Assembly (NCBI GenBank): GCA_963281255.1
Contig: OY725498.1
Span: 992,001-1,056,000, forward strand
Source of the DNA: Aphrocallistes beatrix
Lineage: Eukaryota > Porifera > Hexactinellida > Sceptrulophora > Aphrocallistidae
Direction of reading: 5' to 3'
DNA length: 64,000 nucleotides
Below are positions 1 to 64,000 of this stretch, piece by piece (position 1 is the stretch's first letter; the number at the start of each line of letters is the position of its first letter). The notes under the pieces are model-generated. The model searched no databases. It was not told the DNA's origin and saw nothing but the letters and a program-made list of their open reading frames with translations. The translations under genes were made by a program, and so were the position numbers.

Positions 1-389
1 GTATACTAGTCCATCTGCATGATCAGCAAATCGAATGTTCCGATTCTGACTAGATTCCTATTTAAGAATCACTGATAGCGTGAAGAATGGAATATTGAAA
101 ATGAGCGATTGCCAACGAGAATTGATGGGGACCTAGTAGGCTATGATTTTGTGTATTCATTCTGGGAGAAATATTAATACATAATACAAGTGGCAATATA
201 TTATACAAAATAATTCCGTCTCCCAACTTTACCAGAATACGACCTGATGTATTAGTTATAATAAATACACTCAACAATAAAGTAAATCTCAAATAATTTC
301 TGAAATTCAGAAAGAAAAAACACGCATTCAGGATTTGTATAGAATCCGGATATTCAGATAAAAGTTACACTAAACTCGACCTATGAGCA
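1..389. other. AT-rich non-coding stretch
   Basis: No convincing gene, RNA or repeat is visible here. It lies downstream of the minus-strand gene that ends at 390 and probably includes its 3' UTR. A 76-codon minus-strand frame at 62-292 has no recognisable features and is not called. Confidence 0.5.
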
Positions 390-1055
390 TTAATTAAAGG
401 ACAGAACAATCAACGCAAGTAGAGAAACCATTATCAGACAGCTGATAACGACATGCGCCGAGTCTGGAATAGGAGCTGAGGTTTCTTCGAAATCTCTTGA
501 AAAAGAGACAGCAGTCCCTCCGAACTGGTCGAATATAACATCCTGTGGGTACACATTGTTGGGAGCTCCGGCTATCTCATCACACCAGTACTCCAAGTTC
601 CCAGTGTTCGCACTTTGGATAACTCGGTAGAGTAAGGGGACACTGGAGGTGGAGCATGATCCCTGGCACGTGAAGTACACGTATTGCAGTGCTGAGGCTG
701 AAGTAACCGCACTTAGATCACATAATTCTATTGTCCCGCTACCGCATACACTTGCCGTGTCTATATCAATGCAGAGTTGTCCGGTAGTTTGCACTTGAAC
801 GAATATTTGTCTGTTTTCTGTGTCTGTAAGGTAGACACATGGACTCGATTCTTGCTCTTCGAAGGGGAACCAAGTCTCTTCTTGGAATCCTAAGATTATA
901 GTATTGACAGTTGAGTTGGTGTTGTTAAAGAGATCGCTCATGTTTTGGTATTGACTGCAAAAATCTGGGTTTTTTAATACTTCCTGAGATGATACCAGAA
1001 CAATCGCAGGCGCCATTGCTAGTGCCAAGCAGATTATTTGCACTAATTTACCCAT
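390..1055 (-). CDS. Secreted, probably GPI-anchored orphan protein
   Basis: A single open frame of 221 codons on the minus strand. The N-terminus is a clear signal peptide (residues 1 to about 23, hydrophobic core IICLALAMAPAIVLV). The body has about ten cysteines and a cluster of N-glycosylation sequons near residues 38-49 (NMS, NNT, NST). The last 20 or so residues are hydrophobic with almost nothing after them, the layout of a GPI-attachment signal; a single C-terminal membrane helix is the alternative. I do not recognise the family. The protein should enter the secretory pathway and sit on the cell surface. The start is the first in-frame ATG and is directly followed by the signal sequence. 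No intron is needed. The gene is divergent from USE1, with about 720 bp between the two starts. Confidence 0.72.
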   Translation of the reverse strand: MGKLVQIICLALAMAPAIVLVSSQEVLKNPDFCSQYQNMSDLFNNTNSTVNTIILGFQEETWFPFEEQESSPCVYLTDTENRQIFVQVQTTGQLCIDIDTASVCGSGTIELCDLSAVTSASALQYVYFTCQGSCSTSSVPLLYRVIQSANTGNLEYWCDEIAGAPNNVYPQDVIFDQFGGTAVSFSRDFEETSAPIPDSAHVVISCLIMVSLLALIVLSFN

Positions 1056-1774
1056 CTAAGGAGACAAAATATAATTAATTTTGAATATTTGGGGAAGAAA
1101 TTGTATATTTTAGTATGGCATTATTATTTGCATTATTTCTAACCTTCAACATATTTACGAAGTTCGGTCACATTGAATTTATTCGTCCGTAGATAAGTTG
1201 TACAAAGCCTATCGTTTGTTTGAGAATAAATTAGAGTGAATAGATATCATTAGACCTGTAACCCGAGCATCCTCGTGTTTCAAATGACCTATTTTCAAGA
1301 AAATCTATGATTTAAGTAGTACCAAATACGGACTTCTATATTTGGAGGTTAAAATTCTTGATAGGGATTTTCTAGTTCCACACGTGACGCGTTATTTACT
1401 CGTACAGCGAATATAAATGTATGGATTCACTAGCAGGATTTTATTTTCATAATAGGGATCTTCCTTCAGTAATATTTCATGAGATACTAACATGTGATTT
1501 GTGTGAACATATTTCACACTGGCACAAGTTTATATTTTTAATCAAGATAGAAATTAGATCCCAATTAGGATATTTTAGAACTGAGCAGAAACAGATGCCA
1601 TATGAATATTAAAACTCGGATCTAAGTTATTTTGTGATTAGTTACTAGATTATTAATCTCAGTACATATTTCAAAGTATTCTATTATTAGCACAATATTT
1701 AAACTAACCCTCAATTTTTTGTGTCTATGTTATGGAATAAATAGCTCTGTTGTGTTTTTAATTCTAGTCCATTT
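1056..1774. promoter_or_regulatory. Intergenic region between divergent gene starts
   Basis: About 720 AT-rich bases separate the minus-strand secreted gene from USE1, so both promoters should lie here. A pyrimidine-rich stretch ending in TTCTAG stands just before the USE1 start at 1775 and may be the acceptor of a 5' UTR intron. A 63-codon plus-strand frame at 1421-1612 has no supporting features. Confidence 0.4.
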
Positions 1775-4700
1775 ATGCACCCGGGCAGTGATGAGGAAAT
1801 CAGCTTTTTACGTCTCTTGCACAAGTGCGAAGCAATGCTTCTAACTTCGCAAGAGAGAATTTTGGATTTGGGAGAAGACTTAGCCTTGAAAATCCCTGTT
1901 TTCATTTCACATTTGCTTTCTAATTTCGACACGAAACATGGAGACATAAGTGAATTTATCCAGAAACACAAACCGAGAGTTCAAGTGCTATCTGAAGGAC
2001 TGCGAAGATGGGAGACGGAGAAAAAGCGGCGAGAAGATGGAGATCACTCTGACAGTACGTTATTTCCTACTCGCTATAATTGATCTTTGTCCGGCGTTTG
2101 GTGATAAATGACGGTTCTGTCCAACTAGAAAAGCTAATTTGTATGCCTGAACATTGTCTACAGACAATACACACTCAAATGCTGTTTAGGAATAATCCTT
2201 TTATGCTAGAAAATTAGTTTTTGAATTAATTATACTGTATTCATCTTTGATGTCATGATGTCAACTTTTAATTCTCCCGAAGATACGGGCTGTCCATCGG
2301 ATATATGTCATGACCAGATAGCCACAGGGGACAGCGGGTGTTAATTAAGGACATCTGGTTTTCGAGGAACTGGTTTATGACATGCAAATACTAAATCGAA
2401 TGAATTTCCTATTAGATTAAATACGGAGTAATTGATCGAGACTAGAGACTCAATTCTAGATTCTTGCACATATCATGGGCCTCTTATCGAGTAGCATCCT
2501 AACTAATCTCATGAGTTCATAGGGGCTGGCCTCTTGTGGTTGACTGATCAAACTTAATTACAGAGTACTACTGCATTATATCTCGCTCTCTTTTAGTCCT
2601 GTATACTCATGGAGCAGTTAATTCCCTATTCTGAATTATCTGTCTTCTGGTGCATGTGTAGCTCATTCAATTCTAGCTAGTCTCGAGCCGATGTCTGGAC
2701 ACGAAGACCTTGAGCCCCGCGCCTCGCCTCCTCTCAGGGAGGAGGATGAGCGACGGAGTGAGAAGCGGTCGCGGGAGACAGAGTTCTCTCCTTCGAAACG
2801 CCGTCGCCATGAATCTAAACCGGAAGTAAAACTCACCGGCAAGATCCGTCTACTGATCAAGCAGCTGGACGTCGGGCTGATAATCGGCCGGTCAGGGGAG
2901 AACATAAATGGTCTGAGGAAGAAGTACGATTGCACCATCGACATCCCGAACGTGAACGTGAAGACGGCTGAGCGTATTCTGTGCATGGAACCCCGTATGA
3001 CGTCAGAGGCGGAAATGATCCTCGCTGAGCTGCTGCCTAAGATGGGGGACAAGGATTCGCGGGACAAAGAGTCCACGGAGATAATCCTCTTGGTGCCACA
3101 GGCAGATGTAGGCGCTGTCCTGGGGAAGGGAGGGGAGCACGTGAAAGATCTTAGAAAACTGACCGGCGCAAAGATCCGCATCGACCGAGACTCTCTGCCT
3201 AACTCTAACGAGCGACCAGTCTACATCAAAGGGAAGTACAGTGAGGTGTGCGACGCGTTCCATTGCATCCTAGACGACATCGAGGAAAAGCTCCAGGAGA
3301 GAGGAGAGACATCTCACGACCGCCGGACCATCCTCTACGACCCCTCTTCCAACGTAGAAGCGACGCCCAGACGCTACTACGACCGTGACAGGTACAGGTC
3401 CCCCATGCTGCTGGACATCCTGGAGCCGTATCGGCGCAAAGGGGAGCCGCTCTTCATCTTGGACCGATCCGGCCGCCTGATTCCGCTGGACAAAGACGAC
3501 CAGATCATTCCTCTCTCAGAGGCGGAGCGGCTGGGGATCCTGGGGCGGGATCTTCTGGATCGCGAGGAGTCTCTGATCGATCTCTATCTGGACGACCGTC
3601 CGTCCCGCCGTGACCTGGAGAAGATCTATAACATCTCCCCGGAGCGGGAGAGAGATAGGGACAGGGGTGACAGGGGCGATCGGGACCGAGATCGAGACCG
3701 TCTGTACCGCAGTTTTTCCCGGAAGGAGGAGTCCGGCTCTCGCTCTTACGAGTATCTCCGCGATACTAGTCGCGGTCTGGGAGAAACTCGAGGGTCCGAA
3801 GTCCTTTCTTCCGCGTACAAATCCCGTTTCTAGTGCAGACACCCTTGCTTCCCCCTCGCTCTCTCATCCATCAGTTTGATCTCTCAATTAGCTAGGGATA
3901 GCTCCCTATCACTATAGTTACCAATCTAGTCCTAAAACTGACTCTCCTCCTCTTGTTACCTATTCAAACATTTCTATTGACTTATCTAATAGCACCCTCC
4001 CTCTTGACTATTTCTTTCTAGTTATTATGATTTTTCGGTTAAACTTCATCTGGGGTACTGGGTAGGTATCTATGTTACTCCAGTTCAAATTTCTATTACA
4101 TACGTACATGTAGTGTATTCAATTTCTTGTTCCTCTTCTATTTTAGCTTTTTTACTCAGACCGATCGGATGTATTTGAATCTAGAAATAATTATCTCATC
4201 ATGTCCATCCTCTAAGTCTTTAGCTATAAAAAAGGTGCTCTATCTTATTTCTTTTTAACTATTTAGACAATTGATGATTCACATCTCTTCCTTACGTAAT
4301 TATCTAAATTTAAGTGCCTTTTTATCTAGAGCCATGACATGGGTATTTCTACTCTCTCTTACTCCTCTTCGAAGCTTTATTACAATCTCTTTCTTTTGTT
4401 TTATCTATGATAATGTTATCTCTATTTATCTGTCTCTGAATTGTCTGTAGTTCCATACATTCGATTTTATTTATCAGTTAATGTAACTCATGATTACCAT
4501 CTTAATTAATGGTAATCTGAAGCAACTGGTGATTATTGTTTCGTCTAGACGATAAGGACAAAACTGGATTTGAGGACCTTCCAAACTATTCCACTTCGTC
4601 TGCACTCTCCCCTACGGTCGCTACCCCTGGGACACTGGAGAGCTATCAAGCAGAGCAGGAGAGACTGGCAGATGAACTCCATGTCATGACTCAGGGACTC

Positions 4701-4931
4701 AAATCTCTCTCTGAACACGCACAGAATGTCATCAAAACGGACATAAGTCGGCTGCAAAAGGCGAATAACCTGACTGATCGTAACACGGCCAAGCTCTCCA
4801 GCACTAACACTAAACTGAAGCAGTACAACAGACAATGGCAGTGTACATGCCACATCTGCCTGATACTGTCTGTATTCGCTGCTTTCACTTGTTTAGTTCT
4901 GATTATGAAAGTTATTCCTAAATCTATTTGA
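1775..4931 (+). CDS. USE1: USE1, ER-Golgi SNARE (two exons, large intron)
   Basis: Vesicle transport protein USE1 is a tail-anchored SNARE of the ER membrane that acts in Golgi-to-ER retrograde fusion. Exon 1 is 1775-2054 and ends before GTACGT; exon 2 is 4549-4931 after TCGTCTAG. The phase-1 junction keeps one frame and gives about 220 residues, against about 259 in human. The N-terminus (FLRLLHKCEAML) matches the family's conserved N-terminal stretch. Exon 2 carries the SNARE helix (LADELHVMTQGLKSL onwards) and a C-terminal membrane anchor (residues about 195-217) with only a few residues after it. The 2.5-kb intron holds a complete KH-domain gene on the same strand. I infer that the two exons belong together from phase, from the matching halves of one family and from the total length; a transcript would settle it. 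Confidence 0.8.
2055..2690. other. USE1 intron, 5' part, upstream of nested gene
   Basis: Non-coding stretch between the USE1 donor and the start of the nested KH-domain gene. It probably contains that gene's promoter, but I see no clear TATA box or repeat. Confidence 0.5.
2691..3833 (+). CDS. hnRNP K-like protein with two KH domains, nested in USE1 intron
   Basis: A 380-residue intronless frame. KH domain 1 spans about residues 48-118 with the RNA-binding loop GRSG at 66-69; KH domain 2 spans about 128-205 with GKGG at 145-148. Both match the poly(C)-binding/hnRNP K type. The N-terminus is charged, with an R/K-rich probable nuclear signal at about 26-42, and the C-terminus has an Arg-Asp/Arg-Glu tract (about 316-342). 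The third KH domain of vertebrate hnRNP K is not present. The likely role is binding C-rich single-stranded RNA or DNA in the nucleus, in splicing, mRNA stability or transcription. Codon use is GC-rich like the housekeeping genes around it. The gene lies wholly inside the USE1 intron on the same strand, so it needs its own promoter or could arise from processing of the host transcript. Confidence 0.88.
   Translation: MSGHEDLEPRASPPLREEDERRSEKRSRETEFSPSKRRRHESKPEVKLTGKIRLLIKQLDVGLIIGRSGENINGLRKKYDCTIDIPNVNVKTAERILCMEPRMTSEAEMILAELLPKMGDKDSRDKESTEIILLVPQADVGAVLGKGGEHVKDLRKLTGAKIRIDRDSLPNSNERPVYIKGKYSEVCDAFHCILDDIEEKLQERGETSHDRRTILYDPSSNVEATPRRYYDRDRYRSPMLLDILEPYRRKGEPLFILDRSGRLIPLDKDDQIIPLSEAERLGILGRDLLDREESLIDLYLDDRPSRRDLEKIYNISPERERDRDRGDRGDRDRDRDRLYRSFSRKEESGSRSYEYLRDTSRGLGETRGSEVLSSAYKSRF
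3834..4548. other. USE1 intron, 3' part, downstream of nested gene
   Basis: AT-rich, pyrimidine-rich stretch holding the 3' UTR of the nested KH gene and the USE1 splice acceptor at 4547-4548. No further gene is visible. Confidence 0.5.
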
Positions 4932-5116
4932 AAGGATTCCAGTTTTGTATTGTGTTTAGTTCAATTCATACATGTACCATCTTTATATGCTGAAATCATG
5001 AATTTCTGTTTGGAAACTTGTATAGAGTATTGTTTAATAGTATCCCATATGTGATAGGCTATTATAATGGTACATTTCCGATTACTTAGCATTCCACTGC
5101 ACCACATAGAGTGATA

Positions 5117-5133
5117 GGAGAGAGAGAGAGAGC
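5117..5133. repeat. Short GA-dinucleotide run
   Basis: A purine tract rich in GA repeats sits directly before the OST4 start codon, in what should be its 5' leader. Confidence 0.6.
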
Positions 5134-5134
5134 T

Positions 5135-5257
5135 ATGATTACGGATGTCCAGCTCGCTGTGTTCGCCAATGTTCTCGGAGTTACAGTATTCCTCCTGGTT
5201 CTGCTCTACCACTTCATCGATGCTACTGCCCCCAAAAGGCTAGATAAAGAGGAATGA
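5135..5257 (+). CDS. OST4: OST4, oligosaccharyltransferase subunit 4 (40 residues)
   Basis: A 40-residue membrane micro-protein starting [16 protein letters not shown], followed by a hydrophobic helix (about residues 9-28) and a charged tail (PKRLDKEE). Start, length and helix match OST4, the small subunit that stabilises the oligosaccharyltransferase complex (N-glycosylation, ER membrane), where it contacts the catalytic STT3 subunit. The frame is intronless and starts about 200 bp after the USE1 stop, on the same strand. It is shorter than most gene finders accept and could easily be missed. The next ATG would remove the conserved N-terminus, so the start is clear. Confidence 0.93.
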
Positions 5258-6399
5258 CTTTGTCAATATTAAGAATTATCTTCAATAATTATATTTCAAC
5301 TAAATTTAATTATAGAAATTAGGATGTTGTTGGAATTAATAATGAATGTTAGAATCACTGTCCATATATCACATCTAGCATTGAATACTGTGTTTGTGTG
5401 AATTGGACGAGTTTCGTTAACTAATCTTAATCGGATTTGATCACAGCAAATACCTCAAAGGTATTGCAATGTTTCCAATAGCTTTTATCAATCAATGTGG
5501 ACATGGAATAATGGATTTAAGTCTGGCTTCAGTATTGTGTGTTATGTTCCACTGGTTAGAAGTGATCATTGCTGCCCTTTACTCTATACATATGTGCACT
5601 GGCCTGATCTAACTGCATTCTGAGTTTGTATTTAGTACAGTGTATCAAATCGCGTTCAGTTTATTTCATTCATTTCAGTGCGGTTTATGACCTAATATAC
5701 CTTGATGCTGCACAATACTTAAATACGTTTTCCTTTCTGATAATCTGATTTTCAGAATAACAGCCTAGAGGTGTTTTAGTACATTATTCCTAAGATTGAG
5801 TAAATCATTGAAATTTGATTTGTCAATTCTAAATGATTGAAGATTTGATGGAATAAAATCAATTCAGAAGGTGATACAATCATATATCCCACTTGGTTTA
5901 TTTTTAGTAACTCGTTGTTTTAGTAGAAAAGATTTGCTTACGAATATTTATTGCTGTAAGATTATTTTGCAATATCTATTGATAAACTCGATAATAAGAA
6001 ATCTTATCATCAAAAAGTATATTGTCTGTTTTACAAAAATAGATCTGCTTTTTTCGAATACAAATTGAACTAGTAATAGTGACTCAAGTTATCTGACATC
6101 TTGGCTCACTTAAATGATCGTTTTCTTGTTTCTTTTCACAGAAAATAATCAACCCTCAATAAACCATTACAGTTCGCATTCCCATTGTCTCTTGTCACCT
6201 AACCATAACGGCTTCTAACTAATTTACCCAAACAGTTCAGATTCCACACTTGCCCTCTTTTTTTACCTGAGAATGTAAAACCATATACGCATGCTATCCT
6301 TCTAACCTGCATTTCTTCGCTTCGTACCACTGCTCAGTCTAACATAGACACTAGCGACCTATTTAAGCGAAATTAATTGGTAAATAAAATATTTTCTGA
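5258..6399. other. AT-rich intergenic region before ATG4
   Basis: About 1.1 kb with no supportable gene. A 65-codon frame at 5871-6068 is in very AT-rich sequence and has no domain features. The ATG4 promoter, and possibly a 5' UTR exon, should lie near the right end. Confidence 0.5.
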
Positions 6400-9300
6400 A
6401 TGGACACTTTGTTTATTTTGCCTTATCAGAGAGGGGTTGCACCTCTTCTTATGATGACGACATTCGCGATGGAAATCCGCACTAACCCAACTGGATACGA
6501 GGACAATACAATAGCAAACAACAACGAGTACACTTTCGAGATCAACACGAACCAGATCCTCACAGAGAAAGACACAAATATTCCTGACGACTCTGCTATC
6601 CACATAACAGCATTCGGCACCACCACATCCTATGGAAATAAGCAGCACTCGAGCGTGTCAGCTATCTCCAGCTGTATCTCCGTCCCAAGCAGGAGTGAGG
6701 CTCTGGATGCGAGCAGCGGTTCTACGCTCAGGACGGGGAAGGACTGTGTGTCGATGTACGGCGTGAGTCCGTACGAGGACCTGACCTCTGCGATGCTTGA
6801 GACGGAGTACGGGATGTTGCTTGACAAAGATACGAACAGGAATAGAGAGCGGAGTTTCTCTCTCATCCCTCCAACCATCGTCTCTCCGTCCGCGCAGGAG
6901 AACTTATTCTTCCCTCCCACCTCGAACGCTTTCACAAACGGATACTCAAAAACGGACACTCTCTCCACCTCCCTGAATGCCTTTCAGAGCACAGGCCCTG
7001 TCTTCATGCCCAACAAGTCTGTCCCGATAATGAGACAGCCGATCGCGCAGCTCCCCAAGACGGACCCCCTGCTGGACAGGAACGGTGCTGAGAGAGCGGC
7101 GAAGTCCGGGAAGAAGACCAAGATCCTGGACAGGTCTCAGTCAATGCATGCACTAGACCCGGTTCAGTGGAAGTGTGCCGTCATGAATTCGTGGTACAGC
7201 TTGAAGCATGGTGAGTGCTGTAGCTACTGCCTAGGCACATCTACGCACTCTCTCTTATAATCTTTTGCTTGTTTAGTTATTCCTACCAAGCAGAAAGCGC
7301 AGTTTTCAGACAGACCCATCTGGCTGATGGGAGAGCACTACATGGCCATGAATCCTCCCATTAGTAAGTGCCTAGCTCAGTTATAACCACGGATAAGACT
7401 GTATTGGACAATGGTGGTTAGTAAAAATACGAATAACCGAAATTCCGGAAAATTATTAATTATATTTTCACGCCTGGTGTGCATATGGTGGAGAGTTGAC
7501 CTTATATGTCTTCTACAAACATTTTATTTTGGATTTTGAGCCTAAAAAAAGGGATTTGCTAGCGCATAAGTCCAATGATTCCAGAAGAATGCTAGGAACA
7601 CAGTTGAATGGTTCCGGATCCTACTTCTGCTGTTCATTAAGCTAGCACTGCCACACTAAGGATCTGACCTCTGACCTTACTCGTGTAGAGACCACGAACA
7701 GGCAGATCGGGGGGAAAGTGGGCGATCCCCTTCCTCTACACCTGGTCGAGTTCCTGCGTGACTTCCAGACCCGGATCTGGATAACCTACAGGAAGAGCTT
7801 CCCCGCCCTGGACGGCTCCTCTCTGACGTCAGACTGCGGTTGGGGGTGCATGATCCGCACAGGACAGATGATGCTCGCTAACGCGCTGCTCTCGCACAAG
7901 CTAGGCCGAGAGTGGAGGATAGACACTGCAGACACGAATGGATTGATGCTGCATAACAAAGTCATCTCTTGGTTCGTGGACAGTCCGGGCACTGACCACC
8001 CGTTCTCCATCCATAACTTGACTCGCATCGGAGCGGTCAGCGGTAAGAAACCGGGGGACTGGTACGGACCCTCTCAAGTATCGTTTGTACTTAGGTAGGT
8101 ACATTCCTATGCGTTTATTTGTTGTTGGGTAATTGCTTATCTTCGTGACTTTGTTAGAGATGCTCTTTGTGAAGCTAAGCACTACAATCCGGACCAGTTT
8201 GATAATGTACACATTTATATTGCTAGGGATTGTACAGGTGAGAACTAATTCTAAATTTAGTACAGCAATCCACGAACAAATCTTGTAACTCTGTTCCACG
8301 TTTCTCCTAGTTTACAGAGATGAGGTGGCCGCGTTGATGAATGTGAGTGAGATATGTCCGAACGGAGATGCCAACACTGCCATCATTATCTACATCCCAG
8401 TCAGACTCGGGAAGGAGTACTTCAACATGGAATACTCCCACTGTGTCAAGGTTCGTATTCGTAACACCTTATGAGCTATAGAAACTTCTGAGGTTGCGAG
8501 CAAGATTGCCTCGTCTTTAGATCACCCGTGCCAAACTCTTTGGATATTTTGACTTCTATCCGTTGGTCAATAGTAAATAGCAGACAAAGATTTTCGACCA
8601 CTTTAATGGAATACAGCAAGAGTTTCAAAGTGTAACGACCATTACAGATCACTCGAGACCATTTAAAACCCGGATTGACCCCCAAAATCCTTTAAAACGC
8701 TTAATTAACTCCTCGAATCATTAAATGATACTAGCTAGCCTGTTCAGCAAATGACGCGTACTCTAACATGTCTTAATATGTTCAATCAACGCCATAATAA
8801 GCGTCCAGTGTCTGCTAATAAGATATCAATCTATTCTAATTGATGAGTTGGAGGAGTTCTGACCAAAGCCTTAGCGAGAACGATGTGATCTATTTGTAGT
8901 GTTGATTGGCTACGCCATTATTCGGGCAGAACATATTGCATTTCCCGATTCTGTTGACTAATACTATTATCGCCTGCATTCTATTACTTCAGTACGCATT
9001 TCTTGTCCTGTATTGCAGAGGTTACTTACACTCAAGATGTCATTGTTTTTGAGTGAATTCCTACTTTGTTTCCCTTTTTAGCAATTCTTAGCACTTCCCT
9101 ATTCTCTTGGGATGATAGGAGGAAAGCCGAAGCATTCTCTCTACTTTCTCGGATTTCAAGGTACAAACTATTACGACATGTACTATATATATCTGCAGAC
9201 ACAGTACTATGACGACATAGCACATATCTTAACGCATTTGATTGATTCTATTACTTTGTACACTTATTAGGCGATTCATTAATATGTCTTGATCCACACG

Positions 9301-10213
9301 TCTCCCAATCGGCAGTCAAGAACATTGACACTGAACACCACGTAAGCGCCTGATTATATCCACTATTACAATCACACATGCAATTATATTCAATCTATTT
9401 CTAGACATACCACTGTCCCACACCGAAGAAACTAACCAGCTCGAAGCTCGATCCTTCCTCTACATTCGGTTTCTATTGCAAGAACTATCCAGAATTTCTC
9501 GATTTCTGTCAACAAGCAAATGCTGTGAGTGAATAGCTAGAGTACACAAACCTTATTTCGAATGGAGTTGTTGCGGTATTCGAAACCCATTCTTCCCTTT
9601 ACATGTGTGATGACAGTAGTAGAACGAAGCTGTACATGTGACTATCTGGCTTTATTTTATTAAACTAAAACAAACTTTGCTTCCTTGCGGAAGCTGCATG
9701 TCCACCTAAGTCGCACTTCTGTTCTGTCATGTTTTATTTGTCCTGTCCTGTCCAAAATTTAAAATTGCATATAGGATCTCAGGAGATGTTCCGGTTCTCA
9801 TAAGTGTATATTAACATTGTACACCATCACTGGGGTTTCGTTATGTAGAATCCGATTTTTGTACTTAATGAAATGAATATTGAATGAGTTTTAAATATAT
9901 ATGTATGTATGACATGACAGGAAAGAATTTGATTAAAATTAATTTACTAATGACTTCTTTCTCCTATCAGATATTAAGCACGGTGAAATCTGAGTTGTAC
10001 CACATGTTCTCCATCCTGGAAAGAGAGGACACAGACAGACTGACCATGTCCGTGTCAGCTGATCACGTGGTCACGCTGGAGCGAGATGGTTCCCAGAAGT
10101 CTCACAACAGCTCTTCAAACCCAGAGGACTTCTTCCCTGAGGGAGAATTTCCCAAAGACGATTCTGACTCAGTCGCAGACGATGAAGATTACGTCGTAGT
10201 CTCGTTTACTTGA
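6400..10213 (+). CDS. ATG4: ATG4 cysteine protease (autophagin), nine exons
   Basis: ATG4 (peptidase family C54) trims the C-terminus of ATG8/LC3 and removes lipid from it during autophagy, in the cytosol. Exons: 6400-7210, 7277-7363, 7689-8094, 8158-8237, 8311-8450, 9082-9160, 9271-9341, 9405-9524, 9971-10213; all GT-AG and joined in one frame, about 678 residues from 6400. The catalytic Cys lies in SDCGWGCMIRTGQM (codon 7847-7849), the Asp-His pair in LDPHVSQ, and IGGKP and LDPSSTFGFYC blocks follow. The C-terminus is acidic and ends EDYVVVSFT, a candidate LC3-interacting motif (YVVV). The N-terminal extension of over 270 residues is low in complexity and much longer than in most ATG4 proteins. 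The start is uncertain: 6400 and 6451 are in frame, and an acceptor-like TTATCAG at 6423-6429 could join an upstream exon. Confidence 0.88.
8451..9081 (+). other. ATG4 intron 5
   Basis: Intron of 631 bp between the exons encoding the VRLG and GMIGGKP segments. Nothing else is visible in it; the minus-strand frame at 8476-8685 has no features. Confidence 0.7.
9525..9970 (+). other. ATG4 intron 8
   Basis: Intron of 446 bp starting GTGAGTG and ending CTATCAG. No embedded gene or repeat is evident. Confidence 0.7.
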
Positions 10214-10369
10214 AGCTACCCGCTTCCTGCTGCTCTTTGAACAGATAGGATAGTCCTATCAGCTCTCTTCTCAATAGTTTGAGATTTTAACATCTCTCGT
10301 TCGATTTTCATATACTTATACTTGCTATCTTCATACTGCTGTAGACTGGCGATTGTAATATTATTTGTA

Positions 10370-10375
10370 AATAAA
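10370..10375 (+). terminator. AATAAA poly(A) signal of ATG4
   Basis: An AATAAA hexamer about 157 bp after the ATG4 stop codon, in AT-rich 3' UTR sequence. Confidence 0.6.
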
Positions 10376-10757
10376 CTGCATCTTCATTATATGAACTTCT
10401 CTCACGGTACGTCTCCCGTTCTTATTATAAACTTCGCTGACGACTGACCCAATATTAAATAAAGGCAAAGCAGGTGTTACGAAGTCGAGTTTGCAGACCC
10501 ATGGGCACAATTAGGGCCATTTTAGGGGTACGTGCCCAGCGTCAAAACTCAGAACCTAGCTGTGCCGACGAATATACTAATGTAGTGGTTCCTCCCTGGA
10601 GTCCATGGGGTCTGGAATATTGCATTACGGTTAATGTGAGGCCAAGAAAGGTTGAAAACCGCTCGTCCTAATTAATGCATTACCGTTTGTTGCCTGCAGT
10701 TGCATGTGCTATTTAATCTACAACGCAATTACCCACTAATCCATGGTACCATAGTCT
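10376..10757. other. Intergenic region with possible decayed hAT remnant
   Basis: Spacer between ATG4 and PCID2. The segment at about 10580-10668 is more GC-rich, begins TAGTGGTTCC and ends GAAAACCGCT, which resemble hAT-type terminal sequences, but I see no clean target-site duplication. The 65-codon frame across it has no features. Confidence 0.3.
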
Positions 10758-11951
10758 ATGTCGTACACAGCAGATGCGTACATCTACCAACTCCGAGTCG
10801 CCTGGAATCAGAACAACGGAGAGCAGTGCAGGGGTCTCCTCTCTCTGGAGGACGAGCACGCATTCTCCCAGGGCCTCGTCGCAGAGAACTACCGATTCAA
10901 GTGCTCGCAGCAGCTAGAATCACCTCTCAGCAACCTCGCCCTGTCACACCTCGACTGCTTGAGAGCGCTATACACCAGGGATTACATCCAGGCGTTCGAA
11001 GCTCAGCTGCAGCTCCTGCAGGTCTACACCAGACTGCACGAGGAGGCGTCTGAAGGCTGGGCTCTGCCTATGATGCAAGGGATCGTCCTGGATCTGAGGA
11101 TCGTCTCTTATAAAGCGGATAAAATCCTGTCTCAAGACAAGAAGACGAAGTCGGGACTGTTGTTGGAGAAAGTAATCGAGCAGTTGAGGGAACTGTTCAG
11201 GTCCTGTGTGCAGGACAACAGACAGGAAGGAGACAAGCGCAAGAACAGCATTCTCTTCCTAATCAACCAACTCTTCAAGCTCTACTTCAAGATCAACCAG
11301 CTGCACCTGTGTGTGCCGCTGATACGAACTGTGGAGAAGTTTAACATTGAGAATAATGTGTCTCGAGCTGACCACGTCACCTATTTATACTTCCTCGGGC
11401 GTAAGAAGGTTCTTGATGGAGAGTTCAAGAGCGCTGAGGATTGTATGAGTAAATCATTTTTGGAGTGCGACAAGTCGCAGTTTAAGAACAAGCAGTTAAT
11501 CCTGATCTCTCTCATCCCTCTCAAAATGCTGCACGGGGTGATGCCAGCTCCATCTCTCCTGGACAAGTACAAACTCACTCAGTTCCTGAGTATAGTGGAA
11601 GCTGTCTCCACCGGAAATCTCAAACTATTCGACCAGACAACGCAATCCCAGCAGCTGTTCTTCATTCGTTCCGGCATCTTCTTGTTAGTTGAGAAGCTTC
11701 GAATGCTTGCCTACCGAAACCTCTTCAAGTCTGTCTGGATGATACTGGGCGTGACTCAGATCCCGATAGAAGCGTATGGTGCCGCTATGCAAATTGGGTC
11801 TGGACAGAGTGAGATAGACACAGATCACACTCAATGTATCATCGCTAACCTAATTCACAACGGAATGGTGAAAGGTTACATATCCCACAAGCACCAGAAG
11901 GTAGTAGTCAGCAAGCAGAACCCGTTTCCTATGATTAGCAAGCTGAGCTAA
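10758..11951 (+). CDS. PCID2: PCID2, TREX-2 complex PCI-domain protein
   Basis: A single exon of 397 residues, close to the roughly 399 of vertebrate PCID2 (Thp1 in yeast). The protein partners SEM1/DSS1 and the GANP/Sac3 scaffold in the TREX-2 complex, which couples transcription to mRNA export at nuclear pores. The N-terminal two-thirds is a helical TPR-like superhelix; the PCI/winged-helix part covers about residues 190-390. The near-terminal segment GYISHKHQKVVVSKQNPFP is a strong family match. The first ATG gives the family's normal N-terminus (MSYTADAYIYQLRVAWN). The gene is intronless while its neighbours on both sides are split, and its codons are GC-rich. It is co-directional with ATG4 and BZW but has its own spacers. 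Confidence 0.94.
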   Translation: MSYTADAYIYQLRVAWNQNNGEQCRGLLSLEDEHAFSQGLVAENYRFKCSQQLESPLSNLALSHLDCLRALYTRDYIQAFEAQLQLLQVYTRLHEEASEGWALPMMQGIVLDLRIVSYKADKILSQDKKTKSGLLLEKVIEQLRELFRSCVQDNRQEGDKRKNSILFLINQLFKLYFKINQLHLCVPLIRTVEKFNIENNVSRADHVTYLYFLGRKKVLDGEFKSAEDCMSKSFLECDKSQFKNKQLILISLIPLKMLHGVMPAPSLLDKYKLTQFLSIVEAVSTGNLKLFDQTTQSQQLFFIRSGIFLLVEKLRMLAYRNLFKSVWMILGVTQIPIEAYGAAMQIGSGQSEIDTDHTQCIIANLIHNGMVKGYISHKHQKVVVSKQNPFPMISKLS

Positions 11952-12100
11952 GTCAATGCATATTATGTATAAGTTTTAAAATATTAATAATTACTCAATT
12001 TCTGTTAGTTCTTGTACGCTACTTTAGCTAACAAATCTCTAAATCACAATATCAGTGCTTAGCTAGTTTGATTCTCACACATTCATACAAGCCTGCCGCT

Positions 12101-13414
12101 ATGACTTCTCAACCTAAACCTATGCTTGCTGGTCCCAAGATGAAGACGCGAAAGCGCGCGGAACCAGTCAAGTACGACCGTCAGGGGTTTAAAGACACGA
12201 TCGTGCAGGGATTAAACGCGGCTGAAGATAAAGCTGGTGTGGTGCAATTCCTGATCGAAGTGGGCGGTAAGGTGAACTACAGGACATACTATGACGTGCT
12301 GTTGGATATCCTGGTGGTGGGGGGGATGTTGGCACAGGGGGGTAGCGTCACTGCTGAAACTGAAGTGTGCGTGTTTGGACAGTTCAACGATTTCGACAGC
12401 ATTAAAGAGTTCAATAACGTATTTGTTCAGATACTGCGTCGTTACAAGTATCTTGAGAAGTTGTGGGAAGAAGAAATGAGAAAAATACTCAAGTTCATCC
12501 ATCGTTTCGATGAAGATCAGAGGTCAAAACTTGCTATGATAACTGCTCTCTTTCTCGTCAACCAACTTCTGAATGCTAGCATTCTGAACAGCTTACACAG
12601 CACAGATATCCTCGTGAAGGAGGAACATTCACTGAACTTCATCACAGACGTATTCAAGTGAGTTACTACTCTATTCATACTTGTTTGCTCGGTTTGCTGT
12701 TATCCATAGTCCGCTTGTAGGAATTGGCTGAGAGAGAAGGACATCTCGCAGGTGAGTTTGGTCTTGAAGAAAGGACAGATGGACGATAAATTGGATCGGT
12801 TCTTCCCTTCCTCAAAACGGTCTCCTGACGATATCCAGAAGCATTTCGTCTCCAACGATTTGCAGCCTCTAGCCGACTTCCAGCGCATCCAAGTCACGAG
12901 CATCTATAAGCGAGACCTCAAGTCCAAGCTGGATGACGTCATGAGTCAGGAGAACCCTAGCACAGAGGAGCTGGAGGAGATGTGCAGGGAGGTTCAGAAC
13001 AACCTCGCAGATTCTGACGTGTGCTGGATACTCTGGCGCTCAATCATTCCAGCCAACGAGCTCAACTGGAAGGAAGAACAAATCGCCGAGTTTGTTCTTA
13101 CTCAGCTCGAAATGTATTCCTGTGTCTTGCGGAAATTCACAGAAACCGGAAAATCGCAATTGATTTTGCTAATCAAGCTGCAAGACTTCTGCTATGACAA
13201 CCTCGACTTCACAAACTTGTTCCACAAGATAGTGCTCCTGCTCTACCTGAATGACGTCATTGTGGAGGAAGCCATCTTGAAGTGGTACTATGAGGTGCGC
13301 ATTGCCAAGGGCAAGAACATGTTCCTGGACAACATGAAGAAGATGGTGGACTGGCTGGAGACGGCAGAGGAGGATAGTGCCTCCGACACAGAGGCTAATG
13401 AACAAGATATGTAG
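12101..13414 (+). CDS. BZW1: BZW/5MP translation regulator (W2 domain), two exons
   Basis: Basic leucine zipper and W2 domain protein, also called eIF5-mimic protein (5MP). It copies the C-terminal W2/HEAT domain of eIF5, binds eIF2 and eIF3 in the cytosol, and tunes start-codon choice and translation. Exons are 12101-12657 and 12721-13414 with a 63-bp intron; the phase-2 junction restores Lys-Asn-Trp. The product is 416 residues, against 419 in human BZW1. The N-terminus carries the family segment RKRAEPVKYDRQGFKD, and the W2 domain covers about residues 250-400 with the usual acidic tail (EEDSASDTEANEQDM). The symbol is given for the BZW1/BZW2 group; I cannot say which vertebrate paralogue is closer. 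An AATAAA follows at 13602. Confidence 0.93.
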
Positions 13415-13910
13415 AATCTGTTATTTAGGATAGATTGCTTGAGTTTGATTGGTTTGTAAACTGAACGTTGTTTTGATTTACCTATACCAGGGGCTGCATA
13501 ATCCGAGTTCTGTATTTTAGAATGGATTTCTGGTGTTTTGATTTGTTGGAATGTAAGTCAGAGCTTTTGAAATTATAATCTAACGAGCCAAAACTGGAGA
13601 AAATAAACTTGTGAGGATGCAGGAAGTGGTTAAGTTAACTCAGACAATTTCGTTTCCGGCTAGTCTGAGCCAGGGGATCAGAGTGCATGGATCTCCTTTT
13701 TTAAAGCTGGGTCAGCCCTAATACTAAGAAGAACTTGAAAAGATTGTTGTATCAAGTTCTAATGATGAAATTCTGACTAAAATAGGCTCCCCATTGACGG
13801 TACAGAACTGAAAAGAAGACTTACTGTCACTGCTACTTTCCATGCGACTGCGACACCTAGTCATATCACTCTGCATAATCTCTCCATACATCTACCCTAG
13901 ATACCGCCTC
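13415..13910. other. BZW-HDAC11 spacer
   Basis: Contains the BZW 3' UTR with an AATAAA at 13602-13607 and the HDAC11 upstream region. No other gene is visible. Confidence 0.5.
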
Positions 13911-15962
13911 ATGGCTGAAGAAAAGGAAGATATTCCTGTGAAGATTATAGACACAGAGCCCACCTCCAAACTCCCTGAAGCAGCCCGCCCAAGACTCTAC
14001 ATCGACATAGCAGCGACTCAGCTCCCCATTATTTACAGTCCCAAATATGATATTTCGTTCTTCGGCCTTGAAAAGCTTCACCCTTTTGATACTCAGAAAT
14101 GGGGGAACATTTTCAAGTATTTATTGGAGGCAGGTATTCTAGTTAACAAAGCTCAGAGCGTCCACCCGTTAGAGATAAATGATACGGAGCTGCTTTCACA
14201 TCATACCAGAAGGTACATTCGGTCGTTAGAGAAGAGTGTGAATGTTGCTATGATAGCTGAGATCCCGCCTATTGCATTGCTTCCCAAGATCGCAGTCAAA
14301 TCCATTCTTCTGACTCCCATCAAACATCAGGTACAGATACGATATGTCTTGCAAACTTAACAAAACTTTGTTAATTGAGCTCATGAACCATAGTTATATT
14401 ACCATCTGTTACTTAAGATAATTTAATACAACCAAAAAGTGTGGAAGGAGCTGCTAGCTTATACTTGTTATTCTGTGCCAGCTGTGCGCCTGTCATTTTC
14501 CATAGAATTGCTTGAGTATTCTACCAGAGTGACAGGGACATTGTTGTGTACACTCCCATCTGGAATCTGTTTAGATTGCCAGGACCTGTACTTACACACA
14601 CATACAGCTTATAATTCCTGAATTGAGTTGCTGCAATGAATAACTGTATAGAACTGTGACGTATTTGAGTATAACAGTGTTGTAATCCATTGTTTAACAA
14701 TATTTTTGAATGTACTAGATCTCGATCGTAGATTTAATTGAATTATGAACTTTTTTCGTTATAACGCTGAGCTGATTTTATAACGTTTCACATGATTAAT
14801 AAGTATTGCGTGTGTTGATCAATTCCATATCCGTAGACAGGAGGCACCGTTCTGGGGGGAAAGCTGGCAATGGAGAGAGGCTGGGCTATCAACCTAGGAG
14901 GAGGGTTCCATCACTGCTCCAGCGACGCAGGTGGTGGATTCTGCATCTACGCGGACATCAGCATCTGTATTCATTTCCTGTTTCGATACATGCCAGACCG
15001 TGTCAAGAAGGTGATGATAATAGACCTGGATGCTCATCAAGGGAATGGACACGAGCTGGATTTCCTTTCTGACGAGAGAGTTTTCATACTGGACGCTTAT
15101 AATAAGTGAGTCTAACAATAGCTTCGATTACTTTTTATTTTTCTGATTGTATTTGTTTTAAATTGAATATTAAACTAATATTTTGACATTTTAGATATTT
15201 TTTTGATTAATATGCTATGTTTTAAACAACTTTAGTTTGCATACTGAGTTAGCTTTGCTCTGATTGTAAGCTCTATATATGCAAGTTGCTACTTCGCTAA
15301 TTTTATAAAATTCACACTTATTCTCTCGGAAAAAAATAATTGGAACAGAGCATCATTTCCCATCCCATAAGTACTAACTAAATGAACCATGAAGAGAAAT
15401 ACATCTGAACTCCCAATCGTACGATGAAATTGAATCCAGATTTGAATTTCGAACGAAAAATTGCTATTTGTAAAACCTCACTGCATAGTCACACATTTAA
15501 TTAAATAAGTTTAAAGTGTTTTTCATTGGGTATTCAATTTGTTTGAAAATGTTTCTAACCACCATTACAGAACTTGTTTATGAGTGCTGCTATCTTAGAC
15601 GCATCTATCCGGGGGACACACACGCCAAGTCTGCAATCGACATGAAGTTAGAACTGCACCCTGGTACAAGGGACGACACCTACATTCCTCTGATCCATGA
15701 GAAGATCCCTGAAGCGCTCGACAGATTTAAACCAGACATGGTCCTGTACAACGCTGGCACTGACATAATGATCAACGATCCATTAGGCGCGCTTTCCATC
15801 ACGAGGCCAGGCATCATAGCTAGAGACGAGCTAGTCTGGCAGGAATGTAGGATTAGGAACATCCCCATCCTAATGGTGACCTCAGGCGGGTACCAATCTG
15901 TCACAGGACGCATAGTCGCGGATAGTATTATCAATTTACAGAGCAAGGGACTGCTGAAATGA
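13911..15962 (+). CDS. HDAC11: HDAC11 histone deacetylase (class IV), three exons
   Basis: Class IV zinc-dependent deacylase. Human HDAC11 removes long-chain fatty acyl groups from lysine more efficiently than acetyl groups. Exons: 13911-14330, 14837-15105, 15599-15962, all GT-AG and in one frame, giving 350 residues against 347 in human. Visible catalytic features: the His pair in GGGFHHCSSDAGGGFC, the zinc ligands in DLDAHQGNGH, and the third zinc Asp in YNAGTDI. The N-terminal PIIYSPKYDISFFGLEKLHPFD block is characteristic of HDAC11 rather than class I. I chose ATG 13911 because its product begins close to the family's length. An in-frame ATG at 13842 would add 23 hydrophobic residues, and an acceptor-like CTACCCTAG lies between the two. 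Confidence 0.94.
14331..14836 (+). other. HDAC11 intron 1
   Basis: Intron of 506 bp, GTACAG to CCGTAG. The acceptor at 14836 rather than a second AG four bases later keeps the family's Gln-Thr-Gly-Gly-Thr segment. Nothing else is seen in it. Confidence 0.75.
15106..15598 (+). other. HDAC11 intron 2
   Basis: Intron of 493 bp, GTGAGT to ATCTTAG, joining Asn-Lys to the Arg-Ile-Tyr-Pro-Gly-Asp segment. No embedded feature. Confidence 0.75.
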
Positions 15963-16595
15963 CGGACAAGGGCTCGGGTTTTTACTTTTTCAAATGCTCA
16001 CATATTCAAATGGATTTAAACTCAAGAATTTTGTAGTAGGTTTGTTTTTCTGTTCTATGCTCTATAAATATTTACATCAGCTGAAATTCCATCTACACTA
16101 GCATAGTGTTGTTAATGGGATTGAAGCCTGATCTCATTTAAAAATCGTCACATTCTAATCACACAGCAACAAAATTTTTCAGAGAATAAATTCCGCCACT
16201 CCTGGCTTCGGAAATTATATTAAATTCTCCATTGGCTACATTTTTCAAGACTTCACTATCTAACTCGTTCTGCCATATGGTGGTGCTAGAATGTGATCTA
16301 TTTATGGAATGCAAAAATTCACCGGTCAACATAGTACATCTAAGTTCTCGCTTAGAAAACGCCATTCTCTTCAATTTTGCATGAATTCTAAAGCCCGATA
16401 TAAAGCTGTAAATGAGAGGAATTACTTCAAATGTTTTCATTTAGTGTAATAGTGAATGAGAGTAGTTATATTATCGATATACAGGGATAAAAGGCTTCAA
16501 AACATGCGACTGATAGTATTGAACTAAATGAAAGAATTCAGATGAGGGTTGAGATTGTGAGCTACTAGAATACTATTATGTTTTCTTTGAGAAAT
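15963..16595. other. Spacer between convergent HDAC11 and CHRAC1 genes
   Basis: The 3' regions of two genes that point at each other. A 93-codon minus-strand frame at 16159-16440 has no recognisable domain and is not called. Confidence 0.45.
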
Positions 16596-16949
16596 TTAAT
16601 CATTTTCTGTCGTGTCCTCTTGTCTTGTTTCTTGGAGTGCCACTGCATCTTTAGCGCTCATTTTATGCGGGACTATATCTTGTAAAAATTCACACATCTC
16701 TGTTTCTTGTACATAACTCGCCACATCTTCATAGACGATTCCTTTCAATGACTTGTCCATCCGTTTCCTTCCTTTCTCTCGCGAGCCCTTAATCAATTTC
16801 TCTAGGAATAACTCCGCGGACATGGTGGCTACCATCACGGCCTCGGTTGAAATAGCTCCTGGATTCGGTGCAGATTTCATAAGGAATTTGACCTTGCCCG
16901 GTTGTATCTGTGTGAGTTTCTCTCCTGTCTCTAGAAAGTTACTGGCCAT
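16596..16949 (-). CDS. CHRAC1: CHRAC1-like histone-fold protein
   Basis: A single minus-strand exon of 117 residues. The histone-fold core (about residues 15-95) reads PGKVKFLMKSAPNPGAIS, then an ELFLEKLIKG helix and GIVYEDVASYVQE, ending FLQDIVPHKMSAKD. This matches the CHRAC15/CHRAC1 side of the NF-Y/CBF histone-fold group, which pairs with POLE3 in the ISWI-ACF1 chromatin-accessibility complex. The short acidic tail also fits. POLE4 is the closest alternative. It would act in the nucleus, helping nucleosome sliding. It is convergent with HDAC11, another chromatin-linked gene, but I see no sign of joint control. Confidence 0.8.
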   Translation of the reverse strand: MASNFLETGEKLTQIQPGKVKFLMKSAPNPGAISTEAVMVATMSAELFLEKLIKGSREKGRKRMDKSLKGIVYEDVASYVQETEMCEFLQDIVPHKMSAKDAVALQETRQEDTTEND

Positions 16950-17663
16950 TAGTTCGGATGTACTGGTAGTCTGGACTGAATTGATCTGCTTCTACCTAGC
17001 TGTACCTGATGTAATAGATGCTCCTAGGTTGATTTGGGCCTCTAAGAATTCTTGCCAATGCAAGCGATCTATTGCCTTTCATTCTCCATGCATCTAGCAG
17101 TATACCAAGCAAGTTCTTGAGCTTATGATGACCCCTACACTAATCAACTTAAGCTACGATACGATAATATACGGACAAAGGAGCTATTTTGTTCCGGATG
17201 ATTTAGCATTTAATCAGGAATATATTTTAACTATAAGTCAATTATAGATTTATAATTTAATTATTCTGCAAATTATTAATTGAGAATTCTTAGAATTCTC
17301 ATCTGATAGATAGTTCCATCTTGTAGTACATGTTGTGATGTAGACTTTTCAGTTTTAGATACTTTCCATCTTCAGTAAATATATCTTAATGTAGAGACGT
17401 GAGTATTTGAAATATTACGTTTGAATCTCTTTCAGAAAATGATTCCAGGATTCTGACCCCAAACATTATCAGATAACTGCATGAATGCCATAACGATTAT
17501 TCCTACACTCTATAGCTTTCAAGATATAGAGATTCCCATTGAGTCTAGCTAGTACTAACTATAGTTATGGCTAAGTAGTTACTTTCTCAAATAGCTTAAT
17601 TCTATTATTCTTGATTGGAACTTCAATTAATATTTGGATGATTTTAATTAGCTAATTCTTCAA
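16950..17663. other. AT-rich spacer before the GTPase-MACPF array
   Basis: About 0.7 kb with the CHRAC1-like promoter at the left and the gene A upstream region at the right. The 240-bp spacer block found before genes B to G is not visible here, so gene A has different upstream DNA. Confidence 0.5.
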
Positions 17664-20600
17664 ATGGCAGGGAAGGATAGTGGGCCTACTGGCTATACAT
17701 CTTTTCCATCAGAATCCAAAGTGAACATGAGATCGAGCCTGCTCCCCTCTCTTGGCCCCTCACCTACAGTCTTTCAAGGCCAGTTGACATTACCTAAAAC
17801 GCCGATTGAAGCTTATAAGCTATCTAAAGAGGTGTCGCATAAGGCTCTCGAGATGGTCGGCAAGAGTTTGTGTGCACAGAGACCCTCCAATCGTGCTGTT
17901 TTCTTCCTCTACGGTGTGTCTGGAGCTGGGAAGTCTTCCACTCTCAATCACCTTTTTAACGGTGCAGAATCCATTCCAGTATCTGCTAACAAATCAGGTC
18001 TACGCCATGTGATCGAGTATGTAGGTTCTATGGTTAGTGACCACTGGTCTGCGGATGGGTTAGAGATTAGTTTCGTAGACGCCCCAGGCTTCAATGACAC
18101 CCAAGGCAGGGTGCAAGATGCTTATAACCTGGCTAACATTGAGCAGTTCATTTCACAGCATCCACAGCTCGGATTGCATAACTTTGCTAAATTTGCAGGG
18201 ATCTTCTACACATATGCGGTCTTCTATCCTAACATTGTCCTGATCACTGTAGATGCGAATGACGAACGAATGTTGGGCTATGATACTGATGTGGGTCGCA
18301 TGCTGCGGGCGCTTGGTAAGAAAAAAATGAGAATTATAGACAAGAAGCGACCGAATGTCGTGTTTGTTATGACGCATGTCTGTGGAATTGCTAAAGGACA
18401 CTGGGAAACTAAGCTTAAGTCCAAGGCCTACTGTCTCCAGCTGTTAGGAAGGCGCTACCTCAAGATACACGCACCTGTTGTGTACATTGAGAATGACCAT
18501 GCAGCATGGGGGCTAGACAAAGATGGGGAGTGGACTATCCTACACAATGGGGAGAGACAGCCTGAAAATCTTTTCAACACTTGCATTGAAGTTATGCAGA
18601 AGAATCAGGACGAAGTGGGAATTGAAGCTACAAGGCTTTACTTCGAGCATTCTCGGTTGGTTCCGTTACACGGTTCATCTTGTGTGAAGGGAAACTTGCT
18701 GACAGATTCTGATGAGGTTTCTCTCAGCGAGAATGCTCAGTATTGGCTGCGGAAAATCAAATCTCCTTTTAAAATTTTAGAATCAACAAATGTAGATTTG
18801 AAGATCAATCACTATATATCGGAGCATAAAGAGGACAATCTCGAACTGGATTTATACCCTCTCAAGTTTATTTTACAAAAGAACAACCTGCATGAAGTTG
18901 AACACATTAAATCCCGCACTCTCCCAGAGTTGGAGAACTTGCTACTTCCGTACAGACTCTCTAACCTCGAGAAACATGTCCTCTGTCAACTTTTCGACCC
19001 CAAACCACCCAAGCTACAGCAAATCCCACCCGTCTTAGGCTGCGGATACAACATGCTAGAAGATAAGATCTTAGCTCCCGTATTCGACACCACGCAAATT
19101 GAGATTCCGCTCCAACGCAATTTTTATGTTCCAACTGGCGCAGATGAGTTTGAATATCCTAAAATTGAAGCGATTTGTTGCGGGTTGCCTGATAGGGCAG
19201 CTTATGCTGAAGAGAAACTAAAATTGTTTGATTCAACTGACTTATTGCATGTTTCTAAATTTCCTCTGTCGAGCGGGTATAATATAATCGATCCGAATTC
19301 TGTACCAAAGAAGAACTGTAGCGTGACATTTCTCATTGAACAAACGGTTTTTCGTATACAGCTGCGTCCTACTCATCCTCTGTGCAAAAAGTTCCGCACT
19401 GATGCTGGACAGCTTCCCGATTCCTTTGACAATTTAGATGACGAAAGTACGATGGCATTTTCTAATTTTTTTAATAAATACGGATTTTGGGCAATTGTTC
19501 AAATAAGTTTAGGCGGTTACATTAAAGGAGATATTAAAACGAGTCGGACGAATGCTTTGAAAAAAGATTACTACTCGTTAATTCGTAAATGGGTTATTAC
19601 ACACATCGGAAATGCTATGAATGGAGCGAAATTTTCGGAAACGACTTTAGAAGATAATAGAATTGGAGATGAATTTCGTGTTTACCAAGAGCTTCTTCCT
19701 TCTGCCTTACAATGGTTTGGAGGTGACGAGCGATTTCATCAATCTTGTTTGGAAAAGATTTCGATGAAGTCATGGAACGGATGGACTGAATCTCTTAAAA
19801 TGAATCCGGCCATTATTGATGGGCGACATATTCCAATGCCGCTCCATTCTATATTACAATCGCACGACCATTCGCGAGCGAAGGTTGTCCAGGAGGCTTA
19901 CAACTATCTTATTGGGAAAGCTGCAGCTCTACACAAACCGTCTGGCATACGCCGTCTCCTTGGCATGTCGACTGCCATACCTGCGCCAAGATCTAGACAA
20001 GAGGCTTCAGATCATGTAAAAACCGAAATCAACGTCGATTCCTGTTTTCCACCTACCGCGACAGTTCACTTGGATTCTGGACAAATTATCGCAATGGAGA
20101 ATGTGCACATCGGAGATAAGGTTCTATCCGTGAACTCTGAAGGCAGGCCTTGCTTCTCCGCTGTCTACCTGTGGGGACATCTGGATCCAGACGCTGAGAC
20201 GGAATTCCTCCGTATCCGTCACACACAGGGGGATATTCGAGTGAGTGAGAACCATCTGGTGTTCGTTGTGGGGAGAGAGGAGGGAGGTGTCGGTGCAGCC
20301 ATTCCTGCTGGTAGAGTGCGTGCAGGAGATCTGCTTGAGTACGTGAGTGTGGATGTAGTGGAGAGTGTTGAAGTGTTGTCAGTGAGTCGAGTTAATGAGA
20401 TGGGTGTGTACTCTCCTTTCACTCTCACCAGTCGAATCGTGGTGGACGGAGTTGTGTGCAGTGTGTTTGCAGTGCCCTCGGGTCAAGCTCAGGAAGTAAC
20501 TCAAGTACATCAAATCGGACATGCCTTATTTGCACCGATTCGACTTTGCTATCAATCTGGTGTGTGTCCCTCTCTCTCCTATCGAATGGATGCAGAAAAT

Positions 20601-20690
20601 AGGATGCACTTATTCTGTTCTATTCTACAGAAAGGATACTCAGCATTGAGACCAATTGAAGATATTTTGTTTTCTAAACAAGCTAATTGA
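17664..20690 (+). CDS. Gene A: GTPase-MACPF-Hog protein (1008 residues)
   Basis: One intact intronless frame. GTPase: Walker A GVSGAGKS at residues 84-91, DAPG at 139-142, and G4 MTHVC around 236-240, where Thr-His replaces the usual NKxD as in Toc34/AIG1-type GTPases. A helical linker follows (about 300-450). MACPF: about 455-775, beginning LGCGYN (from 458), with F-x6-YG at about 600 and LGGYIKG, then a GGDE block and a W-x-x-SL segment with the usual C-terminal helix. Hog: from Cys794 (CFPPTATVHL) to the end, 215 residues, with SENH (His864), GVYSPFTLTSR and VVDGVVCSVFAV, then a trailing region ending in a MHLFCSI-type helix. No signal peptide is seen. Its GTPase and MACPF parts are clearly diverged from genes B-G, but about 390 bp of its Hog DNA is nearly identical to E and F. 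Function is unknown; domains are seen, the role is inferred. Confidence 0.9.
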   Translation: MAGKDSGPTGYTSFPSESKVNMRSSLLPSLGPSPTVFQGQLTLPKTPIEAYKLSKEVSHKALEMVGKSLCAQRPSNRAVFFLYGVSGAGKSSTLNHLFNGAESIPVSANKSGLRHVIEYVGSMVSDHWSADGLEISFVDAPGFNDTQGRVQDAYNLANIEQFISQHPQLGLHNFAKFAGIFYTYAVFYPNIVLITVDANDERMLGYDTDVGRMLRALGKKKMRIIDKKRPNVVFVMTHVCGIAKGHWETKLKSKAYCLQLLGRRYLKIHAPVVYIENDHAAWGLDKDGEWTILHNGERQPENLFNTCIEVMQKNQDEVGIEATRLYFEHSRLVPLHGSSCVKGNLLTDSDEVSLSENAQYWLRKIKSPFKILESTNVDLKINHYISEHKEDNLELDLYPLKFILQKNNLHEVEHIKSRTLPELENLLLPYRLSNLEKHVLCQLFDPKPPKLQQIPPVLGCGYNMLEDKILAPVFDTTQIEIPLQRNFYVPTGADEFEYPKIEAICCGLPDRAAYAEEKLKLFDSTDLLHVSKFPLSSGYNIIDPNSVPKKNCSVTFLIEQTVFRIQLRPTHPLCKKFRTDAGQLPDSFDNLDDESTMAFSNFFNKYGFWAIVQISLGGYIKGDIKTSRTNALKKDYYSLIRKWVITHIGNAMNGAKFSETTLEDNRIGDEFRVYQELLPSALQWFGGDERFHQSCLEKISMKSWNGWTESLKMNPAIIDGRHIPMPLHSILQSHDHSRAKVVQEAYNYLIGKAAALHKPSGIRRLLGMSTAIPAPRSRQEASDHVKTEINVDSCFPPTATVHLDSGQIIAMENVHIGDKVLSVNSEGRPCFSAVYLWGHLDPDAETEFLRIRHTQGDIRVSENHLVFVVGREEGGVGAAIPAGRVRAGDLLEYVSVDVVESVEVLSVSRVNEMGVYSPFTLTSRIVVDGVVCSVFAVPSGQAQEVTQVHQIGHALFAPIRLCYQSGVCPSLSYRMDAENRMHLFCSILQKGYSALRPIEDILFSKQAN
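20082..20475 (+). other. Hog-domain tract of gene A shared with E, F and G
   Basis: From the QIIAMENVHIGDKVLSV codons to the FAV codons, gene A matches genes E and F almost base for base, synonymous sites included, while the DNA just before and just after differs strongly. This is the pattern of a gene-conversion tract. Confidence 0.85.
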
Positions 20691-20749
20691 GCCTCTCCAG
20701 TCTCAATAAGATATTTGCATTTCTGGGGTAACCTGTATTATACATTGTA

Positions 20750-20990
20750 CATAAGATTAGTGTAGATTTGCTCATGCTCTAAATATCTTGTTTATTATTC
20801 GATTTTAATTTATTAAATACTGTTTCATATTATGTTGTGACATACTGCTACACAATTGGTTTATGCTAAAAGATATTCCTGGTCCACCCCTCAACCCAGA
20901 CGCTACGCAATCCCCTAGGATGGCTTTCCTTTGTTTTGGAATGTGAAGCCTTGAACTCGATGGGGAATTTGTACATGAACTGTGTAAGAG
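20750..20990 (+). promoter_or_regulatory. Conserved spacer block, copy 1 (A-B)
   Basis: About 240 bp from CATAAGATTAGTGTAG to TGTGTAAGAG, nearly identical in all six spacers of the array. It holds a 27-codon frame (20863-20946, starting MLKDIPGPPLNP) and ends in a good splice-donor sequence (CTGT then GTAAGAG at 20984). It may be the promoter and first exon of the downstream gene; this is inference. Confidence 0.55.
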
Positions 20991-21144
20991 AAGATTTTGA
21001 CGATACTTTTGTTGTGTAATGTGATATTATGTACGTAAGACGTGCAAACGTATCTTAACTAAAGAGTTATTACTAAAGCAACGACTGTTATACTGCCATT
21101 ATTTATTAATTTTATTATTCATTTGAATAGTTTTTTTGTAGTAG

Positions 21145-24100
21145 ATGGCATCGGGATATACAAGTACTACCTTATATCTTGTTCCTACAGATGAGGCAGA
21201 TCAAAAAGATCATATTAGTCCAAACGAACTTCTTGATAGTTCTGACTTATATTCTCTACCCAGTACTCCTTCTGAGATTCTGCATGAACGGAGACCTCAC
21301 ATATCTCTTGGGTTGGTAGAAAAGAGCCTACTAGCACAGAGGTCGGCTAACAGAGCTGTGTTTTTTCTCTACGGTTTGAGTGGTTCTGGTAAAACTGCTA
21401 CCCTCAAGCATCTATTTAATGGTGCAAAAGAATTACAAATATCTTCAAAGGAATCTGCAACTCGTAGTGTCATTGAGCATATTTACTCACTTAAAAGTGA
21501 TCATTGGGGTGTTAAGAACTTGCAGATTAGTTTTATTGATTCTCCAGGATTTGGAGATCCTGATGGCCCATATCAGGACGCAATTAATCTAGCTCTAATT
21601 GAAGAATTTATCAAACAGCATCCGCAGTTAGGTGCTCAGAAGATAAAACAGTTTGGATTGCCACATAATTACATTGTATATCCTAATATAGTCATGATCG
21701 TGATAGATGTGAATGATGAGAGAATGCTTGGTTACCAGTCAAGAGTTGCAAGCATGTTTAGGCTTCTAAAGGAAAAGAGACTCCACTTAATTAACCAGAA
21801 ACATCCAAATGTTGTGATTGTGCTAACTCACGTCTGCAAATATTCTAGAAAAACTTGGGCGACTAAACTCGCGTCCAAAGCTTACTTTGTCCAACTTCTC
21901 GCACGGAGATTCTTGAATATGGACGCACCTATAGTTTATATTGAAAATCAACCTGATGATTATGATCTTGAGACTAGTGGAGATTTCTCAATTCTTTACA
22001 ACGGAGAATATCAACCAAAGAACTTGTTCGATGCTTGCATTGATATTATGAAGAGTAGTCAAGATGAAGTCGGAATCGAAGCAGTTAGGTTATTCTTTCA
22101 AACAACAATTTCTGAAGTATCAAACAATTTACCTTCTAACATTGTCTCTCTCGAATCTATATCAGATCAGACACTCTTCGATAAAAGTAAAGAATATTTT
22201 CTTTCTAAATTGAAAGAATCGCAATCTTCCTTGGAGAAGACTAAAGTAAATATAATGATAAATGAATATATTCAGAAGAACAGTTCAGATCGAAGGAATG
22301 AGAGAATGAAATTAGAAGATGAGCTCTATCCTCTAAAGTTTGTATTGATGAAGCGTTTCAAAGCACCTGAAGATTTGGAGTCTAAGACACTCGGCGAAAT
22401 AGAAATAACTCTCCATCCTTACAAATTTAATGAATTAGAATCTCGGGTTCTTTCTGAAGTTTTTAAAATTAAGCCTCCAGTTGTTCAACAAATACGTACG
22501 AATTTAGGACACGGATACGATCTCTTGACTGAAACAGTGAAAGATAAGCTCGTGATACACTTAGAGTCTGAAGTTGCAGTTCCTCCTTATGGATTTCTGA
22601 TTCCTGCTAACTGTCAATCCCATTTCGCATCTCTTGATGATATCAATTTCATTTGCGATTTTTTTTGTAATTTGGATGAGTATAACGTAACCAGACTGGC
22701 AGATTTAGATCTTATGGATTATAAAGGTGACATAAGATTCAACCCCCTTCATGGTCATAATATTTATGATCCTAATTCTACTTCAACATCGAGAAAAGTT
22801 GAAATAACTTTCGTTGTTGAAAAGGTCTTAAGTTCCATTAATATTAGACTTAATTCGTACCAACTTGCGGACAATTTCCAAGATATTTTGAAGGATCTTC
22901 CCAAATCCTTTGACGAAAACGATGAAGCGAATGCCCAGAAATTTGACGACTTTTTTACTCAACACGGGTGTTTTTTCTTGTCTGGAGTATCCATTGGAGG
23001 ATATGTTTGTGGAAAGTTTCGTGTCAACTGTGAGCGATTAACTCCAGACTATTTTGATTATCTGAGACAACGGCTTGTTAATATAATTCTCAATATTAAA
23101 CATGGTGTTTCGAAAGAAGAATTCTTAAAACAAACAAAAGAAATAGAAAAAGAAATGTTAAATCCATTCTACGATCTCCTAAGTGCCGAGTTGGAATGGT
23201 TTGGTGGAGATCCCAAATATTATCAGAAAAGTTTCAAAGACTTATCTCAGGTGGAATGGCGTTCTTGGGAAAGATCTGTGAAGTACAGACCAGTTATCCT
23301 CCCCCATCATCTCTACCTGCAGCCGATATTCCATGTAACAAAGAGTCATGACAACGCTATCCTGGAAGCATTCAAAGAGCACCTCCTTAAGTTAAAGAAA
23401 CTGCATGAACAGAGTCCTCACAGATCTCTCAGGTTGGTAGAAAAGAGTCTGATGACACAGAGGTCGGCCAACAGAGCTGTGTTTTTTCTCTACGGTTTGA
23501 GTGGTTCTGGTAAAACTGCTACCCTCATGCATCTATTTAATGGTGCAAAGGAACTGCAGATATCTCCAAATTATTCTGCAACTCGTAGTGTCATTGAGCA
23601 TATTTATCCACTTAAAAGTGATCATTGGGATGTTAGAAACTTCCAAATTAGTTTCATTGATTGTCCAGGATTTGGAGATACTGATGGTCTGAATCAGGAC
23701 GCAATTAATCTAGCTCTAATTGAAGAATTTGTGAAAATACATCCACAGTTAGGTACTCAGGAAATAAAATGGCTTGGGTATCCATACAATTACCTCGTAT
23801 ACCCTAATATAGTCATGATAGTGATAGACGTGACTGATGAGAGAATACTTGGTTACCAGTCAAAGGTTGCAAATATGTTTAAGATTCTTAAGAAAAAAAA
23901 ACTTCACTTAATTAACCTGAAACATCCAAATGTTGTGATTGTGCTAACTCACGTTTGTCGTTATCCTAAAAAAACTTGGGCGACTAAACTCGCGTCTAAA
24001 GCATACTTTGTCCAACTCCTCGCACGAAGATTCTTGAAAATCGACGTACCTATAGTTTATATTGAAAATGAACCTGAAGATTATGATCTTGAGATTAGTG

Positions 24101-25660
24101 GAGATTTTCTCAATCCTCTACAACGGAGAATATCAACCAAAGAACTTGTTCGATGCTTGCATTGATATTATGAAGAATAGTCGAGATGAAGTCGGAATCG
24201 AAGCAGTTAGGTTGTTCTTTCAAACAACAATTTCTGAAGTTTCTAAAAGTTTACCTCCTAGCATTGTCTCTCCCGAATCTATTACTGATCTGGCACTCTT
24301 TGATAAAAGTAAAGAATTTTTTCTCTCTAAATTGACAGTTTTAAAGCCTGCCTATGAGATTACAGAAGTAATTACAATGATAAATGAATATATTCAGAAG
24401 AACAGCTCAGATCGAAGGAATGAAGGAATGAAATTAATAGATGAGCTCTATCCTCTAAAGTTTGTATTGATGAAGCGTTTCAAAGCACCTGAAGATTTGG
24501 AGTCTAAGACACTCGGCGAAATAGAAATAACTCTCCATCCTTACAAATTGAATGAATTAGAATCTCGGGTTCTTTCTGAAGTTTTTAAAATTAAGCCTCC
24601 AGTTGTTCAACAAATACGTACGAATTTAGGACACGGATACGATCTCTTGACTGAAACAGTGAAAGATAAGCTCGTGATACACTTAGAGTCTGAAGTTGCA
24701 GTTCCTCCTTATGGATTTCTGATTCCTGCTAACTGTCAATCCCATTTCGCATCTCTTGATGATATCAATTTCATTTGCGATTTTTTTTGTAATTTGGATG
24801 AGTATAACGTAACCAGACTGGCAGATTTAGATCTTATGGATTATAAAGGTGACATAAGATTCAACCCCCTTCATGGTCATAATATTTATGATCCTAATTC
24901 AACTTCAACATCGAGAAAAGTTGAAATAACTTTCGTTGTTGAAAAGGTCTTAAGTTCCATTAATATTAGACTTAATTCGTACCAACTTGCGGACAATTTC
25001 CAAGATATTTTGAAGGATCTTCCCAAATCCTTTGACAAAAACGATGAAGCGAATGCTCAGAAATTTGACGACTTTTTTACTCAACACGGGTGTTTTTTCT
25101 TGTCTGGAGTATCCATTGGAGGATATGTTTGTGGAAAGTTTCGTGTCAACTGTGAGCGATTAACTCCAGACTATTTTGATTATCTGAGACAACGGCTTGT
25201 TAATATAATTCTCAATATTAAATATGGTGTTTCGAAAGAAGAATTCTTAAAACAAACAAAAGAAATAGAAAAAGAAATGTTAAATCCATTCTACGATCTC
25301 CTAAGTGCTGAGTTGGAATGGTTTGGTGGAGATCCCAAATATTATCAGAAAAGTTTCGAAGACTTATCTCAGGTGGAATGGCGTTCTTGGGAAAGATCTG
25401 TGAAGTACAGACCAGTTATCCTCCCCCATCATCTCTACCTGCAGCCGATATTCCATGTAACAAAGAGTCATGACAACGCTATCCTGGAAGCATTCAGAAA
25501 GCACCTCCTCAAATTAAAACCCTCCCAATCCAAGCCCAAACCTTTTACTAAAGCATGGTTTTCCAATAGACATACAAGGAAAGCAGAATCTGAGAGAGTT
25601 AAGACAGAAATAAAGAATACGAGTAGAAGTCTTTTTTCGGATTCAAAACGGTCTTCTTAA
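21145..25660 (+). pseudogene. Gene B: two GTPase-MACPF modules, no Hog, one frameshift
   Basis: Two tandem 2,121-bp modules beginning at 21280 and 23401. Module 1 has its own GTPase variant (QFGLPHNYIVYP); module 2 is the c type also found in C and D. Each has Walker A GLSGSGKT, DSPG or DCPG, LTHVC, then linker and MACPF (F-x6-HGCFF and SIGGYVCGKF). A single extra T in the run at 24105-24108, in the second GTPase domain, breaks the frame. The offset to gene C drops from 5,511 to 5,510 bp exactly there, which proves a 1-bp difference. The C-terminus is the Hog-less tail SLFSDSKRSS. From about 22,000 onward it reads the same as gene C. It could be a young pseudogene, or the extra T could be a consensus error in a homopolymer within near-identical repeats. 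Confidence 0.85.
23401..25521 (+). repeat. 2,121-bp GTPase-MACPF module, second copy in gene B (c type)
   Basis: Begins at the CTGCATGAACAG that opens every internal module and runs to the gene's tail. It matches module 2 of gene C and modules 3 and 5 of gene D, apart from the one inserted T. Confidence 0.85.
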
Positions 25661-25974
25661 ATGTGTCAGTTATCAGATGAGTGGGAAGATGCACATCTAC
25701 TGCTCTGCACTAGAGAAGATGTACTACAATTTTCGACCTATCGAAACTCTTTTTCAGTAATTATTTGTGATATGTCATATCCAAACTGGAGAGTCTTACA
25801 TTTTTATGTGTACTTAAGTATTCCGTACTTTTATGTGTATTTTGAACCTTTCTAATTTAGTAGATTCTTATGTTAATATTAGCCATGTAAATATATTGTT
25901 TGTCATCTAGTTTCGCTCTACGAAGCTTTTTCATAAATATACGGTATTTGCATTTCTGCAAAAACCTGATTATA

Positions 25975-26215
25975 CATAAGATTAGTGTAGATTTGCTCAT
26001 GCTCTAAATATCTTGTTTATTATTCGATTTTAATTTATTAAATACTGTTTCATATTATGTTGTGACATACTACTACACGATTGGTTTATGCTAAGAGATA
26101 TTCCTGGTCCACCCCTCAACCCAGACGCTACGCAATCCCCTAGGATGGCTTTCCTTTGTTTTGGAATGTGAAGCCTTGAACTCGATGGGGAATTTGTACA
26201 TGAACTGTGTAAGAG
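25975..26215 (+). promoter_or_regulatory. Conserved spacer block, copy 2 (B-C)
   Basis: Same block as at 20750. The 27-codon frame is 26088-26171 (starts MLRDIPGPPLNP), and the donor-like GTAAGAG starts at 26209. Confidence 0.55.
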
Positions 26216-26366
26216 AAAATTTTAAAATACTTTTGTTTATTGTGCATCATTTGTAGTTTGTAGCGTACTTTATTGCAGAGTTATTGCTTGAAAAAATGAT
26301 TTCCTTACGAAAACTACTTTCATCACTTGCTAGAAAGTTATAAATTAGTTTTGGTACAATACACCC

Positions 26367-26549
26367 CAGAGTTGCACGCGGGCCAACTCGGCCCGCGGGC
26401 TGCGGGCCTTTTATTTGTGTTTGCAGAAACTCCCATAAAAGGATTCCCTTAGTGTCTCTCTATAGTTAGTAACTTACAAAGTGAGCCAAAAATATTTATG
26501 CGGGCTTCTTGCGGCCCGAAAATTTAGCTGCGGGCCGCGAGCAACTCTA
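26367..26549. mobile_element. hAT-type non-autonomous element (183 bp), copy 1
   Basis: Terminal inverted repeats CAGAGTTGC at the left and GCAACTCTA at the right, with GC-rich arms of GGGCC and GGCCCG runs typical of hAT short elements. It is flanked by an 8-bp target duplication with one mismatch, ATACACCC (26359-26366) and GTACACCC (26550-26557). No transposase is encoded. It lies 91 bp before the gene C start. Confidence 0.85.
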
Positions 26550-26640
26550 GTACACCCTCGATAATCCGAGCATTTCATTCTTACAATCAGAATACCCTAA
26601 AATATAATCTTATCCGCCTCCATAATTTTTATAGTTCTAG

Positions 26641-29600
26641 ATGGCATCAGGATTTACAAGTTCCGTGTATTATGTTCCTGACAACGCAGCAACAGATACA
26701 ATAGACCAAGAAAATACCCAAGATACCAGCCCAAACAAACTTCTTGACGATTCTAACTTGTATTCCCTAGCCAATAATCCTTCTGATATTCTGCATGAAC
26801 AGAGTCCTCACAGATCTCTCGGGTTGGTAGAAAAGAGTCTGATGGCACAGAGATCGGCTAACAGAGCTGTGTTTTTTCTCTACGGTTTGAGTGGTTCTGG
26901 TAAAACCGCTACCCTCCAGCATCTATTTAATGGTGCAAAGGAATTACAAATATCTTCGAAGGAATCTACTACTCGTTGTGTCATGGAGCATATTTACTCG
27001 CTTAAAAGTGATCATTGGGGTGTTAGCAACTTGCAAATTAGTTTCATAGATTCTCCAGGATTTGGAGATACTGACAGTCTGAATCAGGACGCAATTAATC
27101 TGGCTCTAATTGAAGAATTTATCAAACAGCATCCGCAGTTAGGTGCTCAGGAAATAAAATGGCTTGGATGGTCATACCACTACACTGTATACCCTAATAT
27201 AGTCATGATAGTGATAGACGTGACTGACGAGAGAATGCTTGGTTACAAGTCAAGAGTTGCGAGCATGTTTAGAATTCTAATGAAAAAGAAACTCAAATTA
27301 ATTGACCGGAAACATCCAAATGTTGTTATTGTACTGACTCACGTTTGTAGTTATCCGAAAAAAGTTTGGGAAACCGAGCTCGAGTCTAAAGCCTACTTTG
27401 TCCAACTCCTAGCACGGAGATTTTTAAAAATACAGGTACCTGTTGTTTATATTGAAAATAAAACTAATAATTTTGATCTTGAGGAGAAGGGAGATTTCTC
27501 AATCCTCTACAACGGAGAATATCAACCAAAGAACTTGTTCGATGCTTGCATTGATATTATGAAGAGTAGTCAAGATGAAGTCGGAATCGAAGCAGTTAGG
27601 TTATTCTTTCAAACAACAATTTCTGAAGTATCAAACAATTTACCTTCTAACATTGTCTCTCTCGAATCTATATCAGATCAGACACTCTTCGATAAAAGTA
27701 AAGAATATTTTCTTTCTAAATTGAAAGAATCGCAATCTTCCTTGGAGAAGACTAAAGTAAATATAATGATAAATGAATATATTCAGAAGAACAGTTCAGA
27801 TCGAAGGAATGAGAGAATGAAATTAGAAGATGAGCTCTATCCTCTAAAGTTTGTATTGATGAAGCGTTTCAAAGCACCTGAAGATTTGGAGTCTAAGACA
27901 CTCGGCGAAATAGAAATAACTCTCCATCCTTACAAATTTAATGAATTAGAATCTCGGGTTCTTTCTGAAGTTTTTAAAATTAAGCCTCCAGTTGTTCAAC
28001 AAATACGTACGAATTTAGGACACGGATACGATCTCTTGACTGAAACAGTGAAAGATAAGCTCGTGATACACTTAGAGTCTGAAGTTGCAGTTCCTCCTTA
28101 TGGATTTCTGATTCCTGCTAACTGTCAATCCCATTTCGCATCTCTTGATGATATCAATTTCATTTGCGATTTTTTTTGTAATTTGGATGAGTATAACGTA
28201 ACCAGACTGGCAGATTTAGATCTTATGGATTATAAAGGTGACATAAGATTCAACCCCCTTCATGGTCATAATATTTATGATCCTAATTCTACTTCAACAT
28301 CGAGAAAAGTTGAAATAACTTTCGTTGTTGAAAAGGTCTTAAGTTCCATTAATATTAGACTTAATTCGTACCAACTTGCGGACAATTTCCAAGATATTTT
28401 GAAGGATCTTCCCAAATCCTTTGACGAAAACGATGAAGCGAATGCCCAGAAATTTGACGACTTTTTTACTCAACACGGGTGTTTTTTCTTGTCTGGAGTA
28501 TCCATTGGAGGATATGTTTGTGGAAAGTTTCGTGTCAACTGTGAGCGATTAACTCCAGACTATTTTGATTATCTGAGACAACGGCTTGTTAATATAATTC
28601 TCAATATTAAACATGGTGTTTCGAAAGAAGAATTCTTAAAACAAACAAAAGAAATAGAAAAAGAAATGTTAAATCCATTCTACGATCTCCTAAGTGCCGA
28701 GTTGGAATGGTTTGGTGGAGATCCCAAATATTATCAGAAAAGTTTCAAAGACTTATCTCAGGTGGAATGGCGTTCTTGGGAAAGATCTGTGAAGTACAGA
28801 CCAGTTATCCTCCCCCATCATCTCTACCTGCAGCCGATATTCCATGTAACAAAGAGTCATGACAACGCTATCCTGGAAGCATTCAAAGAGCACCTCCTTA
28901 AGTTAAAGAAACTGCATGAACAGAGTCCTCACAGATCTCTCAGGTTGGTAGAAAAGAGTCTGATGACACAGAGGTCGGCCAACAGAGCTGTGTTTTTTCT
29001 CTACGGTTTGAGTGGTTCTGGTAAAACTGCTACCCTCATGCATCTATTTAATGGTGCAAAGGAACTGCAGATATCTCCAAATTATTCTGCAACTCGTAGT
29101 GTCATTGAGCATATTTATCCACTTAAAAGTGATCATTGGGATGTTAGAAACTTCCAAATTAGTTTCATTGATTGTCCAGGATTTGGAGATACTGATGGTC
29201 TGAATCAGGACGCAATTAATCTAGCTCTAATTGAAGAATTTGTGAAAATACATCCACAGTTAGGTACTCAGGAAATAAAATGGCTTGGGTATCCATACAA
29301 TTACCTCGTATACCCTAATATAGTCATGATAGTGATAGACGTGACTGATGAGAGAATACTTGGTTACCAGTCAAAGGTTGCAAATATGTTTAAGATTCTT
29401 AAGAAAAAAAAACTTCACTTAATTAACCTGAAACATCCAAATGTTGTGATTGTGCTAACTCACGTTTGTCGTTATCCTAAAAAAACTTGGGCGACTAAAC
29501 TCGCGTCTAAAGCATACTTTGTCCAACTCCTCGCACGAAGATTCTTGAAAATCGACGTACCTATAGTTTATATTGAAAATGAACCTGAAGATTATGATCT

Positions 29601-31170
29601 TGAGATTAGTGGAGATTTCTCAATCCTCTACAACGGAGAATATCAACCAAAGAACTTGTTCGATGCTTGCATTGATATTATGAAGAATAGTCGAGATGAA
29701 GTCGGAATCGAAGCAGTTAGGTTGTTCTTTCAAACAACAATTTCTGAAGTTTCTAAAAGTTTACCTCCTAGCATTGTCTCTCCCGAATCTATTACTGATC
29801 TGGCACTCTTTGATAAAAGTAAAGAATTTTTTCTCTCTAAATTGACAGTTTTAAAGCCTGCCTATGAGATTACAGAAGTAATTACAATGATAAATGAATA
29901 TATTCAGAAGAACAGCTCAGATCGAAGGAATGAAGGAATGAAATTAATAGATGAGCTCTATCCTCTAAAGTTTGTATTGATGAAGCGTTTCAAAGCACCT
30001 GAAGATTTGGAGTCTAAGACACTCGGCGAAATAGAAATAACTCTCCATCCTTACAAATTGAATGAATTAGAATCTCGGGTTCTTTCTGAAGTTTTTAAAA
30101 TTAAGCCTCCAGTTGTTCAACAAATACGTACGAATTTAGGACACGGATACGATCTCTTGACTGAAACAGTGAAAGATAAGCTCGTGATACACTTAGAGTC
30201 TGAAGTTGCAGTTCCTCCTTATGGATTTCTGATTCCTGCTAACTGTCAATCCCATTTCGCATCTCTTGATGATATCAATTTCATTTGCGATTTTTTTTGT
30301 AATTTGGATGAGTATAACGTAACCAGACTGGCAGATTTAGATCTTATGGATTATAAAGGTGACATAAGATTCAACCCCCTTCATGGTCATAATATTTATG
30401 ATCCTAATTCAACTTCAACATCGAGAAAAGTTGAAATAACTTTCGTTGTTGAAAAGGTCTTAAGTTCCATTAATATTAGACTTAATTCGTACCAACTTGC
30501 GGACAATTTCCAAGATATTTTGAAGGATCTTCCCAAATCCTTTGACAAAAACGATGAAGCGAATGCTCAGAAATTTGACGACTTTTTTACTCAACACGGG
30601 TGTTTTTTCTTGTCTGGAGTATCCATTGGAGGATATGTTTGTGGAAAGTTTCGTGTCAACTGTGAGCGATTAACTCCAGACTATTTTGATTATCTGAGAC
30701 AACGGCTTGTTAATATAATTCTCAATATTAAATATGGTGTTTCGAAAGAAGAATTCTTAAAACAAACAAAAGAAATAGAAAAAGAAATGTTAAATCCATT
30801 CTACGATCTCCTAAGTGCTGAGTTGGAATGGTTTGGTGGAGATCCCAAATATTATCAGAAAAGTTTCGAAGACTTATCTCAGGTGGAATGGCGTTCTTGG
30901 GAAAGATCTGTGAAGTACAGACCAGTTATCCTCCCCCATCATCTCTACCTGCAGCCGATATTCCATGTAACAAAGAGTCATGACAACGCTATCCTGGAAG
31001 CATTCAGAAAGCACCTCCTCAAATTAAAACCCTCCCAATCCAAGCCCAAACCTTTTACTAAAGCATGGTTTTCCAATAGACATACAAGGAAAGCAGAATC
31101 TGAGAGAGTTAAGACAGAAATAAAGAATACGAGTAGAAGTCTTTTTTCGGATTCAAAACGGTCTTCTTAA
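26641..31170 (+). CDS. Gene C: two GTPase-MACPF modules, no Hog (1509 residues)
   Basis: An intact intronless frame. Module 1 (from 26791, a type): Walker A GLSGSGKT at residues 82-89, DSPG at 137-140, LTHVC at 232-236, GHGYD at about 460-464, MACPF signature F-x6-HGCFF with SIGGYVCGKF at about 604-630, and GGDP at about 690. Module 2 (from 28912, c type) repeats this 707 residues later, with Walker A at 789-796. The C-terminus is a basic tail ending SLFSDSKRSS, which replaces the Hog domain after a shared deletion of about 0.5 kb. No signal peptide or membrane helix is seen, so the product should be cytosolic unless an unseen first exon adds a targeting signal. The function is not known. A GTP-controlled, membrane-active role is inferred from the two domains. 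Confidence 0.88.
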   Translation: MASGFTSSVYYVPDNAATDTIDQENTQDTSPNKLLDDSNLYSLANNPSDILHEQSPHRSLGLVEKSLMAQRSANRAVFFLYGLSGSGKTATLQHLFNGAKELQISSKESTTRCVMEHIYSLKSDHWGVSNLQISFIDSPGFGDTDSLNQDAINLALIEEFIKQHPQLGAQEIKWLGWSYHYTVYPNIVMIVIDVTDERMLGYKSRVASMFRILMKKKLKLIDRKHPNVVIVLTHVCSYPKKVWETELESKAYFVQLLARRFLKIQVPVVYIENKTNNFDLEEKGDFSILYNGEYQPKNLFDACIDIMKSSQDEVGIEAVRLFFQTTISEVSNNLPSNIVSLESISDQTLFDKSKEYFLSKLKESQSSLEKTKVNIMINEYIQKNSSDRRNERMKLEDELYPLKFVLMKRFKAPEDLESKTLGEIEITLHPYKFNELESRVLSEVFKIKPPVVQQIRTNLGHGYDLLTETVKDKLVIHLESEVAVPPYGFLIPANCQSHFASLDDINFICDFFCNLDEYNVTRLADLDLMDYKGDIRFNPLHGHNIYDPNSTSTSRKVEITFVVEKVLSSINIRLNSYQLADNFQDILKDLPKSFDENDEANAQKFDDFFTQHGCFFLSGVSIGGYVCGKFRVNCERLTPDYFDYLRQRLVNIILNIKHGVSKEEFLKQTKEIEKEMLNPFYDLLSAELEWFGGDPKYYQKSFKDLSQVEWRSWERSVKYRPVILPHHLYLQPIFHVTKSHDNAILEAFKEHLLKLKKLHEQSPHRSLRLVEKSLMTQRSANRAVFFLYGLSGSGKTATLMHLFNGAKELQISPNYSATRSVIEHIYPLKSDHWDVRNFQISFIDCPGFGDTDGLNQDAINLALIEEFVKIHPQLGTQEIKWLGYPYNYLVYPNIVMIVIDVTDERILGYQSKVANMFKILKKKKLHLINLKHPNVVIVLTHVCRYPKKTWATKLASKAYFVQLLARRFLKIDVPIVYIENEPEDYDLEISGDFSILYNGEYQPKNLFDACIDIMKNSRDEVGIEAVRLFFQTTISEVSKSLPPSIVSPESITDLALFDKSKEFFLSKLTVLKPAYEITEVITMINEYIQKNSSDRRNEGMKLIDELYPLKFVLMKRFKAPEDLESKTLGEIEITLHPYKLNELESRVLSEVFKIKPPVVQQIRTNLGHGYDLLTETVKDKLVIHLESEVAVPPYGFLIPANCQSHFASLDDINFICDFFCNLDEYNVTRLADLDLMDYKGDIRFNPLHGHNIYDPNSTSTSRKVEITFVVEKVLSSINIRLNSYQLADNFQDILKDLPKSFDKNDEANAQKFDDFFTQHGCFFLSGVSIGGYVCGKFRVNCERLTPDYFDYLRQRLVNIILNIKYGVSKEEFLKQTKEIEKEMLNPFYDLLSAELEWFGGDPKYYQKSFEDLSQVEWRSWERSVKYRPVILPHHLYLQPIFHVTKSHDNAILEAFRKHLLKLKPSQSKPKPFTKAWFSNRHTRKAESERVKTEIKNTSRSLFSDSKRSS
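26791..28911 (+). repeat. 2,121-bp module, first copy in gene C (a type)
   Basis: Starts at CTGCATGAACAGAGTCC and is exactly 2,121 bp to the same point in the next module. Its GTPase half differs from module 2, while its linker and MACPF half is nearly identical. Confidence 0.88.
28912..31032 (+). repeat. 2,121-bp module, second copy in gene C (c type)
   Basis: Marked by ISPNYSATRSV after Walker A and by the WDVRNFQISF segment. It matches module 2 of gene B and modules 3 and 5 of gene D. Confidence 0.85.
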
Positions 31171-31484
31171 ATGTGTCAGTTATCAGATGAGTGGGAAGAT
31201 GCACATCTACTGCTCTGCACTAGAGAAGATGTACTACAATTTTCGACCTATCGAAACTCTTTTTCAGTAATTATTTGTGATATGTCATATCCAAACTGGA
31301 GAGTCTTACATTTTTATGTGTACTTAAGTATTCCGTACTTTTATGTGTATTTTGAACCTTTCTAATTTAGTAGATTCTTATGTTAATATTAGCCATGTAA
31401 ATATATTGTTTGTCATCTAGTTTCGCTCTACGAAGCTTTTTCATAAATATACGGTATTTGCATTTCTGCAAAAACCTGATTATA

Positions 31485-31725
31485 CATAAGATTAGTGTAG
31501 ATTTGCTCATGCTCTAAATATCTTGTTTATTATTCGATTTTAATTTATTAAATACTGTTTCATATTATGTTGTGACATACTACTACACGATTGGTTTATG
31601 CTAAGAGATATTCCTGGTCCACCCCTCAACCCAGACGCTACGCAATCCCCTAGGATGGCTTTCCTTTGTTTTGGAATGTGAAGCCTTGAACTCGATGGGG
31701 AATTTGTACATGAACTGTGTAAGAG
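31485..31725 (+). promoter_or_regulatory. Conserved spacer block, copy 3 (C-D)
   Basis: Same as copy 2, including the 27-codon frame and the GTAAGAG donor-like end. Confidence 0.55.
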
Positions 31726-31876
31726 AAAATTTTAAAATACTTTTGTTTATTGTGCATCATTTGTAGTTTGTAGCGTACTTTATTGCAGAGTTATTGCTTG
31801 AAAAAATGATTTCCTTACGAAAACTACTTTCATCACTTGCTAGAAAGTTATAAATTAGTTTTGGTACAATACACCC

Positions 31877-32059
31877 CAGAGTTGCACGCGGGCCAACTCG
31901 GCCCGCGGGCTGCGGGCCTTTTATTTGTGTTTGCAGAAACTCCCATAAAAGGATTCCCTTAGTGTCTCTCTATAGTTAGTAACTTACAAAGTGAGCCAAA
32001 AATATTTATGCGGGCTTCTTGCGGCCCGAAAATTTAGCTGCGGGCCGCGAGCAACTCTA
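31877..32059. mobile_element. hAT-type non-autonomous element, copy 2
   Basis: Reads the same as the element at 26367-26549, with the same flanking 8-bp duplication. It was therefore copied with the spacer rather than inserted separately. Confidence 0.85.
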
Positions 32060-32150
32060 GTACACCCTCGATAATCCGAGCATTTCATTCTTACAATCAG
32101 AATACCCTAAAATATAATCTTATCCGCCTCCATAATTTTTATAGTTCTAG

Positions 32151-35100
32151 ATGGCATCAGGATTTACAAGTTCCGTGTATTATGTTCCTGACAACGCAGC
32201 AACAGATACAATAGACCAAGAAAATACCCAAGATACCAGCCCAAACAAACTTCTTGACGATTCTAACTTGTATTCCCTAGCCAATAATCCTTCTGATATT
32301 CTGCATGAACAGAGTCCTCACAGATCTCTCGGGTTGGTAGAAAAGAGTCTGATGGCACAGAGATCGGCTAACAGAGCTGTGTTTTTTCTCTACGGTTTGA
32401 GTGGTTCTGGTAAAACCGCTACCCTCCAGCATCTATTTAATGGTGCAAAGGAATTACAAATATCTTCGAAGGAATCTACTACTCGTTGTGTCATGGAGCA
32501 TATTTACTCGCTTAAAAGTGATCATTGGGGTGTTAGCAACTTGCAAATTAGTTTCATAGATTCTCCAGGATTTGGAGATACTGACAGTCTGAATCAGGAC
32601 GCAATTAATCTGGCTCTAATTGAAGAATTTATCAAACAGCATCCGCAGTTAGGTGCTCAGGAAATAAAATGGCTTGGATGGTCATACCACTACACTGTAT
32701 ACCCTAATATAGTCATGATAGTGATAGACGTGACTGACGAGAGAATGCTTGGTTACAAGTCAAGAGTTGCGAGCATGTTTAGAATTCTAATGAAAAAGAA
32801 ACTCAAATTAATTGACCGGAAACATCCAAATGTTGTTATTGTACTGACTCACGTTTGTAGTTATCCGAAAAAAGTTTGGGAAACCGAGCTCGAGTCTAAA
32901 GCCTACTTTGTCCAACTCCTAGCACGGAGATTTTTAAAAATACAGGTACCTGTTGTTTATATTGAAAATAAAACTAATAATTTTGATCTTGAGGAGAAGG
33001 GAGATTTCTCAATCCTCTACAACGGAGAATATCAACCAAAGAACTTGTTCGATGCTTGCATTGATATTATGAAGAGTAGTCAAGATGAAGTCGGAATCGA
33101 AGCAGTTAGGTTATTCTTTCAAACAACAATTTCTGAAGTATCAAACAATTTACCTTCTAACATTGTCTCTCTCGAATCTATATCAGATCAGACACTCTTC
33201 GATAAAAGTAAAGAATATTTTCTTTCTAAATTGAAAGAATCGCAATCTTCCTTGGAGAAGACTAAAGTAAATATAATGATAAATGAATATATTCAGAAGA
33301 ACAGTTCAGATCGAAGGAATGAGAGAATGAAATTAGAAGATGAGCTCTATCCTCTAAAGTTTGTATTGATGAAGCGTTTCAAAGCACCTGAAGATTTGGA
33401 GTCTAAGACACTCGGCGAAATAGAAATAACTCTCCATCCTTACAAATTTAATGAATTAGAATCTCGGGTTCTTTCTGAAGTTTTTAAAATTAAGCCTCCA
33501 GTTGTTCAACAAATACGTACGAATTTAGGACACGGATACGATCTCTTGACTGAAACAGTGAAAGATAAGCTCGTGATACACTTAGAGTCTGAAGTTGCAG
33601 TTCCTCCTTATGGATTTCTGATTCCTGCTAACTGTCAATCCCATTTCGCATCTCTTGATGATATCAATTTCATTTGCGATTTTTTTTGTAATTTGGATGA
33701 GTATAACGTAACCAGACTGGCAGATTTAGATCTTATGGATTATAAAGGTGACATAAGATTCAACCCCCTTCATGGTCATAATATTTATGATCCTAATTCA
33801 ACTTCAACATCGAGAAAAGTTGAAATAACTTTCGTTGTTGAAAAGGTCTTAAGTTCCATTAATATTAGACTTAATTCGTACCAACTTGCGGACAATTTCC
33901 AAGATATTTTGAAGGATCTTCCCAAATCCTTTGACAAAAACGATGAAGCGAATGCTCAGAAATTTGACGACTTTTTTACTCAACACGGGTGTTTTTTCTT
34001 GTCTGGAGTATCCATTGGAGGATATGTTTGTGGAAAGTTTCGTGTCAACTGTGAGCGATTAACTCCAGACTATTTTGATTATCTGAGACAACGGCTTGTT
34101 AATATAATTCTCAATATTAAATATGGTGTTTCGAAAGAAGAATTCTTAAAACAAACAAAAGAAATAGAAAAAGAAATGTTAAATCCATTCTACGATCTCC
34201 TAAGTGCCGAGTTGGAATGGTTTGGTGGAGATCCCAAATATTATCAGAAAACATTCAAAGACTTATCTCAGGTGGAATGGCGTTCTTGGGAAAGATCTGT
34301 GAATTCCAGACCAGTTATCCTCCCCCATCATCTCTGCCTGCAGCCGATATTCCATGTAACAAAGAGTCATGACAACGCTATCCTGGAAGCATTCAAAGAG
34401 CACCTCCTTAAGTTAAAGAAACTGCATGAACAGAGTCCTCATAGATCTCTCAGGTTGGTAGAAAAGAGTCTGATGACACAGAGGTCGGCCAACAGAGCTG
34501 TGTTTTTTCTCTACGGTTTGAGTGGTTCTGGTAAAACTGCTACCCTCATGCATCTATTTAATGGTGCAAAGGAACTGCAGATATCTTCAAAGGAATCTGC
34601 AACTCGTAGTGTCATTGAGCATATTTATCCACTTAAAAGTGATCATTGGGGTATTAGCAACTTACAAATTAGTTTTGTTGATTGTCCAGGATTTGGAAAT
34701 ACTGATGGTCTGAATCAGGACGCAATTAATCTGGCTCTAATTGAAGAATTTATCAAACAGCATCCGCAGTTAGGTGCTCAAGGAATAAAATGGCTTGGGT
34801 GTCCATACCACTACCCCGTATACCCTAATATAGTCATGATAGTGATAGACGTGAATGACGAGAGAATGCTTGGTTACCAGTCAAGAGTTGCTAGCATGTT
34901 TAAGGTTCTGAAGAAAAAGAAACTCCACTTAATTGATCGGAAACGAGCAAATGTTGTTATTGTGCTAACTCATGTTTGTTGTCTTCTCAAAAAGAATTGG
35001 GCAGCTCGGCTTGACTCTAAAGCCCACTTTGTCCAACTCATCGCACGGAAATTTTTAAAAATGCAAGTACCTGTTGTTTATATTGAAAATGATTTTGATA

Positions 35101-38100
35101 GTTTTGATCTTGAGGAGAAGGGAGATTTCTCAATCCTCTACAACGGAGAATATCAACCAAAGAACTTGTTCGATGCTTGCATTGATATTATGAAGAGTAG
35201 TCAAGATGAAGTCGGAATCGAAGCAGTTAGGTTATTCTTTCAAACAACAATTTCTGAAGTATCAAACAATTTACCTTCTAACATTGTCTCTCTCGAATCT
35301 ATATCAGATCAGACACTCTTCGATAAAAGTAAAGAATATTTTCTTTCTAAATTGAAAGAATCGCAATCTTCCTTGGAGAAGACTAAAGTAAATATAATGA
35401 TAAATGAATATATTCAGAAGAACAGTTCAGATCCAAGGAATGAGGGAATGAGATTAGAGGATGAACTCTATCCTCTTCAGTATGTACTAATGAAGCGTTT
35501 CAAAAGGCCTGAAGATTTGGAGTCTAAGACACTAGGCGAAATAGAAATAGGTCTCCATCCTTACAAATTGAATGAGTTAGAATCTCGGGTTCTTTCTGAA
35601 GTTTTTAAAATTAAGCCTCCAGTTGTTCAACAAATACGTACGAATTTAGGACACGGATACGATCTCTTGACTGAAACAGTGAAAGATAAGCTCGTGATAC
35701 ACTTAGAGTCTGAAGTTGCAGTTCCTCCTTATGGATTTCTGATTCCTGCTAACTGTCAATCCCATTTCGCATCTCTTGATGATATCAATTTCATTTGCGA
35801 TTTTTTTTGTAATTTGGATGAGTATAACGTAACCAGACTGGCAGATTTAGATCTTATGGATTATAAAGGTGACATAAGATTCAACCCCCTTCATGGTCAT
35901 AATATTTATGATCCTAATTCTACTTCAACATCGAGAAAAGTTGAAATAACTTTCGTTGTTGAAAAGGTCTTAAGTTCCATTAATATTAGACTTAATTCGT
36001 ACCAACTTGCGGACAATTTCCAAGATATTTTGAAGGATCTTCCCAAATCCTTTGACGAAAACGATGAAGCGAATGCCCAGAAATTTGACGACTTTTTTAC
36101 TCAACACGGGTGTTTTTTCTTGTCTGGAGTATCCATTGGAGGATATGTTTGTGGAAAGTTTCGTGTCAACTGTGAGCGATTAACTCCAGACTATTTTGAT
36201 TATCTGAGACAACGGCTTGTTAATATAATTCTCAATATTAAACATGGTGTTTCGAAAGAAGAATTCTTAAAACAAACAAAAGAAATAGAAAAAGAAATGT
36301 TAAATCCATTCTACGATCTCCTAAGTGCCGAGTTGGAATGGTTTGGTGGAGATCCCAAATATTATCAGAAAAGTTTCAAAGACTTATCTCAGGTGGAATG
36401 GCGTTCTTGGGAAAGATCTGTGAAGTACAGACCAGTTATCCTCCCCCATCATCTCTACCTGCAGCCGATATTCCATGTAACAAAGAGTCATGACAACGCT
36501 ATCCTGGAAGCATTCAAAGAGCACCTCCTTAAGTTAAAGAAACTGCATGAACAGAGTCCTCACAGATCTCTCAGGTTGGTAGAAAAGAGTCTGATGACAC
36601 AGAGGTCGGCCAACAGAGCTGTGTTTTTTCTCTACGGTTTGAGTGGTTCTGGTAAAACTGCTACCCTCATGCATCTATTTAATGGTGCAAAGGAACTGCA
36701 GATATCTCCAAATTATTCTGCAACTCGTAGTGTCATTGAGCATATTTATCCACTTAAAAGTGATCATTGGGATGTTAGAAACTTCCAAATTAGTTTCATT
36801 GATTGTCCAGGATTTGGAGATACTGATGGTCTGAATCAGGACGCAATTAATCTAGCTCTAATTGAAGAATTTGTGAAAATACATCCACAGTTAGGTACTC
36901 AGGAAATAAAATGGCTTGGGTATCCATACAATTACCTCGTATACCCTAATATAGTCATGATAGTGATAGACGTGACTGATGAGAGAATACTTGGTTACCA
37001 GTCAAAGGTTGCAAATATGTTTAAGATTCTTAAGAAAAAAAAACTTCACTTAATTAACCTGAAACATCCAAATGTTGTGATTGTGCTAACTCACGTTTGT
37101 CGTTATCCTAAAAAAACTTGGGCGACTAAACTCGCGTCTAAAGCATACTTTGTCCAACTCCTCGCACGAAGATTCTTGAAAATCGACGTACCTATAGTTT
37201 ATATTGAAAATGAACCTGAAGATTATGATCTTGAGATTAGTGGAGATTTCTCAATCCTCTACAACGGAGAATATCAACCAAAGAACTTGTTCGATGCTTG
37301 CATTGATATTATGAAGAATAGTCGAGATGAAGTCGGAATCGAAGCAGTTAGGTTGTTCTTTCAAACAACAATTTCTGAAGTTTCTAAAAGTTTACCTCCT
37401 AGCATTGTCTCTCCCGAATCTATTACTGATCTGGCACTCTTTGATAAAAGTAAAGAATTTTTTCTCTCTAAATTGACAGTTTTAAAGCCTGCCTATGAGA
37501 TTACAGAAGTAATTACAATGATAAATGAATATATTCAGAAGAACAGCTCAGATCGAAGGAATGAAGGAATGAAATTAATAGATGAGCTCTATCCTCTAAA
37601 GTTTGTATTGATGAAGCGTTTCAAAGCACCTGAAGATTTGGAGTCTAAGACACTCGGCGAAATAGAAATAACTCTCCATCCTTACAAATTGAATGAATTA
37701 GAATCTCGGGTTCTTTCTGAAGTTTTTAAAATTAAGCCTCCAGTTGTTCAACAAATACGTACGAATTTAGGACACGGATACGATCTCTTGACTGAAACAG
37801 TGAAAGATAAGCTCGTGATACACTTAGAGTCTGAAGTTACAGTTCCTCCTTATGGATTTCTGATTCCTGCTAACTGTCAATCCCATTTCGCATCTCTTGA
37901 TGATATCAATTTCATTTGCGATTTTTTTTGTAATTTGGATGAGTATAACGTAACCAGACTGGCAGATTTAGATCTTATGGATTATAAAGGTGACATAAGA
38001 TTCAACCCCCTTCATGGTCATAATATTTATGATCCTAATTCAACTTCAACATCGAGAAAAGTTGAAATAACTTTCGTTGTTGAAAAGGTCTTAAGTTCCA

Positions 38101-41100
38101 TTAATATTAGACTTAATTCGTACCAACTTGCGGACAATTTCCAAGATATTTTGAAGGATCTTCCCAAATCCTTTGACAAAAACGATGAAGCGAATGCTCA
38201 GAAATTTGACGACTTTTTTACTCAACACGGGTGTTTTTTCTTGTCTGGAGTATCCATTGGAGGATATGTTTGTGGAAAGTTTCGTGTCAACTGTGAGCGA
38301 TTAACTCCAGACTATTTTGATTATCTGAGACAACGGCTTGTTAATATAATTCTCAATATTAAATATGGTGTTTCGAAAGAAGAATTCTTAAAACAAACAA
38401 AAGAAATAGAAAAAGAAATGTTAAATCCATTCTACGATCTCCTAAGTGCCGAGTTGGAATGGTTTGGTGGAGATCCCAAATATTATCAGAAAACATTCAA
38501 AGACTTATCTCAGGTGGAATGGCGTTCTTGGGAAAGATCTGTGAATTCCAGACCAGTTATCCTCCCCCATCATCTCTGCCTGCAGCCGATATTCCATGTA
38601 ACAAAGAGTCATGACAACGCTATCCTGGAAGCATTCAAAGAGCACCTCCTTAAGTTAAAGAAACTGCATGAACAGAGTCCTCATAGATCTCTCAGGTTGG
38701 TAGAAAAGAGTCTGATGACACAGAGGTCGGCCAACAGAGCTGTGTTTTTTCTCTACGGTTTGAGTGGTTCTGGTAAAACTGCTACCCTCATGCATCTATT
38801 TAATGGTGCAAAGGAACTGCAGATATCTTCAAAGGAATCTGCAACTCGTAGTGTCATTGAGCATATTTATCCACTTAAAAGTGATCATTGGGGTATTAGC
38901 AACTTACAAATTAGTTTTGTTGATTGTCCAGGATTTGGAAATACTGATGGTCTGAATCAGGACGCAATTAATCTGGCTCTAATTGAAGAATTTATCAAAC
39001 AGCATCCGCAGTTAGGTGCTCAAGGAATAAAATGGCTTGGGTGTCCATACCACTACCCCGTATACCCTAATATAGTCATGATAGTGATAGACGTGAATGA
39101 CGAGAGAATGCTTGGTTACCAGTCAAGAGTTGCTAGCATGTTTAAGGTTCTGAAGAAAAAGAAACTCCACTTAATTGATCGGAAACGAGCAAATGTTGTT
39201 ATTGTGCTAACTCATGTTTGTTGTCTTCTCAAAAAGAATTGGGCAGCTCGGCTTGACTCTAAAGCCCACTTTGTCCAACTCATCGCACGGAAATTTTTAA
39301 AAATGCAAGTACCTGTTGTTTATATTGAAAATGATTTTGATAGTTTTGATCTTGAGGAGAAGGGAGATTTCTCAATCCTCTACAACGGAGAATATCAACC
39401 AAAGAACTTGTTCGATGCTTGCATTGATATTATGAAGAGTAGTCAAGATGAAGTCGGAATCGAAGCAGTTAGGTTATTCTTTCAAACAACAATTTCTGAA
39501 GTATCAAACAATTTACCTTCTAACATTGTCTCTCTCGAATCTATATCAGATCAGACACTCTTCGATAAAAGTAAAGAATATTTTCTTTCTAAATTGAAAG
39601 AATCGCAATCTTCCTTGGAGAAGACTAAAGTAAATATAATGATAAATGAATATATTCAGAAGAACAGTTCAGATCCAAGGAATGAGGGAATGAGATTAGA
39701 GGATGAACTCTATCCTCTTCAGTATGTACTAATGAAGCGTTTCAAAAGGCCTGAAGATTTGGAGTCTAAGACACTAGGCGAAATAGAAATAGGTCTCCAT
39801 CCTTACAAATTGAATGAGTTAGAATCTCGGGTTCTTTCTGAAGTTTTTAAAATTAAGCCTCCAGTTGTTCAACAAATACGTACGAATTTAGGACACGGAT
39901 ACGATCTCTTGACTGAAACAGTGAAAGATAAGCTCGTGATACACTTAGAGTCTGAAGTTGCAGTTCCTCCTTATGGATTTCTGATTCCTGCTAACTGTCA
40001 ATCCCATTTCGCATCTCTTGATGATATCAATTTCATTTGCGATTTTTTTTGTAATTTGGATGAGTATAACGTAACCAGACTGGCAGATTTAGATCTTATG
40101 GATTATAAAGGTGACATAAGATTCAACCCCCTTCATGGTCATAATATTTATGATCCTAATTCTACTTCAACATCGAGAAAAGTTGAAATAACTTTCGTTG
40201 TTGAAAAGGTCTTAAGTTCCATTAATATTAGACTTAATTCGTACCAACTTGCGGACAATTTCCAAGATATTTTGAAGGATCTTCCCAAATCCTTTGACGA
40301 AAACGATGAAGCGAATGCCCAGAAATTTGACGACTTTTTTACTCAACACGGGTGTTTTTTCTTGTCTGGAGTATCCATTGGAGGATATGTTTGTGGAAAG
40401 TTTCGTGTCAACTGTGAGCGATTAACTCCAGACTATTTTGATTATCTGAGACAACGGCTTGTTAATATAATTCTCAATATTAAACATGGTGTTTCGAAAG
40501 AAGAATTCTTAAAACAAACAAAAGAAATAGAAAAAGAAATGTTAAATCCATTCTACGATCTCCTAAGTGCCGAGTTGGAATGGTTTGGTGGAGATCCCAA
40601 ATATTATCAGAAAAGTTTCAAAGACTTATCTCAGGTGGAATGGCGTTCTTGGGAAAGATCTGTGAAGTACAGACCAGTTATCCTCCCCCATCATCTCTAC
40701 CTGCAGCCGATATTCCATGTAACAAAGAGTCATGACAACGCTATCCTGGAAGCATTCAAAGAGCACCTCCTTAAGTTAAAGAAACTGCATGAACAGAGTC
40801 CTCACAGATCTCTCAGGTTGGTAGAAAAGAGTCTGATGACACAGAGGTCGGCCAACAGAGCTGTGTTTTTTCTCTACGGTTTGAGTGGTTCTGGTAAAAC
40901 TGCTACCCTCATGCATCTATTTAATGGTGCAAAGGAACTGCAGATATCTCCAAATTATTCTGCAACTCGTAGTGTCATTGAGCATATTTATCCACTTAAA
41001 AGTGATCATTGGGATGTTAGAAACTTCCAAATTAGTTTCATTGATTGTCCAGGATTTGGAGATACTGATGGTCTGAATCAGGACGCAATTAATCTAGCTC

Positions 41101-43043
41101 TAATTGAAGAATTTGTGAAAATACATCCACAGTTAGGTACTCAGGAAATAAAATGGCTTGGGTATCCATACAATTACCTCGTATACCCTAATATAGTCAT
41201 GATAGTGATAGACGTGACTGATGAGAGAATACTTGGTTACCAGTCAAAGGTTGCAAATATGTTTAAGATTCTTAAGAAAAAAAAACTTCACTTAATTAAC
41301 CTGAAACATCCAAATGTTGTGATTGTGCTAACTCACGTTTGTCGTTATCCTAAAAAAACTTGGGCGACTAAACTCGCGTCTAAAGCATACTTTGTCCAAC
41401 TCCTCGCACGAAGATTCTTGAAAATCGACGTACCTATAGTTTATATTGAAAATGAACCTGAAGATTATGATCTTGAGATTAGTGGAGATTTCTCAATCCT
41501 CTACAACGGAGAATATCAACCAAAGAACTTGTTCGATGCTTGCATTGATATTATGAAGAATAGTCGAGATGAAGTCGGAATCGAAGCAGTTAGGTTGTTC
41601 TTTCAAACAACAATTTCTGAAGTTTCTAAAAGTTTACCTCCTAGCATTGTCTCTCCCGAATCTATTACTGATCTGGCACTCTTTGATAAAAGTAAAGAAT
41701 TTTTTCTCTCTAAATTGACAGTTTTAAAGCCTGCCTATGAGATTACAGAAGTAATTACAATGATAAATGAATATATTCAGAAGAACAGCTCAGATCGAAG
41801 GAATGAAGGAATGAAATTAATAGATGAGCTCTATCCTCTAAAGTTTGTATTGATGAAGCGTTTCAAAGCACCTGAAGATTTGGAGTCTAAGACACTCGGC
41901 GAAATAGAAATAACTCTCCATCCTTACAAATTGAATGAATTAGAATCTCGGGTTCTTTCTGAAGTTTTTAAAATTAAGCCTCCAGTTGTTCAACAAATAC
42001 GTACGAATTTAGGACACGGATACGATCTCTTGACTGAAACAGTGAAAGATAAGCTCGTGATACACTTAGAGTCTGAAGTTGCAGTTCCTCCTTATGGATT
42101 TCTGATTCCTGCTAACTGTCAATCCCATTTCGCATCTCTTGATGATATCAATTTCATTTGCGATTTTTTTTGTAATTTGGATGAGTATAACGTAACCAGA
42201 CTGGCAGATTTAGATCTTATGGATTATAAAGGTGACATAAGATTCAACCCCCTTCATGGTCATAATATTTATGATCCTAATTCAACTTCAACATCGAGAA
42301 AAGTTGAAATAACTTTCGTTGTTGAAAAGGTCTTAAGTTCCATTAATATTAGACTTAATTCGTACCAACTTGCGGACAATTTCCAAGATATTTTGAAGGA
42401 TCTTCCCAAATCCTTTGACAAAAACGATGAAGCGAATGCTCAGAAATTTGACGACTTTTTTACTCAACACGGGTGTTTTTTCTTGTCTGGAGTATCCATT
42501 GGAGGATATGTTTGTGGAAAGTTTCGTGTCAACTGTGAGCGATTAACTCCAGACTATTTTGATTATCTGAGACAACGGCTTGTTAATATAATTCTCAATA
42601 TTAAATATGGTGTTTCGAAAGAAGAATTCTTAAAACAAACAAAAGAAATAGAAAAAGAAATGTTAAATCCATTCTACGATCTCCTAAGTGCTGAGTTGGA
42701 ATGGTTTGGTGGAGATCCCAAATATTATCAGAAAAGTTTCGAAGACTTATCTCAGGTGGAATGGCGTTCTTGGGAAAGATCTGTGAAGTACAGACCAGTT
42801 ATCCTCCCCCATCATCTCTACCTGCAGCCGATATTCCATGTAACAAAGAGTCATGACAACGCTATCCTGGAAGCATTCAGAAAGCACCTCCTCAAATTAA
42901 AACCCTCCCAATCCAAGCCCAAACCTTTTACTAAAGCATGGTTTTCCAATAGACATACAAGGAAAGCAGAATCTGAGAGAGTTAAGACAGAAATAAAGAA
43001 TACGAGTAGAAGTCTTTTTTCGGATTCAAAACGGTCTTCTTAA
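32151..43043 (+). CDS. Gene D: five GTPase-MACPF modules in one frame (3630 residues)
   Basis: An open frame of 10.9 kb with no intron. Five modules start at 32301, 34422, 36543, 38664 and 40785, exactly 2,121 bp apart, of types a-b-c-b-c. Walker A motifs fall at residues 82, 789, 1496, 2203 and 2910, and every copy keeps GLSGSGKT, D-x-P-G and LTHVC as well as GHGYD, F-x6-HGCFF, SIGGYVCGKF and GGDP. The b GTPase has DCPGFGNTDG and CCLLKKNW; the c GTPase has SPNYSATRSV. The b-c pair is repeated (34422-38663 and 38664-42905), with one coding difference I noticed (SEVTVPPYG in module 3, SEVAVPPYG elsewhere). The tail is the Hog-less SLFSDSKRSS. A chain of five GTPase and five MACPF domains would be a linked multi-subunit protein. 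Module number could also be an assembly effect. Confidence 0.85.
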   Translation: MASGFTSSVYYVPDNAATDTIDQENTQDTSPNKLLDDSNLYSLANNPSDILHEQSPHRSLGLVEKSLMAQRSANRAVFFLYGLSGSGKTATLQHLFNGAKELQISSKESTTRCVMEHIYSLKSDHWGVSNLQISFIDSPGFGDTDSLNQDAINLALIEEFIKQHPQLGAQEIKWLGWSYHYTVYPNIVMIVIDVTDERMLGYKSRVASMFRILMKKKLKLIDRKHPNVVIVLTHVCSYPKKVWETELESKAYFVQLLARRFLKIQVPVVYIENKTNNFDLEEKGDFSILYNGEYQPKNLFDACIDIMKSSQDEVGIEAVRLFFQTTISEVSNNLPSNIVSLESISDQTLFDKSKEYFLSKLKESQSSLEKTKVNIMINEYIQKNSSDRRNERMKLEDELYPLKFVLMKRFKAPEDLESKTLGEIEITLHPYKFNELESRVLSEVFKIKPPVVQQIRTNLGHGYDLLTETVKDKLVIHLESEVAVPPYGFLIPANCQSHFASLDDINFICDFFCNLDEYNVTRLADLDLMDYKGDIRFNPLHGHNIYDPNSTSTSRKVEITFVVEKVLSSINIRLNSYQLADNFQDILKDLPKSFDKNDEANAQKFDDFFTQHGCFFLSGVSIGGYVCGKFRVNCERLTPDYFDYLRQRLVNIILNIKYGVSKEEFLKQTKEIEKEMLNPFYDLLSAELEWFGGDPKYYQKTFKDLSQVEWRSWERSVNSRPVILPHHLCLQPIFHVTKSHDNAILEAFKEHLLKLKKLHEQSPHRSLRLVEKSLMTQRSANRAVFFLYGLSGSGKTATLMHLFNGAKELQISSKESATRSVIEHIYPLKSDHWGISNLQISFVDCPGFGNTDGLNQDAINLALIEEFIKQHPQLGAQGIKWLGCPYHYPVYPNIVMIVIDVNDERMLGYQSRVASMFKVLKKKKLHLIDRKRANVVIVLTHVCCLLKKNWAARLDSKAHFVQLIARKFLKMQVPVVYIENDFDSFDLEEKGDFSILYNGEYQPKNLFDACIDIMKSSQDEVGIEAVRLFFQTTISEVSNNLPSNIVSLESISDQTLFDKSKEYFLSKLKESQSSLEKTKVNIMINEYIQKNSSDPRNEGMRLEDELYPLQYVLMKRFKRPEDLESKTLGEIEIGLHPYKLNELESRVLSEVFKIKPPVVQQIRTNLGHGYDLLTETVKDKLVIHLESEVAVPPYGFLIPANCQSHFASLDDINFICDFFCNLDEYNVTRLADLDLMDYKGDIRFNPLHGHNIYDPNSTSTSRKVEITFVVEKVLSSINIRLNSYQLADNFQDILKDLPKSFDENDEANAQKFDDFFTQHGCFFLSGVSIGGYVCGKFRVNCERLTPDYFDYLRQRLVNIILNIKHGVSKEEFLKQTKEIEKEMLNPFYDLLSAELEWFGGDPKYYQKSFKDLSQVEWRSWERSVKYRPVILPHHLYLQPIFHVTKSHDNAILEAFKEHLLKLKKLHEQSPHRSLRLVEKSLMTQRSANRAVFFLYGLSGSGKTATLMHLFNGAKELQISPNYSATRSVIEHIYPLKSDHWDVRNFQISFIDCPGFGDTDGLNQDAINLALIEEFVKIHPQLGTQEIKWLGYPYNYLVYPNIVMIVIDVTDERILGYQSKVANMFKILKKKKLHLINLKHPNVVIVLTHVCRYPKKTWATKLASKAYFVQLLARRFLKIDVPIVYIENEPEDYDLEISGDFSILYNGEYQPKNLFDACIDIMKNSRDEVGIEAVRLFFQTTISEVSKSLPPSIVSPESITDLALFDKSKEFFLSKLTVLKPAYEITEVITMINEYIQKNSSDRRNEGMKLIDELYPLKFVLMKRFKAPEDLESKTLGEIEITLHPYKLNELESRVLSEVFKIKPPVVQQIRTNLGHGYDLLTETVKDKLVIHLESEVTVPPYGFLIPANCQSHFASLDDINFICDFFCNLDEYNVTRLADLDLMDYKGDIRFNPLHGHNIYDPNSTSTSRKVEITFVVEKVLSSINIRLNSYQLADNFQDILKDLPKSFDKNDEANAQKFDDFFTQHGCFFLSGVSIGGYVCGKFRVNCERLTPDYFDYLRQRLVNIILNIKYGVSKEEFLKQTKEIEKEMLNPFYDLLSAELEWFGGDPKYYQKTFKDLSQVEWRSWERSVNSRPVILPHHLCLQPIFHVTKSHDNAILEAFKEHLLKLKKLHEQSPHRSLRLVEKSLMTQRSANRAVFFLYGLSGSGKTATLMHLFNGAKELQISSKESATRSVIEHIYPLKSDHWGISNLQISFVDCPGFGNTDGLNQDAINLALIEEFIKQHPQLGAQGIKWLGCPYHYPVYPNIVMIVIDVNDERMLGYQSRVASMFKVLKKKKLHLIDRKRANVVIVLTHVCCLLKKNWAARLDSKAHFVQLIARKFLKMQVPVVYIENDFDSFDLEEKGDFSILYNGEYQPKNLFDACIDIMKSSQDEVGIEAVRLFFQTTISEVSNNLPSNIVSLESISDQTLFDKSKEYFLSKLKESQSSLEKTKVNIMINEYIQKNSSDPRNEGMRLEDELYPLQYVLMKRFKRPEDLESKTLGEIEIGLHPYKLNELESRVLSEVFKIKPPVVQQIRTNLGHGYDLLTETVKDKLVIHLESEVAVPPYGFLIPANCQSHFASLDDINFICDFFCNLDEYNVTRLADLDLMDYKGDIRFNPLHGHNIYDPNSTSTSRKVEITFVVEKVLSSINIRLNSYQLADNFQDILKDLPKSFDENDEANAQKFDDFFTQHGCFFLSGVSIGGYVCGKFRVNCERLTPDYFDYLRQRLVNIILNIKHGVSKEEFLKQTKEIEKEMLNPFYDLLSAELEWFGGDPKYYQKSFKDLSQVEWRSWERSVKYRPVILPHHLYLQPIFHVTKSHDNAILEAFKEHLLKLKKLHEQSPHRSLRLVEKSLMTQRSANRAVFFLYGLSGSGKTATLMHLFNGAKELQISPNYSATRSVIEHIYPLKSDHWDVRNFQISFIDCPGFGDTDGLNQDAINLALIEEFVKIHPQLGTQEIKWLGYPYNYLVYPNIVMIVIDVTDERILGYQSKVANMFKILKKKKLHLINLKHPNVVIVLTHVCRYPKKTWATKLASKAYFVQLLARRFLKIDVPIVYIENEPEDYDLEISGDFSILYNGEYQPKNLFDACIDIMKNSRDEVGIEAVRLFFQTTISEVSKSLPPSIVSPESITDLALFDKSKEFFLSKLTVLKPAYEITEVITMINEYIQKNSSDRRNEGMKLIDELYPLKFVLMKRFKAPEDLESKTLGEIEITLHPYKLNELESRVLSEVFKIKPPVVQQIRTNLGHGYDLLTETVKDKLVIHLESEVAVPPYGFLIPANCQSHFASLDDINFICDFFCNLDEYNVTRLADLDLMDYKGDIRFNPLHGHNIYDPNSTSTSRKVEITFVVEKVLSSINIRLNSYQLADNFQDILKDLPKSFDKNDEANAQKFDDFFTQHGCFFLSGVSIGGYVCGKFRVNCERLTPDYFDYLRQRLVNIILNIKYGVSKEEFLKQTKEIEKEMLNPFYDLLSAELEWFGGDPKYYQKSFEDLSQVEWRSWERSVKYRPVILPHHLYLQPIFHVTKSHDNAILEAFRKHLLKLKPSQSKPKPFTKAWFSNRHTRKAESERVKTEIKNTSRSLFSDSKRSS
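34422..38663 (+). repeat. 4,242-bp b-c module pair, first copy in gene D
   Basis: Modules 2 and 3 of gene D. The next 4,242 bp repeat it almost perfectly, so a pair of modules, rather than a single one, was the last unit duplicated. Confidence 0.85.
38664..42905 (+). repeat. 4,242-bp b-c module pair, second copy in gene D
   Basis: Modules 4 and 5. Near the end module 5 switches to the KSFEDL and KYRPV version and then the shared tail, as in genes B and C. Confidence 0.83.
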
Positions 43044-43357
43044 ATGTGTCAGTTATCAGATGAGTGGGAAGATGCACATCTACTGCTCTGCACTAGAGAA
43101 GATGTACTACAATTTTCGACCTATCGAAACTCTTTTTCAGTAATTATTTGTGATATGTCATATCCAAACTGGAGAGTCTTACATTTTTATGTGTACTTAA
43201 GTATTCCGTACTTTTATGTGTATTTTGAACCTTTCTAATTTAGTAGATTCTTATGTTAATATTAGCCATGTAAATATATTGTTTGTCATCTAGTTTCGCT
43301 CTACGAAGCTTTTTCATAAATATACGGTATTTGCATTTCTGCAAAAACCTGATTATA

Positions 43358-43598
43358 CATAAGATTAGTGTAGATTTGCTCATGCTCTAAATATCTTGTT
43401 TATTATTCGATTTTAATTTATTAAATACTGTTTCATATTATGTTGTGACATACTACTACACGATTGGTTTATGCTAAGAGATATTCCTGGTCCACCCCTC
43501 AACCCAGACGCTACGCAATCCCCTAGGATGGCTTTCCTTTGTTTTGGAATGTGAAGCCTTGAACTCGATGGGGAATTTGTACATGAACTGTGTAAGAG
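43358..43598 (+). promoter_or_regulatory. Conserved spacer block, copy 4 (D-E)
   Basis: Same sequence and features as copies 2 and 3. Confidence 0.55.
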
Positions 43599-43749
43599 AA
43601 AATTTTAAAATACTTTTGTTTATTGTGCATCATTTGTAGTTTGTAGCGTACTTTATTGCAGAGTTATTGCTTGAAAAAATGATTTCCTTACGAAAACTAC
43701 TTTCATCACTTGCTAGAAAGTTATAAATTAGTTTTGGTACAATACACCC

Positions 43750-43932
43750 CAGAGTTGCACGCGGGCCAACTCGGCCCGCGGGCTGCGGGCCTTTTATTTG
43801 TGTTTGCAGAAACTCCCATAAAAGGATTCCCTTAGTGTCTCTCTATAGTTAGTAACTTACAAAGTGAGCCAAAAATATTTATGCGGGCTTCTTGCGGCCC
43901 GAAAATTTAGCTGCGGGCCGCGAGCAACTCTA
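43750..43932. mobile_element. hAT-type non-autonomous element, copy 3
   Basis: Reads the same as copies 1 and 2, again 91 bp before the next gene's start. Confidence 0.85.
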
Positions 43933-44023
43933 GTACACCCTCGATAATCCGAGCATTTCATTCTTACAATCAGAATACCCTAAAATATAATCTTATCCGC
44001 CTCCATAATTTTTATAGTTCTAG

Positions 44024-47000
44024 ATGGCATCAGGATTTACAAGTTCCGTGTATTATGTTCCTGACAACGCAGCAACAGATACAATAGACCAAGAAAATAC
44101 CCAAGATACCAGCCCAAACAAACTTCTTGACGATTCTAACTTGTATTCCCTAGCCAATAATCCTTCTGATATTCTGCATGAACAGAGTCCTCACAGATCT
44201 CTCGGGTTGGTAGAAAAGAGTCTGATGGCACAGAGATCGGCTAACAGAGCTGTGTTTTTTCTCTACGGTTTGAGTGGTTCTGGTAAAACCGCTACCCTCC
44301 AGCATCTATTTAATGGTGCAAAGGAATTACAAATATCTTCGAAGGAATCTACTACTCGTTGTGTCATGGAGCATATTTACTCGCTTAAAAGTGATCATTG
44401 GGGTGTTAGCAACTTGCAAATTAGTTTCATAGATTCTCCAGGATTTGGAGATACTGACAGTCTGAATCAGGACGCAATTAATCTGGCTCTAATTGAAGAA
44501 TTTATCAAACAGCATCCGCAGTTAGGTGCTCAGGAAATAAAATGGCTTGGATGGTCATACCACTACACTGTATACCCTAATATAGTCATGATAGTGATAG
44601 ACGTGACTGACGAGAGAATGCTTGGTTACAAGTCAAGAGTTGCGAGCATGTTTAGAATTCTAATGAAAAAGAAACTCAAATTAATTGACCGGAAACATCC
44701 AAATGTTGTTATTGTACTGACTCACGTTTGTAGTTATCCGAAAAAAGTTTGGGAAACCGAGCTCGAGTCTAAAGCCTACTTTGTCCAACTCCTAGCACGG
44801 AGATTTTAAAAAATACAGGTACCTGTTGTTTATATTGAAAATAAAACTAATAATTTTGATCTTGAGGAGAAGGGAGATTTCTCAATCCTCTACAACGGAG
44901 AATATCAACCAAAGAACTTGTTCGATGCTTGCATTGATATTATGAAGAGTAGTCAAGATGAAGTCGGAATCGAAGCAGTTAGGTTATTCTTTCAAACAAC
45001 AATTTCTGAAGTATCAAACAATTTACCTTCTAACATTGTCTCTCTCGAATCTATATCAGATCAGACACTCTTCGATAAAAGTAAAGAATATTTTCTTTCT
45101 AAATTGAAAGAATCGCAATCTTCCTTGGAGAAGACTAAAGTAAATATAATGATAAATGAATATATTCAGAAGAACAGTTCAGATCGAAGGAATGAGAGAA
45201 TGAAATTAGAAGATGAGCTCTATCCTCTAAAGTTTGTATTGATGAAGCGTTTCAAAGCACCTGAAGATTTGGAGTCTAAGACACTCGGCGAAATAGAAAT
45301 AACTCTCCATCCTTACAAATTTAATGAATTAGAATCTCGGGTTCTTTCTGAAGTTTTTAAAATTAAGCCTCCAGTTGTTCAACAAATACGTACGAATTTA
45401 GGACACGGATACGATCTCTTGACTGAAACAGTGAAAGATAAGCTCGTGATACACTTAGAGTCTGAAGTTGCAGTTCCTCCTTATGGATTTCTGATTCCTG
45501 CTAACTGTCAATCCCATTTCGCATCTCTTGATGATATCAATTTCATTTGCGATTTTTTTTGTAATTTGGATGAGTATAACGTAACCAGACTGGCAGATTT
45601 AGATCTTATGGATTATAAAGGTGACATAAGATTCAACCCCCTTCATGGTCATAATATTTATGATCCTAATTCAACTTCAACATCGAGAAAAGTTGAAATA
45701 ACTTTCGTTGTTGAAAAGGTCTTAAGTTCCATTAATATTAGACTTAATTCGTACCAACTTGCGGACAATTTCCAAGATATTTTGAAGGATCTTCCCAAAT
45801 CCTTTGACAAAAACGATGAAGCGAATGCTCAGAAATTTGACGACTTTTTTACTCAACACGGGTGTTTTTTCTTGTCTGGAGTATCCATTGGAGGATATGT
45901 TTGTGGAAAGTTTCGTGTCAACTGTGAGCGATTAACTCCAGACTATTTTGATTATCTGAGACAACGGCTTGTTAATATAATTCTCAATATTAAATATGGT
46001 GTTTCGAAAGAAGAATTCTTAAAACAAACAAAAGAAATAGAAAAAGAAATGTTAAATCCATTCTACGATCTCCTAAGTGCCGAGTTGGAATGGTTTGGTG
46101 GAGATCCCAAATATTATCAGAAAACATTCAAAGACTTATCTCAGGTGGAATGGCGTTCTTGGGAAAGATCTGTGAATTCCAGACCAGTTATCCTCCCCCA
46201 TCATCTCTGCCTGCAGCCGATATTCCATGTAACAAAGAGTCATGACAACGCTATCCTGGAAGCATTCAAAGAGCACCTCCTTAAGTTAAAGAAACTGCAT
46301 GAACAGAGTCCTCATAGATCTCTCAGGTTGGTAGAAAAGAGTCTGATGACACAGAGGTCGGCCAACAGAGCTGTGTTTTTTCTCTACGGTTTGAGTGGTT
46401 CTGGTAAAACTGCTACCCTCATGCATCTATTTAATGGTGCAAAGGAACTGCAGATATCTTCAAAGGAATCTGCAACTCGTAGTGTCATTGAGCATATTTA
46501 TCCACTTAAAAGTGATCATTGGGGTATTAGCAACTTACAAATTAGTTTTGTTGATTGTCCAGGATTTGGAAATACTGATGGTCTGAATCAGGACGCAATT
46601 AATCTGGCTCTAATTGAAGAATTTATCAAACAGCATCCGCAGTTAGGTGCTCAAGGAATAAAATGGCTTGGGTGTCCATACCACTACCCCGTATACCCTA
46701 ATATAGTCATGATAGTGATAGACGTGAATGACGAGAGAATGCTTGGTTACCAGTCAAGAGTTGCTAGCATGTTTAAGGTTCTGAAGAAAAAGAAACTCCA
46801 CTTAATTGATCGGAAACGAGCAAATGTTGTTATTGTGCTAACTCATGTTTGTTGTCTTCTCAAAAAGAATTGGGCAGCTCGGCTTGACTCTAAAGCCCAC
46901 TTTGTCCAACTCATCGCACGGAAATTTTTAAAAATGCAAGTACCTGTTGTTTATATTGAAAATGATTTTGATAGTTTTGATCTTGAGGAGAAGGGAGATT

Positions 47001-49156
47001 TCTCAATCCTCTACAACGGAGAATATCAACCAAAGAACTTGTTCGATGCTTGCATTGATATTATGAAGAGTAGTCAAGATGAAGTCGGAATCGAAGCAGT
47101 TAGGTTATTCTTTCAAACAACAATTTCTGAAGTATCAAACAATTTACCTTCTAACATTGTCTCTCTCGAATCTATATCAGATCAGACACTCTTCGATAAA
47201 AGTAAAGAATATTTTCTTTCTAAATTGAAAGAATCGCAATCTTCCTTGGAGAAGACTAAAGTAAATATAATGATAAATGAATATATTCAGAAGAACAGTT
47301 CAGATCCAAGGAATGAGGGAATGAGATTAGAGGATGAACTCTATCCTCTTCAGTATGTACTAATGAAGCGTTTCAAAAGGCCTGAAGATTTGGAGTCTAA
47401 GACACTAGGCGAAATAGAAATAGGTCTCCATCCTTACAAATTGAATGAGTTAGAATCTCGGGTTCTTTCTGAAGTTTTTAAAATTAAGCCTCCAGTTGTT
47501 CAACAAATACGTACGAATTTAGGACACGGATACGATCTCTTGACTGAAACAGTGAAAGATAAGCTCGTGATACACTTAGAGTCTGAAGTTGCAGTTCCTC
47601 CTTATGGATTTCTGATTCCCGCTAACTGTGAATGCCAATTTACAGGTGTAAATAATTGTGACTTCAATTTCATTTGCGATTTTTTTTCTAATTTGGAGTA
47701 TAACGAAGCTAGACTGGCAGAGTTGGATCTTAAAGATTGTTCCGGTGTCATAAGATTCAAACCTCTTCAAGGTCATAATATTTTTGATCATAGTTCAACT
47801 TCAAATCCGAAAAAAGTTGAGATAACTTTCGCCTATCAAAAGGTTTTAGGTTACATTAGCATTGCACCTAATCGGTACCAACTTGCACGTAGGTTCCAAG
47901 ATCTTTTAAAAGATATTCCTGAATCTTTTGATGAAGACAATAAAGCGACAGTTCAGAAATTTGATGAACTTTTTGCTCAATACGGGTGTTTCTTCTTGTC
48001 TGAAGTATCCATCGGGGGCTATGTCTGCGGAAAGTTTAGTGTAAATCGTGAGCGGTTAACCCCAGACTATTGTAGTTACTTGAAATCATGCCTTGCTAAT
48101 ATAATTCTTAATATTAAACATGGTGTTTCGAAAGAAGAATTTTTACAACAAATAAATGAAATGGAAAAAGAAATGTTAAATCCATTCCACGATCTCCAAA
48201 GTGCCGAGTTGGAATGGTTTGGTGGAGATCCCAAATATTATCAGAAAACATTCAAAGACCTATCTCAAAGACAATGGCAATCTTGGGAAGAATCTGTGAA
48301 TTACAAACCAGTTATTCTCCCCCACAATATCGACCTGAAGCCGATATTCCATGTAACAAAGAGTCATGACAACGCTATCCAGGAAGCATTCAAAAAGCAC
48401 CTCCTTAAGTTAAAACCCTCCCAATCCAAGCCCAAACTTTTTACTAAAGCATGGTTTTCCAATAGACATACAAGGAAAGCAGAATCTGAGAGAGTTAAGA
48501 CAGAAATAAAGAATACAAGTAGAAGTTTTTGCTTTTCAGGAAATTCCACTGTGAGGCTAAGTACTGGACAAATCATCGCAATGGAGAATGTGCACATCGG
48601 AGATAAGGTTCTATCCGTGAACTCTGAAGGCAGGCCTTGCTTCTCCGCTGTCTACCTGTGGGGACATCTGGATCCAGACGCTGAGGCGGAATTCCTCCGT
48701 ATCCGTCACACACAGGGGGAGATTCGAGTGAGTGAGAACCATCTGGTGTTCGTTGTGAGGAGAGAGGAGGGAGGTGTCGGGGGAGCCATTCCTGCTGGTA
48801 GAGTGCGTGCAGGAGATCTGCTTGAGTACGTGAGTGTGGATGTAGTGGAGAGTGTTGAAGTGTTGTCAGTGAGTCGAGTTAATGAGATGGGTGTGTACTC
48901 TCCTTTCACTCTCACCAGTCGAATCGTGGTGGACGGAGTTGTGTGCAGTGTGTTTGCAGTGCCAGAGGTGACAGTAGGAGACACGAGCAAGGCTCATAAC
49001 AGAGGACACATCCTGATGGCTCCACTCAGATTCGGAGTCAAAACGGGTCTTCTTAAATGTGTGAGTTATCAGATGAGTGGGAAGATGCACATCTACTGCT
49101 CTGCACTAGAGAAGATGTACTACATTTTTCGACCTATCGAAACTCTTTTTCAGTAA
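44024..49156 (+). pseudogene. Gene E: two GTPase-MACPF modules plus Hog, one in-frame stop
   Basis: Two modules (from 44174, a type, and 46295, b type) followed by a full Hog domain. The first 3.5 kb read like gene D. From about 47,615 the DNA switches to the version in genes F and G (CQFTGVNNCDFNF onward), so the gene is a recombinant. The Hog domain begins at Cys codon 48530-48532 (CFSGNSTVRL), keeps SENHLVFV, GVYSPFTLTSR and VVDGVVCSVFAV, and ends with the GHILMAPLRF and MHIYCSALEKMYY region. The codon at 44807-44809 is TAA where genes C and D have TTA, which stops the protein at residue 261 inside the first GTPase domain. This is one T-to-A change at a T-run/A-run border, so a consensus error is possible. 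Everything after it is open, and re-initiation would still give a long protein. Confidence 0.85.
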
Positions 49157-49752
49157 TTATTTGTGATATTATATCCAAACTGGAGAGATTTGCATTTTTA
49201 TGTGTATTCCGTACTTTTATGTGTATTTTGAACCTTATCTAATTTAGTAGATTCTTATGTTAATATTAGGCCATGTAGCTATACTGTTTGTCATCTAGTT
49301 TCGTGCTACGAAGCTTTTTCATAGATATACGGTATTTGCATTCTGCAATAACCTGATTATACATAAGATTAGTGTAGATTTGCTCATGCTCTAAATATCT
49401 TGTTTATTATTCGATTTTAATTTATTAAATACTGTTTCATATTATGTTGTGACATACTACTACACGATTGGTTTATGCTAAGAGATATTCCTGGTCCACC
49501 CCTCAACCCAGACGCTACGCAATCCCCTAGGATGGCTTTCCTTTGTTTTGGAATGTGAAGCCTTGAACTCGATGGGGAATTGGTACATGAACTGTGTAGG
49601 AGAAAATTTTGACAATACTTTTGTTGTGTAATGTGATATTATGTAGGACATGTAGACGTATCTTAATTAAAGAGTTATTACTAAAGCAGCGACTGTTATA
49701 CTTTATTATTTACTAATTTTATTATTCATTTGAATAGTTTTTTTTGTATTAT
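49157..49752. other. E-F spacer
   Basis: Contains the conserved block but no hAT-type element. It reads like the F-G spacer, with an upstream stretch ending in ATTTGAATAG and a T-run just before the gene start. Confidence 0.75.
49362..49602 (+). promoter_or_regulatory. Conserved spacer block, copy 5 (E-F)
   Basis: Same block, but the donor-like end reads GTAGGAG instead of GTAAGAG. Confidence 0.5.
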
Positions 49753-52700
49753 ATGGCATCGGGATATACAAGTACTACCTTATATCCTGTTCCTACAGAT
49801 TCAGTAGATCAAAAAGATTCGCATAATATTAGTCCTAACGAACTTCTTGACAGTTCTGGCTTTTATTCCCTACCCAATTCTCCTTACAATATTCTGCATG
49901 AACGAAGACCTCACAGATCTCTTGGGTTGGTAGAAAAGAGCCTAATGGCACAGAGGTCTGCTAATAGAGCTGTGTTTTTTCTCTACGGTTTGAGTGGTTC
50001 TGGTAAAACCGCTACCCTCAAACATCTATTTAATGGTGCAAAGGAATTAGAAGTATCTTCAAAGGAATCTGCAACTCGTAGTGTCATTGAGCATATTTAC
50101 TCGCTTAAAAGTGATCATTGGGGTGTTAAGAACTTGCAGATTAGTTTTATTGATTCTCCAGGATTTGGAGATACTGATGGCCCAAATCAGGACGCAATTA
50201 ATCTGGCTCTAATTGAAGAATTTATCAAACAGCATCCGCAGTTAGGTGCTCAGGAAATAAAATGGTTTGGGTGTCCATACCACTACACTGTATACCCTAA
50301 TATAGTCATGATAGTGATAGACGTGAATGACGAGAGAATGCTTGGTTACAAGTCAAGAGTTGCTAGTATGTTTAAGATACTAAAGAAAAAGAAACTCCAC
50401 TTAATTGACCGGAAACGAGCAAATGTTGTGATTGTACTGACTCACGTTTGTAGCATTCCCAAAAAGAATTGGGCAGCTAGGCTTGACTCTAAAGTCTACT
50501 TTGTCCAACTCCTCGTACGGAGATTCTTGAAAATTCACGTACCTGTAGTTTATATTGAAAATGATTTTGATGGTTATGAACTTAAGATGAGTGGAGATTT
50601 CTCAATCCTCTATAACGGAGAATATCAACCTGAAAACTTGTTCAATGCCTGCATTGATATTATGAAGAGTAGTCGAGATGAAGTCGGAATCGAGGCAGTT
50701 AGGTTGTTCTTTCAAACAACAATTTCTGAAGTTTCCAACAGTTTACCTCCTAACATTGTCTCTCTCGAATCTATATCTGATCTGACACTCTTTAATAAAA
50801 GTAAAGAATTTTTTTTCTCTAAGTTGACAGTTTTAAAACCTGCCTATGAAGTTACAAAAGTAACTACAATGATATACGAATATGTTCAGAAGAACAGTTC
50901 AGATCCTAGGAGTGAGGGAATTAAATTAGAGGATGAGCTCTATCCTCTGAAGTTTGTATTGATGAAGCGTGGCTTTAAGAAACCTGAAGATTTGGAATCT
51001 AAGACACTAGCCGAAATAGAAATAACTCTCCATCCTTACAAATTCAATGAATTAGAATCTCGGGTTCTTTCTGAAGTTTTTAAACTTAAGCCTCCAGTTG
51101 TACAACAAATACCTACGAATTTAGGACACGGATACGATCTCTTGACTGAAACAGTTAAAGAAAAGTTCGTGATACACTGTGAGTCTGAGGTTTCAGTGCC
51201 TCCTTATGGATTTCTGATCCCCACTAACTGTGAATGCCAATTTACAGGTGTAAATAATTGTGATTTCAATTTTATTTGCACTTTTTTTTCTAATTTGGAT
51301 GAGTATAACGAAACTAGACTGGCAGAATTGGATCTTCAAGATTGTTCCGGTGTCATAAGATTCAAACCTCTTCAAGGTCATAATATTTTTGATCATAGTT
51401 CAACTTCAAATCCGAAAAAATTTGAAATAACTTTCGCCTATCAAAAGGTTTTAGGTTCCATTACACTTAATCGGTACCAACTTGCACGTAAGTTCCAAGA
51501 TCTTTTGAAAGATGTTCCTGAATATTTTGATGAAGGCAATAAAGCGACAGTTCAGAAATTTGATGAACTTTTTGCTCAATACGGGTGTTTCTTCTTGTCT
51601 GAAGTATCCATCGGGGGCTATGTTTTCGGAAAGTTTAGTGTAAATCGTGAGCGGTTAACCCCAGACTATTGTAGTTACTTGAAATCGCGGCTTGTTAATA
51701 TAATTCTCAATATTAAATATGGTGTTTCGAAAGAAGAATTTTTACAACAAACAGAAGAAATAGAAAAAGATATGTTAAATCCATTCCACGATCTCCTAAG
51801 TGCCGAGTTGGAATGGTTTGGTGGAGATCACAAATATTATCAGAACACATTGGAAGACTTATCTCAAAGGCAATGGCAATCTTGGGAAGAATCTGTGAAT
51901 TACAAACCAATTATCCTCCCCCACAATATCGACCTGAAGCCGATATTCCATGTAACAAAGAGTCATGACAACGCTATCCAGGAAGCATTCAGAAAGCACC
52001 TCCTTAAGTTAAAAACCCCCCAATCCAAGCCCAAACCTTTTACTAAAGCATGGTTTTCCAATATGCATACAAGGAAAGCAGAATCTGAGAGAGTTAAGAC
52101 AGATATAAAGAATACAAGTAGAAGTGTTTGCTTTTCAGGAAATTCCACTGTGAGGCTAAGTACTGGACAAATCATCGCGATGGAGAATGTGCACATCGGA
52201 GATAAGGTTCTATCCGTGAACTCTGAAGGCAGGCCTTGCTTCTCCGCTGTCTACCTGTGGGGACATCTGGATCCAGACGCTGAGACGGAATTCCTCCGTA
52301 TCCGTCACACACAGGGGGAGATTCGAGTGAGTGAGAACCATCTGGTGTTCGTTGTGAGGAGAGAGGAGGGAGGTGTCTGGGGAGCCATTCCTGCTGGTAG
52401 AGTGCGTGCAGGAGATCTGCTTGAGTATGTGAGTGTGGATGTAGTGGAGAGTGTTGAAGTGTTGTCAGTGAGTCGAGTTAAGGAGATGGGTGTGTACTCT
52501 CCTTTCACCCTCACCAGTCGAATCGTGGTGGACGGAGTTGTGTGCAGTGTGTTTGCAGTGCCAGAGGTGACAGTAGGAGACACGAGCAAGGCTCATAACA
52601 GAGGACACATCTTGATGGCTCCACTCAGATTCGGAGTCAAAACGGGTCTTCTCAAATGTGTCAGTTATCAGATGAGTGGGAAGATGCACATCTACTGCTC

Positions 52701-52755
52701 AGCACTAGAGAAGATGTACTACATTTTTCGACCTATCGAAACTCTTTTTCAGTAA
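49753..52755 (+). CDS. Gene F: complete single-module GTPase-MACPF-Hog protein (1000 residues)
   Basis: The cleanest member of the array. Walker A GLSGSGKT is at residues 79-86, DSPG at 134-137, LTHVC at 229-233. The MACPF domain starts near LGHGYD (457-462); its signature is F603-x6-Y610-G611-C-F-F followed by SEVSIGGYVFGKF, the same spacing as the family's Y-x6-[FY]-G-T-H-[FY] motif and following Gly-Gly. A GGDHKYY block (690) and a W-x-x-SV, P-I-I-L-P-H segment follow as in other MACPF proteins. The Hog domain runs from Cys793 to residue 1000 with Ser-Glu-Asn-His (His863), an Asp in HLDPD where Hedgehog has its sterol-transfer Asp, and a trailing GHILMAPLRF and MHIYCSALEKM region. No signal peptide. 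The true ATG is at 49753, in frame with three non-ATG codons before it. Confidence 0.92.
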   Translation: MASGYTSTTLYPVPTDSVDQKDSHNISPNELLDSSGFYSLPNSPYNILHERRPHRSLGLVEKSLMAQRSANRAVFFLYGLSGSGKTATLKHLFNGAKELEVSSKESATRSVIEHIYSLKSDHWGVKNLQISFIDSPGFGDTDGPNQDAINLALIEEFIKQHPQLGAQEIKWFGCPYHYTVYPNIVMIVIDVNDERMLGYKSRVASMFKILKKKKLHLIDRKRANVVIVLTHVCSIPKKNWAARLDSKVYFVQLLVRRFLKIHVPVVYIENDFDGYELKMSGDFSILYNGEYQPENLFNACIDIMKSSRDEVGIEAVRLFFQTTISEVSNSLPPNIVSLESISDLTLFNKSKEFFFSKLTVLKPAYEVTKVTTMIYEYVQKNSSDPRSEGIKLEDELYPLKFVLMKRGFKKPEDLESKTLAEIEITLHPYKFNELESRVLSEVFKLKPPVVQQIPTNLGHGYDLLTETVKEKFVIHCESEVSVPPYGFLIPTNCECQFTGVNNCDFNFICTFFSNLDEYNETRLAELDLQDCSGVIRFKPLQGHNIFDHSSTSNPKKFEITFAYQKVLGSITLNRYQLARKFQDLLKDVPEYFDEGNKATVQKFDELFAQYGCFFLSEVSIGGYVFGKFSVNRERLTPDYCSYLKSRLVNIILNIKYGVSKEEFLQQTEEIEKDMLNPFHDLLSAELEWFGGDHKYYQNTLEDLSQRQWQSWEESVNYKPIILPHNIDLKPIFHVTKSHDNAIQEAFRKHLLKLKTPQSKPKPFTKAWFSNMHTRKAESERVKTDIKNTSRSVCFSGNSTVRLSTGQIIAMENVHIGDKVLSVNSEGRPCFSAVYLWGHLDPDAETEFLRIRHTQGEIRVSENHLVFVVRREEGGVWGAIPAGRVRAGDLLEYVSVDVVESVEVLSVSRVKEMGVYSPFTLTSRIVVDGVVCSVFAVPEVTVGDTSKAHNRGHILMAPLRFGVKTGLLKCVSYQMSGKMHIYCSALEKMYYIFRPIETLFQ

Positions 52756-53351
52756 TTATTTGTGATGTCATATCCAAACTGGAGAGATTTACATTTTTTA
52801 TGTGTATTTTGAATTTTTATGTGTATTTTGAAACTTATCTAATTTAGTAGATTCTTATGTTACTATTAGCCATGTAAATATATTGTTTGTCATCTAGTTT
52901 CGTTCTACGAAGCTGTTTCATAGATATGCGGTATTTGCATTCTGCAATAACCTGATTATACATAAGATTAGTGTAGATTTGCTCATGCTCTAAATATCTT
53001 GTTTATTATTCGATTTTAATTTATTAAATACTGTTTCATATTATGTTGTGACATGCTGCTACACAATTGGTTTATGCTAAGAGATATTCCTGGTCCACCC
53101 CTCAACCCAGACGCTACGCAATCCCCTAGGATGGCTTTCCTTTGTTTTGGAATGTGAAGCCTTGAACTCGATGGGAATTTGTACATGAACTGTGTAAGAG
53201 AAGATTTTGACAATACTTTTGTTGTGTAATGTGATATTATGTAGGACATGTAGACGTATCTTAATTACAGAGTTATTACTAAAGCAGCGACTGTTATACT
53301 GTCATTATTTACTAATTTTATTATTCATTTGAATAGGTTTTTTTGTATTAT
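52756..53351. other. F-G spacer
   Basis: Carries the conserved block and the T-run upstream sequence, without the hAT-type element. One G is missing in the GATGGG stretch relative to the other copies. Confidence 0.75.
52961..53200 (+). promoter_or_regulatory. Conserved spacer block, copy 6 (F-G)
   Basis: Same block with the GTAAGAG donor-like end; the 27-codon frame is kept. Confidence 0.55.
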
Positions 53352-56272
53352 ATGGCGTCGGGATATACAAGTACTACTTTGTCTCCTGTTCCTAAAGATT
53401 CAGTAGATCAAAAAGATTCGCATAATATTAGTCCTAACGAACTTCTTGACAGTTCTGGCTTTTATTCCCTACCCAATTCTCTTTACAATATTCTGCATGA
53501 ACGAAGACCTCACAGAGCTCTCGTGTTGGTAGAAAAGAGCCTGCTAGCACAGAGATCAGCTAACAGAGCTGTGTTTTTTCTCTACGGCTTGAGTGGTTCT
53601 GGTAAAACCGCTACCCTCAAACATCTATTTAATGGTGCAAAGGAATTACATATATCTTCAAAGGAATCTGCAACTCGTAGTGTCATTGAGCATATTTACT
53701 CACTTAAAAGTGATCATTGGGGTGTTAGCAACTTGCAAATTAGTTTCATAGATTCTCCAGGATTTGAAGATACTGACGGCCCGAATCAGGACGCAATTAA
53801 TCTGGCTCTAATTGAAGAATTTATCAAACAGCACCCGCAGTTAGGTGCTCAGGAAATAAAATGGCTTGGGTGGCCACACCACTACACTGTATACCCTAAT
53901 ATAGTCATGATAGTGATAGACGTGAATGACGAGAGAATGCTTGGTTACAAGTCAAGAGTTGCGAGCATGTTTAAGGTTCTAAAGAACAAGAAACTCCACT
54001 TAATTGACCGGAAACGGCCAAATGTTGTTATTGTGCTGACTCATGTTTGTCGTTATCCAAAAAAAACTTGGGAAACTAAGCTCGCGTCTAAAGCCTACTT
54101 TGTCCAACTCCTCGTACGGAGATTCTTGAAAATCGACGTACCTATAGTTTATATTGAAAATGAACCTGATGATTATGATCTTGATATTAGTGGAGATTTC
54201 TCGATCCTCTACAACGGAGAATATCAACCAAAGAACTTATTCAGTGCTTGTATAGAAATTATGAAAAGTAGTCGAGATGAAGTCGGAATCGAAGCGGTTA
54301 GGTTGTTCTTTCAAACAACAATTTCTGAAGTATCAAACAGTTTACCTCCTAACATTGTCTCTCTCGAATCTATATCTGATCTGACACTCTTTGATAAAAG
54401 TAAAGAATATTTTCTCTCTAAGTTGAAAGATTCGAAATCTTCCTTAGAGAATACCAAAGTAGATACAATGATAGATGAATACATTCAGAAGAACAGTTCA
54501 GATACAAGGAATGAGGGAAAGAAATTAGAGGATGAGCTCTATCCTCTGAGGTTTATACTAATGAAGCGTGGTTTTAAGAAACCTGAAGATTTGGAGTCTA
54601 AGACACTAGGCGAAATAGAAATAAGTCTTCACCCTTACAAATTCAATGAACTAGAATCTCGGGTTCTTTCTGAAGTTTTTAAACTTAAGCCTCCAGTTGT
54701 TCAACAAATACCTACGAATTTAGGACACGGATACGATCTCTTGACCGAAACAGTGAAAGATAAGCTCGTGATACACTTAGAGTCTGAAGTTACAGTGCCT
54801 CCTTATGGATTTCTGATTCCTGCTAACTGTCAATACCAGTTTACAGGTGTAAATAATTGTAATTTCAATTTCATTTGCAATTTTTTTTCGAATTTGGATG
54901 AGTACAACAAAACTAGACTGGCAGAATTGGATCTTCAAGATTGTTCCGGTGTCATAAGATTAAAACCTCTTCAAGGTCATAATATTTTTGATCATAATTC
55001 AACTTACTCTCCGAAAAAAGTTGAAATAACTTTCGTCTATCAAAAGGTTTTAGGTTCCATTAGCGTTGCACCTAATTGGTATCAACTTGCACGTAAGTTC
55101 CAAGATCTTTTAAAAGATGTTCCTGAATCTTTTGATGAAAACAATAAAGCGACAGTTCAGAAATTTGAGAAACTTTTTGCTCATTACGGGTGTTTCTTCT
55201 TGTCTAAAGTATCCATCGGGGGATATGTTTTCGGAAAGTTTAGTGTAAATCGTGAGCGGTTAACCACAGACTATTGTCATTATTTGAAACAATGGCTTAT
55301 TAATATCATTTTCGCACAGAAAGATGGTGTCACCGAAGAGGGATTTTTACAACAAACAAAAGAAGTCAAGGAAGAGATATCAAATCCATTCCACGATCTC
55401 CAAAGTGCCGAGTTGGAATGGTTTGGTGGAGATCCCAAATATTATCAGAACACATTGGAAGACTTATCTCAAAGGCAATGGCAATCTTGGGAAGAATCTG
55501 TGAATTACAAACCAGTTATACTCCCCCATCATCTCTGTCTGATCCCGATATTCCGTGTAACAAAGAGTCATGACGACGCTATCCAGGAAGCATTCAAAAA
55601 GCACCTCTTCAAGTTAACCCCCCCCCCAATCCAAGCCCAAACCTTTTACTAAAGCATGGTTTTCCAATATGCATACAAGGAAAGCAGAATCTGAGAGAGT
55701 TAAGACAAATATAAAGGATACAAGTAGAAGTTTTTGCTTTTCAGGTAATTCCACTGTGAAGCTAAGTACTGGGCAAATCATCGCAATGGAGAATGTGCAC
55801 ATCGGTGATAAGGTTCTATCCGTGAACTTTCTCCGCTGTCTACCTGTGGGGACATCTGGATCCAGACGCTGAGACGGAATTCCTCCGTATCCGTCACACA
55901 CAGGGGGAGATTCGGGTGAGTGAGAACCATCTGGTGTTCGTTGTGAAGAGAGAGGAGGGAGGTGTCGGGGGAGCCTTTCCTGCTGGTAGAGTGTGTGCAG
56001 GAGATCTGCTTGAGTACGTGAGTGTGGATGTGGTGGAGAGTGTTGAAGTGTTGTCAGTGAGTCGAGTTAATGAGATGGGTGTGTACTCTCCTTTCACCCT
56101 CACCAGTCGAATCGTGGTGGACGGAGTTGTGTGCAGTGTGTTTGCAGTGCCAGAGGTGACAGTAGGAGACACGAGCAAGGCTCATAACAGAGGACACAAT
56201 ATGCACATCTACTGCTCTGCACTAGAGAAGATGTACTACATTTTTCGACCTATCGAAACTCTTTTTCAGTAA
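53352..56272 (+). pseudogene. Gene G: broken GTPase-MACPF-Hog gene
   Basis: The GTPase and MACPF parts are open (Walker A GLSGSGKT, LTHVC, GHGYD, F-x6-YGCFF with SIGGYVFGKF). G3 reads DSPGFED in place of DSPGFGD. The frame is lost at a run of ten C at 55618-55627, just before the Hog domain. The Hog start (CFSGNSTVKL) is present in another frame, then a 17-bp deletion near 55828 causes a second frameshift, and a 72-bp in-frame deletion near 56199 removes the MAPLRF segment of the trailing region. These separate lesions in the Hog half, against an intact first 769 codons, indicate that Hog function has been lost. A truncated GTPase-MACPF protein could still be made. It is the last member of the array. 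Confidence 0.88.
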
Positions 56273-56675
56273 TTATTTGTGATGTTATATCCAAACCGGA
56301 GCGATTGCTTTTTTTGTGTTTTTCACTTATTTAATTTTTATACTTATATTTTAGGGCAGGTAAATGAATTTGTTTTGTGTTACAAAATTTTATATTTAAT
56401 TTTTTAATCTTGGCATCCTATTCAAATTGTCAATATTTTAACACTTGATTAATGAATAAAAACTAATAAAAATGCCTCCTCCAGCCCGGCGCCCAGTTTT
56501 TCTTAGAAAAGTTAATATTTTTCTGTTTCGGGGATTTATTTGATTCAATACAAAATAAGCATTAATAATCAAGTAGAGAATATACTGTACCACTAGAGTA
56601 ACACTATTCAAAATAATACACACTAGTCTGAATATAAAGCAATAAATGTACTTGAGAACAAAATGACTTTGACTT
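56273..56675. other. AT-rich spacer after the array
   Basis: The conserved spacer block does not follow gene G, which marks the right edge of the array. Only the 3' region of the minus-strand CAP gene is expected here. Confidence 0.5.
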
Positions 56676-59045
56676 TCATAAAATACTCAAAAGAATTAAC
56701 ATAAAGCCTGCGATCAGGAATAAGTTGCTGGTGACCGTATGGCCTGCTCCGAACACATCATACCATGTCGCTAGAGGAGAGATAGATTCCATTAAAACAC
56801 TTCTCACTGTATTATTAATGTTTAGTAAACAAACAAATTGAATATTTATGAGTGTCGTATTCGTGTTTGCTTTGTCCTCTACTGTTCTAATGTTTTGTAA
56901 TGTTTCCTAACATGTGTTCTATTGTCCAACAAAATCGTTGAGCAAACGTTTGTTTTGAAATAATCGTTTATCTCATTTAATCTTTCCCGTTTATAGCATC
57001 GACAAAATTATTACATACAGATTTCTTTCCTATTTTTGTGTTTCAATTATTTGTTCTGATGGATGTATAAAACGAATAATTTGCACTGAAATACAAGGCC
57101 ATGTCATCCATATATGAATATAGTTAGGACACACAGCTATAAATGTTCTAATATACTACCATATATGGAAGTGTCATCCTAGATCCAACTCACCACATAA
57201 TCTATCCATGCAGAATTCAGCCTCTGATTGACACTTAGAACAACTCTCTCCTTGTTTGTAAGGGTAAGAAATAGCATAGTTGTTGTTGTTGTTGTTATTA
57301 TCGTTGTTGTTGTTGTTGTTGTTGTTATTGTTATTGTTGTTATCGTCATTTTTCTCTTCAAATCTAAAGGGAGAAAGTAAATTTCCCAGCTTTTTGGAAA
57401 ACCTTTCGAAAAATGTATCCGAGAACTCACATATATCCCGGTGTGAAGAAGCAGACTAGAGTTGTTCCAATCTGCTGGTTGTTGTCATTGTTGTCATTAT
57501 TATTGTTGTCATTGTTGTTGTTATCCTCCATGTAGCACAGACTGCTTGCGCAACCCACTGCTGACACATTGGAATGTGTAACCTAACAAAATAGCGTCAA
57601 TCAACTGTATTACATTCGTTGTACTAGACTGAACTACTAATTTGTAGTTATACGTTCTATCCAATGCAATTATTCTTCATGGTTATTTTCACAATTTCAT
57701 TAAGAATTCGCATTAAAACCTCTCACTCCCCTTCTTCTCACCTGTGTGTACTGTTCGCACATGCTTGGCTCATCAGCGTAGCACTGGTTGCACTCGTACA
57801 TGTAATAGGTAGAGTCAAACCATCCTTCTACCAACTGCTCATACGTGTACTCATCAGGGCTGGTTACGTACGGCGCGAACCCTAGGACAGCTCCGAAAGC
57901 TCCGCTGCACTCCCGACCTCCTGCCATCCTCTCTTCGCACTGGGAAGCTGCGTACATCGCCATTGTCTCTAAGACGTCGCTCCAACTCTGAAGTTAGAGG
58001 ATATTTTTAGTTAATATGTGTACTATCAGCATTTTAATACACTTTAACACACGGTTTCTAATGTAAAATCGTGACCAAGATCCAAGAGTGTAAAAGTGTT
58101 GTGCATGATACCGAAGCCCTTGTGTAGTTTTGTTTACTTTTCAGGACACAGGAACACATCTATTTACTTTTATCAATGAAAGCATACTCCTATTTTGAAT
58201 GCGTAGTGGTAGCAGCATCACCCTATATCCCATGGAAGATATTAGGGAATCACGGAATGCCTTATGAAATTTTATCAGAAACCTTTATTCTTTTGATTTT
58301 CTGAATTTAAAATTTATCGCATTTGAGATCGTTAGGACGCGCTATGATTTAGGGTATCTTCCATTCACTGGACATTTTAAGATTTGTTAATCTTCTCTTA
58401 TATTCTAAAAGTGTTAAGCATAACTGAGAATCCTTCTAACATTTGGTTATAAGTTGCCTCGTAGTTAATCAATATTTTTTATCATCTACTTTTCACCGAT
58501 GAGATGTGCCTTAAGTTTTTTAGAAACCTTTTTCTTCTTCTGTTAAAAATTAAATTTATGTAATCGACTTAATGTTTGAAGTGATTAGGGTGATTCTTAT
58601 CATTTGAGTTCTTTTTTCATTGATTTTAAGGATTATTCATAAAATGATTTGTGAATTTTTAGCTTTGCAATGAATCAGTTATGAATGTCTATTATTATCA
58701 AATTAATGTAGCATATTTCCATATAACAATAGATTCGGTTAAATAAAATTAATAATTATTTTAAGTCTAAAACTCTTCAACAATTCTTCGATTATTTTTT
58801 GGAAGTATTTTTTAAATAGTCTAGCTTACCACGTATCTCATGTCAGCAGCAGTCGGCTCCACATTCGCGCGGTGGTAGTTGAGTGACTGCACGATATTCT
58901 TCTTCAGATTGTACTCCAGCTGGGTGTGACTGAGGGGTACCGTACCCCCGTTCTCATTCTCATTGTCTTTGTTGTCATTTTTTGCGAGCACTAAACACAC
59001 CATTAGTGTCACCAGCAGTCCGGTCAGTTTCATTAGTTGCATCAT
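56676..59045 (-). CDS. CAP/SCP-domain protein with Asn-rich inserts and hydrophobic tail, five exons
   Basis: Secreted CAP (CRISP/antigen 5/PR-1) protein. Minus-strand exons: 58830-59045, 57742-57987, 57431-57582, 57194-57363, 56676-56770; phases agree and the product is about 292 residues. Exon 1 gives a signal peptide (LTGLLVTLMVCLVLA) and LNYHRANVEPTAADMRYV, the first CAP helix. Exon 2 has the SWSDVLETMAMYAASQC helix. Exon 3 has CEQYTQ joined to VTHSNVSAVGCASSLC and IGTTLVCFFTPGY, split by an Asn/Asp tract of about 16 residues. Exon 4 carries a second, longer poly-Asn run and a QGESCSKCQSEAEFC cysteine motif. Exon 5 ends in about 20 hydrophobic residues, so the protein may be GPI- or membrane-anchored. 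The His of the classic HYTQ motif is absent. The plus-strand gene from 61500 has the same exon phases, so the two are duplicates. Confidence 0.83.
57281..57345. repeat. GTT/AAC trinucleotide repeat coding for poly-Asn
   Basis: A run of GTT and ATT triplets on the plus strand, read as AAC/AAT (Asn) in exon 4 of the minus-strand CAP gene. A shorter, similar run lies at 57478-57525 in exon 3. Confidence 0.85.
57988..58829 (-). other. Intron 1 of the minus-strand CAP gene
   Basis: Intron of 842 bp, very AT-rich, with no visible gene or repeat. Confidence 0.7.
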
Positions 59046-59703
59046 GACGAAATTTGGTAAATAATATTTCCGAATACATATTTCCCGCTTGCTTTCGCTA
59101 TAAATGTATTCGAGCAAAAGTGTGCATATAGGAAGTCTTGTAAAGCCCTCCTATTATTATTACTTTATTCCGACTACTTCGATACGTTTTCCAGTTCAAT
59201 AACGCTCTTAGCGCAAACCTTTCAGATATACTCTGAGTATAGATCGAACAAGAATATTACTCAAGTAATTAATTTTGGGAAAACTACTAATGGCAAATTC
59301 TGAGGAAGCTTATTTAGTGCATTTCCACCTAACTATCAATTTGTGTCGTCAAAAAACATCTGGCGGAGTTATTTTTGATTAGCACGATAAAAATGGAATA
59401 AATTACAGATAGTATTGTCTTTATAGAATATTTACTAATTCCCTATCAGAGTCATGGCTTCTAACTTATCATTTTTTCAGGAAATTTCGCTGTTGCATTT
59501 GCTTATCTCGCCAGAGATTTGGTAAACGAGTAATGTTAATAATTTTAAGGTGTAACCTTAGCTAATTTTGGTTGGGTGGATTCTATTTTCTAAAAGGACG
59601 TCTGACAAATTGCATGTTTAAAGGAAATAACATCAATTCATACTAGCAATTAGCTCTAGACAACACTCATCAAAATCTGATATACTTATTTAGTAATGGC
59701 ATT
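59046..59703. other. AT-rich spacer between CAP and DUSP genes
   Basis: Holds the CAP promoter at the left and the 3' region of the DUSP-like gene at the right. No other feature seen. Confidence 0.5.
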
Positions 59704-60424
59704 CTACTTGAAGTAATTCTTCCTATTTTGTTCTATCTCGATCAATTCTCGGAGAAAGTTATCATTCGGACAAATTTTCCTCTTATCCAATACTGTCTTG
59801 AGTGCGTCAGTTACGTGGAGACTTCTCTTCAGCATTAGAAACGCAATAACGCATGTTGAAGATCTGCTCACTCCCTCTCTACAATTCACTACAACTGTTC
59901 CTCCCGCTTCCACTGCCTCTTCTATAAAGTCGCATATCTCCTGCAGGAAAGGCTTGAAACTGAATGTATGACTGTCACTTGCTTTGATTCCTTTGTAAGT
60001 GATGTTTGTGTCTTTGTAGAAGTCAGCTGACAGATTGACATGATAGAATGTGTTTCCTTCTGCCACATTTAGCACATGAGTAATCCCGGCTCCTTTCATT
60101 TTGGGCTTGTTACGTACGAAAGACCTATAATATCCTAGGCAGATCATGGTCATTGTTTTCTTCATAATCCATGGTTCTAGTATTAGCATATTTAACATCA
60201 TCATACGTAATATGAATCTATATTATATTATCTAATATTTTGATACATTTCCTTGGAAATTGTTATTAATATCTAGAGCCAACTCACTCTTCACTAATAT
60301 ATATGTGTGGGTACACGAGGTCATGGCTGGTGTTCGGTAATTCAATGATTCCACAATCGCCTCCAATAATGCCTTGTAGCTGCTCTAGGGTTAATTCTGT
60401 GGGTTTACATATCACTTCTGCCAT
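59704..60424 (-). CDS. DUSP3-like dual-specificity phosphatase, two exons
   Basis: Atypical dual-specificity protein phosphatase that should remove phosphate from Tyr and Ser/Thr in cytosolic or nuclear proteins such as MAP kinases. Exon 1 is 60288-60424, exon 2 is 59704-60124; the GT-AG phase-2 junction gives 185 residues, the same length as human DUSP3. Exon 1 provides the family's N-terminal part ending VYPHIYISE; exon 2 has GAGITHVLNVAEG, the general-acid Asp in KASDSHTF, and the P-loop CREGVSRSS. The residue before the catalytic Cys is Asn instead of the usual His, which may lower activity or shift the Cys pKa. The C-terminal ICPNDNFLREL segment is typical. DUSP26 or another atypical DUSP is the alternative name. 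Confidence 0.87.
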
Positions 60425-61499
60425 GTGTAACTCTCTTTTCCTATAATATATTTATTAGGTTATTAATATACGTAAAACAAGTGTGCAACTATAATTTGAT
60501 TTCTTAACATAATTTTGTCCACCAACCATTCAGCTCGTGGTTCAATATAATATTACCATACTGCTACATACAGATCAACTTAGTGTGTTAATTCCTTGTT
60601 TGAGACCACTAAACTACTTTAACAATAAAGTACGTATGTTTTCTTCCTTTAGTATAATATATGTTGATAGATTTAAACAAACAACAATGATATCTAGATT
60701 ACCGGATTATACTTTCTCTGTGAGGATGGAGGAGATATTTCAAATATAATCAACTGATCTATCCTAAACGAGTTAGAACTTCTGCATCATTTCTATATCT
60801 CAGTTGTCACATTAATTTTTTAACATCCAACACCCCTAACTTTCAAGTCCTTTCATTTTCAAGTGCTACTCACATAGCAATTCATCTACGTTCTTTGTAG
60901 ATACATTTTTCTACTAAACTTGGAGTTGTTTACACTGAATCAAGCACTAACGTATCAGTGACAATCCTCACGTTCATATTAGCCGTCATGAGAATATCGT
61001 ACAAGTTTCGCATCTCATGACTCTCAGTTAACTTTACAGTCAAAGAATATCAAGCAAAGCCTTAACTCACTTGAGAATCAGGTTTCTCTTTAAACTTTCC
61101 CGAAATGAATGTTGTGTTAGTCCAGATATGTGAGTTGTATGACAAAATCTGAATTGAGATTCCTTGTTTGTCATGAGGAATGCATGATGACACCAAAACT
61201 AGTATTGTTTTCCCCGCTCTCAATGTGTATCCATTAACTGGCTACCAGCATCTACTCGCAATACTATGAATCACAAAAAGACGCATTTTTCCAAAACGCA
61301 CACAAGAGAAAGCCAGTGCAACTAGTGCATATGATCGGCGATCAGTAGTGAAGCTCGTTAACTGTGTACTATCAATAAACGCGCTTCTTTCACGGACAAT
61401 ATAAAACTGTGCTATTCGGCCAAGTTTTATTCCTTCAACTCCTCAAAACAGGACTCTCCCACATAAGCTATAAGCAACCAATCGGATATCATCTACAGA
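60425..61499. other. Spacer between DUSP and plus-strand CAP gene
   Basis: AT-rich, with a 70-codon frame at 60537-60749 that has no domain features. The right end carries the TATA box of the CAP gene. Confidence 0.5.
61400..61406 (+). promoter_or_regulatory. TATA box of the plus-strand CAP gene
   Basis: TATAAAA about 94 bp before the start codon, spaced as expected for a TATA box with a short 5' UTR. Strong TATA boxes are common in tissue-specific secreted-protein genes. Confidence 0.55.
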
Positions 61500-63922
61500 A
61501 TGCGACTTATTTTGGCTCTACTTGCATCCCTACTGTCAGTGATCAGTGCTGAAGTGCTTAATGACCGAATCAGAAAAACAATCCTCGACTCACACAACTA
61601 CAATCGAGCTGCGGTCGTTCCGACTTCAAGTGACATGAAAAAATTGGTGAGTATATTACTTGGAATTGCAGTTTAATCAAATATTGAATAGGACTCGGTT
61701 GAGTCACCCTTACAGTTCTAGTATAATTATACTGTGATGAGGTAATACATGCTAGGTTAGGTTTAATTGAGTTTAATTGACTATCTGTCCCGGTTTAATC
61801 AGTAGATTTGTAATCACCTGAACCCTTAGAGAAAATTTAGTCATGTTCTGAATTTTTAAAAAAAGAAATTTAATTTTTTTTCAATAAGATCATTTTTAGT
61901 TACTTTTATAATAAACTATAAATGCAATGGCTGTTGCGACTCGATTTAACTTTCAAAAATTGTAATTATATTATTTTCCTATCATCATATGAATGAAAGT
62001 TTTACGATATTACTGAATAGGAATGGAGCATGGTACTGGAGACGATGGCCTCATATACCGCCGCTCAGTGCGTGGAGCAAGAGAGGAACGAAGGGGACAA
62101 AGAGGGCTGCGGTGGTTTCGGGGCTGTAGGGTATAACCAAGGATTCGCCAAGTACGTGTCAAGGCCCGACTACTCCACCTATGAGGATCTGGTTCGCAGC
62201 TGGTACGACCTGGGCGGTTATTACAACTTCGATTACAACCTCTGCTATGCAGATGAGGAGTATACCTGTGCCGCCTACCTACAGGTAATATATGCGTGTG
62301 TATTGGTTTATACATATTTCGTATTTCTTATGGTTTAGTTAAGGGTTTTATATGCACTTTTCAATCTTAATTTAGTTACGTTGGTGAAAGCATGTCTTTT
62401 CAAATGTTAATTCTGTTAATTTATGCCTAGAACAAGGTTTCATTTGTATATTATTAGCATGACATTATCGATTTAATGCATATAATTGCTGTAGACTCGT
62501 CAGTTCTAGTTTAATCAAGTTTCTTTCAAATACTTCAATACGTATTCGATTGGGTATCAATATCTGGTATCAGATCTGGACATTTGACTGATTAACAGTC
62601 GATAAGTGGTGCATCACAGAACAAATCAAAGCGTTGCTGCCCATTACGCTTCCTGTACTGAACTGTATGGGATTCTCTCAGATGCATTATCCATTGATTC
62701 CTTATGATACTCGATCATGCGTAGCCTGGCTATAGATTTCCTCTAAAGCAGCCTTATCCTTTGCATTTTAAATGCAGCTTTTGCCGATTAAGAAACCCAT
62801 ACACAAGTGGAACGCACAATAGCATTTCATTACCACTTCCTAATTTAGTTGTTATCGTGTGTGTTTACTTGTAACTGCATTTAGGCCGTGTTTGCTAACG
62901 TGACTGCAGTTGGATGCGCTTCTAACATGTGCTACTTGGACGTGAAGGATGACGGGCAGTACATCGGAACCGTATTGGTCTGCTACTACACTCCAGGATG
63001 GATGTAAGTTGAATTGTTTCAATTTTGTTATTTGACGACGAAAGCCAAAAATTCACAAATTCATTCATTTGTATTTACATCAATTTGCATTAAATTAAAT
63101 GGATTCTGTTTGAAAAGGTTACTTGCATGGTTTTAACACTATTTTAGTCATGCATATTCGTTGTTTTGTGCCTTTTTTGTTTACTAACATGCTCCACTTC
63201 CACCTTTCTAACTAAAAACAAAAGTTTAAAGATTAGACAAAAAACAGCAATGCACAGTTTGTAATATTTATTATTGCAACTTCTCCTTGACAACACAACA
63301 TGATGATACCACACGTGTTATTGCCATAATCACGTTATTCAGTCAGGAAGAAGTATATACTACTGTCTATAAGTCACGAAGTTTTATCAATGCTTGAAGA
63401 TCGTAATCAGTCCAGTTAGAAGCATTTTGCGAAATTTGTACACGTGAACTATCCACCAGATGGCTGAGCTGTTTTAAGTTTTCAATGGAATTTGCATTAA
63501 CATGTTTTGAGTAGCTAAGAAGCCTCTTTATATTTTTGCCTCGCGCCTAGCAAGTAGAACATTTCCAAAGGTTTTCATATTGAGATAGACAGCGATTGCT
63601 AGAAATCTATTGAACCTGACAAAGTACTAAAGTACCAGTCTCTTAATCTGAACGTTAACTCCGATTTTGTCCGACTTCTGATCGGATATGTTTCCTAATC
63701 CCTTCCAAATGAAACTGTAAAGTTTTGAATACTTGTTATAGTATGGCCCTCTCACTCCTAATGAATACTCTGACCTGTCTTGTAGAATGAACCCTGAAGA
63801 AGACGACAACAATAACAACAACGACAATGAGAACGGACTCAGTTCACCAAGGCCCTACACACAGGGAACCAGCTGCCAGAAATGCCTCAGCGATGCCCCT
63901 TACTGCTACAGGGGACTTTGCT
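61500..63922 (+). CDS. CAP/SCP-domain secreted protein, four exons, runs off the window
   Basis: Exons: 61500-61646, 62021-62284, 62885-63003, 63786-63922, all GT-AG with the same phases as the minus-strand CAP gene. The donor at 63923 shows that at least one more exon lies beyond the window, probably the hydrophobic tail by comparison. Signal peptide: LILALLASLLSVISA (about residues 3-17). CAP features: SHNYNRAAVVPTSSDM, then EWSMVLETMASYTAAQC, the AVFANVTAVGCASNMC block and YIGTVLVCYYTPGW. Exon 4 has a short Asp/Asn tract and a QGTSCQKCLSDAPYC cysteine motif like a CRISP hinge. Unlike its partner it has no long Asn insert in exon 3. CAP proteins are extracellular and can bind lipids or sterols; the function here is unknown. 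Confidence 0.85.
62285..62884 (+). other. Intron 2 of the plus-strand CAP gene
   Basis: Intron of 600 bp. No embedded gene or repeat seen. Confidence 0.7.
63004..63785 (+). other. Intron 3 of the plus-strand CAP gene
   Basis: Intron of 782 bp, AT-rich, GTAAGT to CTTGTAG. Nothing else is visible in it. Confidence 0.7.
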
Positions 63923-64000
63923 GTAAGTCTCGTTACTATTGAATAGGCTTATCATTTGAATCTCTGCGTCTGTTTTATAACAATTATCTCCATTCCTTAG

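Follow-up and report, generated by a model that had tools for sequence, protein, structure and literature searches.

A glass sponge protein family that joins a GTPase, a MACPF domain and a Hedgehog-type Hog, with a Hint core homogenised between paralogues

How might a perforin-like protein be used if it carried the self-cleaving domain of Hedgehog in the same chain? Perforin-like proteins usually owe their targeting to lectin, C2 or similar domains. The question is raised by gene F, an uninterrupted reading frame from ATG to stop at 49753..52755 on the forward strand (frame open from 49744) of the window, by which we mean the whole 64,000-nucleotide stretch of Aphrocallistes beatrix DNA that was analysed. 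A sequence-only reading of this locus had proposed a GTPase, a MACPF domain and a Hog domain in this order, and had supposed that the Hog would leave a lipid on the end of the MACPF domain, under the control of the GTPase. Our analysis establishes the domains and their order, the conservation of this order across genomes, the conservation of the catalytic residues and the homogenisation of the Hint.

All three domains had been placed correctly in F, as judged from HMMs, from profile comparison with solved structures and from fold matches. The GTPase (residues 61-330, 49924..50733, on the forward strand like all features below unless stated) has an AIG1/Toc34/GIMAP fold, with the P-loop GLSGSGKT at 49987-50010; the fold match indicates a paraseptin G-domain of the Toc34 type. 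Unlike the GIMAP/Toc34 paraseptin GTPases, however, the family is barely seen by Pfam AIG1, which reached E<=0.01 in just 2 of the 20 members of our alignment A2 (G included, E left out); gene A scored E 0.1, under the cut-off, and F was unlisted. The MACPF/perforin domain (residues 452-768, 51097..52047) was found both as a fold and as a sequence profile over residues ~450-768, and the leading matches included the pore-formers perforin, perforin-2, C9 and pleurotolysin. Pfam matches to Sld5, DUF4302 and AAA were discounted, in our judgement, as repeat-inflated or P-loop matches.

The Hint core follows at residues 796-940 (52129..52563; Pfam Hint 4.4e-31) and could be aligned to 1at0 and 6tyy. 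When F alone was compared with the PDB, the top match was 6TYY, ahead of the wild-type Hedgehog structure 1AT0; 6TYY is the structure of the Hedgehog D303H mutant (PMC9163320, available sections). Beyond the core lies a tail resembling the sterol-recognition region (residues 941-1003, 52564..52752), identified by the Pfam Hint match, which reaches profile position 206 of 213, and by alignment of the family profile with Drosophila Hh (6td6), in which the tail is alignable up to the HWY motif. No match to the Hedge signalling domain was found in F, where the upstream part is the GTPase-MACPF. AF2 left the Hog unfolded, mostly at pLDDT <50 and at a mean of 30 when the Hog was modelled alone, and no geometry of Cys1, His46 and His is therefore claimed; Pfam finds both Hint and MACPF, and the folds of GTPase and MACPF are matched. 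The border between MACPF and Hint in F (52126-52139) resembles a splice acceptor, with a pyrimidine-rich run followed by CAG G, which is absent from A.

Searches for relatives yielded 21 different proteins, 20 of them with a Hog (including A, E and F of the window) and one, the ORF of gene G, without. The entire GTPase-MACPF-Hog order is present in 16 of the 20, ruling out a chance read-through as the origin of F, as had been argued before; the models of P0013, P0016, P0018 and P0021 begin downstream of the P-loop. Within A2, Pfam recognised the Hint in 19/20 and the MACPF in 19/20. The named relatives LOD99_16129 and LOD99_16130 belong to the glass sponge Oopsacas minuta, and P0018-P0021 form a deep lineage in the tree, here called X. 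Of 7997 candidates scored in the search with the N-terminal part, 12 proteins were listed, and nine relatives known from another search were missed, so that it gives no proof of absence outside glass sponges; the length limits of the relative searches exclude short Hedgehogs. For A. vastus, a large block of tandemly arrayed AIG1 genes, most of them with a single exon, has been described and set beside immune-gene expansions (PMC10282587); this block may differ from the present array. That paper contains none of the words hedgehog, MACPF, perforin or hedgling, and 'hint' in its available passages refers to gene-prediction hints; the genome paper on Oopsacas has none of the six words hedgehog, MACPF, perforin, Hint, GTPase and hedgling.

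Gene F is part of an array. Gene A (17664..20690; Hint 1.1e-32, MACPF 4.9e-9) is an anciently diverged GTPase-MACPF-Hog paralogue and, like F, an intact ORF; its own tail (20478..20687) has 34.9% identity to that of F. Gene B (21145..25660) comprises two GTPase-MACPF units without a Hint, its frame broken near 24,100 (24062-24165), and gene C (26641..31170) has two fused units. In gene D (32151..43043; 3630 aa) five such units are fused, with P-loops spaced every 2121 bases. The three genes share one common deletion, running from about the Cys1 codon (31143-31146 in C) into the tail, and hence end, without a Hog, near the site where F is expected to cleave itself. The existence of these copies implies that lipidation is dispensable in some members of the array. 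Gene E (44024..49156) has two units and a Hog, its frame broken near 44,800 (44800-44920, beside an A/T run) into ORFs at 44024-44809 and 44918-49156. In gene G (53343..56272) a GTPase-MACPF ORF extends to 55652 and is followed by a frame break (55652-55872) and a partly deleted Hog. The breaks in B, E and G may be real decay or sequencing errors.

Units 2 and 4 of D are identical, and unit 5 is the same as the second units of B and C; the D array may be very young, still recombining, or an assembly effect. D might conceivably encode a giant five-unit pore protein, with the same proviso that the fusion is possibly very young or an effect of assembly. Between D2 and D5 (34422-43017) the MACPF is nearly the same (dS 0.017) and the GTPases differ (dS 0.198), a pattern of shuffling between the GTPase and MACPF halves. 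Selection across the array is mostly purifying: dN/dS was 0.24-0.31 for the GTPase and 0.50-0.58 for the MACPF in 6 of 7 array pairs, and 0.49 and 0.26, respectively, in the pair D2-D5, where the MACPF is nearly homogenised. In the linker ahead of the Hog (residues 741-795) dN/dS exceeded 1 in 3/7 pairs, on just 8-14 changes each, a number too small to support a conclusion. Ten neighbouring ORFs were also scanned; two matched nothing and eight matched ordinary families (a KH protein, an ATG4-type protease, a PCI protein, an eIF5-mimic in two pieces, a histone deacetylase in two pieces and a dual-specificity phosphatase), the separate pieces being as expected of exons. By eye, 57700-57993 on the reverse strand and 62021-62338 on the forward strand are related, cysteine-bearing, exon-like ORFs (...CYADE...); perhaps, as a guess, they encode CAP-like secreted proteins.

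The layout of gene A had been taken as independent of that of F. This holds for the GTPase-MACPF part and fails for the Hint, which has been homogenised with that of F. Positions 20077..20476 in the Hint of A have 97.5% identity to F 52163-52562, and blastn of A against F returned no match between the two genes outside this tract. Identity at third codon positions is 0.93-0.97 in residues 811-930 and 0.23-0.53 outside the Hint core; the likeness drops at residue 940, where the Hint ends, and the left edge of the tract lies ~12-15 residues within the Hint. Across all seven A/F pairs compared, identity was 91.7-100% in the Hint core, 29.4-38.2% in the upstream GTPase-MACPF and 34.8-42.4% in the tail. 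Six of these pairs were taken as same-contig, P0004/P0014 lie on two contigs with one genome assumed, and two of the seven contain a truncated gene model. In every pair the block of likeness stops at the C-terminal edge of the Hint or <=3 residues away, and in pairs with fully identical Hints it starts at Cys1.

Trees agree with these comparisons. A single change of paralogue type suffices in the upstream tree as well as in the tail tree, and both recover F as one clade, at supports of 100/100 and 99/99, respectively; the tail tree is a short one, with a long-branch warning around A. In the Hint tree, paralogues pair by genome, with seven changes of type, and a forced F clade is worse by 371 log-likelihood units (AU p 2e-5) in a test that left three sets of identical rows unconstrained. 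The window's A, E and F are weakly resolved among themselves in this tree and stand apart from other genomes (98/100). The Hint alone is thus repeatedly homogenised in A/F pairs. On these grounds A and F are rejected as independent witnesses for the Hint. Purifying selection alone is likewise ruled out as the source of within-genome likeness, since Hints differ at up to 39% between genomes (among the compared pairs, X aside) and since the A-F synonymous distance is 0.14 in the whole Hint, and 0.04 after its residue 17, with the upstream part as a whole saturated. The Hint core has a GC3 of 0.50-0.52, and upstream the value is 0.32 (E, F) or 0.43 (A); in the tail it is 0.51-0.52 in E and F, like the Hint, and 0.27 in A. 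Recurrent gene conversion, perhaps with a GC bias, would fit this pattern. Lineage X differs in that its tail goes with the Hint: comparison with P0021 gave 95-96% identity for the Hint, 95-98% for the tail and 51-60% upstream (one genome assumed). In our reading the Hint is a generic, freely exchangeable catalyst, and a tail of the A/F type belongs with one particular effector or lipid; the GTPase-MACPF and the tail diverge, and the two may co-evolve.

The residues needed for Hedgehog-type cleavage are conserved. Cys1 and the His of the T/SxxH motif are present in 20/20 Hog proteins, the motif reading SENH in 16 and TDNH in four. In F the codons lie at 52129-52131 (Cys1; Cys796 here, Cys793 in ATG numbering), 52264-52266 (His46, Hedgehog Asp303) and 52330-52341 (Ser-x-x-His). 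Position 46, which in Hedgehog holds the general base Asp (D46/D303), is His in all 20. The residue at -1 to Cys1 is Val, Ser, Ile, Thr, Asn, Ala or Phe and never Gly, and the position of the motif-J Cys (C400) is Val throughout, with a Cys sitting two residues earlier. The Hedgehog-like sterol-recognition tail could be aligned in 16/20 and is weak and very diverged in the four lineage-X proteins. To our knowledge, a His46 general base is otherwise known only from a laboratory mutant of Hedgehog. In the available sections of PMC9163320, Drosophila Hedgehog D303H is described as keeping structure, pKa, activity and sterol transfer while broadening its choice of substrate, with activity up >200-fold on coprostanol and >300-fold on epicoprostanol. 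Hedgehog itself uses Gly(-1) (PMC13060885, available part). Among 14 complete models, none has a strongly hydrophobic N-terminus by a crude Kyte-Doolittle test (top nine-residue mean 1.86 within residues 1-45), suggesting that the precursor is probably cytosolic.

From these features we favour, at a probability of roughly 0.6, the reading that the GTPase-MACPF-Hog protein would serve as an immune effector of the cytosol, cleaving itself so that the GTPase-MACPF part is freed and possibly anchored through a sterol. By the chemistry of Hedgehog, as given in the available sections of PMC9163320 and PMC13060885, Cys796 would form a thioester by an N-S acyl shift, aided by His866 and Ser863, and His841 would activate the sterol hydroxyl in place of Hedgehog Asp303, so freeing the GTPase-MACPF part with a C-terminal sterol or, failing that, as the free acid left by water. 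The Toc34/GIMAP-fold GTPase might then collect freed units on a membrane, at which the MACPF would insert or scaffold as a cell-autonomous immune effector. Toc34/GIMAP-type GTPases pair in the GTP state, and several MACPF proteins form no pores. Tandem expansion, together with the repeated association of AIG1 genes with immunity, favours a role in defence. By analogy with Hedgehog, self-cleavage is likely, and transfer of a sterol ester onto the GTPase-MACPF part is slightly favoured; given the His base, the lack of Gly(-1), the displaced motif-J Cys and the lack of an evident signal peptide, we treat cholesterol on the MACPF end as a hypothesis. GTP-gated assembly and pore-type defence, proposed by family analogy alone, has somewhat less than an even chance, and the GTPase may exert the control supposed for it. 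That every part should hold together, giving a sterol-anchored, GTP-gated, self-freeing and self-lipidating pore protein with a His46 Hog whose Hint core is re-copied between paralogues in each lineage, is doubtful. If it is true, one shared Hint catalyst serves otherwise diverging GTPase-MACPF effectors.

Several other explanations bear on parts of this reading. The GTPase-MACPF might scaffold or remodel membranes instead of forming pores, acting for example on syncytial membranes or in vesicle traffic; glass sponges have syncytial tissue, the Toc34-type fold and the lack of an evident signal peptide in the crude test above would suit such a role, and copies with several fused units would fit poorly into a ring. 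The true pore-formers among the top MACPF matches speak against it, as does the faster evolution of the MACPF than of the GTPase in the six array pairs, as might fit defence, and we hold the scaffold role to be a tentative possibility. It is also conceivable, though unlikely, that the Hog cleaves without adding sterol, the thioester being hydrolysed or hit by another nucleophile, so that cleavage would be an activation switch, much as gasdermins are activated by cutting. The unusual residues at positions 46, -1 and motif J would agree with this, and, according to the available sections of PMC9163320, replacing D303 by A, N, R or E makes cleavage with DTT more efficient, and full cholesterol transfer is impossible in D303A. 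The replacement actually found in the family, however, is His, and D303H specifically retains sterol activity according to the same review; a Hedgehog-like recognition tail is, moreover, aligned in most members.

For the homogenised Hint, an alternative to ordinary, flank-limited gene conversion is a quasi-selfish cassette derived from an intein-like element. The edges of the alike block, which coincide so closely with the C-terminal end of the Hint in 7/7 pairs and with Cys1 where Hints are identical, and the raised GC3 of the core are what such a cassette would leave, but ordinary conversion stalls at diverged flanks and so accounts for the edges, and the left edge in the window falls inside the Hint. 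An intein with a homing endonuclease is ruled out, as the Hints, of 144-155 residues, have no such insert, and the broader cassette idea is improbable. Least probable by a wide measure is that the genes are decaying duplicates with the Hog as a relic: the broken frames of B, E and G, like the loss of the Hint from B, C and D, would point that way, but A and F are intact, and the catalytic Cys and His are retained in all Hog proteins across several genomes.

Compared with known systems, the immune-effector reading concerns a chain that is in part familiar. The sequence-only reading knew of no described protein with this order. This stands for the MACPF in between, as no description of MACPF joined to Hint was found in a full-text search for 'MACPF' with 'Hint domain' (subscription journals lying mostly outside it), the sole co-occurrence being a MACPF in a reference title, with the domains not joined, and none of the titles listed by broader literature searches names such a fusion. 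It needs amending for the pair of flanking domains. From the available parts of the respective papers, GmGIN1 of Glomus joins an AIG1-type GTPase to a Hint/Hog without a signal peptide (PMC2362128), C46 peptidases of Glomeromycotina are AIG1 plus Hint, those of Rhizophagus being linked to a putative mating response (PMC8778642), the coral Acropora has four AIG1-Hint transcripts (PMC3723955), and amphioxus has CARD+AIG1+HINT proteins (PMC12373286). An Aig1 gene also responds to encounter with another isolate (PMC7490403), in what we take to be the mating-response study cited in PMC8778642; the words hint, hog and hedgehog are absent from its main text. Like the present family, the AIG1-Hint proteins have an AIG1/IAN-type GTPase upstream of a Hog in one chain, with expansions or clusters in several lineages; unlike it, as far as the available descriptions go, they are reported with no MACPF between GTPase and Hint. 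The new element is thus the MACPF between an AIG1-type GTPase and a Hint, the AIG1-Hint combination itself being already known.

With Hedgehog the family shares Cys1, the His of the TxxH type, sequence homology of the Hint and a tail alignable through the HWY motif, whereas it differs in having His46 for Asp, never Gly at -1, Ser for Thr in 16/20, a displaced motif-J Cys, no evident signal peptide and no Hedge domain match. As a natural Asp46-to-His Hog, it makes the engineered base swap studiable in nature. With perforin, perforin-2/MPEG1 and C6-C9 it shares the MACPF fold and profile, whereas its MACPF shares a chain with a GTPase and a Hog and is apparently cytosolic; in this non-bilaterian animal, a self-attached sterol together with an immune-type GTPase would do the aiming. 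The contrast in A-F third positions inside and outside the Hint core makes the family, in addition, a clear example of concerted evolution confined to one domain. With AIG1-Hint proteins in fungi, coral and amphioxus, and now in glass sponges, the question why immune GTPases repeatedly gain the Hedgehog cleavage domain becomes testable.
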